DNA of 64,000 nt, from assembly GCA_903813345.2 (NCBI GenBank), contig CAIIXF020000008.1, positions 9,341 to 73,340 on the forward strand. The letters run 5' to 3'. The notes beneath the pieces were generated by a model that was given only the letters and a program-made list of their open reading frames with translations, was not told where the DNA came from and searched no databases. The translations under genes were made by a program, and so were the position numbers. Position 1 is the first letter of the stretch. The number at the start of each line of letters is the position of its first letter. The DNA comes from Owenia fusiformis (lineage: Eukaryota > Annelida > Polychaeta > Sabellida > Oweniidae). Below are positions 1-64,000 of this stretch, in pieces.

Positions 1-675
1 TCGCAGCCAAAGACAGGCAAGCATTGGCGATGGCTTCCCGTCCGCTTCGACGGACCTTGAGCGAACGAGTGCCCGGCGCTGGTTGGCGATGCAGGTCGGG
101 TCGATAGGCGCTGAACGATGGGCGCTGCGGTCTTTCCCGTCCCGAGGGATTCAGCCTGGCGTGGCAGGGGAAGGGCTGAGTGAATGAAGCGTTCGTTCCA
201 CTAAGGGCGCCGCGGCGAGTTGAGCGCCGCGCGCGTGGAGGCATAGCGGCTCGCAGCCAAAGACAGGCAAGCATTGGCGATGGCTTCCCGTCCGCTTCGA
301 CGGACCTTGAGCGAGCGAGTGCCCGGCGCTGGTTGGCGATGCAGGTCGGGTCGATAGGCGCTGAACGATGGGCGCTGCGGTCTTTCCCGTCCCGAGGGAT
401 TCAGCCTGGCGTGGCGGGGGAAGGGCTGAGTGAATGTAGCGTTCGTTCCACTAAGGGCGCCGCGGCGAGTTGAGCGCCGCGCGCGTGAAGGCATAGCGGC
501 TCGCAGCCAAAGACAGGCAAGCATTGGCGATGGCTTCCCGTCCCCTCGACGGACCTTGAGCGAGCGAGTGCCCGGCGCTGGTTGGCGATGCAGGTCGGGT
601 CGATAGGCGCTGAACGATGGGCGCTGCGGTCTTTCCCGTCCCGAGGGATTCAGCCTGGCGTGGCGGGGGAAGGGC
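1..675. repeat. GC-rich 250-bp tandem repeat, about 2.7 copies
   Basis: The same unit starts at 1, 251 and 501, giving an exact 250-bp period with only a few base changes. The third copy breaks off near 675. The unit is far more GC-rich than the bulk of the window. Open frames cross it on both strands but only repeat with the unit, so I do not call genes. The nearby telomeric runs suggest subtelomeric satellite. I do not recognise rRNA or tRNA in the unit. Confidence 0.85.
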
Positions 676-2660
676 AGCGTCCAGCGCTGCGGCTAGCTTA
701 GTGCGCGGTTTCGTCCCTAGATGGCAGCACCTGCCGGCGTGATAATAAAATTGCACCGTCAGGTGCTGACACCTGACGTCTGTTACTTGAACCATGTTCC
801 GGGCAAGCAGTTCGGAGATAACAGCTGTCATCTAGCGGCTACCTTCGAGTCGGTCCCGTTCCGAAAGCTTGACGGTCTGGGTGAATGGAGTCGCGTGCCC
901 ACTCGGCGGTCAGAGTGAATGCAGGGTCACTACCTCACCGAGTTCGCCGACGGCCGGCGGTACGCGCTCTTGGACGGAGACAGCGGGGCGGCACGACATC
1001 GTCCGCTCGCACGCTCGTGATACCGCCAACGCTGGCTCGCTCGCTAGCCCGCCTCGTGCGAGCCAAGCCGGGTGAGCAGCTCTGAGACTGACACAGATCA
1101 GCAAGGCATCGTCTACCAGCGAGGGCGTAGCGCCGAGGTATCGCTCGCATCGTCCAGCGTCCGGTGTGGCGCGTGGGCTGAGTGAATGTAGCGTTCCTTG
1201 CACTAAGGGCGCCGCGGCGAGTTGAGCGCAAGGTCGGGTGCTGAACGACGGGCGCAGTGGTCTCTCCTCTACCGTCCCGAGGGATTCAGCGATAGCGTGG
1301 CCTGGCGTGGCTTGGAGGCACCCCGAGCGGTGCCGCCTCTGCATAGGTGAAAGGCGGGCCCCGTGCGAGGTATCGCTCGCATCGTCCAGCGTCAGGGACT
1401 TACCGCCTCGTCTTTTCGCCTCTAGAAAGTCTTAAAAATAAAGCGAAGGCTTTGGGGGCCAAACTGGTCCACTAAACTCTCGAGAAGCTTAGCATCTGCC
1501 TTATGATATACGTGCTTTGTGAAATCTCGTCTTGCTCGAGCCGTTTAACCTGCAACACTAAACCGACACCTTAGAAACAAGTCTGAACTCTTGCTCGTAT
1601 ATATAGAGCTTAGGGCAAGACCCATTAGAACGGGGGTCGTCTGTCTGTGGCCTACTCATTAAAGTTTGTATGAGTAGGAGAGAAAAACTCTTGTGGATGA
1701 GACATTTCCTTTGCAATCTAAGCAAAAGAACACTTTGCTTCCCTGTCTATCGTCTTTCGTCCTCCCTCTTCGATGCTCTGGGCTAGAGGCGTCTACCCTC
1801 TTTTGCTATTTTGGGAAAAGTGAATAAGAGCACCCCGAGCGGTGCCGCCTCTGAATAGGTTAAAGGCGGGCCCCGTGCGAGCCAACCGAGCCGAGCTGGG
1901 CTTGGAGACGGAGACACAGATCGACACGACATCATCTAGCGCCGAGGTCGTGGCGCCGAGGTATCTACTGCGGAGCTGGCTCGCTAGCTTGCTCGCTTTA
2001 GCGGTGGATGGGCAGCGTCCAGCTTCGCCGATGGCTTTCCGTTGGGGACGAACGGAGATAACAGCTGTGATCTAGCGGCGAGCCCGACCTTCGAGTGGGT
2101 CTCGTTCCAAGGGCTTGACGGTCTGAGTGAATGCAGCGTCACTACCTTGATGGTCAGCGAGATCGCCGTCGGCCGGCGGTATGCGCTCTTGGACAGAGAC
2201 GGGGCGACACGACATCGTTCGCTCGCTCGCTCGTGATACTGCCAACGCTGGGTCGCTAGCCCGCCCCCAAGCGAGCTTCGTCCGGCGTCCGGGACTTACC
2301 CTGGTCGTCTCGCCTCTAGAAAGTCTTAAAAATAAAGCGAAGGCTTTTGGGGCCAAAGAGTTCGATTAAAATCTCGACGAGATTAGCATCTGCCCTATAA
2401 TATATGCGCCGTGTGGAATCTCGTTTCGTTCGAGCCGTTTACCCTGCAACACTAAGCCGACACCGTGGAAACTAGTCTGAAGGTGCTATCTAAGGCTAAT
2501 GCTTCTGCTCTCTAGCTTCGCCTCTAGCTCAGAGCCTCTAGCTCAGAGCATCGAAGAGGGAGGACACTGCTCTCTAGCTTCGCCTCTAAGAGGGAGGACG
2601 AAAGACGGGAGCAAAGTGTTCTTCTGCCTAAATTGCAAACAAATGTTGCAATTGAATAAG
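676..2660. repeat. Diverged subtelomere-like repeat field
   Basis: Blocks recur in direct order about 890 to 1290 bp apart. Segment 1418-1590 matches 2309-2480. The block around 818-900 matches 2055-2140. The block around 1316-1365 matches 1829-1880. An inverted pair links 1690-1791 with 2525-2660. The stretch stays GC-rich to about 2300. No coding gene is supported; the open frames change between copies. Confidence 0.7.
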
Positions 2661-2710
2661 ATAGACAGTCTGCGGGTAAATAAAGGATTCAAATCACCTT
2701 TCTTCAGGGT

Positions 2711-2790
2711 TATACCCTAACCCTAACCCTAACCCTAACCGGCCACGTTCGTAGTAGTTGGGCCCTAATCCTTACCCTAACCCTAATTCA
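2711..2790 (-). repeat. Short telomeric (TTAGGG)n runs
   Basis: CCCTAA is repeated about four times from 2711, then again near 2764-2790 with one degenerate unit. The orientation is that expected at a left chromosome end, yet 2.7 kb of GC-rich repeat lies outside it. This is therefore an internal or subtelomeric run rather than the physical end, unless the assembly is joined here. Confidence 0.85.
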
Positions 2791-3570
2791 TGCAATTGAC
2801 AGTATAACTTGACCGCCCCAGGCCTCCCGCTTAGGCCACTGTATTCTTCGGCGCTATACCTGGTCGGCTAGCACGGTCTCTTAGCTTCGTTTTCCTATGT
2901 TTTTATGCCGAGAGCGTATTTACGGAGTTATTCACTCGCGTGACAGGGTCGAATCCACTGACGGCAAACTCAGCGAATTATGCTTGCAGCGGCTCCAACA
3001 CGTAAGGGCGAAGAACGCCTGTGGAATGTCCTGACCTGGTCGGTTCTTGGAACATGGAGTTGGTTCGTGTAGCGGCTTGTAACATTTTCGTTTAGAAACA
3101 TCATTCGCGGATGTAGGGTGATTTCAAGCGACTTTTTAACTTGATTGCATGATCAAAGCCACGAAATAAGGCAATTCTTCTAGTGGGGGCCCCCCTCTAG
3201 TACGACCGAAAAATCATGACATTTTGAATTATTTTTTCAATATTTGTGATGTAAATGGTATCAATGAATCGTTGAATTGTAATATACGAATGAAATATGC
3301 TAAAATTATTTTAGTTTTTCTCAATACGTTTTGAGATATAGACTGTCATCGTCAGGGGTCAATTATCAATAAGGGCCCTTATGTTCTTGTATTGACTTAC
3401 TGTGGCTTCAGCTGAAATTATTTCTTGTTTACTCTTGGCGATGATAGGTATGAATTTTTTAAATTACATGAGCGCATTTATATAATTACGTTAATAAACC
3501 ACTATAAATTACATTGAAATTATAATTATGTTTGATACAATGATAAACCAATTTATTGTAAATATGCTAG

Positions 3571-4270
3571 CCTTGCTCCAAGTCGGTCTCTTTTACTTAT
3601 CTTGATTTCTATTATGACCGCCTTGTACCAAAGAGAAAGCCACGTGCTTTACCGACAGTTTGTTTATGTCGGTGATTTTGACCAATAGCACGCGATCTTT
3701 CAATGTCTAAATTTAGGTTACAAACACACGAGGTAATACAGTTGTTGATTTTGCTCCAATCAGCAAGTTAGTATCGGAACCTTTGATAGTGGCATTGTGG
3801 GAAGTCCTACCTCGCTTTACTTTCATCAGCTAGCAAAACTGAAAATGACCCTCGCAAAATCGATAATCGTTTTATTTGCCAAATATAATTGAAAGTAATT
3901 TGAATGTAGTGAACCGATTTAATATCAGAAAGTTGATGACTGATCAGTTCACATATAAACACTTATAGTTATGCTGTAAAAAGGATAATGAAAAGTTATT
4001 ATGTTTCTGGTGAATGCGTTTTATTTGTAAGGGAGATACCTGGATTTGCAGACTGCATGCATGCCGCATATAACTTCACAACCGCATGGCGAACACGTGG
4101 ATTTATTTATTGATTTTTGTGTATGACTACCGCTATTGGCTAATGCTATAGGGCACGCGTACTAGTTGGTGCATAATTTATCATAATAACAGTGGAGATA
4201 TATCGGATTACACAAGGCGGTAATAATTCAAGATCAGATAAAGTAAAAAATACCGACTTGGGGCAAGGCT
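3571..4270. repeat. Imperfect inverted repeat, foldback
   Basis: The block around 3571-3625 (GCTCCAAGTCGGTCTC, then GACCGCCTTGTA) is mirrored at about 4214-4270 (ACAAGGCGGT, then CCGACTTGGGGCAAGG). The arms are diverged. The arrangement fits an old foldback element; termini were not resolved. Confidence 0.65.
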
Positions 4271-4489
4271 ATAAATATGCTTACATTAACGTTTTGAGTC
4301 CTATAAAATATGGAAAAATACGAATGAAAATATTTATCACTATATTTTACACTAGTATATAAAGCTTACTCATGACAGATACTAGTAACTTTCCATGCCT
4401 CTCCGCATGGCCACAATTTCTCTGCAAACAGAGATTGGTTCGTCTCTAAATGTCACGCGCAGCTCTTTGAATCATCTGATTGCTAATAT

Positions 4490-4804
4490 TTAGTAAAGAA
4501 TGCTTCAATGGTTGATAATGTTTAAATATGCCACTCTTATTGCTAATCTTCTCGGGAAAATACTCCAACATTACTTTTGATATTATTTAATGCTCTGGTT
4601 GCTAATGTTTTAGTGGAAATACTCTAATGGTTGATAATGTCTAAGAAGAGAACACAATCGATGGTTAATAACGTTTAAAACTAAAGTTAATTGTAAATTA
4701 GAGATTGCTCTAAATAGTAGTTCATACATTGTAAAAACGTTCAAATGAAACATGTTGCAGAGAACGCTTTGCACTCGCTCGTTCGTTAGGTTGCAGAGAA
4801 TGTT
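4490..4804. repeat. Degenerate short repeats 3' of the first small gene
   Basis: Motifs like GGTTGATAATGTTTAAA and GCTAATNTT recur every 60 to 70 bases. Similar sequence lies 3' of the second small gene (about 23020-23123), including GTTGCAGAGAA. The shared flank suggests that the duplication that made the two genes included 3' sequence. Confidence 0.5.
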
Positions 4805-4881
4805 CTAATGTTTCATTATATTGTAGAGGGCACCCATCGTTGACAGGAGAATGACCATCACCAATGGCTCCAATGAGACAC
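4805..4881 (-). CDS. Paralogue A exon 4 (hydrophobic C-terminus)
   Basis: The acceptor GATTTTCAG precedes 77 bases ending in TAG at 4807-4805. The product VSLEPLVMVILLSTMG and the short end YNIMKH is hydrophobic. Length, phase and the residues L-E-P and M-K-H or F-K-H match exon 4 of paralogue B. Confidence 0.8.
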
Positions 4882-7800
4882 CTGAAAATCAAATCAGTAT
4901 TACCTTAGAAGGCATTGCATCAATCTTTAGTGTACCCAGGGGCATACACTCCCCTCCATAAGTTCGGTAATCTTAAATCACCCAATTGATTACATGTTAA
5001 AGTCATTTTATGTTTGAATTTTTATTTGAATAATCTGTTCAGAAAACTACTTTCTTGCAACAAGTACAATAGGTCAGAAATTGATGACAAATTTTGAAAT
5101 CAACATTCACATGCAAATCACTGTGAAATTGAAGTTTGCCGCAAGTCATATGACAGAGTATCCATCGTCGCTTGGAAAGTGCATAACTCCGTGCATATGG
5201 ACGCTCTCGGCATGAAACAAATAGGAAAACGTACGAAGCTGAGAGACCGTGCTAGCCGACCAAATATAGCCGCGAAGGATACAGTGGCCTAGACGGGTGC
5301 CTCGGGCCGTCGAACTCTACCGTCATTTGTCGAGTAGCTGGACGATCATTAACAAGTCCTGAGAATATATATAGTTTTATTAAGTATCCAGCTTTGTGGA
5401 GAAAAATATGGTTACTATGGAAATTCAAGTTTTGGGTAGGCGGATCAATATTGTAAATGCCGTTTTAACGAATCCTAAAAATTTTCTTTACTGTCAGAAA
5501 GAAGCATTCGATTTTTGAAGTAAAGATGATATTTTTGATAAAATGTAGAAGTATTCAATACTTTACCAATATTGCCTGCCATTGAGGGAAATAACCCTAA
5601 CCCTAACCAACTAACCCTAACCCTAATCACCGAAACCTGGATGAAAGGACGGTCTCTCAGCTTCGTACGTTTTCCTATTTGTTTCATGCCGAGAGCGTCC
5701 ATATGCACGGAGTTATGCACTTTCCAACCGACGATGGATACTCTGTCATAGAAAGAAACAAAAAACGATTGCACTAAAAAAACAAAAAATGTTAACAAAA
5801 AAACAGTTGTATAAATGATATATAAATAATTTCCGCATTGAATTCTTGTCAATCAGTCATCATTTCATAAAGGACCGTGTTTTTACAGAATGTTTTCAAT
5901 AATTAATGAATTCAATTCATCATATCGATACCAATCCTTTAAAGCTGCTAGTACAATAAGAACGAACATTACTCTTACCAGATATCACATGCGATTCTCT
6001 GCTCAAAAATATCATTGAATAAAAGAGCACACATTTAATTCAGATGCTTGCTTATTCATTTTGTGAAATCGTTCAATTTATCACGCACGTGGTGGCCTTT
6101 AAACGAGTCCAATCAATACCAATGCAAATGTGTTTAATGCTGCATTAGGTATAAGTCATAGTTTAAAGAACCGTCAAGAAAAACAATTCTATGTATTTTT
6201 CGTAAAGTTTTACCGGAACTACACTTATTTAGGAGACCCGCTGTTTTCGCTGCTGTTTGGATTGTAGTGAACTCTGGCACGGTATTCGGGACGCAACCAG
6301 TCTTCTCACGAACACAATTTGTGATGTTTTCGCCATTCTTCAAGAATCTGAAATAAATACATTTACATTTTATTAACAATTTAATACTGAGACAAGTCTG
6401 TATAGCTTAAGCATTTTGGTAAGCCAGGGCAGAACTAGCCATCCATCTCATTATCAAAAAAAACTCAATTCTCAACATTTTTTAATGAAATATATATAAT
6501 GAGTGACGTAGTAGGTCAGAATTCAAGAAGCAATCCACAGATTAACACCCCAGTCACATTTGTCGTATGGAGGCCGTGCGTCGACCGCAGATCAATTAAA
6601 TCAGTGAATTTCTGCGGCGAGCGTAGAAGAGCTACGCTCGCCTTGCGCTCTCTGTACGGCGTAATTTACATTTTGATATATGAAAAACATTGTAATGTAA
6701 TTGTATAAAGAATTTGCTAACTTTTATTGTTTAAAATATTATAAAACATGTATTTTGAAGAGATAATGACTTATAGCCCCGCAATATATATTGCCATATT
6801 TTCAAGAATGATGGAAATTTTGGATGCTTACTATATTTGTAACTTTTCTGTATGTATAGGGTGTCCTGAATTCAAATCTGCCAGATGCAATTTGTGTACT
6901 TTGCGGCATTAATTTGTACAGCCATTTCAATACGAGGGGTGATCAATAAGTAATGGACGCTTTTTTACATAAATGCTTTTTATAGACCAATCTCTTTAAT
7001 TTTTTCACCAGTGATACATCATTCAATTTTCTATCAACTCTGAAGATTTGGAGACAAAGCATGTAACATATTTTGATATATCTTTATTTCTGTGAAGGAG
7101 GTATAGGTACCCCGGGACCGACATAACGTCACACATTCTGAAGTCACTTATATAGCTCATTTAACGTGGAATGCAGTTTAATGCAAGTTGAACAAAATGA
7201 ACCATGATGGTTATGAATTCCACCATTTCGATACGCCATAATTGATTTTGAATATTTTGTCATCACTTTGTGGCATTCATGCCACCTTCATTTTACAGGG
7301 CCCTCTACAAAAGTTCCATTTAGTGCTACACACTCCTCATTAGCCTCATTAACCCAAAATTGAAAGACAAGGCCGAATCGTCATAACAATTGAAAGGCGA
7401 AGTTCCATTAATTTGAAGCTATTTTCACTCAGTTTTATCATAAAAAGGTGAAAATATGGCATAATTTAGAGAGTCATTCGAGAAAAACTTTCTAGTACTC
7501 GTACCTGTGCAAGATCGTCCATTCTTGACTCGCTTTGATAATATTTCTTTATCTCGTCTTCGACTCGATAAAGAGGAATTATCAAAGCTCATCAAGAATG
7601 GACGATCTTGCACAGGTACTCATACAAGAACCTCTATATCTTCCTCAATTTTTCACTGGTGTCCATTTCATTCCATTTTTCAACTTTGGAGATATCCAGT
7701 GCCACATTGTAATAAGTGCAATATGAGGAAAAATAAGCCCGCTTTTTGATCATGTGACTAAAAGTTATAACAATGTGGGAATAATGGGAAGATCACTAAC

Positions 7801-10800
7801 TAGTATACTCTGCAGGTAATTAACAAAGGAGATCACAAATCATGATACCATAAATGTAGTACAAACAAAAGAAAGCAGATTTGACATTATTTGTAACAAA
7901 AAAAAGTTCAGTCAGTGAACTGAATCGTTTATTGACCTGTTATACCCTTTTTACCTTGTCATTTACCTTTTAAAGATTTAGTGGATTTATCCAAAATATA
8001 TACAATTGTTCGCACTTAAGTTGTGTCGTTATGGCAACTACTTGACCAATCATGATCAAACTTGTCATAGCAACTAATTATATATATAGATACATAATCC
8101 CTGGAAATATGAATGTGATTGAATGCATACAGTGCGTATAAAAAACGCAACAGATTATTATCTCGGAAAGGTGCAAAACCAGTGATAACAGCATTGATTT
8201 CATTCAATGTACCATAAAACCACGTGTCTCCTCTTCACAATGATATATCATTCATTGATATTTAGTCATGATTGGGCAAGTAATCATTCCATTTGCATAG
8301 TGGGCCAAAATGAACTTGGGACCAAGTTATAAACATCGCAGAAGTCAGTGTATGGAGCCCGATGCAATATTGGAAGAAAACATAAAACCAATGCTGACCG
8401 CATCCTTTTCATTCAATGTACCAAAAAGCCAAATAACTCCTCTTTGCAATGGAATATCATTCATTCACAGGGAGTCATGGCTGTCCGAATAATCATTAAT
8501 TTTGCAAAGTGGGGCAAAATTCAGCTCGAACCCAAGTTTTAAACATTGCAAAAGTCAGTACAATGGGCATAGGGGCTATTGGAAGAAGGTGTTACAGGTG
8601 TGGCATAGACAGCAAAGGCTGTTCATACTCATACTCTTGCAAGAATACATCCTATACCCCTCCAAATAGTATAGTTTCCATATAGCTTTTGAAATCTCAT
8701 TAAATCTCGTTTTTCGTGATATTTTAAGAGACTTGCATAGTAGACCTTTAATAACCTACATTACCTTCGTTTAAATGGCATATCTGAATTCAGTGAAATA
8801 TTTTCTCCTGTAATAGCTTTGATTTACACAGTTATGTAATTTGAAAATTTTTCTATGACAATTAAAAAAAACTTGGGCCAAATGTCCATAGATGCAATAC
8901 TAAAATTCTTTAAAACCGTGGATTATTTGTATGTCAATCAACATTTTCATGTTTAATCCCAACATGTACATAAACAGGGTCATCATGTGGTATATCATTC
9001 AAGTTTTATACAGATTCAACTAACACACTTTGATAAATCATGAAATTAAGCCACTTTTCCAAGATTTTAGCATGTAAGTGAATGGAACTCTAGCCCAAGT
9101 TAAAAGCTGAATAAAAGATGGCAGCACGACATTTCATTGATTTTTCTGCTATTTAGAAACCACCACTTCCTTGCACATATAGATGCGCTCATCTGTCCAC
9201 GTCATGCATGGTTCAGCCCTGAGTCATCTGTGGGTCAAAGCAGAGAAAGCAGCCCATGGGCAATTCTTTCTCGAGGTTTTGCAATATCTGGTGGAGGAAT
9301 TGTGAGCACAGATACTCCAAAAGAAAAAGTCACAACAATTCAAGTCAGGAGAACTTCCATTGACACTTAGCCCTTGCACTGATTTTTGCTTTATCTAAAA
9401 CTTGGTCCAGAGCCGATTTTGACCCACTGTGCAAATGGAAGGATTTCTCACCCAACCTTTACCATATGTTAATGAATGACATATCATTGCAAAGAGGACA
9501 GACGTGGCTTTATTGATATAGTCATCACTAGTTTCGTGATTTTACGAGATAAATACTTGTTTCGTTTTTATACGCCCTGTATAACAGAAATTATTGATGA
9601 TTATCATAGTATTTCTTCATAAAAGTAGGCAGGGGTATATAAATGGCAATAATTCGAAGATGCTGAAGAACAAGACCCTATTATTTTCAAAATCAATGAG
9701 AAATGATATACAACACATAATTAGCATAAGTAGAAAAATGCAACACTGTAAGCAAAAACATGGTCCAAGCTAATCCAGTACCTTATCAGTCAAAATGGAA
9801 CAAGGGTCATATTCTGTAAAATATATTAGATAGGCAGAATAATGGTATACAAGACAATAATTGGTTTCCAATGCTCAATTGGCTTTTTATGATCGTATGT
9901 AGGTTACATCTATACACCCCGAGGTCGTTCGGCAATGTAGACCATGCCCTTAAAGCCAGGTATACACCAATGGGGCAAAATCCCACTTACCCCATCGAGT
10001 CCCATCTTGCCCCATCGAATCCCAATTTGCCCATTCGAATCCCACAAAGTCCCATGGGACCTTGATGACTTTGCCCCATCGTGCCCCATGGAGTCCCATC
10101 AAATCCCACAGTGCCCCATTGGTCTATGTCGGGCTTCACACAACACGTCATATGATCGAAAATCCCACCATGCCCCATGGAAAGAATGAACATGTTCATT
10201 CTCGATGGGACTCCGTGGGATTTTGCCCCATCTTGTCCCATCGAGTCCCACTGAGTCCCACATGGGACTTCATGGGACCTCATAAGAGCCTCGTGGGACT
10301 CGATAGGGCAAGATGGGGCAAAATCCCACGGAGTCCCATGGAGTCCCACGGACTTCATGGGACAAAATCCCAAAAGGTCCCACGAGGTCCCACGCAATGT
10401 TAAGTCTATGGAGGTCCCAACTTGCCCCATTGGTGTATACCGGGCTTAAGACAATTAAACAAATGACTAAATTTTGTGTAGTTTTGAATTTCAAACTCAA
10501 CAGTTTTTCGCTTATTTAATGTTATCCCCGGGCATCGATTTGCAAAGACTACATTCAAAATATACGATATGTGATGTATATTTCTTAGTTCTTCAACGAA
10601 ACCTACAAATATTTCGTTGCTGTTTTATCTTAATCGTAATTTCAATCACCGCCATCACTATTCAAACGAGTTACCTTGAAATATCAAGACGTTGTGCTAT
10701 TCTCACACTTATAAAACTCAATGTGACTGTCACTCACCATTTATAAAGCAGTAAAAAAAAGTTGGCCTAAGGGGTGTCAATTTTTTTCTAATTTCCCGGT

Positions 10801-13800
10801 GAATGTCCAATCTCGCATCATACGAATGAAAGGAGCACGTAAGATATATCAAGCCATTTTCAAAGGGCTATATCTTTTAGTTCGAAGAATAATTTAACCA
10901 CAAAATCAAATGGTTCTGTTAGATCCATGTCTTATCTTCAATAAATGACATAAGGATGATAATCAAGTTGATTGGATTATCTCTTAAGCTGTCCCTAATC
11001 CACCCATCCTCACCAATTTCCCCTAATTCTGATGGAATTTTCACCAAAAATACAGGCCTTTTTAATAATTTTTAGAGCAAAGTTGTATTGAACTTTCAGA
11101 CATGATTTAAACTGTAAAGGGGAAAAGTTAATTATGAACCTACTTTTTGTTATTTTTTCGTGATTTTTTCGTATTTTTTTCTGATATTATTAAGTGCTTC
11201 ATACTAATATTAATCAATTACAAAATAGAGGGCAGAAAAGTGTCATAAATACTTTGTTTATTACACTGTTTCAAACACTCGGAGAGTGACTTACTCAGCG
11301 TTACGATTTGCCTTAATCCTGTATTTTACCTTGTATTGTTTGTGTATAAAACAGTCATTCACGTAGAGCTATTTATATACTGAATAGTTCTATGTAATTA
11401 CATGTGCCTGGTTTTGGCTATTCAACCTAGATTCTTTGATTGAGCAGGCTGAAATGAATAAGTGTGAAAATAAAATGAATTACAGGGTGAGGCAAAAATG
11501 TCATCCAAAGAAACGTTATTAACTCATTCATCAAGTATGAGTTGAAATCATATCTAGTTAATTTTACCATGCAAAATCTTTTTGCATTTTACCATGTTTC
11601 ATGGGTCCATTCCTCAAGGTCACAATTCTATGGTCATTCTACAAATTTCAGCCTCGTCCCTTCAGGCAGACCTGCACTGGTCGGTCGGCACTGGTCGGTT
11701 GAGGTTGTAAGTTCACTGTCACAGAAATTGTTCTCCTACTTGTTGTAGGGGTTGACATTATCTCAGAGATAGCCCGTAGTCGTGAGATGAGGCTGGCATT
11801 TTGGACCATGTTTCGTTTTATAGCTATAAAGTCCCGACTATTTGGGCAGGGCCAATTAAACTTAGTAAAATGAAAGAACATTAAACAGGTTTTATTATGC
11901 GCAATAACACTTTAACAGATGCGGAATTTGTTTGGGCTACATTTTTGGCTCACTCCGTATTAGACTGCACTTTGGTAGTATTCATGATGTCATATGTTGG
12001 GTAAAAGGCGATGATTTACATACTTTTGATGGCAAATTCATTTTAATATGAATGAAATAGTGGCAGGTACTATTTATATTTAATGAGCCATAAAATAGTA
12101 GGTTAATCTGGCAGCTGTTAGTTGAATTCGCGAATACTATTTGTAATGGGGTTTCAAAGCCCGTGGTCACCTATGTAGTTTCTTCATCCTAGGTCAAATC
12201 CACTCAAGAATGGTGTTATATTAGATGCAGCATTTATTAATTTCTGGAATCACAGCACCCCTAAGCGTAATCATAATTCCGTCGATTAACCTACAGTATA
12301 GGCCTAGGGAAAACTAGTAGGAAGGCAGCTTATGAGTGCTCTCGATGTATATAAGCTTACTACTACTTTTACATAGGCCTATGGTCTAAAGATAAGTTTG
12401 GGATCCCTTATTAAAACCAAAACCTCTATTTCTAATTACAGCCCCTAAAAGCAACAACCCCGAACCAAGTGGCAGTCATTGAACCCAAAAGCATTTTTAT
12501 GTGCCAACCTATAATGAGAACCCCTTTAGTGAATAACAACCAGATAGTCGTCTAAGGTATAGCAACATGTTCAGTTTGTAATTTTATAGAAGGTCACTGA
12601 ATCCTCTAATCGTTCATTCAGTTATGGATAAAATATGAGTACTGGGTTTTATGAGAAATAATAGCAGATGGGCTTGGCCTGAGGCTATTAGTTCTCATAA
12701 GACCCATTTCGAATAGTTCATCTAACTTAAACCCCATACTGACTCTTATGAAGGGTAATTGACCCATGATCCAAGTTTAGAATTCTTTTGTATTAACTAT
12801 GAGATAAATGTGTAGAGAAGTGGGTTTAATTGGTTTAGCTTCAATGCATTGCATGTATCAGGCAAGATCAGTTAAAAATTGTATTTATTTTGTGTTTACA
12901 ATTCAACTATTGAGTGATTGAAAATGATTTAATAAGAACAGCTTCGGTGCACTGCATGTGACAGTCAAGGTGTTAATATTGAGCCAAACACTGTCAATCA
13001 TATTTTGTGCCACATTGGTCTTAGATAGCTGCAGTGTCCATTCTTCAAAAACAATACAACACGAATGCACTCCTCTTTTTTACTACTGTACATTCTTTAA
13101 GGTGAAAAAGGTCTTCAAATTGACCATTTTTTCAAAACGATCTTCGAGGTCTCAAAAATTCAAATCTGACTTTAGATTTTACAATTGACCTTCAATGACC
13201 TTCTCAAAGTAAGGAGGGTCTAAAAGGTATTTTTCAACTTGCTTCGAATTGACCGAATTTTCAAAATCACCTACAAGTTCTCAGAAGTCAAATCTGACTT
13301 TTGATTTGACATTTGACCTCTCAAGTTCAATAAGTTCTAAAAGGCATTTTTCAACTTGCTTCATATAACCATTTTCTTTTCAAGATTTGACTTGAATTAC
13401 AAGGTGGTGACATTTTGTAATGTTAATGCCTTGTTCTACATGTTGTTATTTCATGATTTTTTACGAAATATTGGCTTCGTACCTCATACCCATGTACGTG
13501 GGTGGTGATACAGTTTTTGAATGGTTCAATTTTTAAAGTTTTAAAACATTATTCAATCTTAATGCTATCTGAGGTATAAATACATTCATAGTATCCATAG
13601 ATGTGAAATTGGTCTTGTCAAAGAGAGATAGATATAGAGTCTTAAAATAAAGCCAGAATTGTTAATTTTACTTTTTCATTGATTGTCAAAATAGCGCCAT
13701 TCAAATGACTTTTTAATAGAGAAAATCCATTCTAAATAAGTTTTAAATATGTCAGGGTATTCTATGTATCATTTTATTTAATCACAGCATGAATACAGAT

Positions 13801-16660
13801 AATTGTAGTATCAGGAATAGTAAATTCACCCCAACACACGACAGTGTAATTTGTGCAGTTGTGCTTAACAGTGGATGATGATTCCATATTGAATGGGGGA
13901 GCAATCTAAATGTTGCAATATAGGTGACACCTTTTAGACGACTTCCTGAAATTTCCCAGCAAATAAAAAACGTTTTTGTGTAGATTGGTTCTATAGTGAA
14001 CGAGCATTTCAATTAGGCATTTTTTATCGAGGATAAAATAGCAAAGGCACAATTTTGCAATTCTGGCCTTATTTATGACTAGAAAAATGTTAGATCTATA
14101 AGACATACACGTAGGTCTACAAGTGCATTAATGCACCTACAATTCATATAATCTGAATAATCTGAAACGTTAGAATTGAACTCTTTAAAGAATGTATCAT
14201 GCCCCAAGTACGCGGGTACGTGGGTACGAGGTATAAGGTTTTTCATACAAAGCCCGAAGTATTGACTGAGAATATAGAGTGATCGAGCGACATTATCATT
14301 ATCATTATCATTGTCAAAGGGTTAAACCCATAGAATTAAACTGTTTATTCCATAAAAATCCCAATCAGCAAAAACAATCCAATTGAAATGAACAAAAAAT
14401 GCAACAAATGTTTGGCCAAACCATTGGAGAAAATTACTATTTGCATGTACTCTGTATACAGTGGTACCTGTATCAATACAAACTACATATATGATATAAC
14501 ACTATTCAAAAGATCATTTACAGCAAATCCTTTACAGAAGGCACTTTCGAAACACCCAATATGGTTGATGATAAAGAAAGATACACATGGGAAGAGTTAA
14601 TTCAAATAAGATGGTATTGAATCATGTTTGTTGAAACATCGCAAATATGTAATATTTCAAATATTCATTTACACGATACAATACAAATATATAAACAAGT
14701 ATTTCCTCTTATGTGTTTTACTAGGTGTTAAACACATTAATGTTTTACTGTACATACTTTACACGACACAGTCATGTTGTCATATCCATGCTCATTTCTA
14801 TAATACGCAATTATGCAACAATGAATACCCAGAGTATTAAGCACTCACCATGTACAATATATCATGCCATCTATGGAACATATATAACTCTATCTATAAA
14901 CATCATTGCATAAAATAGGGTACATCTAAATGTCGCTCTAAGTGACATCTTTTCATACACTTCACACTAAGGTCATGGCCTATGAGGTAAAAATGACAAA
15001 TGGATTATCAGATAATGCTTATCTCATTTAGATCATTTTTTTCTTTTTGGAAATCAATCATGTGACATAGCTCAATGTTTTCGTGCATTAATCTCATTAA
15101 AAAATTGCTACTTTTTGGTCAAAAATTCGGCCTAAAAAAGTTATTGTTTTTGGATTATCCTAATCCCAAAGTAATCACGTTTTCCTTTTTAGAGGTAGAT
15201 CATTCCTTACAATAAATTGTAATTTTACCATAAAAGCTGAAATAAAATGCTGCATTTTTGGTGAAAATTGTGTCAGAATTAGGGAAAATTGGTGAAGATG
15301 GTTGGATTAGGAACAGCTTAAGAGATAATCCATTCAACTTGATTATCATCCTACTGTCATTTATTGAAGACAAGACATGGATCTAACAGAACCATTTGTT
15401 TTTGTGGTTAAAGTATTCTTAGAACTAAAGTTATAGCCCTTTGAAAATGGCTTGCCATATCTTACGTGCCCCTTTCAGGCGATCCGTCTGCATGGGGTAT
15501 GGTACTCACAGACAAAGACTGGATAAGTTTCCCACTGATATTCCTTTCAGGCAACCCTTGGCATCAAGAATATTACAATTTTTGTCTTGACTGTAAACCA
15601 ACCCTGCCACTGCTGGAAGTTAAACAAAATCATTAAAGCAATATGATGATATATGAAAATACATCTCTCAGTCTAATACGATATGTCTACCATAGAGACA
15701 CTTCTTATAAAAATGGAAAAGGGCAAACATAGCTGTAAGACGAATCCCTTCGTATAATATATCTCTGTGTAAGCAAGTTTGAGTCAAATACCTGTATATT
15801 GTACATGGAATATCTCTGTAAGCAAATACGAAGTACATGAAACGTCTTTGTAAGTCAAATACCTTTTTTACACAAAATATCTATTTAAGTCAAGAAACCT
15901 CTTTGTCAGTCAAATAACATTGCACATGAAATATCTGTGTAAGCAAATTCCGAAGTACATGAAATGACTTGGTAAATGAAAATACCTTTTTACACGAAAT
16001 ATATTTTAGTCAAATACCTTTGGAATATATTTGTAAGTAAATACCGAAGTACATGAAACGTCTTTGTGAGTCAAATACCTTTGTACATGAAAAATCTTTG
16101 AAAGCACATATCAGTCACATATAATTGTACGTGAAATATATCTGCAAGCAAATACCGAAGTACATAGAATGTCTATGTAAGGCAAATACCTTTGAACGTG
16201 AAATATCGGTGTAGGTCAAATACCTTTGTACATGGAATATCTCTGTAAGCAAATACCGACGTAAATGAAATGTCTATGTACGTCAAATATATCTGTACAT
16301 AAAATACTTCTGTAAATACCCTCCCCCCATCTTGTAAAAGTCACAATACTGAATAGCATGGTAATGCGATATACGAAGCAATTCATGTCATAAAATGTCC
16401 AACACTTTGTAACATACTACAGAGCGTTAGTCCTCATGAAAACTGATAAATAAATTAGTCCTATTAAAATATATTGTCTATATTTTAATTTTCATCTTAA
16501 AATACGCGTTGTGAACACTCCCAAATTGTTACATCTGAGCATTACTTACAATTTACAGTTTTTCATCATTTACCAAGCAAACTTTTTTCAATGTCTTAAC
16601 TACATCTCACAAAAATGAAGTCAACTTACCTAACAATGAACATAAGACGGAGAAATGCAT
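4805..16660 (-). CDS. Small secreted six-cysteine protein with C-terminal anchor, paralogue A (4 exons)
   Basis: Joining 16660-16630, 15612-15510, 6347-6214 and 4881-4805 on the minus strand gives an open frame of 114 codons with GT-AG introns. Residues 1-19 form a signal peptide with a hydrophobic core, ending in YSQ. Six cysteines at about 23, 31, 44, 56, 63 and 87 have the spacing C-x7-C-x12-C-x11-C-x6-C-x23-C. NLSS and NITN are N-glycosylation sequons. After small residues SSG (88-90) comes a hydrophobic tail from about 91 to 114, which fits a GPI-attachment signal or a short membrane anchor. The neighbour at 23124-25463 shares all exon borders and phases. I do not recognise the family. 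Intron 2 is about 9.2 kb and full of mobile elements, whereas the paralogue's is 170 bp. Expression is not shown; all exons are intact. Confidence 0.8.
4945..5170 (+). mobile_element. Truncated arm of the TACACTCCCCTCC foldback family
   Basis: It starts TACACTCCCCTCCATAAG and then follows the complete copy at 20813-21693: GTTAAAG, TTTGAATTTTTATTT, then the ATTGATGA block. It ends near 5170 where a subtelomere-like unit begins. The opposite arm is missing. It lies in intron 3 of paralogue A. Confidence 0.7.
5150..5755. repeat. Near-perfect inverted repeat with telomeric run in the loop
   Basis: Segment 5150-5255 (ACAGAGTATCCATCGTCG to the GAGAGACCG block) is reverse-complemented at about 5650-5755 with only a few differences. 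The roughly 390-base spacer contains telomeric repeats at 5591-5627. The sequence lies in intron 3 of paralogue A. Confidence 0.8.
5591..5627 (-). repeat. Interstitial telomeric repeat in intron 3
   Basis: Two short blocks of CCCTAA separated by AACTAA form about five units in the same orientation as the run at 2711. This is not a chromosome end, because unique coding exons lie on both sides. Confidence 0.85.
6214..6347 (-). CDS. Paralogue A exon 3
   Basis: The acceptor TTATTTCAG and donor GTAAAA bound 134 bases, the same length as in paralogue B. It encodes FLKNGENITNC, REKTGC and the stretch to LLNKCSS, giving cysteines 4 to 6. Confidence 0.85.
7501..7619. mobile_element. 119-bp hairpin element
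   Basis: The sequence begins GTACCTGTGCAAGATCGTCC and ends with its reverse complement, and the arms of about 55 bases pair with few mismatches around a loop near 7556-7565. The overlapping open frames on both strands (all containing QDRPFL) are products of the palindrome, not genes. It lies in intron 2 of paralogue A. A target-site duplication is not clear. Confidence 0.75.
8128..9581. mobile_element. Tc1/mariner-type non-autonomous foldback element
   Basis: The ends are TACAGTGCGTATAAAAAACG and the inverse of TACAGGGCGTATAAAAACG, flanked by TA. Two direct internal copies of a roughly 210-bp block (about 8190-8395 and 8400-8600, with CATTCAATGTACCA and AAGTCAGT) are followed by an inverted third copy at about 9380-9530. 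No transposase is visible. It lies in intron 2 of paralogue A. Confidence 0.72.
9954..10445. mobile_element. TTAA-flanked element built of TGCCCCATCGAGTCCCA subrepeats
   Basis: TTAA lies at 9950-9953 and 10446-10449. Inside are near-identical termini GGTATACACCAATGGGGCAA in inverted orientation. The interior is dozens of short, both-strand copies of a roughly 17 to 20-base motif mixing TGCCCCAT and GAGTCCCA. TTAA targets are typical of piggyBac and Kolobok transposons; no transposase is present. The open frames here (rich in SPMESH or WDSMG) are reading artefacts. Confidence 0.78.
13108..13390 (+). repeat. Two tandem copies of a roughly 140-bp unit
   Basis: The units share TTCAAATTGACC, TCAAATCTGACTTT and CTAAAAGG(T/C)ATTTTTCAACTTGC in the same order. 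They are diverged and not coding. Confidence 0.65.
13473..14254. mobile_element. GGCTTTG-family inverted-repeat element, long copy
   Basis: The left end GGCTTCGTACCTCATACCCA and the right end (inverse, finishing ATACAAAGCC) form the termini. The flanks are CGAAATATT and CGAAGTATT, a 9-bp duplication with one mismatch. Inner sequence matches the copy at 52945-53442, including TTATGACTAGA. No transposase is seen. A 9-bp duplication is typical of Mutator-like elements; the assignment is inference. Confidence 0.65.
15510..15612 (-). CDS. Paralogue A exon 2
   Basis: The acceptor CTTCCAG precedes 33 full codons, beginning after a split Ala codon and ending TCTTTGTCT before the donor GTGAGT. It encodes the end of the signal peptide and the first three cysteines (NCNILDAKGC and SSLC). 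It lacks the Thr/Ala tract of paralogue B. A foldback element abuts about 13 bases past the donor. Confidence 0.8.
15720..16330 (+). repeat. Degenerate minisatellite, about 47-bp half-units
   Basis: GTACATGAAATATCT, GTAAGCAAATACCGAAGTAC and GTCTTTGTAAGTCAAATACC alternate through the stretch, with the GAAGTAC landmark recurring about every 92 to 118 bases. It lies in intron 1 of paralogue A. Confidence 0.7.
16630..16660 (-). CDS. Paralogue A exon 1 (start of signal peptide)
   Basis: ATG at 16660-16658 encodes MHFSVLCSLL plus one base, followed by the donor GTAAGT. The last exon bases and the first ten intron bases are the same as in paralogue B (TTGTTAG or GTGTTAG, then GTAAGTTGAC). The phase is 1. 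Confidence 0.78.
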
Positions 16661-16737
16661 ATTATTCACTCTGTTTTCCAAATCTACGTTTTACGAGATT
16701 CTGCTTTCTCACACCCTTTACAAAAAGACCTTTTACG

Positions 16738-16751
16738 ACTGGTTTTAAGGC
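16738..16751 (-). promoter_or_regulatory. Candidate core promoter motif, paralogue A
   Basis: On the minus strand the motif reads GCCTTAAAACCAGT, 78 to 91 bases upstream of the ATG. Nearly the same motif precedes paralogue B. TTAAAA is a plausible TATA-type box; the function is inferred from conservation and position. Confidence 0.5.
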
Positions 16752-17565
16752 TGCCAATAAAAATGTTGGAGCATTTGGTACCTATCTTATAAGTACACGC
16801 GTGTTCACCTATTGGAATGATGCTATACATAGATGTGGGTATACATCAGTTTATGAGGTACATTATCCCCAGGTACTGTATTTTTAATTATACTTTAGGT
16901 TATTAAACATTGATGTGCATATAATTAATAGTAAGTACATATGTCCCATGTATTGAGTGCAATGTGTGCATATTGTCTAGTTAAGCAAAACATGTTTTCG
17001 TCGTTTATACAATTTTATCACTTTGGTTATTCAATATTTTCGTTGTAGGATTTCCCTGAATGTAAACAGTAAGATTTTCATAGTCATCGGCAACTTTTGG
17101 GATTTCCAGACCCAAAATCAACATTAAATAAATTGGAACTCGACGCCAAATTTGAAGTGTCCAATAGTTCTGTTACTGTTAAGGCTATCTGGAAAATATT
17201 ATGAATTCTAACATTTTAAATGTTTAAATCTTCAGTAACATAGATTTGAGAATATAGAACAACAAGGAGGCATTTTACACTCTCTAGTTCTGTATTTGTT
17301 GCCCATTTTACACTCTCTAGGACTGTATTTGTTAGATATAGGTATAGACATGATATAGATTATAGAACCCCGTTGAAACAGGTCAAGCCCCTTTGAAGTA
17401 GAGAATGGTTAAACACTTACAGAATAGAATATGATTTAAACCTTAATATTCAAAAATAGATTGGTTTTAAGGCCTAAACTCACTAAGTTAATAATTCTGT
17501 CTAAGAGACATCATTGACTTCTGTCTAGGTAACTTACTTTCCAAGATTTGATGTATCCACCCCAT

Positions 17566-17781
17566 GCAGACAGATCGCGTAAAATTACATACGTATGATG
17601 CGAGACTCGACATTCACCGGGAAATATGTTGCCACACATGAAGAAAAATAATTTTTAGGCCTTAAAGCAAATAATAATAAATCATGGATCTATCCATGGG
17701 TGACAAATTATTTCAGGTTTCCTGGTGAATGTCGAGTCTCACATCATACGTTTGTAATTTTAGTCGATCTGTCAGCATGAG
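17566..17781. mobile_element. Hairpin element with CCATGCAGAC ends
   Basis: The arm 17566-17627 (CATACGTATGATGCGAG, CGACATTCACCGGGAAA) is mirrored at about 17716-17781. The same end sequence sits at 15476-15497 and part of it at 10787-10820. It is a short non-autonomous element. Confidence 0.7.
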
Positions 17782-18046
17782 GTGATATCGGGTGTCCCAA
17801 AAAGTGAACCACCAAGGAATGGTTGACTATATGGTTTATGGACATATTTGACCTGTTTAACAAATCTGTTGTTGTTAAGGCATGACTTGTTTATAACGAT
17901 ATACGTATTGATATCAGCAGTCTAATGTATAGAACAGGATGAGCCAAGAAAATGTAACCCAAACAAATGTGAATAACTCTCTCTTCCAACATTGATTTAA
18001 AATCAAATTTGGCACAATTGAACCTCGCTCAATTTTCTTTAATTCC

Positions 18047-18160
18047 TACCCTTTGCATCCGTTCAACTTCACTTCTTAAAAGAGACCTTCGTCTTTACTA
18101 TTTAGGACGGGGCTGCTGAACTGCTATATCGTCTATACCAGGCGGTTTAAATTTCACAGA
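18047..18160 (-). mobile_element. Deleted copy of the TACCCT element family
   Basis: It starts TACCCTTTGCATCCGTTCAA and continues CTTCACTTCTTAAAAGAGA, the reverse complement of the right end of the element at 60051-60427. It then jumps to GGGGCTGCTGAACTG, matching that element's other end. The promoter-like middle is missing. Confidence 0.65.
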
Positions 18161-18279
18161 ATTAGCGATGAAATGGACCCATGAAATGAGAACCAGGTGA
18201 TTAAAGTGTTGATGCGACGATTACGTCCGCCATTTGTGATAACGGTGCCTAACTTTATTGCTGTGATAGTTGTGTTAAA

Positions 18280-19150
18280 CTTGATGCTATTGCTGGTACA
18301 AGTGGCTAACGAACCTCTTATTCACCTTGATGTTATTGCTAGTACAGGTGGCTAACGAACCTCTAATTCAACTTGATGCTATTGCTGGTGCAGGTGGCTA
18401 ACGAACCTCTAATTCAACTTGATGTTATTGCTGGTACAGGTGGCTAACGAACCTCTTAATCACCTTGATGTTATTGCTAGTACAGGTGGCTAACGAACCT
18501 CTAATTCAACTTGATGCTATTGCTGGTACAGGTGGCTAACGAACCTCTTATTCACCTTGATGTTATTGCTGGTACAGGTGGCTAACGAACCTGTAATTCA
18601 ACTTGATGTTATTGCTGGTACAGGTGGCTAAAGAACCTCTAATTCAACTTGATGCTATTGCTGGTACAGGTGGCTAACGAACCTCTTATTCACCTTGATG
18701 TTATTGCTAGTACAGGTGGCTAACAAACCTGTAATTCAACTTGATGTTATTGCTGGTACAGGTGGCTAAAGAACCTCTTATTCAACTTGATGTTATTGCT
18801 GGTGCAGGTGGCTAACGAACCTCTAATTCAACTTGATGCTATTGCTGGTGCAGGTGGCTAACAAACCTCTAATTCAACTTGATGCTATTGCTGGTACAGT
18901 TGGCTAACAAACCTCTAATTCAACTTGATGCTATTGCTGGTGCAGGTGGCTAACGAACCTCTTATTCACCTTGATGTTATTGCTAGTACAGGTGGCTAAC
19001 GAACCTCTAATTCAACTTGATGCTATTGCTGGTGCAGGTGGCTAACGAACCTCTCTTATTCACCTTGATGTTATTGCTAGTACAGGTGGCTAACGAACCT
19101 CTAATTCAACTTGATGTTATTGCTGGTACAGGTGGCTAAAGAACCTCTAA
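18280..19150 (+). repeat. 46-bp minisatellite, about 19 copies
   Basis: The unit runs from CTTGATGCTATTGCTGG through ACAGGTGGCTAACGAACC to CTCTAATTCAA. Units differ by a few alternating bases (GCTATT or GTTATT, TATTCAC or AATTCAA), which mark sub-families in a roughly alternating order. It lies between the paralogous genes. No open frame runs through it. Confidence 0.92.
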
Positions 19151-19719
19151 GAACATTTTAATAAAGTTGAAATATTGTCAGCATCTATTTTATAAATATA
19201 CTTGGCTTTCCTTGGAGGAATTGATAGAAAGTCATAATATCTGATGTCTGTCATGTGAGAAAATGATTTAAACTTAAAGTTCACCATTCTGGTCTCGAGT
19301 CATAATCAACTCGTCTATTGAAAGCTCGTGATTTCACAAACAATACATTGAGTACAGTGCCTAAAGCCTTGTGAGTACAAAAAATTAATTTGTATTTTCA
19401 TTTGGAGGTTCGAAGAAATAACTTTCAATAACAACTCATGTCAGAGTGTTACATTCTCTTGGCCTAATCAAAATTAATAACTATAATATTAGAGACAACC
19501 AGGGCATTAAAAACCAGCCAGCAAAATTACCCGACGTCTACTCGGGAGTTTTTTGTACGTGAATGAATAATTACCAGTTTGTTCAGTGATTTTATTTTCA
19601 ATAGGTTTTTACAAAGTAATAAGTATTTGTTTATGACCTTATGAGCATAATACTGGGATGAGCTGTGCTGAGTATTAATTAAGGTACTTGAATGGTAGTA
19701 TATACATATGGAACGTTTT

Positions 19720-20493
19720 CTGCTTCATTATTCGTATTTTACTATATGTATTCGTAAATTGAACTTCTGCATTTATTGAATGCACATATATGTTCGTAAC
19801 TGTAGTATTTTCATTCATTTTTTGTGTTTTCTGTTCGTGAATCTAATTTGTTTCGTTAATACGTATATGTACGTGTTTTATGCTGAAATACATTCAAAAG
19901 TCCTTATAAGCATTTGTAAGTGACACATTTTATATCCGTAGGTTAGACAAATAAATTTAAGTTCATTTTGTACCTTTATCATTGTTTCTGCAAATATATT
20001 AGTTTAATATCTACGAACTGAATGTCAAATTTATCAAAGAATAAGTACTAGCTTTGGCATTTTATTTTTTAATTGTCGAATTTATTTTCGTAACAAGGTA
20101 AAATGTTTTCGTAAAAGTGCACATTTATTGTTCGTAAATATTGTCATTTGTATTCGTAAATTGCACTTATATATTCGTTTTTAAATGGTTCATTGAGATC
20201 ACGTGATCATTCTTAACGAGACATGGTCAACCCATTGTCAAAGTCATCACCCCCTCTCCCACACACACCTAAAACTCTCGTGTCACGTGACCTATGCCTG
20301 GATACTAGCATTTTATATTCGTTAACCTTGACACATTTGTATTCGTAAACTCACATTTATATTCGTAAATTTTCATTTTATTATTCGCTAATGTACGAAT
20401 ATTTCTTTGCTTTCTGCAATAATTTATGGGTAATATGCAAGATTATTATTCGTGAAAATAAATTTAATAAATAACAAACGAATAATGAAGCAG
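19720..20493. mobile_element. Inverted-repeat element rich in TTCGTAA motifs
   Basis: The ends are CTGCTTCATTATTCGTA and its inverse at 20477-20493. Inside, (T)ATTCGTAAA-type motifs recur many times on both strands, mainly in the outer thirds. No coding sequence is visible. The repeated internal motif could be a binding site for the mobilising transposase; that is inference. Confidence 0.65.
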
Positions 20494-20812
20494 TTATGAC
20501 GCTATATTTATACAACTATAAATATATAGCATCAGAAATTTTATTTTACCTGGTCCTTTGACAGCTCGAAAAGGCTGTTTTGTCAGCTCCGTGCTTACAA
20601 TTATACAGGTGACTGTTCTCAAGGACCTAATGCAGAAAACATATGCCAGAATTTCTTACTATCATGGTGACAGGTTTTTATACGTATGTTTAAATCATTT
20701 CGTCATGTTTAATGTTTAAATCTACATTCTTTGGCATTATATATGTGCAACGAGTATTTACCCTGGAATGCCATGTACATCTAAGGTCATACCATGTAGT
20801 GGACATATGTAG

Positions 20813-21693
20813 TACACTCCCCTCCATAAGTTTGGCAACCTTTTTTCCCCATTGAACTACGTGTTAAAGCCTCTTTACGTTTGAATTTTTATTTACTTAA
20901 CCGCCGATGAAATAACTTATACTATTGATGGAAACGTAACTTGACTTTATTTCCAATACCTCCAAATTTTCTCAATTTTTTTCCTCAATTACATTAGGTC
21001 GAAAATTGATGATAAATTTGATGAATTTTTGAAAATCGTCATTCCCATGTAATCCAACGGGAAATGGAGGGTTCGGGGCAAATCAGAAATCAGGATATCT
21101 TTTCAGTGAAAGATTCAGCAAAAAAAAAATTTTATATAGAAAATTGAATTGTCTAGCTTTTATGAACACTAAGTGTTTAGTTTATTTGATGAATATTAAA
21201 GTTACAGCGCTTCCAAGTCATTTTAGAAAATAATTTTTCGCCTCCTGTGTTATTTCAATGGGAGAGGTTTTTTGAAAAACAATTTTGACTTTAAAGCCTA
21301 ATAACTTTGTTGAACCTGAAGAAACATATCAATTTTTTGTTAAATAAAGTTAGCAAATTCAATTGCCTGCCTAACTCGTATTTTTGCAAGTACTCGGATG
21401 GATGGATATTCTGTCATATGACTTGCGGCAAACCTACCATTTCCCATTGGTTAACATGGGAATGTCGATTTTCAAAAGTTCATCAAATATATCATCAATT
21501 GTCGACCTATTGTAATTGAGGAAAAAAATTGAGAAAAATTTGGAGGTATTGGAATTAAAGTCAAATTTCGTTTCCATCAACAGTATAAGTATTTTCATCG
21601 CAGGTTAAGTAAATAAAAATTCAAAGGTAAAGAGGCTTTAACACGTACTTCAATAGGGGGAAAAAGGTTGCCAAACTTATGGAGGGAAGTGTA
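20813..21693. mobile_element. TACACTCCCCTCC foldback element, complete copy
   Basis: Both ends read TAC ACT(C/T)CCCTCCATAAG inward and continue TTTGGCAACCTTTTTC. The arms of about 270 bases (20813-21075, 21430-21693) stay alignable throughout, with shared blocks such as GGAGGTATTGGAA and TTCCCATTGG. The central part has no credible gene. Fragments of the family occur at 4945, and end-like sequence occurs in the minisatellite at 25985-27117. Confidence 0.82.
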
Positions 21694-22360
21694 TGTGTTC
21701 AACTGATGACGAAAAATTGTAGAAAAATATGATTTTGCTGTCGAGATATCGCGGTTTTAAAAGTAAGTACGCATGTAAAAATGCAGTAATATGCCGTGAT
21801 GTACAGTATCTGACGTCGTATCATATACGTTTTACTTATCTCTTAATTTGGACATAAAATATATATTTCAACTATAATTCTAGGCCAATTCCGCCTGCTA
21901 GAACATCTTAGTAACGATTCTAACCATCCAAGGGAATTGATAGTGGTCCAATATTACCTTTATTGTCCAGTCTATGGCTCACGTGATTATGTTAATGAGA
22001 AAACCCCATTTGTTTCCCGGCAGAACAATCAAAACTGACGCGGACAATCTTCGTTTTAACTGAACGGTTCGTGACCGAAATTCACTAAACTATAGAAAAT
22101 ATGTTACGTTATAAGGATAGATTGTTTTTACTTACCAATCATCAACATGTGCTGACATATTCAGCCCTGGATTTTATGTCCAAAGGGGGGTAACACACAT
22201 CGTCAGAATAAATTTTAAGTTCTCACACCCTATGTTTAATTGGCTAATTCAAATCGGATGCGGTAAAATGGATTTGTAATTCTGGGCCGGTGTGAAAGAA
22301 ATGATGGTCCCCAGGGATTATGGTCCCCCCCCCTTTTAAAGGCCCTTACTGGCCCTGATT

Positions 22361-22569
22361 TAGTTCAACAAGTTAAACCCAATACCACGGCTTTTATTTA
22401 TTAATCTGAATGTTCTTGTTGCCGTGATTGGGTTTAACATCCGTGCTATGCTCTCATTGGTAGCAAATTGCATCAAGGGCCGAATAGGCACGGATGTTAT
22501 ACCTAGGGCTGACCACAAGATATGTCAGATAAGAAATAAGGCCCAGACTAGGTTTAACTTGTTGAACTA
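22361..22569. mobile_element. 209-bp MITE with perfect 9-bp target duplication
   Basis: The ends are TAGTTCAACAAGTTAAACC and the exact inverse. The flanks 22352-22360 and 22570-22578 are both GCCCTGATT. Two further inverted pairs lie inside: CCCAATACCACGGC with GCCGTGATTGGG, and AACATCCGTGC with GCACGGATGTT. A 9-bp duplication is the hallmark of Mutator-like elements; the family assignment is inference. Confidence 0.88.
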
Positions 22570-22578
22570 GCCCTGATT

Positions 22579-23123
22579 GTGTATAAGATGATAAAGGAAA
22601 GAGCACAAAGAGGTCAACATATAAATCAATGGAGAGTAGGACCATAAATTAATAGGACCTCCTACCCTTCTACACCTGGATTATTTGGGATTTTTTAATG
22701 TTATTCTCCGAACGAACGATTCGTTCAGTTCTAGCGTAACGCGGGGACTCTAAAACAGGGCAACTGGAGAATAACTCTATTTGTGTCTCTCTGTACGTTC
22801 AGCCATAGGTCGGACTGTGGTAAATATCGAACGATAGCTTTTTGTGTTTTTAAAAATAACTAAACATAATATCAAACACACATATTTTAGGAAGAGAGCA
22901 TTTTTAGAATCATGTATTCTATGTTCAGTATATGTATATATTGTATTGACATATATTTTCTTATATCTTGTGTATCAATTGTATTGTTCACTGTCAGGTT
23001 GAAGTTCACAGAGGCGAGGCTTGCGCTCAAATGTTAGGCTCGATGACGTTGCAGAGAAGGCTCTAACATTTGATAATATTATATTAAAATGCTCCAATAT
23101 TCAATAGTGTTGCAAATAACGCT
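22579..23123. other. Intergenic stretch without recognised gene
   Basis: It is mostly AT-rich. I see only a short palindrome CGAACGAACGATTCGTTC near 22710 and, from about 23020, the short 3'-flank repeats shared with paralogue A. Confidence 0.5.
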
Positions 23124-23200
23124 CTAATGTTTGAACATATTATATACGACACAAAGGGCTGACAGGAAAATGGTCATCACAACTGGTTCCAAGAAGACAC
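23124..23200 (-). CDS. Paralogue B exon 4
   Basis: The acceptor GTTTTTCAG precedes 77 bases ending in TAG. The product VFLEPVVMTIFLSALCVVYN and its short end MFKH is hydrophobic. Confidence 0.82.
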
Positions 23201-25463
23201 CTGAAAAACAAATCAATATTATGTTACTATTTTAAACGCCAAAAAGAATACATACATGTTATGGTAAAATCTCGAATGACAGAATGACTTAAGGGGGCAC
23301 AGACATTTGTTGAATCGATAGATAAATCATATTTTAAATAGAAAACTACTTTTAGAGAAAAATAATTTGAACTATGTATTCGATACAATGTCTCATGTTT
23401 CTTTCATACTTTCGGTTTTAAATTGACTTCCTTTGCGTTGACCATCGCATACTGTTTTATTACATGTTTCAAAACAGACAGAAAAACATTAAGAAAAAAT
23501 ACAATTGATCGAGCTAGGCTAGATAAAATTCATTTCAAATAAAGATGGTAGGAAAGGATTATAGAAGTCTACCATTGCTGCCATCTATATATTGACGCAA
23601 AACATATGCATTTTTACCTGCATTGCACTGGTTTAGGAAACCCGCTGTCTTCGCCGCAGATTGGATTGTAGTAAACTCTGGAATAGTACTTGGCACGCAA
23701 CCTGTCTTTTCACGTACACAATTTGTGATATTTTCACCATTGTCCAAAAATCTGAAATAAATAAAACAATTTAGATTCAGAAAATCAGCCATGAGAAATT
23801 AGATAAAAATGTATTTAGATAAAGTTTAGAAGTAGGCTAGTAACATAAGGTAGAAAGTATTTTCATATTCATGAAATTAAATATTATAAAACACCCCCTG
23901 CTAAGTTAAGCATATACTCACAAGCAAAGACTAGTCAAGTTTCCAACTGAGAACCCCTGCAGACAGCCCTTTGCGTCAAGTATGTTACAAGATGGAGCTT
24001 CAGTTGCAGCTTCAGTCGCAGCTTCAGTCGCAGCTTCAGTGGTGGTGGTGGTTGTGGCATTTTGCCCATAAGCCAGCCCAACAAATGCTGGAGATGAAAG
24101 AAGGTTAATTACTAGTTATGGTTGTGGGTTCGATTCCCATCGAGAAAGAAGCTGAGTTTGGGAATTGGTCAAATTGTCAACAGTTTTGAATTCTTTAATG
24201 GTTTAACCTTCTTCTTCACTTATATAAATTGTGAATAAGGATCTGCTTTTTAAGAATTGTTCGGTGAACATTTCACTCAATAAAATTGTCATTTAACACA
24301 TCGTAGTAACTATCGATATTGGACACAATTCGAACATCTGTGTAATTCAAAAACTTGCAAGTTCAAACAGTTAAGTGTTAATTCCGAATGGAATATTCAG
24401 TTGAAGCAAGTATTCAAATAATATGCATCTCTGCAAATGCGAATAGAAATAAATCATTTAATTAAAACAAATTCAGTTAACATTACTATAGCGTCATGAC
24501 GTGACCTAAACATGATGAAATAACCTTTTTAGCCCACTGAAAAATGGTTAAAGTAGGAGCTTAGGAAAGGTCCCTAAACAGAATCTTTTGAATTTTTCAG
24601 AAAATATGCCCATTATATAGCTCTAAATAATACAATCGTTGAATAATGTGATATCATCCGTAGAAAAATAAAAAAAATGAAAAAAATGAATTGAAAAGCG
24701 ATCTATTTTCCTGTTTATGACCACAATTTTTGTTTCAGACTTTTTCTCAAATTTCAAAGATTGTATCATTTAGAGCAATATATTGGGTACATTTTCTGAA
24801 AAATTCAAAAGATGCTATTCAGTGACCTTTCTTAAGGGGCTATTTTTAGCTATTATTCAGTCACATTTTTAGCGGGCTGAAAAAAATTATATTTCATCAT
24901 GTTTAGGGTCATTCTGACCATGTAAACTGTGATCCTGGTCCTGTAAATGAAATGTGAAACTAGTTGAATTGACTGGAGATCAAAACAGAACTCTTTGTTC
25001 AAAAACTGTCTAAAAATACAGCATGTTTTGTCACTTCCTGATTTGTCATTCCCTGTTAAGTACCATGGCACCTTAACTGAACACAAAAGTGTGTATTTTG
25101 GGGTATCAGATGCTTTTATTTCCATGACCCTTTTACATTTTACGATAACTAAGTTCCTCGATCTGTAACAACTCTAAATTAGAAACTCGTATACAGGTAT
25201 GTTCTTCCATGTTTCGATCCTCTATATTTAGATATTAAAATATATTTATATTTAAATATGGATATATACAAATACATGTACAGTCAAATTATTCATGTGT
25301 TTTAGCAAACATAGTTTAGTCAAGTTCAACTCTACAAATCTGTTACATTCAACCATGTATCAATATATTCCAAAAAGATAAAATAGCCTTTAATTTATTG
25401 AAAAAAATAACAAGTATTTTAAGTCAACTTACCTAACACTGTGCACAAAATAAAAGAATTCAT
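23124..25463 (-). CDS. Small secreted six-cysteine protein with Thr/Ala-rich stalk, paralogue B (4 exons)
   Basis: Joining 25463-25433, 24087-23922, 23751-23618 and 23200-23124 on the minus strand gives 135 codons with all introns GT-AG. Residues 1-19 are a signal peptide ending in YGQ. Residues about 20-43 are a Thr/Ala/Glu tract: six Thr, then four TEA(A) repeats made of a 12-base DNA repeat. This resembles an O-glycosylated stalk and is absent from paralogue A. Cysteines at about 44, 52, 65, 77, 84 and 108 have exactly the spacing of paralogue A. NLTS and NITN are sequons. After NAG (109-111) a hydrophobic tail runs to the end, fitting a GPI signal or short anchor. Intron phases 1, 2 and 1 equal those of paralogue A. 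The family is unrecognised; a cell-surface role is inferred. Confidence 0.85.
23618..23751 (-). CDS. Paralogue B exon 3
   Basis: The acceptor TTATTTCAG and donor GTAAAA bound 134 bases encoding FLDNGENITNC through FLNQCNA. Most differences from paralogue A are conservative (N/S, V/I, T/S, L/F). Confidence 0.87.
23922..24087 (-). CDS. Paralogue B exon 2 with TEAA repeats
   Basis: The acceptor CATCTCCAG precedes 166 bases ending TTTGCTT before GTGAGT. It encodes the signal-peptide end, the Thr/Ala tract and the first three cysteines. The 63 extra bases relative to paralogue A keep the frame. Confidence 0.85.
25433..25463 (-). CDS. Paralogue B exon 1
   Basis: The ATG at 25463-25461 encodes MNSFILCTVL and one base before the donor GTAAGT. 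Length (31 bases) and phase are as in paralogue A. Confidence 0.8.
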
Positions 25464-25552
25464 GTTGTCAGTCTTGATTTCCACCTCTATCGTTCACAAA
25501 ATAGATTCTTATTTTGCTAACGCCCTCCAAATAATAAACCACCTATTTGAAA

Positions 25553-25567
25553 ACTGGTTTTTAAGGC
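25553..25567 (-). promoter_or_regulatory. Candidate core promoter motif, paralogue B
   Basis: The minus strand reads GCCTTAAAAACCAGT, 90 to 104 bases upstream of the ATG. It matches the motif of paralogue A apart from one extra A, whereas surrounding sequence has diverged. Confidence 0.5.
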
Positions 25568-25742
25568 AATTGTATTTGCGGGTTGAGATCGGCATGTAGC
25601 ATTATATTTGGCTCACCAAATGATGTTACGTAATTGTATATACACTCGCTTATGAGACAATATCAGCAGGTATCAGTATTCCCCGTTTCATGCGTTTGGC
25701 TTCAGGTTATAAGTGGTCAGTTGGTGTGCACATATAATTAAG

Positions 25743-25921
25743 TACAGTAAAACCTTATATCCGAACACCTCTCTAATCCAAGCACCTCTATTCTCAATAT
25801 TAACCGATTCTTGATCCTATCTTCTTTTCTTCCATTGACTTACATGTTGATAAAACCTTGAAATGTTATCACCTTTTTGGCCGGTCCCACAGCCGTTTCG
25901 GATTACACAGGTTTTACTGTA
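25743..25921. mobile_element. Pogo/Tigger-like MITE
   Basis: The ends are TACAGTAAAACCT and its exact inverse, with TA at the borders. The subterminal TCCGAACACCT is like the ends of pogo-type elements from established knowledge. It has 179 bases and no coding capacity. It lies about 280 bases upstream of the paralogue B start. Confidence 0.78.
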
Positions 25922-25984
25922 GTACTGTAAAAACTGTCCATGAGTCGCTTTTGTTTGAAAATGGATAAAACATGAACAACTGGG

Positions 25985-27117
25985 ATTGGGTCAATTCTAA
26001 TGCCCTGTGCATATGCACTCCCTCCCGCCCCCATAAGTTTGGGTCAATTCTAATGCCCTGTGCATATGCACTCCCTCCCCCCATACGTTTGGGCCAATTC
26101 TAATGCCCTGTGCATATGCACTCCCTCCCCCCATACGTTTGGGCCAATTCTAATGTCCCGTGCATATGCACTCCCTCCCCCATACGTTTGGGTCAATTCT
26201 AATGTCCCGTGCATATGCACTCCCTCCCCCCATACGTTTGGGCCAATTCTAATGCCCTGTGCATATGCACTCCCTCCCCCCATACGTTTGGGCCAATTCT
26301 AATGTCCCGTGCATATGCACTCCCTCCCCCCATACGTTTGGGCCAATTCTAATGTCCCGTGCATATGCACTCCCTCCCCCCCATAAGTTTGGGTCAATTC
26401 TAATGTCCCGTGCATATGCACTCCCCCCCCCATAAGTTTGGGTCAATTCTAATGCCCTGTGCATATGCACTCCCTCCCCCCCATAAGTTTGGGTCAATTC
26501 TAATGTCCCGTGCATATGCACTCCCTCCCCCCATACGTTTGGGCCAATTCTAATGCCCTGTGCATATGCACTCTCCCCCTATAAGTTTGGGTCAATTCTA
26601 ATGCCCTGTGCATATGCACTCCCTCCCCCCCATAAGTTTGGGCCAATTCTAATGTCCCGTGCATATGCACTCCCTCCCCGCATACGTTTGGGCCAATTCT
26701 AATGTCCCGTGCATATGCACTCCCTCCCCGCATACGTTTGGGCCAATTCTAATGTCCCGTGCATATGCACTCCCTCCCCCATAAGTTTGGGCCAATTCTA
26801 ATGCCCTGTGCATATGCACTCCCTCCCCCCATAAGTTTGGGTCAATTCTAATGTCCCGTGCATATGCACTCCCCCCTCCCCCCCATAAGTTTGGGTCAAT
26901 TCTAATGTCCCGTGCATATGCACTCCCCCCTCCCCCCCCCCATACGTTTGGGTCAATTCTAATGCCCTGTGCATATGCACTCCCTCCCCCCCCATAAGTT
27001 TGGGTCAATTCTAATGTCCCGTGCATATGCACTCCCCCCTCCCCCCATAAGTTTGGGCCAATTCTAATGTCCCGTGCATATGCACCCCCCCCCCCCTCCC
27101 CCCATAAGTTTGGCAAC
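25985..27117. repeat. 50-bp minisatellite, about 22 copies
   Basis: The unit is TTGGG(T/C)CAATTCTAATG, (CCCTG or TCCCG), TGCATATGCACTCCCTCC, a C-run and ATA(A/C)GT. The C-run varies, so unit length runs from 49 to over 60. GTGCATATGCAC is a perfect palindrome in each unit. The last unit ends CCATAAGTTTGGCAACC, which matches the terminal repeat of the element at 20813. The open frames of 77 to 189 codons here (AYARDIRIGPN type) are repeat artefacts. Confidence 0.92.
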
Positions 27118-27957
27118 CGGAAGCACTGGTGGATCCAGAAGCTAACAATGAGGAGGGGACAAATTTTGATTCGCGCTTGAGCCCAATTTTTAGGACAATA
27201 CTTTAATAATTTGGCCAAAAATTATTAAAAGGCCAATTATTAAAAGGCCAATTTATGTCCAAAAAGGCCCATTTTCAAGGCCCTTAAAAACATCAGAGCC
27301 AACATAAGGGGGGACCGGACCCCATGCCCCCCCCCCCCCCTCCCTGGATCCGCTAGTTGGAATTTGCCATCGGGTCGCATATCAAACCTTGTCAAAGTCT
27401 GAATCTAATGCTGTTCTTATTTTCCAAATCGCATAAAACATAATTTAGGCTTCACTACATTTGAACCAGAAGGGGACTTCTGACTTCTCGAATTTAATAA
27501 TAACTCCAGTCACTTTTTAACGCTTTATAAACTCGTGAATCAAAAATATTTTTGCTGAAGATCATGAGCCAATTATTATGCAATTGTTAGAAAAAGCCGT
27601 TAATATGTTTACAGCCATACTTATATACTGGGACAAAGCAACTACCTGTGGTTTTTATTTCTTCTTACTAAAATAACTTAAATAAGAAATATGGACGCTT
27701 TCTCGGTAGCCAAGTGAAATATGAGTAAGCCAAATACAAATGTTAACAAGGCATTAAAATGCAAATGTCATCACCTGCCATTTGTTATAGAGGCCGACTG
27801 CCAAACGCAAACCACCAAACACCGTCCTCAAAAAGTTCAAGACATAACCATATGTCACCACTACTGGTGGTGACATAATAGAAGACATTTTCCGGCAAAA
27901 TGGCATATTAGCATAACATTATAAAAATCAACGCAAGAAGAACCACAACCATTCCAG
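27118..27957. other. No gene recognised; possible LINE edge
   Basis: It holds a C-run near 27328 and a small hairpin near 27850 (TATGTCACCAC and inverse). LINE-like reading begins about 27940. Confidence 0.4.
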
Positions 27958-29310
27958 GCGAAACAATTTACAATGCTTACTTCATACCCCACTTAGATTA
28001 CTGTGACAAAATTTACAATAAAGCATTTACAATAAAGCATCAGCTTAGCAGAAAAATGTTTTGATATGGTCAATATCGATCACAAAAAAATGTAGTGCTC
28101 AATTTCAGGAGGCTGTCATCTTTTAAGATTTCATTCAGGAAGTGATGTCATCGACTCTCAACTTTGCATATAGCATTAGGTAAAGAGCTAACTGAATATT
28201 CTTTTTCACATTTGTCTATGATTTAATCCTTCTAAAAATCTCTTCTTTTATCATAATCTGACAAGCTCTGAAAATATTTTTGCATATAAAGTAAGGATTA
28301 TTTGTGTAGAAGTGATTTTGTGCTACTTTCCTATACTGTAATAGGCAGGGTTATGAAAATTGAGAGTCAATGACATCACTTCCTGAGTGAAATTTCAAAA
28401 GATGGCAGCTCACTGGAAATGAGCACTACATTTTTAAATGATCAACATTGACTATAGTAAAACATTTTCCCATGTTTTGCTAAATATGAACAGTATGTAT
28501 ATGATTATAGCTACAATATCAGGATAGAAATGGTCTGGGCAGGAATGTCCCTTTAAGCTCCAAGCTCTCGAAAGTCTGCACTATAGAGCAGCCTGGCTAG
28601 GTTTAGGTGCTATTCATGGGTCAAATACTGATAAGGTACTTTCTTCTCTAAATTGGAAAAAGCTGGCATCGAGAAGAGATGAGCACTTAAATTTTTTTAT
28701 TTTTAAGGCGCGCTTTAATGCTTTACCTCCCTTCATCTGTGATGTGGTGAGAACTTATGAAATTGTTCACACTAGAAGGCTGAGAGATCAGCCAGATCAT
28801 CAGATTCCATTACATACTAGTGTCTCAACTAAAGAATCTACAATTTTTAGTGCCATCTCAGCTTGGAATGGGCTTCCACCAACTATCCGAGTTGGGCAGC
28901 CAATCTCAAGATTCAAAGGATCAGTCAGGAAGCAAAGGAGCCATGCATCCTTACCCACATCCAAAATGGAGTACACTATGCCAAGACAGCCATTTACAAG
29001 ATAGCCATTTACATGCCCACACAATTTTACCACAATTAATGATCCCAAATGTCCATGTGGTGCAGCTCAACAAACTACTTCTCATTTTCTAATCAAATGG
29101 CCACTGCTCATAAATGAAAGGGAATTGCTTCTTGCAGGACTCGACGAACTGGAATGTCTGCCCGATTTCAGAAATTTAACAATCTCTAAGAAATCAGATA
29201 CACTTTTGTATGGGGATACCAACCTAAGTAGTGATGTGATGAATGGCAAAATTATTGAAATCGTGGCTCACTGTGTTTCAGCAGCAATCACAGTATTAAA
29301 CAGCCAGTGA
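27958..29310 (+). pseudogene. Broken LINE reverse transcriptase, 3' part (CR1/jockey-like)
   Basis: Translation around 27969 gives YNAYFIPHLDYCDKIYNKA, the late RT-domain motif PHLDYCD. After an insertion, 28555-28770 gives LHYRAAWLGLGAIHG and LNWKKLASRRDEHL. At 28744-29004 comes WNGLPPTIR, typical of the region after the RT domain. About 29030-29310 gives DPKCPCGAAQQTTSHFL, a zinc-knuckle-like C-terminus, up to a TGA at 29310. Frames shift between segments, so it is dead. It lies in the sense orientation of the plus strand. Confidence 0.75.
28050..28475. mobile_element. Inverted-repeat element inside the LINE relic
   Basis: The arm 28050-28175 (AAAATGTTTTGATATGGTCA, TGTAGTGCTCA, GAAGTGATGTCAT) is mirrored at about 28350-28475. 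It separates the PHLDYCD segment from the rest of the LINE, so it inserted later. No coding sequence is seen. Confidence 0.7.
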
Positions 29311-31015
29311 AACATTCTAAAATCCTTTGGAAACCTTATGGGGGGGGGATGGGGAGCAAGCATACATACAGACTGAACATACTACGTGGTTTTTGTATTG
29401 TGTAAATTCCTGTTATATTTTTAATATTTACTATGCCGCTAATGTTATTAAGTTAACAAAGGCATACTTTTGTATTTATATTTTTTTTTAACATATTATT
29501 TATTTCCTTCATAATCAAAAAATACACAAAATATCTACTACCAATCGCCATAGGCATTCTAGGTAGTTTAAATTACAATAGAGGATTAATTACAGTAATC
29601 ATAGATGGTTTATTGGTAATGTGAGAGGTTGGGAGGGAGGGGGGCTCACTGTGTTTATATCAATATCAAGGAAATTTAGATAAATAAATTGAAAAAACAC
29701 ATTCACCAGGCTGTTGTATGATACGGACGCCATACACTATAAAGATACATCGTAAAATTGAGAAAAGCAATTATATCTTTGATTTTTGGAATTTCAGGGC
29801 TAGAAATTGAGCTGCTTCAACAAAAAAGCTAAAACATGTCAATGATTGGCATAAATGACTTGCAATGTTGAGATCAAAGAATAACAAAGTGAGAAATCAA
29901 GGAGAAGTTATCAATTAATTAAATTCAACCCCCTGGGGTTGAAGGCTAGCTATCATTAACGGTAGCCATTTTAAAGTGGTTATTTACAGCATATGAATAT
30001 TGACTTGTTCCAGTATTTCATTTCCTTCTAAATATGTTATAGGGGCTCGGAATGTAGCAGATGCAGATGTGACATGTTGATTACAGAATTCCACCTAGAA
30101 CTGAATTAAACTGGTTATCTATGAATACAGATTAATTGTCCTCATTTTATTATTATGGGTTTATATATGTTATGTAAGACAGTTGACTTCCATGATCAAT
30201 CAGGCCCTCGCAAATCCATTCTACATTGTAGACCCATCAATCGAATATAGGCTAATCTAATCATATAATGGCCGTTGATTACTGATGATTTTGATTAAGA
30301 AATGCTGCTGCTTTTAGTAATTATAGTTATTTATTTTATGATATCTGCTGATGCTAATTTAGACATTTGGCCAGAGCTGAATTAGCTAGATGTAGCAAAA
30401 TTAATACCGCTATCCGGCAATATGGAAAATGATCTTGAAAAGGCCATCATATGACACCACCCTTATGCCAATTAAGGACTGAGGTAAAAAAAAGAAAAAA
30501 GTTGTTGAAAAAGGCATTAACAAATTATACGAGTAGTTTGAAATGCTTGGAATACACTAAGAAGCAATGAAGATTTTTAAAAAGATTCTGGGGCTGAACC
30601 TCCGTATCACCCTTTTGGGGACCGCTTGACTCGAAGTGGTGAAAACCCAAAAATTCGCAGCCCTTGACATTTGCTGGCTACGCCCATGTCGCTATAGGCG
30701 ATATTTTTATCATATTCAGCGCGGTATTGGACTGTTTGCAAAATTTTAGACATTTATCAGTTTTTGTTGAAAGATCTTGAAACAACGTGGAATAAGTGAA
30801 CGGCGAAAAGTGACTCTACGCACCAAGGTAACTAGGTCACCCACAAATCTTTACGAGTCCAGCTAAAAGAAAAATTAGCCTAGCATGGTGTGACCTTGGT
30901 TATGAAGCGATGTCTCAACTGGCTTGTGTCAAAATTACCTGAGAGATGTTTACACTAGTAAAAATCAATTTGTCTTCCAGAAAAATAAGTCTACATTCAT
31001 GCCTATTCTCACGTG
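29311..31015. other. 1.7 kb without recognised gene
   Basis: AT-rich sequence after the LINE stop includes a G-run near 29340. I find no supported exon, RNA gene or element border. Confidence 0.4.
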
Positions 31016-34000
31016 CGATACTGGTACATGTAAATACAGCATACATCCATGCATACCTGTTTTATATTTGCATTGTGCGATGGTGGTTCATGTAAATACA
31101 GCATTCAGCCATCCATACCTGTTTCATATGTGCACATTGCGATGCTGGTACATGCAAATACAGCATACAGCCATCCATACCTGTTTCATATGTGCACATT
31201 GCGATGCTGGTATATGTAAATACAGCATTCAGTCATGCATACCTGTTTCATATGTGCATTTTGCGATGCTGGTACATGTAAATACAGCATACAGCCATCC
31301 ATACCTGTTTCATATGTGCATTGTGCGATCCTGGTACATGTAAATACAGCATACAGCCATGCATATATGTTTCATATGTGCATTGTGCGATACTGATACA
31401 TGTAAATACAGCATACAGCCATGCATACCTGTTTCATATGTGCATTGTGCGATGCTGGTACATGCAAATACAGCATACAGCCATGCATACCTGTTTCATA
31501 TGTGCATTGTGCGATGCTGGTACATGTAAATACAGCATACAGCCATGCATACCTGTTTCATATGTGCATTGTGCGATGCTGGTACATGCATATACAGCAT
31601 ACAGCCATGCATACCTGTTTCATATGTGCACATTGCGATGCTGGTACATGCAAATACAGCATACATCCATGCATATCTGTTTCATATGTGCACATTGCGA
31701 TGCTGGTACATGCAAATACAGCATACAACCATGCATACCTGTTTCATATGTGCATTGTGCGATGCTGGTACATGTAAATACAGCATACAACCATGCATAC
31801 CTGTTCCATATGTGCATTTTGCAATGCTGGTACATGTAAATACAGCATACAGCCATGCATACCTGTTTCATATGTGCATTTTGCAATGCTGGTACATGTA
31901 AATACAGCATACAACCATGCATACCTGTTCCATATGTGCATTTTGCAATGCTGGTACATGTAAATACAGCATACAACCATGCATACCTGTTTCATATGTG
32001 CATTGTGCGATGCTGGTATATGTAAATACAGCATTCAGTCATGCATACCTGTTTTATATTTGCATTTTGCGATGGTGGTACATGTAAATACAGCATACAG
32101 CCATGCATACCTGTTTCATATGTGCATTGTGCGATGCTGGCACATGCAAATACAGCATTCAGTCATGCATACCTGTTTCATATGTGCATTGTGCGATGCT
32201 GGTACATGTAAATACAGCATTCAGTCATGCATACCTGTTTCATATGTGCATTGTGCGATGGTGGTTCATGTAAATACAGCATTCAGCCATCCATACCTGT
32301 TTTATATTTGCATTTTGCGATGGTGGTACATGTAAATACAGCATTCAGCCATCCATACCTGTTTCATATGTGCATTGTGCGATGCTGGCACATGCAAATA
32401 CAGCATTCAGCCATCCATACCTGTTTCATATGTGCATTGTGCGATGCTGGCACATGCAAATACAGCATACAACCATGCATACCTGTTTCATATGTGCACA
32501 TTGCGATGCTGGTACATGTAAATACAGCATACAACCATGCATACCTGTTTCATATGTGCATTGTGCGATGCTGGTACATGTAAATACAGCATACAGCCAC
32601 CCATACCTGTTTCATATGTGCATTGTGCGATGCTGGTACATGTAAATACAGCATACAGCCATGCATACCTGTTTCATATGTGCACATTGCGATGCTGGTA
32701 CATGTAAATACAGCATACAGCCATGCATACCTGTTTCATATGTGCATTTGTGCGATGCTGGTACATGTATATACAGCATACAGCCATGCATACCTGTTTC
32801 ATATGTGCATTGTGCGATGCTGATACATGTAAATACAGCATACAGCCACCCATACCTGTTTCATATGTGCATTGTGCGATGCTGGTACATGTAAATACAG
32901 CATACAGCCATGCATACCTGTTTCATATGTGCATTGTGCGATGCTGGTACATGTAAATACAGCATACAGCCACCCATACCTGTTTCATATGTGCATTGTG
33001 CGATGCTGGTACATGTAAATACAGCATACAGCCATGCATACCTGTTTCATATGTGCACATTGCGATGCTGGTACATGTAAATACAGCATACAGCCATGCA
33101 TACCTGTTTCATATGTGCATTTGTGCGATGCTGGTACATGTATATACAGCATACAGCCATGCATACCTGTTTCATATGTGCATTGTGCGATGCTGATACA
33201 TGTAAATACAGCATACAGCCACCCATACCTGTTTCATATGTGCATTGTGCGATACTGATACGTGTAAATACAGCATACAGCCATGCATACCTGTTTCATA
33301 TGTGCATTGTGCGATGCTGATACGTGTAAATACAGCATACAGCCATGCATACCTGTTTCATATGTGCACATTGCGATGCTGGTACATGTAAATACAGCAT
33401 ACAACCATGCATATATGTTTCATATGTGCATTGTGCGATGCTGGTACATGTAAATACAGCATACAACCATGCATACCTGTTTCATATGTGCATTTTGCGA
33501 TGCTGGTACATGTAAATACAGCATTCAGTCATGCATACCTGTTTCATATGTGCACATTGCGATGCTGGTACATGTAAATACAGCATACAGCCATGCATAC
33601 CTGTTTCATATGTGCATTGTGCGATGCTGGTACATGTTAATACAGCATACAGCCATGCATACCTGTTTCATATGTGCATTGTGCGATGCTGATACATGTA
33701 AATACAGCATACAGCCACCCATACCTGTTTCATATGTGCATTGTGCGATACTGATACGTGTAAATACAGCATACAGCCATGCATACCTGTTTCATATGTG
33801 CATTTTGCGATGCTGGTATATGTAAATACAGCATTCAGTCATGCATACCTGTTTCATATGTGCATTTTGCGATGCTGGTACATGTAAATACAGCATTCAG
33901 TCATGCATACCTGTTTCATATGTGCATTGTGCGATGCTGGTACATGTATATACAGCATACAGTCATGCATACCTGTTTCATATGTGCATTGTGCGATGCT

Positions 34001-34697
34001 GGTACATGTTAATACAGCATACAGCCACCCATACCTGTTTCATATGTGCATTGTGCGATACTGATACGTGTAAATACAGCATACAGCCATGCATACCTGT
34101 TTCATATGTGCATTTTGCGATGCTGGTACATGTTAATACAGCATACAGCCATGCATACCTGTTTCATATGTGCATTTTGCGATGCTGGTACATGTAAATA
34201 CAGCATACAGCCATGCATACCTGTTTCATATGTGCATTTTGCGATGCTGGTACATGTAAATACAGCATACAGCCATGCATACCTGTTTCATATGTGCATT
34301 TTGCGATGCTGGTACATGTAAATACAGCATACAGCCATGCATACCTGTTTCATATGTGCATTGTGCGATGCTGGTACATGTAAATACAGCATACAGCCAT
34401 GCATACCTGTTTCATATGTGCATTGTGCGATGCTGGTACATGCAAATACAGCATACAGCCATGCATACCTGTTTCATATGTGCATTTTGCGATGCTGGTA
34501 CATGTAAATACAGCATACAGCCATGCATACCTGTTTCATATGTGCATTTTGCGATCTGGTACATGTAAATACAGCATACAGCCATGCATATATGTTTCAT
34601 ATGTGCATTGTGCGATGCTGGTACATGTAAATACAGCATACAGCCATGCATATATGTTTCATATGTGCATTGTACGATGCTGGTATATGTAAATACT
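31016..34697 (+). repeat. 62-bp satellite array, about 59 copies
   Basis: The unit reads GCGATGCTGGTACATGTAAA, TACAGCATACAGCCATGCAT, ACCTGTTTCATATGTGCATTGT. Variants (CACCCAT or GCATACC, ACATT or TTGTG, GATACATG or GGTACATG) define higher-order order. One block of six units (373 bp, including a 63-bp unit) is present twice in a row at about 32590-33335. Each unit carries TACATGTA, ATGCAT and CATATG palindromes. The unit has almost no stop codons in any frame, so the many 60 to 172-codon open frames (HTCFICALCDAG type) are artefacts. Confidence 0.95.
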
Positions 34698-35637
34698 TTG
34701 ATACCCATATGTAAATAAGTCCTAGAGATTTTATTACAAATTACACTTTCATATATGATGTTATACTTTTAAATGCCTTTTGGTGTCAATATATGTAATG
34801 CACACATGCAAAAAGACAATGCAGAAAATGTCCCAAAAATTCGGTGGAAGGGTGTGGAAAAAGTTTTCTCAAATCGGACTAAGTATGCATGCTTCAATGA
34901 AATTAATACGCATGCGCGCACAGTCACATTAGTAAGAATCAGATCTTAAAGATGTCGCTATTAAACATTATTTTCTCTTTAAATAATTATAATTTGTGAA
35001 CAATTTAATTTCCCTTTTTTATTTACTTCCTGACTGACTCGTGTATTTGAACCTCAATAAGTTTTTTGCATTTTAATGAAATATTAAACATAAACGACTA
35101 CTAGATAAAATAATTGTAAATTGTTGAGTCAGTAATTTCAGTAAATGTAATAGACACAGAATAAAGGTGAAAAGATTAAGTGATATTATACCACAAGTAT
35201 TTATTGAGGATTATTTATTTGATCTTAACCTAATTCAAACGTAACCTTTGAAGTATTAGCTTTGCTATTCTTTGCACCCTGCTGACACCCATAATATAAC
35301 AACGTACAATTATTTTTCCTGAAAAGCTCATTAACATCAAATTGTCAGGAAAATTGAAATCTTCTCAATAATATTCAGTGTCAGTACTTTATGACTAGAT
35401 AAAATGTCGGAAACAAGTCATTATTCATTTATATAAATCAAATGAAACTAGATTATGCGGTTAATTTATATAATCATACATTAGATGATTTCCAGAGAGA
35501 ATTTAAGTAGACTTACGGAAATTGGATGCAGAATTTTTATTTGAAGTTGGTGAGAACATATTGAGATAAATTGAACACGCGGTTTAACTTTCATTGGGAT
35601 CATCCAAACTTCTGAATTTATACCGGACCGTTTTAAA
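34698..35637. other. AT-rich stretch, possible promoter region
   Basis: No element or exon is recognised. TTATATAATC at about 35467-35476 lies some 165 bases upstream of the candidate start at 35638. Confidence 0.3.
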
Positions 35638-35688
35638 ATGTGGATTGAAAAGCTGTTTACATTTGCAATAATTGTGGCCAACTTTTGG
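35638..35688 (+). CDS. Ig-like gene candidate exon 1 (signal peptide)
   Basis: ATG is followed by 17 codons with a hydrophobic core, then TTTTGG and the strong donor GTAAGT. It ends in phase 0, as exon 2 needs. The exon is short and stands alone, so it could be chance. Confidence 0.4.
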
Positions 35689-38600
35689 GTAAGTAAAACT
35701 GACTTAACGTTTAACAAATCTTTTAACATTTCAATTTTAGTGTTTTCTTGTATATGATGAGTTGACTGGATTATTCCCTACTAATGCTACTAATTGTAAT
35801 TTGTTTTATTTATTACAACAATATAAACATCAGTGATATCCGGGGGGGGGCGTATGTCTATTTATCAGGAGGAAGTGAGTGTATATAAAATACTATATAC
35901 CCTTGCTGCAAGGATGTCTAAAATACACCAACATTTAACTGATCTAACTGAGTTCATCATTGTGTATCAGCTGTAAAGTTTATCGGGGAAATCCACAAAG
36001 TTAATGCATTAAACTAGCTAGCCAATGTTATAGGACCCCTTTTACTAAATATACACAGTTTTGCCGCTACTTTTTAAACTAATCATTCTTCCGAAGTTTT
36101 AATATTGAACATGTTGATTGCTATCCACATTTTATAAAATTAAATAGCATTGAGTTGACAAGAGATTTTTTGTTATTTCACTGTCATATTCCTCACTCTC
36201 TGATTGGTCCATGTCCTACACGTGACTAAAAAAATGACAAGCGATATTCAAATTTTATCTGATATATCCTCGGGCTTCGCGGAAAATCACTTATGAAAGA
36301 TGCACAGGTATTAACCTCAATGGAATTAAAAATAGTTGTATAAAAGGCAATGGAAATCACATGACCATGACTTCCGTTGAATATCAAACATGTCAAATGA
36401 TTTTCAACGGCCATGACTTATACAATTTGGTAGTTGATATTTATTGTATTTATTGTTATATTGTTAGAAGAAATATAAATGTATTTCAATGTTAACATAT
36501 GACTTAGTTAGTTATAGAAGATGTTATGACAGTGATATAATAAAACAAATATTTAATTCTATTTTCGGTGAATACCTGTGACACTTTCTCAAGATGATAT
36601 TCCACTAGCCCTTCGTGCTTCGTGGAATATCACTTGTGAAAGATGCACAGGTATTCACCTCAGTAGAATTAAATATTTGTATAATATTCATCTGAGTCAG
36701 GACAATTATAGTCCCGTGTAATTTCAATTTTTTTATAGCCCTTGTTTGTTATTCCATAATGTGGGTGAGAAATATAACACTGAATAATAAAACAAAATTT
36801 TATTCTATTTTCAGTGAATACCTGTGACACTTTCACAAGATGATTTCACATTTCATGGAATACAACTTGTGAAAGATGCACAGGTATTCGCCTCGATGGA
36901 ATTAAATATTTGTCTAGTATTGTTTAGTCAAAAACTATTGTGTAGATGCTAAATTAAAGAATACCCAAAATGATATATAACAGTAGGGAAGGGGGAACAT
37001 GTCAGAGGTGAGCGACTATAACATGTATAACACACAAAGCTATTCAAGAGACAACACCATTGTTTCCACTTTCGAATAAAGGCAAAATTGACATTCGAGT
37101 TATTTACAAGCAGTATTTTAAATAAAATTAACAACAAAAAAACAAATAAAAAATGACTACTAACAAACCTGAGCTTAATATTCTCTCTTTAAATGCCAAT
37201 GGCTTGAGAGACGCTGCAAAGCGAAAAACTTTATTTCACTGGGCCAATCAACAGCATTGCTCAATCTTATTTCTTCAAGAGACTCATTTTACTTTAGATT
37301 TAGTTCCCACAATTGAAAATGAATGGAGTGGACATTCTATTTTACACTCATTTAAGGACAATAAATCATGTGGTGTTAGTATATTTATTAAAAATGGTGC
37401 TCAATTAGAGGTTATAGATACATTTTCATTTCATGATGGAAGAGTCATTTTGACTAATATTGAAATTTCAAAAGAAATTTTCACTCTTATAAATGTATAT
37501 GCCCCAAATGTGGAAAAAGACCGCAATTTATTTTTAACTAAACTTGACAAAGTTATTAATGAACATGCACTTGGTGAAATAATCATAGGTGATGATTTTA
37601 ATACAGTTGTCAATCCCGAAATGGATAGACAACGTCTTAAAGATCTAATAGCAAAGGTTTTGCAAAAATAAATCAATGTAGTATAAAACAAATGTATGTA
37701 TTATGAAGAAATAAATATATAATGAAAAAAATAGATATGTGTTTGTAATATTGGTATAAACTTAAGATTAAAAAGTGTCACTATCTCTTTCATTTTTCAA
37801 CAAATATAGGCTCACGTGACATGTGACGCAGGGCAGTCAATTTTGATCTATCGTAGACCATATCAGTTTCAAATTACTGATATTTCAACCTCGTCTTGCG
37901 AGGCCATTTTGATTTGAAATATCTTGAATTTGGTGTCAAAATGAAGCTGGTCACGCCCACTTTCAGAGTTATCAATGAATCATTTACTACGACTACTATA
38001 TTCATTTAGGAGGCGTGTAAAGTTAACCAATCAGAAAGACAATTGTTCCATATATGGCAGTTCATTAACATATTCAGTGTTTACTACTGCTTTTCACGTC
38101 ATGACAACACGAGTAGTAACCAATCAAGATGCCGTATTTTATCACGTGAGTTCAGAGTGACACGCACGCGACATGTTGTCTGGGGTGATCGCGATGTTGA
38201 ACAATTTCTTCTCGGAATTTGTCCAGAGAAATCAGCGATTCTAAATTAAGGTAGGATCTGCCATTTTTTCCTGTACAAGTTATAACTTATCTCTATCGAA
38301 TCCTAAAGTTTTGAAAGAAGATATGAAGCGTAGGTTTAAAAACGAAGCGATTAATTTGACGATCTGATTTTGCAATTTGCAATGGCCAATTTACTGCAAG
38401 TCCAGTGCATGTATTTGACAAGAGATAGCGCCAAGTCTGGTATCTAAATGCTTGTTAAGCCACTCAAAAACAAGATCCATATCTTCTAAATTTGATAACT
38501 TTGCAGAAAACCTGTTTTCATAATCTGTTTTCCGCGTCTAGATTCAAACTGAGTATGATAATAGGATCGCTGGAATCTTCAGTCAATGGCAACGGGTCTT

Positions 38601-41600
38601 CATTCTAGAACTCACATTTTTAGTTGATTCTCCGTCATAGGCCTAGTTCTTGTTTAAAGTCCCCATATCTGCTCTCTTACTGCCATACTTGCACACATTT
38701 CCCCTCCTTAAATTGTCTTCATTCAAATTACACCCTCTCGCCGATTTATATAGTCATTTCCCAGAACCCGGGAATCAGAATCGCTGATGTTTGCCATATT
38801 GAACATATTATATGTACTGTAATATCTGTACATTGACTGCTACGCGTAATGGTCACGTGACTTGCGCGATACAGGAAAAATGGGGAATTTCGAAACAACA
38901 ATTTTTGGGCACTTTTATTGCAAATTTCAGGTATTTATAAAGTGTTTGTGGTATAAAATATAATCCACAGACATAAATGAACATCCAAACTACATGTTTC
39001 ATTAAGTTTTGGAGCCTTTTTTGCTCTTAAATCAACATCTTTAAAAAACTACCTAACTCAGTTATCAAAAATAACAAAATTCATAAATTAATGAAAAACA
39101 ACAATTTAAAGGATATATTGAGAGATTTACATCCTCATCTAAAACATTTTACATATAGACAAAAAACTCCTTTTATGAAAAGTAGATTAGACATGTTTTT
39201 GATATCTGATTCTTTTATGTCACAAGTTAAATTATGTGATATCAGAGCTAGCTATAAAAGTGACCACCAGGCAATATGCTTAAAACTGTCATCTTGCCCT
39301 GCTAAGGGTAGTGGTATTTGGAAACTAAACAATAGTCTACTTAAAGACAATAATTTCAAATTCTTGATAACTAATATATTTTCTCAGCCAGATGTTTCTC
39401 TTGACTGTGGAGATCAATGGGAGTTATTTAAGGTAAAAATAAGGGAGGAATCTATCAAGTATGCTAAGCATAAAGCAAAAACACGTAAAAAACTGAAACA
39501 ATTTTTACTTAATAAGATTAGTAATTGTAATGATAATGATATATATCAACTTCGTTATAATACTTTACTTGAGTATGAAGCGAAAGCTGCCCAAATACGG
39601 TCACGTGTACAGTGGATAGAGGAAGGTGAACGTAACACAAATCTTTTTCTTGGCCTTGAAAAACACCAACAGAAGAATCAAACAATATATAATTTAAAAC
39701 GCCCTGATGGAACTGTAGTCAGTAATCAGAATGAAATATTACAAATGCAGGAGAATTTCTATAAAACCCTTTATACTTCAAAAAATATACAAAAGGATAA
39801 AATCAAAAATTATTTAGACAATACTAATATTAAACGAGCATTAACTAAAGAGGAAGCAGATCTCTGTGAAGGAGAGCTTACTTATGATGAAGCAAAAAAT
39901 TCTATTTTTAGCATGAAGCTTAATAAATCTCCAGGGCAAGATGGATTAACTGTTGAATTCTATCAAACATTTTGGCCATTAATTGGTAAAATGGTAACTG
40001 ATGTTTTAAATTATGGTTACAGTAAAGGACAATTAATTTTCTCTCAGAGATTAGGCATTATAAAGTTGTTAACGTATACATAAAAATATTGGGTGAGACT
40101 TGAGATAATGTATGCGGCGCCAGTCAAAATTGAAACTTCTGATTGGGTTCGAAGCCGAGATGCCCGGATATGTCCCAGCAAAAGCCGGAATTCACGTGAT
40201 TTTTCACGAAGAAGGGGCGGAGTTTAAGCGAGATTCATCGAGACTTCTTCGTGTCAATCCTGTCAATCCCTGCATTGCTTATTGTTAACTCCACCTTTTT
40301 GCCCATATATGGAGATGGAGATGCCACTTGCGAGCGTGAACAGTTCAGTCTAGAAATAGAAATTTCTTAAGCGATGTCTTTCCTCAATTTTTGTACACGA
40401 TATCTCGATAAATAGTGGACATATTTGTACCATTCTTTCGTCAAAATGAGGGTATCGCTGGAATACATATTTCCAATCTGTTGGTCAATAGATTTATTCA
40501 TTGATACTGGCAGGAATTAGATCGTATTATAAACATGCTAAAATTGTAAAACTTGGAACGTTTGACAGTAATCTCCGAGTAATGTATGAATTGCATCGGG
40601 AGAAAGCAGGAGAAAAGCTGGGACAGTCTGTTGTGTGGAGTTTGCAAAGCAATCCCGGATATAAATGACGTCATCTTAGCAGTTTACATGGTTTCGAAAG
40701 TGATATATTTTTGTGTCGTAGTGATGAGTTTGAATTATGTCGATTATTCGATTGTTATATATAAATAAACATCGATCTTCGGCGAAGATAAAGTAAGAAC
40801 AACATATATATCCGAGAAACATGTTGGTAAGTACAGTATTTCATTTATAATGGCAGAAAATCAAATTGAATCGAAATCGAATTTTCAACTTTTTCAATTT
40901 TTTTTCGTTCCATTATTTTGATTTTCAATTTGATTTTTACATTCTATCTTCTTCGTCCTGCGGGACTATACTAGGCATAGGCCCGGAACATGTATAACAT
41001 GAGTCAAATTCACTTAAATAGAACATGCTGTAAGCTTTATTTCTTTACATTTTTACGGGCCTATGCCTGGGCTATGACTCTAGGCCTAGACTACTAGATC
41101 TATAGGACTTAGACTAGCCTAAAGCTAGAGCCTTAGATCTAGCTCTTTCAGAGGCTGTGACTGATATGTTAGAACAGCCTTTAGAGCCCCCTATCAACCG
41201 CTTCAAAATTGTGTTAGTGTCCTCCTTGCGAAAATCGAAAAAAATTAAAAGGTGCTTCTGTGCCGAACAGCAAATTCTCATTATACATTGAGAAGCTACT
41301 CTTTACCAAGAAACCAAAAATGGAAGTTTTGACGGAAAGACATGACGTACAAGTCAAAATCTCTGAATCTTGCTAGGTACATGACAGATAAAGAGAATTA
41401 AATCCTGATCGGCAAAAAAGCGGCTAATAACTTACATATTTTCTCAACAAAAAGCACTGATGTAGCTCACATTGGGAGATAGTAGTAAGCACTTGAAGTT
41501 GATTTCAGTAGATCAGTTACACCTGTCATGATTTCAAGGAAAGACACAAAGTATCCGTCAAAAGAGAAAAGCTTACATAAATGCGAGCAAAATCTGCAGA

Positions 41601-44600
41601 TTTATTATAGCTATTGACTTCTCGAATATGTTGAACGCACAACTCTAAACAATACTTGAAATTGAAAATACTTGAAATTGAATAAAATTGACAAAATATG
41701 AGAAGACAGTCTAAAACCTAACTGGGAGAGCTCCCATTGTTTGCCCGGAAATCTTCAGAGATTTTGACTGGTACTTTGTGTCTTTCCATCAAAATTGCCA
41801 TTTTGGTTTCTCGCTGGGTAATTCACAGATGAAGAGAAATCTTGATTGACAAAAATACAGCTGATAGCTAACAGCTTTTCTTAAACAGAAGATAAAGGAA
41901 GATATAAAGGAACCTGTTATGATTTTGAAGCGGGTGATAGCCGATAGGGGGCATGTTAAGGCTGTAAGTAGAGGGTGTAGCCGAATAAATCTAACCCAAA
42001 TAGAGTTTAACACATCTCAGTATAGGCAAAATTAAAATTCATTAAAGTTTCATCACTTTAGCATGTGTACATTTGCTGGCCTTCTAATATTTTGCCAATA
42101 GATTTGTTAGGCTTGATTGCAAATTCTTATGAAATATAAGAGTGTATGGTTTCAATGTACTGTACTCCCGATATTTTTCGCGTGCAATTTAGTTTCGTGC
42201 TTTTCGCGATTGTGTAAAAATCACGAAAATTAATAGTCGCGAATATCGCAAATTAAAGGCTGAGGTGCAACATGCCATTGACTAAGATCTAGAGATTGTA
42301 AATCTTATCCAAAGTATATGCAGGCCTGTCAACTGTCCCGCAATTTGCGTATTTGTCACGCATTTGCTGAAGAATTTGAAGTCACGCCAGTTTTTTTTGC
42401 GTGACAGAAAATGTCACGCAAAATACGCATTTTACCTGGTAATTGTCAAGCAAAAATATTTCTGTAGAAATTTTTTCGAAATATGTTTACGATACGGTAA
42501 AAATACGAACGCCGCAAAAAACCGAACGCAATTTGTTCGGATGTTCATTGGAAATTTTTCGTACCTACCCCCCCCCCCCCCCCCCCCCCCGTTGACGATA
42601 TCGCGAACGTAGCGAGCGCGAAAAAATTGAGGTGTTCAAAGTTTGGCAAAGGTGCTCAAACTTTGGCCAAAGGTGTTTAAAAGTTGGCCAAAGGTGTTCA
42701 AAATTTGGACAAAAGTGTTCAGATTTGGACTTAGGTGTCCAACATTTTGAAGTCACTCATATTAGGTGGTCCCAAGTTGACAGCCCTGTATATGATATTG
42801 GGTAGGTGTAATTACTGTAGATAAGATAAATTAATTTTGAGGATTCAGAGAATAATGGAAGTTAAACCTTTGATATCCGCAAAATTTAATGGCCGCAAAA
42901 TTGGTATTTCTCAAAATTCATGAAATTTAAACTCGCAAATTAACCGGTAGTACAGTATTTGCATGTGGAATAATTATGATATTGAGAGCATTGATGAAAC
43001 AAATGCAATGAACTGATTTGATTGGCCAAGGGAGCATTGGAATTTTGACCTGAAGTTCACATGATTGTTGCTATAGGCCTTATGATTTTTTGGAATTCCA
43101 GTAATACTATTAATGTCTATTATACTTATCCAAATGCCACCGCTACAAATTAAAAACATTCAGATTTAAACGTCTGATTTCGAGGTTTTTGCATCCGAAA
43201 GATTTTTGATTTTGAAAAAATATTAATGCATTTTCACTTAATATTACTAGCATTGTAGGCGTTATGATTTTTTGGAATTCCAGTAATACTATTATACTTA
43301 TACAGTAATATCTGTCTAATACTTATACAGTAATATCTGTCTAATCCAAATGCCACCATGACCAGTTAAAACACCATGACCAGTTAAAAAAAACATTCAG
43401 ATGTGGAGGTGATCGGATTTCGAGGATTTTGCATTCGCAAGATTCTGCATTTTAAAAATATAAATGCATTTTCACTAAAAAGTATTAAGATTACTTTTGA
43501 CCGCATAGCTTTATGACATTCCAAAATCCAAATCGAATGCTTGAAAGGTAAAACAGAAGTGTGCAATCAGAGATGATAGATACTATTGCATGAGTATATG
43601 AAGGCCATGTGTCAACTCTTCGATTGATAATACGCCTCGAAATAAACACCCACTGGCTTGGGAAAGCTATTTTCCCTCTTAATAAATGCCTGTCCCCTTG
43701 GAAAAATGTTTTCAATTTCCCTCTTAGTCTTAATAAAAGCCAATGGCATTTATTTTGAGTTCTTTCTAATAAAGGCCCTGTGCAAAATAAATGCTCAGTG
43801 GGCCTATATGTTCGTTGAATTTAAAATTTCCCCTTCTACTCAATTTTTATAAATGTTTTATGCATCAGTATGTTGCATTTGGAGACACAAATAAACTCTT
43901 AAAAGGAAAATATTTTCTCTTTAGTATGTTAACTTTGTCTACAAATGCAACATATTAATGTGAAAACATTATAAAAAAAATGGAAGGAACTGAAAATCAG
44001 GAAAACATTTTTGAAAAAAAATGTTGATTGGGTCTTTGCACCTTCCCTGTCTCAATCTCCAATTTTTTTATCATCTGTATGAGTACTTTTCCTTTAGATA
44101 ATGCATTGGCCTAACATACACACCTTACATTTTCAGAAAATTTCTGCAATTCAACATATGACCGTCTAAATTCTGTTGCGAAACCTTTAGTATTCTTTCA
44201 AGAAATTTCCTGCTTACATGAAAGTCTTTTACAGTTTTACATTCTGTTTTTTTTTTAATGTAAAATAATGGCTGATACCAATATTGTTCAAAGTTGTATA
44301 TGTTTACACTATGGAACTAATCATTCTTTGAAATGAGTTCGATTCCTGAACAACTGGATATTTGACTAAACATTCCTTGGATTTGATTTGGTTTGATGAA
44401 GAGAAATCTTGACTGACAAAAATGCAGCTGATAACTAACAGATTTTCCCAAACAGAAAATAAAAAAAAAATTTAAAGTGAGCACTTGATTTCAATAGTTT
44501 AGTTTCACCTATGCTTTTGAAGCAGGTGGTAGCTGATAGGTGTCATGTAAAGGCTTTAAGTACATGGTATAGCAATAATTAAAGATAAAGGTACTGTTTC

Positions 44601-47600
44601 ATTCATATTTCTTGGTTTTAAAAACATTTAATCAAATAAGCTGGAAATTTTTTTGAGAAATGATATGATGGTGAAAGAAATAGATACAAAATTATAAAAA
44701 ATTTATAATTAGCGAAAATTGATATCCGCAAAATTTCAAAATTGCAAAATTGTGAAAGATAACAGCATCAAATATTAGTGGCAGTACAGTATTTGCATGT
44801 GAAATAATTATGATATATTAATATAATAATATAATAATTGATGAAACAATTGCAATGAACTGTTTTGATTAGCCAAGGCCAGAGCATTGGAATTTGAACT
44901 AAAGTTGAGTATAATGTTATTGTATAAATTAAAAAAATAATTATAGAGACTTCTTACAAAGTTGATCTTCATTTCAAATAGCTGAGAATATTTCCCAAAA
45001 TAGATTGACTAGGCCTTCAGATTTTTTTGAATTTCAGTATTACTATTACTCATACAGTAAAACCTGTCTAATCCAAATGCCACCGTGCAGTTAAAAACAT
45101 TCAGATTGGGAGGTGTTCGTTATCACAATAGATTATAATTATATCATTGATAATTTAGAGTTTATTCAAAGATGGCAGCAGCATTCTCAGAACAAAACAA
45201 TCAGAATCTCATTAATCTTTTGTTCACGTTAGTTATTTAAACTTTATATTCATATAGATGGCAGTTCTTAAATATATGATAGACACCAATAATTCAACAT
45301 CATAATTTAACCTTTTCCATTAAATATACCCTGTATCAAGCACAGAAACGTATTTACACCCTTTACTAAAATGGCAACCCCTGTATCACGCACTTGTTAC
45401 ATAAGAAAAATGATAACCAAATATTAAGTAACTGGAGACCCTTAACCATGCTTAATGTAGATTACAAATTATGTGCCCACATTTTAGCTCAGAGACTTCA
45501 TAAAATATTACCACTTATTATAAATCAAGATCAACAGGGCTATATTAAAGGAAGATTTATTGGATATAATATAAGGCTAATAAATGACGTAATCAATTAT
45601 GCTAATAAATATAGAAAAACATTAGATTCTGCTATTATTTTTGCAGATTTTTCAAAATGTTTTGATTGTTTGGAAATTGACTTCACTCTAGAAGCATTAA
45701 AGAAATTTAATTTTGGCACTAGTTTTATCCAGTGGATTAAAACCTTGTATAATGGAATACAAAGCTGTGTAGCTAATAATGGTTACTTATCACCATATTT
45801 TGATGTATCTCGGGGCATTCAACAGGGATGTCCCATTTCTGCTTTGATTTATCTCATTGCAGCAGAAACAATGGCAATCAATATTAGAAATAATTCTAGA
45901 ATCAAAGGTATTAAAGTAAGAAACAAAGAAGTCAAAATATGTCAACTTGCAGATGACACCACTCTCTTTGTTCATGGAAAAAACTCTATTAATATAGCTA
46001 TTAAAGAAATACAGCGTTTCGGAACTGTTTCTGGTTTAGAGCTTAACTTAGAAAAAACAGAAGGTATAAAACTTGGTAACTTTAAAAATGATAATAATAC
46101 TACATTTTGTAATATTTCCTGGAAACAGGAAGTAAAATCATTAGGTGTCTACTTTGGAATAGATCAAACTAAATTGCATGATCCTAATTGGAATAGTATA
46201 GCAGATAAAATGAGAAAGTCATTGTCTTTGTGGAAAAAACGCAAGATTACTCTTTATGGGAAAATAGTTATCATTAAAACACTTGCATTATCTAAACTGA
46301 TGTATTTAGCAAAAAGCATTGACACACCAAATGAAACTTTTTTGAAAGAAATTACTTCAGAACTTTATTCATTTTTGTGGGATGGAAAAAGAGATAAAAT
46401 TAAAAGATCTGTCTTAATTAATACTTTGTCTAAAGGTGGACTCTCAATGCCTGACTTAAAATCTAAATTCAGGGCCTTTAAAATTAAATGGATATTAGAC
46501 ATTGAGTATGGGAATAAACATGCAAGTTGGAATATTCTAGCAAGAGAGATATTAAGTAAAACTGGACTCCCAGATACTTTGATATTTAAATCTACTAACC
46601 AGAGAATATTTGTAATCTTAATATCTTGCCTCAATTTTACAAAGATTTACTCCATGCTTGGAGTATTCTTGGAGGCTCAGAATCCAAAATTGATAACATA
46701 ACATTTGCAGAAATTGGACAAATGGTGATATGGCACAATAAAGACATAACTTTAATAACAAGTGTTTGTATTTTGAAAACTGGATAAATTCAAATATATT
46801 ATATGTTAATGATCTTATGTGTACCCAAGATGAAATTCTTCATAAGCTTAAATCTAGGGTCAATTGGATGGCAGAATATATAACTGTTAAGCAATCTTTG
46901 CCATTTCAATATAGAGTTAAAATGTTTAGTGAGGCAAGTAGATGTACATATGTTAATACAAATGTAAGTTTAAGATTTTATGACAGTAAATTGAAGCATT
47001 ATAGATTTTTGGATAAACATGCAAGTTCTAGAGACATATATTCAATCTTGTTGGAACATATAGCAACTAAAACATATTTGGAATCATTTTGGATTAATCT
47101 TTGTGAAATTCAAAATAGTCAAATGCTGTTTCAACAGAATTGGATACTTTTAAAGCAATCCAAAAATAAAAAGTGGCCAATTTTAAATACAAACTTTTAC
47201 ATTATATTTTACCATGCAAACAATTACTTCTAAGATGGAAAATAAGTGTTAATGACAAGTGTGATATTTGCGGACAAGTAGAAGACTATAAACATTTGTT
47301 CTTTCAATGTCATAGAGTACTTAATGTAATAGACCAACTTGAAAATTATATTTTAGATCATTTTAAAATTGAATTAAGCTTGAAAAAGTAAAAAACTCTT
47401 GTCTTTGGCTATAAGGTACAAGACACTTACTATACTTATTTTAATGAATGGTTAAACAACTTATGGTACGTTATATTTGTAAACTATTGTAATAATGTTC
47501 AAGAATTGAAATTATATCATTTTTCACAAATATTGTAATATTGTAAAATGACCTGATGTACTTGTATACAAAGTTATAAAATGAGAAATATATACATGAT

Positions 47601-50600
47601 TTAAAAAAAAAAAAAAAAAAAAGTTATTTACAAAACTTTAAACAAACTTCTCTAAGATACTAAAACAAAAACGTCGATTATTACTACATGTTGCAACAAT
47701 ATCCGGGAGTGGCTTCATTTGTTAAAATAGACAGCCCTCTTTCTAGAGAAGACTATCGTCAGTAATACACACAACATAATCATAAAATCATGCTTGATGA
47801 TACCAATCAGTGTTGATACAAAATATTGATTATGCTACCAAATTTGATCTTTCAAGGCAAAAATATTCGATGTTTGACTAAGTTAAAGTTTTGTTTAAAG
47901 CTTGGATGAAAACCAACAAACTGTAAATTGAATGAATTATTTATTAACATTGGCTTGTTAAACCCATTAACATGGCAGGCTGCATTTTTACGGCCGCTGT
48001 TTATTAGGATGAACTATGCTCAATAAAACTTTGTTGTACTTTAGTAGAGAAATAAATTTTCTACATACATTCAAGTAATGTTAAATTTTTTGGACCACCC
48101 TGTAGTAGTGAGAACATGCAGACTTGCCAACCTAAAATGAAAAATATGCGGGAGGTTTTAAGAAAATTGCGGTACTTTTACGGGAGATTTTTCCAAAATT
48201 CGGTAGTTTTTATGGGAGTTTTTTTTAAATATGGAAGTTTTTGCGATAGATTTTTTACAATAAAAACGGTAGTTTTTACGGTAGATTTGAAATAAAACGT
48301 TAGTTTTTACGGAAGATTTTGCGGATTATCTCCAGTTTTTTTTTAAAAAAAGCAATAGACTTTTTTGTGAAAAATTTTATAAAATGTGGTAGTTTTTGTC
48401 GGAGACATTTGAAAAACTGTAGTTTTGTGGGATTTTTTTAAAAGTTTTAGCGGGGGATTTTTGAAATAACGGGAGTTTTTGCGGTAGGCTATTGAAAAGA
48501 CGGGAGTTTTTGCGGGAAATTTTTGGAAAAACTGGAGTTTGATGCAAATATTCTGATTCTAAATGAGGCATCTGTTTATACCCGCCATTGCTGAGCTTTT
48601 GCGACTTCCAATGTGTTATAACACAAGTTGGAGCAACTAAAACCTTGTGAAACCTCATTTTTGTGTAAGAACTATCAAATTGTCCATGTGTACTATTGAA
48701 CCGCCACAAAAAAATTCAACAGATAAAATGTATTTTGTCACATTATGAAATGATTTATACCTCAAAATGTCAATATTTTTAGTATACAATGTTTTTGTGT
48801 AAAAAGGAGCAGATTGTAAGAAACTGATTAAACATACGTAAAATGTGTATGAGGCGTCCTACCATCGATCACACCAAACCAACGTCGCCGATTTAAACGT
48901 GAATCTTTAACATTAATAATCACGGGGTACCATCGAATAATTTTGGCAACGTACCGGAGAACGACATTTTACTAAGAAATGGCAATAATTTAGCACAATA
49001 TATTTTTTAACTAGAGTTCTATTTTGATTTTGACAAAAGTAAGTATTCCATGCAATAACTATTTCATTCATGAGTTTGTAGGAATTCTGTTGGAACCCAG
49101 TTCTGATCAAGTACGAAGTTATTGAAATCGGCGCAGACGGACTTTACTCCGAAAGATGGTTTTTCGATTACAACTTTTTACAACATTTAAGTATAGACTT
49201 TTGAAAAAAGTACAGAATAGTCCTTATACTTTTGAATAATTCTGTTATTTCTGATTCACACGACTCTGATTTGTTTAATTAAAAAAAAAGTTTTAAAAAT
49301 ATTACTTAGGAACGTAACCGGAGCTGGGAACGTAACCGGAGCAGATCAGTTGAATTATATAATTTAAAAAAATAAAATATATGATTTAAAGCATATATAT
49401 TATTTACAAACACATATGTCAACTTACTTGGTGTGATAGAATTATAGAACACTGTCTATTAACGACTGAAAAGCAATGATCTGTAGTTTAACTAGAAAAA
49501 ATCATTCGCTTTCTTACTTGCTTAATGACCCACGCCTAAGTTTATCGAAACAAAGATGGATAACAACTGGTTTTGCATAAAACAATAAACGGGCACTCAC
49601 TCAAACATCTTACGTTTATATGGAGGGGGGGGGGTTGTTGATTCGATTTGGTCGAGCACATGACAAGTACTTAACACACCTACGCTATATACAGTTCGTT
49701 GTATCCTAACTTTTTTTTAATAATCTAGCATTTAAATGCTTTTATTTCACCTGAAAAAGAGAAGTTGTCTTAGAAGTATAATACATGTATGTATAAACAG
49801 TGTATACAGGGTGTCCCGAAAGTATGGCCCCCCCCCTAGGCAGACATATTCCAGTGTCTTCATAGTATGTGTCATATATCATTTTAAAGCTTATCCAAAG
49901 TTACATTGATTTGTCAAGTATCATGGTTTAACTCCCAAATGGGAAAAAGTTACAGGCATTTCAAAATTTAGTGTTTGGTCAAAATTAAGTTCAATTTTAC
50001 ACCAAATCACTCGTCAATGTGTCCTCCCGGGCCATCTTAACAGCAGCAATTATTCGGGTCGGATGCATATTGAGTTGGAAAAAGAGAACGGTGGGGGTAG
50101 AAACTCTAAGGAAACTCTTCTAAAAGTCCCTTAACCCTAGAAGCCCTAAGGGGGGGTCAAAATGACCCCCCCTGTTAAGTTTTTCCCCCATAACTTTTGA
50201 TTTCCATCTGGTAGGGTCTTCAAATTTTCAGTAGCTGAAGCTACAGATATAACAAATATTTTCTGAAAAAATCAGCAAAATTGCACATAGGGTAAATGAT
50301 TTATTATGATGTAATCATCAGCTGCAATAGACAAAATCGGAAAAAGCTAGCACTATTTCTACCATACGTGTTATATTTAGAATAAGATTACACAATCTTC
50401 CATCATCATAGTTGTTAAAGTAATTACACCAAGTTGTAGATAATTGAATGAAGTATATTTTGGGAAAGTTTGAACATCCTAGCATTACTAATTTGTTATT
50501 AATCTATTATGATGTAATCATCAGCTCCAATTGACAAAATCAGAAAAAAGCTAGCGCTAATTCTACCATACGTGTTGTCTTAAGAATAAAATTACGCAAT

Positions 50601-53600
50601 CTTACATCATCGTAGTTGTTAAAGTTTTTACAACAAGTTGTAGATAATTGAATGAAGTATATGTGGAAAAAATTTGAACATCCTAGCTCTTCTAATAAAA
50701 AATTTACAAGGGGGGTGCCCTTTTGACCCCCCCTTAGGTGTTCGTGTGACTATTTTTACCTTAGGGCTTCTAGGGTTAACAGGTTTTAATAGGGTTATAA
50801 AATTCCACACCCCTATTTTAAGGGCTTTTAAGGTCATATCTGAAAATAATTGCTGCTGTTAACATGGCCAAGGGGAGACACATTGACTAGTAATGTGACG
50901 TAAAATTGAACTTTATTTTGACAAAACACTTACTTTTAAAATGACTATAACTTTTTCCCATTTGAGAGTTAAACCATGATACTTGACAAATCAATGTAAC
51001 TTTGGATAAGCTTTAAAATGATATATGACACATACTATGAGGACACTGGAATATGTCTGCCTAGGGGGGGGGGCATACTTTCGGGACACCCTGTATATAC
51101 GAAATTAGTATAACAGAGTGGGTTCTAATAGTTCGCTGAACAAATACAATGGGTGAAATCAAATGGAATTATTTGCTTACTACATTTAATCACTTCATTC
51201 TCCATACAATGATTGTTCTATGTTTGATAGCCTTTCTAAGGTAAGTGCACTTAATTATGCATGGTAAATACCAAATTTAATTTTTCACAATGGATAAATT
51301 TTTTTCTTTAAATAAAATGTAATAAATACGCATTCGAACAATCCCGTATGTTTTTAAATTAGTATATGTGCTTTAAATCATATATTTTAATTTTTTTGAT
51401 TAAATAGTTCAACTGATCTGCTCCGGTTACGTTCCCAGCTCCGGTTACGTTCCTAAGTAGTATTTTTAAAACTTTTTTTTAAATTAAACAAATCAGAGTC
51501 GTGTGAATCAGAAATAACAGGATTATTCAAAAGTATAAGGACTATTCTGTACTTTTTTCAAAAGTCTATACTTAAATGTTGTGAAAAGTTATAATCGAAA
51601 AACCATCTTTCGGAGTAAAGTCAGTCTGCGCCGATTTCAATAACTTCGTACTTGATCAGAACTGGGTTCCAACAGAATTCCTACAAACTCATGAATGAAA
51701 TAGTTATTGCATGGAATACTTACTTTTGTCAAAATCAAAATAGAACTCTAGTTAAAAAATATATTGTGCTAAATTATTGCCATTTCTTAGTAAAATGTCG
51801 TTCTCCGGTACGTTGCCAAAATTATTCGATGGTACCCCGTGATAATGGTTTAGTTAAATGCAATCGGAAAACAAAACAATGACAAAAATTATTGATTAAT
51901 AAGGCTGGTGATTGAATTGCTTATACATGTATACATGAATGGTGGCCCAGAACTAATATTATGTTTGCTCAGTTTTTACATTACAAACGATTTATACATT
52001 TTCCTGGCCGCGAAACTGAAAGTAAAAGAAAGAAGTGCGACTCCGATTATAGGTAACAGACTTGTCATATATTCCTCTAAAAATACGGTAGATTTCAGCA
52101 AAAATACGGGAGATTTTACGGGAGATATCAGCAAAAATACCGGTAAATTTCAGCAGAAACACGGAAGATTTTACGAAAAACAATTACGGGAGTTTTTAAG
52201 AGAAATATGGTACGGGAGTTTACTGGAGAAAACGGTACATGAGTTGTTATTTTTACGGAAAACAAAAATTTTACGGGAGATTCCAGTAAAAAACGGGAGG
52301 TTGGCAGGTCTTACATGTGATGTCAAAACTTCAATTTAAAGCAGGCCCGAGGAAGTCTCCATTAGGTCAACTAGTTGTTTAGCATAGTAAATGACTTTAA
52401 GTGACATAACCTTTTTTATTTTAACTAAAACTGACAAAGTAAGAAATGACAAAATGAAAGTTAAAAACCTGAAAAGGCAAACGAGGTTTGTCTTGGGATT
52501 TTGGGAAATTATTAAAACGATAAATGAAAATAATTCACATAATTTTCGTAAAGGTCTCCTGTGGCTTTCAAGATGGCTGTAAAGAGGTCCAGCTAATAAG
52601 TTATGATGTCACAGAGTTTGATAGCAGAGGTGGTGGCGCCACTATAGCTAGGACTGTCGAACCAGATGATAAAAAAACGTATAGGATCAAGAGTGGAAGT
52701 GAGGTCCGCATAAGGTAATGAATACTTAGCCTCAAACTTATCGTTCTATTATTAAAAAATATTTGTGTATGGCGTAAAAGTACATAGACCCAGTGAGGTG
52801 ATGGCGGTGGTTAATAGAGTTGTTAATGTTGTCAAAGAAACGATCTGATATCCCAAGCTTTGAAATTTAGTCGGGAGTCAATCTTTAGAGTTGGCAATTG
52901 GCGAATAAAGATCACAATCAGCGCCAAGAAAATTACATAATTCGGGCTTTGTATAAAAAACCTCCTACCTCATACCCACCTACCCACGTACGTGGAACAT
53001 GATACAGTCATTGAAGGGTTCAATTTTAAAGATTATTAAATCTCAAAATAGCTCAAATTGTTGACATTCCTACAATTCCGGCTTTATTTTATGACTAGAC
53101 AGATGACAGATCCATAAATAAAGGCATATGGATGCATTTTAATGTGTAATGACCCGAGGGCACCCCAGGGGAATAAATAATTTACGACCGCGAGCATAGG
53201 TAACAAGCCAGCTAAAGAAATTGAAAGAAAGTGTGCTAAATTCGATGCCCCGAGTGGGAATCCAACCCAGCTGGGATGTAGTAGCAACTTGCTATCAAGA
53301 GTCGTTACAAATGCATCTATAATTCATCATAAACTAAGATTAATAAACCAAGATCTTTAAAATTGAACCCTTCAAAGACTGTATCATGTCCCACGTACGT
53401 GGGTAGGTGGGTATGAGGTAGGAGTTTTTTTTATACAAAGCCCATAATTCGGGAGACTTACCTGATGAAATTAAAAAAGCCAATATGTCCAAAAGAGGCA
53501 AAGCAAGAGCCGGGGTGTAAATGAATGAGGACGGATGCACGTGATGGGGATGGCTAACTTGTGTACGGTGTTGGAGTATGACATACCAAGAAATATCAAG

Positions 53601-54898
53601 AATCTCACACAATCCAGGGGGTCAAAAACTTCGTCTCGTTCCAATACGGATTTTCTCGAGCAGAATATATCCTATATTGCACTTCAAATCATTCAATAAC
53701 TTATAGTATTGCAGAAATGTGTTCTAATTGCATCGTCGCTTTCCACTGGGTCTAGGTAGGAACAATCGAAACCTTGTGAATCAAGATTCTACTATATAAA
53801 AATTAGCTAATATCAATACACTCACAGAAACTAAAGAATTGCAAGTTAAGGTAACTTCTCTGCCATACAGAGAAGAGAGTTTAACTCCAATCATACATAT
53901 GTGATATTTCCACATTAAATGTTGATCAATGATTGAGCCTTAAAATTCTGTCACAGTAACATTTGCTATTTTTGATCATTGATAAGAATTTGTATGTCAT
54001 TACCATTGTAAATTTTCTTTTTTGAAGAAGAATTATTATGTATTTCGTCTTTTCAACATTAAGTGAAAGTTTATTTGTTTCAAGCCACGGTATTCTTGAT
54101 TCAGAGTAGTTAACTAGGGACCAATCCTAAGGCTGGCCCTGGCCCTCTAATACCGTAAAATTCAAGCTTTTGTAATCGTACGAGGGTTGTATTATGGTGG
54201 ATCGTATCAAAGGCCACAAATTGTAAAACAGCCATGTATGTTGACCTTCTTTCTCTAAACCAAAATTGGTTTATAGACAACATTTTAAAAGTAATCTAAA
54301 CCAACTGCTCATTCTATTATACATTAATTTTTCCAAACCCCTTGAGAATACTGGAAGAACTCAAATTGGATTAATCGGTTCTTTTTTATAAATTGGAGTT
54401 ACTTTTACTATTTTTAATTTATCTGAAAAAATTCCCTTTGCTTGAAGGTTGAGAATTAAGTTTCTTCATGAGGTCAAAATTAAAATTTCATTTGTTTTAG
54501 GTATTTTTGAGGCTAGTTTTCATCCGATGTTAGAGAAACATATATTGAACTGGTTAGCAATCTCCTGGCTGTCTGTAATTTCTATTTATTTATGTGTTGT
54601 TCCCAACTACCGACACCATTACCTCTATAGCCCCCTCTATATTTGCAGGTGTTTGTTGGACATCTCAGTTGATGCGAGGAAAAATGTGCAGAACCAATGG
54701 AGAAGAGGATACACCACAGTGCTCTCTGACAACGACTTTGAGATGAAAGAAATACCATTCATGGAGACGACAACAATGTACAGTCTGCGTATAGATGGAG
54801 TCTCGTCTAAACTTGGAGGAGTGTATCGTTTCCTATCATGGAATGATTACTTATGCAACAGTATTGTTTCTGTCTACATTAACTTGGAAATTTACTAG
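35638..54898 (+). CDS. Candidate secreted immunoglobulin-like domain protein (3 exons)
   Basis: Joining 35638-35688, 52554-52714 and 54649-54898 gives 153 codons with matching phases (0, then 2). Exon 1 encodes a signal-peptide-like N-terminus (MWIEKLFTFAIIVANFW). The later part has Ig-fold hallmarks: G-SEV-RIRC with Cys about 72, QW with Trp about 88, then YSLRIDGVSSKLGGVY with Tyr about 130. The second Ig cysteine, expected two residues after that Tyr, is Phe; a Cys follows about eight residues later. The end is YINLEIY and a stop. Another frame of exon 3 holds a hydrophobic stretch (ITYATVLFLSTLTW), so a frameshift or missing downstream exon is possible. Intron 1 is about 17 kb and packed with mobile elements. 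Linking exon 1 to exon 2 is inference; exons 2 and 3 fit well. Confidence 0.5.
36188..36916. mobile_element. Three related hairpin elements (two full, one half)
   Basis: Copies at about 36540-36680 and 36785-36916 are palindromes joining GTGAATACCTGTGACACTTT with AAAGATGCACAGGTATTC(A/G)C and ending in AAATATTTAATTCTA-type sequence. A half copy (TGAAAGATGCACAGGTATTA) lies at 36290-36333. All are in the candidate intron 1 of the Ig-like gene. Confidence 0.7.
37153..37641 (+). pseudogene. LINE ORF2, endonuclease domain, N-terminal part
   Basis: The ATG at 37153 follows an A-rich leader. The frame has NILSLNANGLRDAAKRK, FLQETHF (catalytic Glu) and GDDFNTVVNP, where family members usually have GDFN. 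It belongs to the APE-type endonuclease that nicks the target for target-primed reverse transcription. The frame then runs 10 codons into insert 1 and stops at 37671. Confidence 0.85.
37642..39031. mobile_element. Insert 1 in the LINE (about 1.4 kb)
   Basis: TCTTAAA occurs at 37635-37641 and again at 39025-39031, and LINE coding resumes after it. The insert has no gene that I recognise and no clear terminal inverted repeats. CCAATCAG and CATATATGG boxes near 38030-38060 look promoter-like. Confidence 0.6.
39032..40071 (+). pseudogene. LINE ORF2, end of endonuclease and start of reverse transcriptase
   Basis: The open frame (ATG at 39091 is not a true start) has KSRLDMFLISDSF and YKSDHQAICL, the SDH motif of the endonuclease. 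A linker follows, then QWIEEGERNTNLFLGLEKH and MKLNKSPGQDGLTVEFY, a standard early RT motif. It is cut at RLGIIKLL by insert 2. A one-base frame change near 39045 separates it from the first piece. Confidence 0.88.
41380..45120 (+). repeat. Duplicated and triplicated blocks within insert 2
   Basis: A block with GAAGAGAAATCTTGA(T/C)TGAC and GCTGATA recurs at about 41800-41960 and 44395-44560, with a diverged third copy near 41395-41540. A second block (CAGTATTTGCATGTG, AATTATGATAT, TGCAATGAACTG) recurs at 42950-43050 and 44785-44890. A third (CTAATCCAAATGCCACC, AAACATTCAGAT) recurs at about 43080-43160, 43270-43410 and 45000-45110. Confidence 0.72.
42321..42788. mobile_element. hAT-like MITE
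   Basis: The ends CAGGCCTGTCAACTGTCCC and inverse CAGGGCTGTCAACTTGGGAC are flanked by TATATG on both sides. It has a 21-base C-run and repeated TTGG(C/A)CAAAGGTGTT subunits. The CAGG(G/C)-type end fits hAT, although only six of the usual eight target bases match. No coding sequence. Confidence 0.7.
45394..46701 (+). pseudogene. LINE ORF2, reverse transcriptase core
   Basis: The frame reads NWRPLTMLNVDYKLCAHILA, then FADFSKCFD (motif A), RGIQQGCPISALIYLIAAE (motif B) and QLADDTTLF (motif C with the catalytic Asp pair). It copies LINE RNA into DNA in the intact element. The frame is lost near 46610. Here the core is intact but separated from its start. Confidence 0.92.
46702..47391 (+). pseudogene. 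LINE ORF2 C-terminal part with zinc knuckle
   Basis: Shifted frames continue the protein: LHKLKSRVNWMAEYI from about 46766, then RWKISVNDKCDICGQ and HLFFQC near 47235-47320, a CCHC-type knuckle found at the end of Tx1/L1-like ORF2 proteins. At least two frameshifts (near 46610 and 46755) break it. Confidence 0.8.
49805..51095. mobile_element. Third-level mariner-like element
   Basis: The ends TACAGGGTGTCCCGAAAGTA are exact inverses up to a variable C/G-run, with TA at each border. The arms continue for about 190 bases (CAGACATATTCCAGTGTC, GCTTATCCAAAGTTACATTG). CAGGGTGTCCC ends are common in mariner families. No transposase remains. Confidence 0.82.
50135..50775. mobile_element. Innermost piggyBac-like element
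   Basis: TTAA at 50131-50134 and 50776-50779 flanks ends CCCTAGAAGCCCTAAG and the exact inverse; piggyBac ends also begin CCCTAGA. GGGGGGTCAAAATGACCCCCC-like palindromic sequence follows inside. A roughly 210-bp unit (ATGATGTAATCATCAGCT, CTACCATACGTGTT, GTTGTAGATAATTGAATGAA) is tandemly duplicated at about 50285-50690. No transposase. Confidence 0.85.
52554..52714 (+). CDS. Ig-like gene exon 2
   Basis: Open from the acceptor CGTAAAG to the donor GTAATG, 53 codons plus two bases. It encodes CGFQDGCKEVQLISYDVTEF and later KTYRIKSGSEVRIR, the strand before the first Ig cysteine. A second acceptor, GGCTTTCAAG at 52571, has a better pyrimidine tract but would need an exon 1 ending in phase 1. Confidence 0.55.
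52945..53442. mobile_element. GGCTTTG-family element, second copy
   Basis: The ends are GGCTTTGTATAAAAAACCTC and its inverse, with perfect 9-bp flanks CATAATTCG at 52936-52944 and 53443-53451. The arms of about 110 bases include ACCCACGTACGTGG. It lies in intron 2 of the Ig-like gene and is the sister of the copy at 13473. Confidence 0.82.
53930..54480 (-). pseudogene. LINE reverse transcriptase fragment (L2/CR1-like)
   Basis: Minus-strand translation of 54475-54150 gives GIFSDKLKIVKVTPIYKKE, VLPVFSRGLEKLMYNRMSS and AFDTIHHN, then EFYGIRG. Further on comes SLNVEKTKY. These are ordered RT motifs; stops and shifts break the frame. It sits in intron 2, antisense to the Ig-like gene. Confidence 0.75.
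54649..54898 (+). CDS. Ig-like gene exon 3
   Basis: The acceptor TATATTTGCAG precedes 83 codons including the stop TAG. The leading base completes Arg with the two bases of exon 2, followed by the Ig Cys. NQWRRGYTTVLSD, MYSLRIDGVSS and LGGVY fit the W and Y-x-L-x-I then G-x-Y pattern of Ig domains. Confidence 0.6.
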
Positions 54899-55792
54899 AC
54901 TGATGACCAGGGCAGTAGGGAGGTATTCCCAAGCAACTGATTTACACCCTCATACATATAGCCGGCCACTACTTTATACCATTTACCCGGGCATTTACCT
55001 CAAGGAAATAATATGGCCATACAGTAACATTTCTTTACATGGAGACATTTTCTTAAATGACGGTTTTTTATTTGTTTAATTTTTTACGTGCCTGCTTTAT
55101 AGAATGCAGAGTTTAGCAAAATGAATATTTCTAGCAATATCAATTCTTTAGGACCTCCCCACTACCCGACTACTAGCTGATCAACATAATCAGTAAATGT
55201 ACATCCCCCTAATCTAGTTTGACAACAAGAAAGTCCCTCTTTGTACCACATATTCACATTGTAATGGATAATAACAACATTAACACTGAGCGGTCTTCAA
55301 CATGAGCATGATATCTGGCGACCTGAGGACTTGGGGACTTTTGATTATCAGAAATTATGAGAGGGTAGTAAAATTGTAAATTAAATCTTGCTTCGTCGAA
55401 ATAAAAGTTTTTAATTTATGAATAACTCATGAAGCTTGTCAAACTCATCAAGTTGTGTTTTCACTTGAAGGACGATTTGATACTGTAGTGTATTTTGATT
55501 ATTTTTAAAACAATATTCACATGTTTCAACTAATTTGCTTTTGCAAGTATCAGATACAAGTAAACTTTGATAAATCAGAATTCTGAATAATACTATTGGT
55601 TTCCACCCAACTCAATATACGTCCTACAGTTATCAAGGCTATTCAATTTGCAAGTATTTAAATGACACATTGTACTTTTTTACTCACTGCCAATGAATTG
55701 ATGATTTAACAAGACAGCAGCAACACCAAATCGTAGAAAACACCCATCTAACACTCATGGCTGGCATTCTTAAAAACGAAGTAATTACAGCA
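54899..55792. other. 0.9 kb without recognised gene
   Basis: It lies downstream of the Ig-like stop. CGAAATAAAAG near 55398 could be part of a polyadenylation signal (AATAAA). No further exon was found. Confidence 0.35.
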
Positions 55793-56267
55793 AAAATCAT
55801 AAAATAACACACAAAGATGTCCACCATTTTCAAAATGGTAACTCACTATAGCCAAATTGTCATCAGAAAGTGTAATATGCTTCTAAGTAGGCACATATAA
55901 AATTTCAACAAAATCGCACACATGTACATGTGGCGACCATTTTTCAAAATGGCCACTGGCCAAAATGCCATAAGCCAGTGTGCCAATTAACAGACATAAA
56001 AAAATGGTGGCCATTTGAACAAAATTACTCCACAACTTTTGAAGTTATAGTAAAAGATGGTAAAATGGCGGCAATTTTTCAAAACGACAGCCTTCTACCA
56101 AAAGTGTCATTAGACAATGTGCCATGCTTATAGTATTCACATACCAAATATGAACAAAAATCTCTCCACTACTTTTCGCGTCATAGTAAAAAAATTTAAA
56201 ATGGCAGCCATTTTTCAAAAGGACTGCCTTCTACCAAAAGTGTCATTAGACAGTGTGTCATGCTTAT
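55793..56267 (+). repeat. Left part of interrupted repeat array (AAAATGGCGGCCATTTT type)
   Basis: Units of about 135 bases contain AATATGAACAAAA, CTCCACTACTTTT, AAAATGGC(G/A)GCC and AAAAGTGTCATTAGACA. The array is cut at 56267 by the large element and resumes in the same orientation at 61822. Confidence 0.75.
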
Positions 56268-58749
56268 TACTCGGGGTGGAAGGTGTGAGAATTGTGCAAA
56301 AAATGACTTTGTGAGCTGGATGGAGTTTCCCTGTATTTTTCACTCTATTAGGGTTTCCTGCATAAGGGATTTCGCCTGCGAAGCATATAACTCTTGCGAA
56401 CATATCCAAATATTGGTCTGAAGAAGACATACCTTGAATTTTTTAGAAAAAAATTGGCTAAAAATGGAAACTACAAAAAGTCAAAATGTTCAACTCAAAC
56501 AAAACTCTAGCTATTTAATATTAACACTATGTATTATTTAATGTTTTTCAGATGTTTAAGGACCTTCATTAGTGTACTAGTGTCTAGAAATAAGATAATT
56601 AAGGACAACATTTGGCATTTTTGATCATTTTCGCTTTCAGCAGTAACATATAGTTCCTTATATCTTGAGTTTAATGTTGACTGGTTGTTGCAATTTTGAT
56701 CAAATCTGTTCTTGTACATGTCTTCTTCCATTTAAGATACAAAAAATGTATATTGGACCACCAATGGTCATATTAGAGCTTTCAGATCTCCCCTACCCCA
56801 TTTATTATGAAAAATTACTGAAACATATGAAAATGTAAAATAACTTGAATTTATAAACTTTAACAATGTTGTAGCTATTCTATATCAACATTATGTATTA
56901 ATTTATGTTTTTCAGATATTTCAGAACCTTTATTGATATACTAGTGCCTAGAAATGAGACATTTAAGGACAAAACTTAGCATTTTTTAAAATCATTTTAG
57001 CTTTCAGCAGTAATATATAGTTCCTCATATATTGAGTTTTATGTTTACTGGTTGTTGCAATTTTAATCAAATCTGTTCTTGTAGATGTCTTCTTCCATTT
57101 AAGGTATAGAAAATGTATAGTGGACCACCAATGGTCACATTAGAGCTTTCAGATCTCCCCTACCCCATTTATAATGAAAAATTATAAGAAAAATATGAAA
57201 ATATAAAATAACTGGAAACTACAAACTTTAATAAAGTTGTAGCTATTCTATATCAATATTATCTGTTATTTAATGTTTTTAAGATATTTCAGAACCTTTA
57301 TTGGTAAACTAGTGCCCAGAAATGAGACATTTAAGGACAAAACATGGCTTTTTTTACCATTTTCGCTTTCAGCAATAACATATAGGTCCTTATATCTTGA
57401 GTTTAATGCTGACTGGTTGGTGCATTTTTAGTCAAATTTGTTCATGTAGATGTCTTCTTTCATTTAAGATATAAAAAATGTATAGTGGAAGACCAATGTT
57501 CATATTAGAGCTTTCAGATCTCCCCTACCCCATTTATTAGAAAAATGACCGGAAAATATTAATAAAAAGTAAAATAACTTCAAATTATGAACTTTTACAA
57601 AGTTGTATCTATTCCATGTCAATACTATGCATCATTTAATCTTTTTCTGATGTTTCAGGACTCTCATTAATATTCTAATGCCTAGAAATGAGATATTTAA
57701 GGACAAAACTTGGCTTTTTTTCGTTTTCACTTTCAGCAATAACGTATAGGTCCCTATATCTTGAGTTTTATGCAGACTGGTTGGTGCATTCTTGGTCAGA
57801 TCTGTTCTTGTACATGTCTTCTTCCATTTAGGATATAAAAAATGTATATTGGACAACCAATGTTGATATTAGAGCTTTCATGTCTCCCCTGCCCCATTTA
57901 TAATGTAAATGAAAAAGTAATTTCAAATCATAAACTTTAACAAAATTGTAGCTATTCTCTATCAATATTATTTAATGTAACCTTCATTTGATTACATGTG
58001 TCTAAAATTTGGCATTTTTAACATTCTGCATTTAGCAGTAGCATATAATTTTCCACAATTATAATTCTTTGATGATAGATGCATATATGTTTTTATTGAA
58101 TCTGTCTTCTTTGATTTAAGTTAAAGAAAATGTATGAAAGACAGCGAATGTTTTTATTAGAGGTCTAAGATCTGCCCTCCAACATTTAATAAGAAAACCA
58201 ACACAAATGTTGTTATTGCAAGTTAATATTCTTAAACTTTTCAAAAGTTTAGCACATTTATTGGCACACTAAAATCAAAAAATGACACATAAATGGGCAA
58301 AATGACCTATTTTTTACTTTCAGCACTAGTTGTTTATATTTTTAGTTGAATGGTGATTGACATATTTTAGATCATATATATTCAATTATGTGTCTTGTTA
58401 TCTTCAAAGCATGGAAAATGTGTTTTAAACACAAATATACATATTAGAGATACAATTACTACACTACCATATTTTTAAAAGATTACTCAAAAATAGAATA
58501 GTGCGAAATAATTTTGTAATTTCACAGTTTACTCTCATGAATCAAAGGATATGTCTATATATAAACATGATTGTTAAAAACTCTCGAACTTAATCCAGCA
58601 ACAGGCTGATTTTTCAAATCTCCCTGGTTCTATGTTAGAGCTGCATTTAAGTCATTTTAAAGGTCTAAGATGCTCATGACACCACAAGCTATATATTCAG
58701 ATATGTAAGATCTCTTAATAATTTTTATAGTTCTGAGAAACTCATCCTA

Positions 58750-59420
58750 AAATATTGTCCAACGATGTGCTCTATGTTGTTTATTGCCACATGGACAAGT
58801 AGCAACACACCCTTGACTAGAAACTTTGTATTTGCAATTCGCTGCCTTTTGTCATTTTACATTTGCGAATTGCCAAGGACATATGTTTCTTGTGTTGCTA
58901 CGAAGGTTTGTTTGTGAGTACTGGTACAAGACACCCATCTTTGATATATCTTCAAATAGGTATTGCACTTTGAGATTCATATAGTAATTTAGAATGCTAC
59001 CTTGAAGGACATAAGAAACTTTAAGAGCTCTTTTTAACTCTCATCCTTCTTTGCAAGCAACATTCTGTATCATCAGACTGAATACAAATTCTCTCAACAT
59101 TGAACTCCTTTGTCTTGTCTGCAGCACTGTAATAGACATGGACCATAAGGAGAGTGTCAACTTTTTTATGATCAGTATTTGATAGATTGTCTATAACTTG
59201 CAACTATCAGTTTTGCAAAGTTCAATAGCAGCTCAGACATAAGTGAAATTCATCCAATTTTAGAGGTCAGTAACATTGTATCACAACCCAAAGACAGCTT
59301 ACCATTTTGTAATTCTTTCCAAAATCATCTTGTTGACTGTTCTTCATTTCACAATGTTTGCATTTACCAAAATATCCCCAAGCCCAATATCCTTCATGAA
59401 CTTCCCACCCTTAGGTGTAA
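58750..59420 (-). pseudogene. Decayed coding segment in the centre of the foldback element
   Basis: Minus-strand translation near 59420-59390 gives HITPKGGKFMKDIGLGDI. At 59203-59021 it gives NTDHKKVDTLLMVHVYYSA and ERICIQSDDTE. Near 58880-58790 it gives GCVATCPCGNKQ. The middle resembles, from memory, the E-E-A-D-T then D-D-T-D pattern of large uncharacterised proteins in marine animal genomes, sometimes compared with PIN-like nucleases. Stops and frame changes break it. It may be the remnant of an element-borne or captured gene; the identification is tentative. Confidence 0.35.
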
Positions 59421-60050
59421 TATGGAAATCACCAAGCCTTTGACAACATTGCAGTTGATACGAGGGAATTCAACCAATATGGCTTGATCACTGGTTATAA
59501 TTATCACAGTACTATACCCCATTACTTTTAAATATATTCCAAGTGTTGTACTATACATTGCATAGATTCATGAGCAGTTTGCAAAGTATTATTACCAGAA
59601 AGCCCAATGGATACCCGCCCCATTGATACAGCTCAACTTTAAATGTCTAATTTTTAGACTTGTATACTCATGAAGTTCCTGACACATCTGAAAAATTTCA
59701 AATAATACATAGTATTGATCTAGAATATCGACAACTTTGTTAAAGTCTATACTTTGAAATTGTTTGGTTCTTATATTTCTGGTTATTTTTTCAGAATAAA
59801 TGGGGTAGGGGAGATATGTAAGCTCTAATATAATGACATGAATGACAGGCTTTCCAATATACATTTTTAAATACCTTAAATCAAAGTAGGCAGGCAAAAG
59901 AACAGAATTGATCAAGAATCCATAAACCAATCAGCATAAAACTCAAGATATAAGGAACTATATATTATTGCTAAAAGTGGAAATGATGAAAAATTGATGA
60001 AAAATGCCAAATTGTGTTCTGAAATGTCTAATTTCTCGACACTAGTATAC

Positions 60051-60427
60051 TACCCTGCGTGCAGAGTCTAGTTAAACTACACTCTGCCTAGTAGATACCA
60101 TATTACAGTTTAGCAGCCCCGCCCCACGGCGGGTACCTGTAACAGTTTGGGTAATAAATCACTTTTGACCTACGCGCTGACCTTTCTTCCACCAATCAGC
60201 GAGCTTGAAGAAACATACGCCAAATGCGTTCTAATTAAATATGTGCATGTCATTGGTCAATTCCGGGCTCAACGATGACGTCAGAAAGAATGACCATATA
60301 TAGAACGTCGGTCAAATTTGGCCGATGAACACTGATTGGCGTGGTGAGTTCATAGGTTTATTTTAGTTTGAAAGAGTGTAGACGAAGCTCTCTTTTAAGA
60401 AGTGAAGTCAAACGAATGCAAAGGGTA
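60051..60427. mobile_element. 377-bp TACCCT element with 9-bp target duplication and promoter-like core
   Basis: CTAGTATAC lies at 60042-60050 and 60428-60436; neighbouring 365-bp units show this site uninterrupted as AAGTATACTAATGAAGG. The ends TACCCT are inverted. Inside are CCAATCAG (60193), CATTGGTCAATT (60252), TGACGTCAG (60278) and CCATATATAG (60293), an ordered CCAAT, CRE-like and TATA-like set. No coding sequence. A deleted relative lies at 18047-18160. Confidence 0.78.
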
Positions 60428-61821
60428 CTAGTATACTAATGAAGGTCCTGAAACATTAATTATAGCAATCAATAACACATAAAGAATAGCTACATCTTTG
60501 TTAAAGTTTATACTGGTAGTTTGAAGTTATTTTTTATATTTTCCAGTCATCTTCCCTAATAAATGGGGTAGGGGAGATTTGAAAGCTCTAATATGAACAT
60601 TGTTTGTCCACTATACATTTTCAATACCTTTAATGGAATAAGACATGTACAAGAACAGATTTAATCAAGAATGCATCAACCAGTCAGCATAAAACTCAAG
60701 ATATGAGGATCTATATGTTACTGCTGAAAGCAGCATTGATTAAAAAATGCCAAGTTTTGTCCTTAAATGTCTCATTTCTAGCCACTTGAATACCAATAAA
60801 AGTTCTGAAAAATCTTAAAAACATTAAATAACACATAATATTGATATAGAATAGCTACAACTTTATGAAAGTCTATAATTTTAAGTTATTTTATTTTTTC
60901 ATATTTCTCATTTATTTTCCATAATTGATGGGGTAGGGGAGATCTGAAAGCTCTAATATGAACATTGTTTGTCTACTATACATTTTCTATACCTTAAATG
61001 GAAGAAGACATGCACAAGAACAGATTTGATTGAAAATGCAACAATCAGACAGCATAAAACTCAAGATATGAGGAACTATATATTACTGCTGAAAGCGAAA
61101 ATGATAAAAAATGCCAAGTTTTGTCCTTAAATGTCTCATTTCTAGCCACTTGAATACCAATAAAAGTTCTGAAAAATTTTAAAAACATTAAATAACATAT
61201 AATATTGACCTAGAATAGCTACAACTTTGTTAAAGTTTATAATTTTAAGTTATTTTATTTTTTCATATTTTTCGGTAATTTTCCATAATAAATGGGGTAG
61301 GGGAGATCTGAAAGCTCTCATACGAACATTGGTTGTCCACTATACATTTTCTATACCTTAAATGGAAGAACACATGTACAAGCACAGATTTAATCAAAAA
61401 TGCACCAACCAGTCAGCATTAAACTCGAGATATAAGGAACTATATGTTAATGCTGAAAGCGAAAATGATTAAAAATGCCAAATTTTGTCCTTAAATGTCA
61501 CATTTCTAGACACAAGTATACTAATGAAGGTCTTGAAACATCTGAGAAACCTAACATAACACAAAATATTGATATAGAATAGCTACAACTTTGTTTGTGT
61601 TGAACATTTTGATTACATTTTTAGCCAATTTTTTCTAAAAAATTCAAGGTATGTCTTCTTCAGACCAGTATTTAGATATGTTCGCAAGAGTTATATGCTT
61701 CGCAGGCGAAATCCTTTATGCAGGACACCCTAATAGAATAAAAATACACAGAAATTCCATCCAGCTCATAAAGTCATTTTTTCCTTAACGGAGCCTCTTA
61801 GAAAATTTTCCACCCCGAGTA

Positions 61822-62364
61822 TATAGTAATAACAAATATGAACAAAATCTCTCCACTACTCTTCGAGTTATAGTAAAAAATGTAAAAATGGCGGCCATTT
61901 TTCAAAATGTGTTCCTTCAACCAAAAGTGTCATTGGACAGTTTGCCATGCTTATACATAAATACCAAATATGAACAAAATCGCTCCACTTCTTTTCACGT
62001 TGCAACAAAAATCATAAAATAGCGTGTAAAGGCCGCCATTTTTCAAGATGGCTGCCATCTGCTTTTTTGATATTTACATTTCCAGCTTTATTAATGCCCT
62101 ATATGATTTTTTACATTAAAAACATATTACTATTTGTTTTACATATTGTACCTAAATTACTGTAAAATCATCATTTGAAAATGGCAGCAATTAGATTTCT
62201 AGCAGACATTTTACTACCATAGTATATATGTGTACAAAATATGAACAAAATCAGGCCAACGGTATTTGAGTTATTGCCGGATGGATAGATGGACGAACGG
62301 ACGGAAGGACAGCCGGATGGATGAAGGCGTTCCCTATATCCCTTCGAACTTTGTTCGATGGGAT
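61822..62364 (+). repeat. Right part of interrupted repeat array with terminal hairpin
   Basis: The array resumes with AACAAATATGAACAAAATC and CTCCACTACTCTTCGAGT. It ends with a GGACGAACGGACGGAAGG run and a hairpin at 62338-62364 (ATCCCTTCGAAC, TTT loop, GTTCGATGGGAT, one T-T mismatch). Such ends are common in marine invertebrate repeats. A Helitron CTRR end does not follow the hairpin. Confidence 0.65.
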
Positions 62365-62949
62365 AACTACATACTGAACTCAATCCAGTAGCCTACAATT
62401 GGCAAGAAAGAAAAATAACTGAGATTGAAACACTCATAACAAATATCAAACACAGTACTGCAGTACTACAAACATTATACATTGTACAATGTGTAAAAGT
62501 TAAAAATGTTTAAGAATTCCAGTACTCTAACTATTTTAACCAATAATGTTCAACCAACTTTATCAGGATACACCTGATACTAAATACTCTTCAGAAAACT
62601 TTAAGCTAATTAAAATAACAAAATTTTAACAAAGGAATCTTGATTTGTTGCAAAAATACACTTCTGCTATTATGATGTTTTTCTGGAGAGTTTTTTGTAG
62701 AATCCATGCAATTCTGGATAATTCCACATAAAATAAATATTTAGAGATTCTCTATATTAATCAATCACTTTCTTGTGACATGCGCTGAGAGTAAATTTTG
62801 TTTTAGACAGTGGCATCCTGTTACTCCCCAAGTTCATATTTATACTCTAAATAGTCCATCATTAAATGTGGCAGTATTGGAGGTTGACAAGTGGACAGCT
62901 GAGAGAGTCTTTCTTTGAACTTCGTAGTTCCCAGGCTTCTTCTTATTTT
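62365..62949. other. AT-rich stretch without recognised gene
   Basis: No exon or element end is supported. The LINE relic to the right may extend into it. Confidence 0.35.
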
Positions 62950-63612
62950 GCACCTTGATAAATGTTTAAGACCCTTTGGAGACCCTGTAAATAAAATAAA
63001 ATAAAAATTCTTTGATCACTGGTTTTGTCGGACATTCCCATTTGAACTCATGGTACCTTCCAAGTTCACCTTAAACATCTATGTTTGTAGCCTTCCTATC
63101 GACTCCAAGTAAGAATTTGGAGAGATATGTTTTAGAAGGAAATTTATTCTGGTTTAAATATGTGTCTTCTATTTGAGCATGTTACTTTGGTAAGGTTAAA
63201 TGATGCCCAGCTCTCAGCTCTCCATAAAAACAAATTCATGAAATTGGTTTTACCATGTCATCAAATAGTTTAAGCCAGAGGCTTTACAATGTATGTTAAT
63301 CAGTTGAAGTCATCTTTTGAGTTTAAAAATTGCCTCACTAGCTTTTTCATGAAGATAGGTGTGTCGAGCTGATCCAAAACTGCCTGATGCTCTGAATATA
63401 ACACCAAGATACTTGTATTCTTGAACAAACCAGAAGTCTACCAAATGAGAAATAGTCAGTAGGAAGATGTACATTATTTTGAAATTGAATTATCTTCCTC
63501 TTATTTTATATTAATATTGAGTCTCCACTCGTCATAAGAATCTTTAAGTGAGTTCAGAGATCATTGTAATCCTTGCTTTGATGTTGAAAATATATCATCG
63601 GCCTACAAAAAC
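62950..63612 (-). pseudogene. LINE reverse transcriptase 3' part (L2/CR1-like)
   Basis: Minus-strand translation from 63603 gives ADDIFSTSKQGLQ, SLNSLKDSYDEWRLNIN, then EYKYLGVIFRASGSFG. Further on come LKLFDDMVKP, FLLGVDRKATNIDV and GELGRY. The order and motifs (catalytic ADD, YLGV, GELGRYP-like) are those of L2-like LINEs. Several stops and frameshifts are present. Confidence 0.78.
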
Positions 63613-63750
63613 ATTTTAATATTTTCATTGTCTATAATTGGGCTATAGTCATTTAGTAATAAATCAAACAGATTGGATGACAATGTATCCCTTTTTTTAC
63701 ACAAACATTGGTCACTTTGAATATATATTTTACAGATTTACAACAGGGTG

Positions 63751-63960
63751 GCATGTTTTTTCAGATTTTCAAATCAGCTGGCATGTTTTTTCATATTTTC
63801 AAATCAGCTGGCATGTTTTTTCAGAATTTCAAATCAGCTGGCATGTTTTTTTCAGATTTTCAAATCAGCTGGCATGTTTTTTCAGATTTTCAAATCAGGT
63901 GGCATGTTGTTTTCTGATTTTCAATAGGTTTGCATATTATTTTCAGATTTTCAATCAGAT
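63751..63960 (+). repeat. 30-bp minisatellite, about 7 copies
   Basis: The unit is GCATGTTTTTTCAGATTTTC, AAATCAGCTG. Five copies are close and the last two are diverged. The 69-codon frame FFQIFKSAGMF is a repeat artefact. Confidence 0.9.
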
Positions 63961-64000
63961 GGAGTGCGCTGATGTTCTAATGCTGAATAGATCAAAGGAA

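Follow-up and report, generated by a model that had tools for sequence, protein, structure and literature searches.

Three genes of the annelid Owenia fusiformis, here called A, B and C, form a family whose products are probably small, secreted, GPI-anchored and helical surface proteins with six cysteines, each presenting a conserved surface. Genes A and B lie in the window, the stretch of 64,000 nucleotides analysed here (G000:C8:9341-73340), which lies near one end of a chromosome of 39.3 Mb. The resemblance between A and B exceeds chance; the genes are real, and the domain that carries the six cysteines is strongly conserved by purifying selection. As judged from sequence, the three proteins match no catalogued domain. 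Many small secreted orphan proteins of annelid and other spiralian genomes escape domain searches, and A, B and C are a clean case of this, with three genes, a shared intron anatomy, an ectodomain under purifying selection and a drifting tail.

Gene structure and family size

The exons of genes A and B were re-derived from the sequence (Table 1). The original prediction had described two four-exon genes on one strand, and this holds for both, the strand, which had not been given, being minus. Products of 114 and 135 residues are reproduced from the re-derived exons, the proposed pattern C-x7-C-x12-C-x11-C-x6-C-x23-C is matched exactly in both proteins, and exons 3 and 4 have the lengths that had been reported. 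All introns are GT-AG, with the same phases in the two genes (1, 2, 1). Most of the 63-nt length difference between B and A is explained by the 12-bp tandem repeat of gene B.

Table 1. Position and content of genes A and B and of their parts within the window
Feature	Position	Strand	Length	Content
Gene A	16660-4805	-		Introns of 1017, 9162 and 1332 nt
Gene A exon 1	16630..16660	-	31 nt	Start codon (ATG), preceded by an in-frame stop, and first part of signal peptide; phase 1 at its end
Gene A exon 2	15510..15612	-	103 nt	Remainder of signal peptide, Cys1-Cys3
Gene A exon 3	6214..6347	-	134 nt	Cys4-Cys6, NIT glycosylation sequon; putative GPI-site region begins (CSSG)
Gene A exon 4	4805..4881	-	77 nt	C-terminal hydrophobic signal of GPI type, then stop codon
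Gene B	25463-23124	-		Introns of 1345, 170 and 417 nt
Gene B exon 1	25433..25463	-	31 nt	Start codon (ATG) and first part of signal peptide; in-frame stop upstream
Gene B exon 2	23922..24087	-	166 nt	Remainder of signal peptide, Thr/Glu-Ala-rich mucin-like N-terminal extension, Cys1-Cys3
Gene B tandem repeat	23996..24040	-		12-bp unit, 3.8 copies, coding for TEAA repeats
Gene B exon 3	23618..23751	-	134 nt	Cys4-Cys6, NIT sequon; putative GPI-site region begins (CNAG)
Gene B exon 4	23124..23200	-	77 nt	C-terminal hydrophobic signal of GPI type, then stop codon

The two proteins are 69% identical, with 56 of the 65 residues of the cysteine domain shared. They had been described as a tandem pair, which is right, but the pair is old: dS is about 1 or more, and the introns cannot be aligned. 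BLASTN of B against A returns only three blocks, located over exons 4 and 3 and over the 3' half of exon 2.

The animal's assembly has 498 Mb in 525 contigs, and hits in it fall on 12 chromosome-scale contigs, C1 to C12. A search of it with the domain of A led to a third paralogue beyond the original prediction, gene C (C8:13498784-13494269), which shares the chromosome of A and B at a distance of 13.5 Mb. Its product of 112 residues is 44% identical to that of A and is encoded by exons of 34, 94, 134 and 77 nt, again with intron phases 1, 2 and 1. Exon 2 was located 3.0 kb upstream, and exon 4 was chosen among candidates by its length, its acceptor context and a G-x-x-L-x-P start as in A and B. 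The first cysteine spacing of C is x8, so x7 is not invariant in the family. No fourth member was detected in the genome with C or with fragments of A, in a rough search that distant members may escape. Two weak matches were dropped for want of the six-cysteine pattern (C10:30832104 and C7:271616, the second of which looks like a sushi-type domain). With only three genes, the family is not a transposable element.

Selection on the domain and the tail

Between A and B, a comparison of paralogues that leaves room for adaptive change within one orthologue, 18, 5 and 40 differences fall at codon positions 1, 2 and 3 across domain and tail (p=3e-7). In the 65-residue cysteine domain, dN is 0.08 and dS is 1.47, giving a dN/dS of 0.05 (95% bootstrap interval 0.017-0.13). 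When neutral evolution was simulated to the A/B divergence, none of 20,000 runs retained 56 of 65 residues, and 75% gained a stop. The dN/dS of the C-terminal tail is 0.69, and this difference from the domain fits a cleaved signal in which composition, rather than sequence, counts.

Protein anatomy and predicted fold

Signal peptide and GPI signal were judged by rules (hydropathy and residue rules). The N-termini of A, B and C are hydrophobic (11-residue Kyte-Doolittle means of 2.6-2.8), and residues compatible with the -3/-1 rule of cleavage can be read by eye (VYS|Q, AYG|Q and ALS|C). An N-I-T sequon is found between Cys3 and Cys4 in all three proteins. The signal peptides and hydrophobic C-termini that had been proposed for A and B are thus seen by hydropathy, and gene C has both features as well.

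After Cys6, the proteins continue as CSSGVSLEP (A), CNAGVFLEP (B) and CNTGMNLQP (C) before their hydrophobic ends. Small residues (SSG, NAG, NTG) followed by a short spacer in which L-x-P is conserved correspond to the layout of a GPI signal, and almost nothing follows the hydrophobic C-terminus in any of the three. In A and B, the longest uncharged run of the tail counts 18 residues with the leading Pro included, followed only by K-H. The K-H end is not the most typical end of a GPI signal.

These rule-based observations support the proposal that the proteins are small, secreted and displayed at the surface, with a C-terminus of GPI type, and GPI anchoring, itself a prediction, is probably the most economical reading of the tail. 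The proteins might instead be short and cross the membrane once in type I orientation, or might have soluble forms arising through alternative splicing, since the K-H that follows about 17 hydrophobic residues in A and B could act as a minimal stop-transfer sequence. However, the hydrophobic stretch is short for a membrane span, there is essentially no cytoplasmic tail, each of the three proteins has small residues where a GPI site is expected, and the tail sequence is relaxed, which altogether makes this alternative unlikely.

Structures were predicted with AlphaFold from one or two sequences and are of low confidence (mean pLDDT of 61 for A alone and 57 for B with A aligned). Both models place helices at about domain residues 3-12, 18-27, 29-40 and 46-59.

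Comparison with known domains

Searches of Pfam, NCBIfam and PDB sequences with the window family gave nothing significant, and no relative was found among prokaryote and viral contigs. A Pfam hit to Herpeto_peptide (E 0.012, below the cut-off) covers residues 14-40, partly in the signal peptide and partly across Cys1-Cys2, and was judged to be chance. For the two low-confidence models, no significant fold match was obtained with Foldseek (best E 2.5) or with VIA-align (best Z of 3.3 and 4.2). The RECK CC domain, on the Foldseek list of the first model at E 7.5, was dropped because of its cysteine pattern, which we take to differ from that of the window family. No published description of the family was found in literature searches.

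The original prediction had also stated that no known domain fits the cysteine spacing. This stands as far as Pfam, NCBIfam and PDB are concerned; it is too strong in that the N-domain of the repulsive guidance molecules (RGM) has the same cysteine order and several similar spacings, and in that four other genes of the genome have a similar pattern. The domain could be a divergent, stand-alone relative of the RGM N-domain, namely a GPI-anchored six-cysteine helical bundle that binds a ligand of the TGF-beta/BMP type. In the RGM N-domain, three helices form a bundle that contains three disulfides and binds BMP/GDF ligands (PMC7354924). The window family shares with RGM_N (PF06535) the order of the six cysteines and similar last three spacings (7,12,11,6,23 in A and B and 4,25,8,7,21 in the genome's own RGM). 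RGMs are also GPI-anchored surface proteins, and for the window proteins a GPI anchor and, at low confidence, a small helical fold are predicted. The helices come from the models described above (pLDDT 57-61), and the N-domain of RGMC (4ui1_D) stands at Foldseek rank 1 for one model and rank 5 for the other, but with E about 6.

Several results weigh against this reading. The second spacing is 12 in the window family and 25 in RGM, and the complete proteins of 112-135 residues have nothing between Cys6 and the tail and thus no RGM C-domain. No residue similarity is detectable: with the RGM_N profile, whose Pfam cut-off is 24.2 bits, A, B and C have no match at E up to 10, RGM does not appear in their Pfam or PDB sequence searches, and the matches of the RGM_N model in the genome do not include A, B or C. 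Alignment of the window family with the genome's own RGM by hhalign gives E 0.59, similarity anchored on the cysteines reaches z of only 0.5-2.2, and VIA-align lists RGM for neither model. A divergent RGM N-domain is thus quite unlikely, and the link to RGM, made of cysteine order, some spacings and predicted helicity, is a lead and not homology.

In the genome, the RGM_N model recovers the animal's own RGM at E 3.9e-13 and, below threshold, two members of another secreted family with six cysteines, which further searching extended to four genes (L058-L061). Cysteine order and spacing in this second family (7,14,8,7,24) are close to those of the window family, as is the length (66 compared with 65). 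In contrast to the window proteins, its members are soluble, with a stop soon after Cys6, and have the six cysteines in one exon. They also show a similarity to RGM_N that is missing from the window family (E 9.6e-4, under the cut-off), and their best PDB matches are RGMs (E 0.35 to 0.69). The two families share no residue similarity: hhalign between them gives E 0.33, and cysteine-anchored shuffles give z of -0.2 to 1.2, compared with about 13 when A is set against its true paralogue C.

Two other types of small domain resemble the window proteins in outline. Like them, Ly6/uPAR domains (PF00021) are small, disulfide-stapled and GPI-anchored at the surface. Ly6 domains have a three-finger beta fold and 8-10 cysteines, whereas the window domain has six cysteines and is predicted to be helical (pLDDT 57-61), and A, B and C have no Pfam match to PF00021. 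The DUF19 or T20D4.11-like domain of nematodes (PF01579) is likewise small, secreted and cysteine-rich, but its profile is longer (157 positions). Neither A, B nor C matches it in Pfam, and a scan of the genome with a limit of E 1 gave no match, although control genomes were equally silent.

Possible function

In the proposed explanation, the signal peptide would be removed in the ER, and the domain of about 65 residues is predicted to form some four short helices, held together by three disulfides. An N-glycan would be attached to the N-I-T that lies between Cys3 and Cys4 in all three proteins, and the C-terminal residues, about 25 in number, would be exchanged for a GPI anchor at the SSG, NAG or NTG that follows Cys6. 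The tethered domain would then offer its conserved surface to a partner, the product of gene B carrying a short mucin-like Thr/Glu-Ala extension ahead of the domain. A role as co-receptor or short-range ligand is the preferred reading, put forward with low confidence.

How a tethered module can work is illustrated by RGMs, since soluble N-domains of RGMA and RGMB attenuated GDF5 signalling less efficiently than the membrane-anchored full-length proteins (PMC7354924). Should the likeness to the RGM N-domain have a structural basis, this would suggest that a growth-factor-binding module also exists as a minimal surface protein; if it is coincidental, A, B and C are an ordinary orphan surface family that is worth annotating. 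The fullest form of the idea, in which an undescribed GPI-displayed six-cysteine helical family of an early-branching annelid would correspond to an RGM N-domain that stands alone and would modulate signalling of the TGF-beta/BMP type with no other part of RGM, appears improbable.

Defence or gamete recognition had also been suggested, and fast-evolving proteins of this kind could be small, cysteine-rich and surface-exposed, encoded by a tandem pair near a chromosome end and variable in a mucin-like repeat such as that of B, but the cysteine-domain dN/dS of 0.05 between A and B and the small family, with three detectable members and no expanded cluster, argue against a part in an arms race, be it in immunity or in gamete recognition, and make it very unlikely.

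A second six-cysteine family

Elsewhere in the same genome, four unlinked genes (L058-L061) code for another secreted six-cysteine domain, with the spacing C-x7-C-x14-C-x8-C-x7-C-x24-C and a stop codon shortly past the sixth cysteine, which leaves their products soluble. Likeness of this domain to the repulsive guidance molecule N-domain (RGM_N, PF06535) is sub-threshold.

Repeats and mobile elements in the window

Copies related to the LINE-type element, which is apparently interrupted, number at least 150 across the genome, some with about 98% identity. Both palindromic repeats are probably MITE-like, and one of them carries acactcccctccataagttt at its start and the near complement of this sequence at its end. 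A GC-rich tandem repeat of 250 bp and a brief stretch of telomere-type ACCCTA repeats lie near the chromosome end (window 1-675 and 2714-2740), with no match in Rfam. Directly 3' of the stop codons of the six-cysteine surface-protein genes A (4450-4805) and B (23000-23124), repeated motifs of the same kind, like ttgcagagaa / gctctaatgttt, are observed, and the 3' UTRs of both genes may include them.

Locations of second-family genes (chromosome-scale contig:position) and repeats (window)
Feature	Location	Remarks
L058	C12:36461496	
L059	C5:19049576	
L060	C7:14806923	
L061	C6:13694389	
Palindromic repeat	about 5150-5750	inside intron 3, gene A
Tandem array, 46-bp unit	18278-19150	between genes A and B
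Palindromic repeat	about 20817-21700	
Tandem array, 50-bp unit	25986-27096	immediately upstream of gene B
Tandem array, 62-bp unit	31013-34696	
LINE-type element pieces	37150-47233	Exo_endo_phos (endonuclease), RVT_1 (reverse transcriptase)
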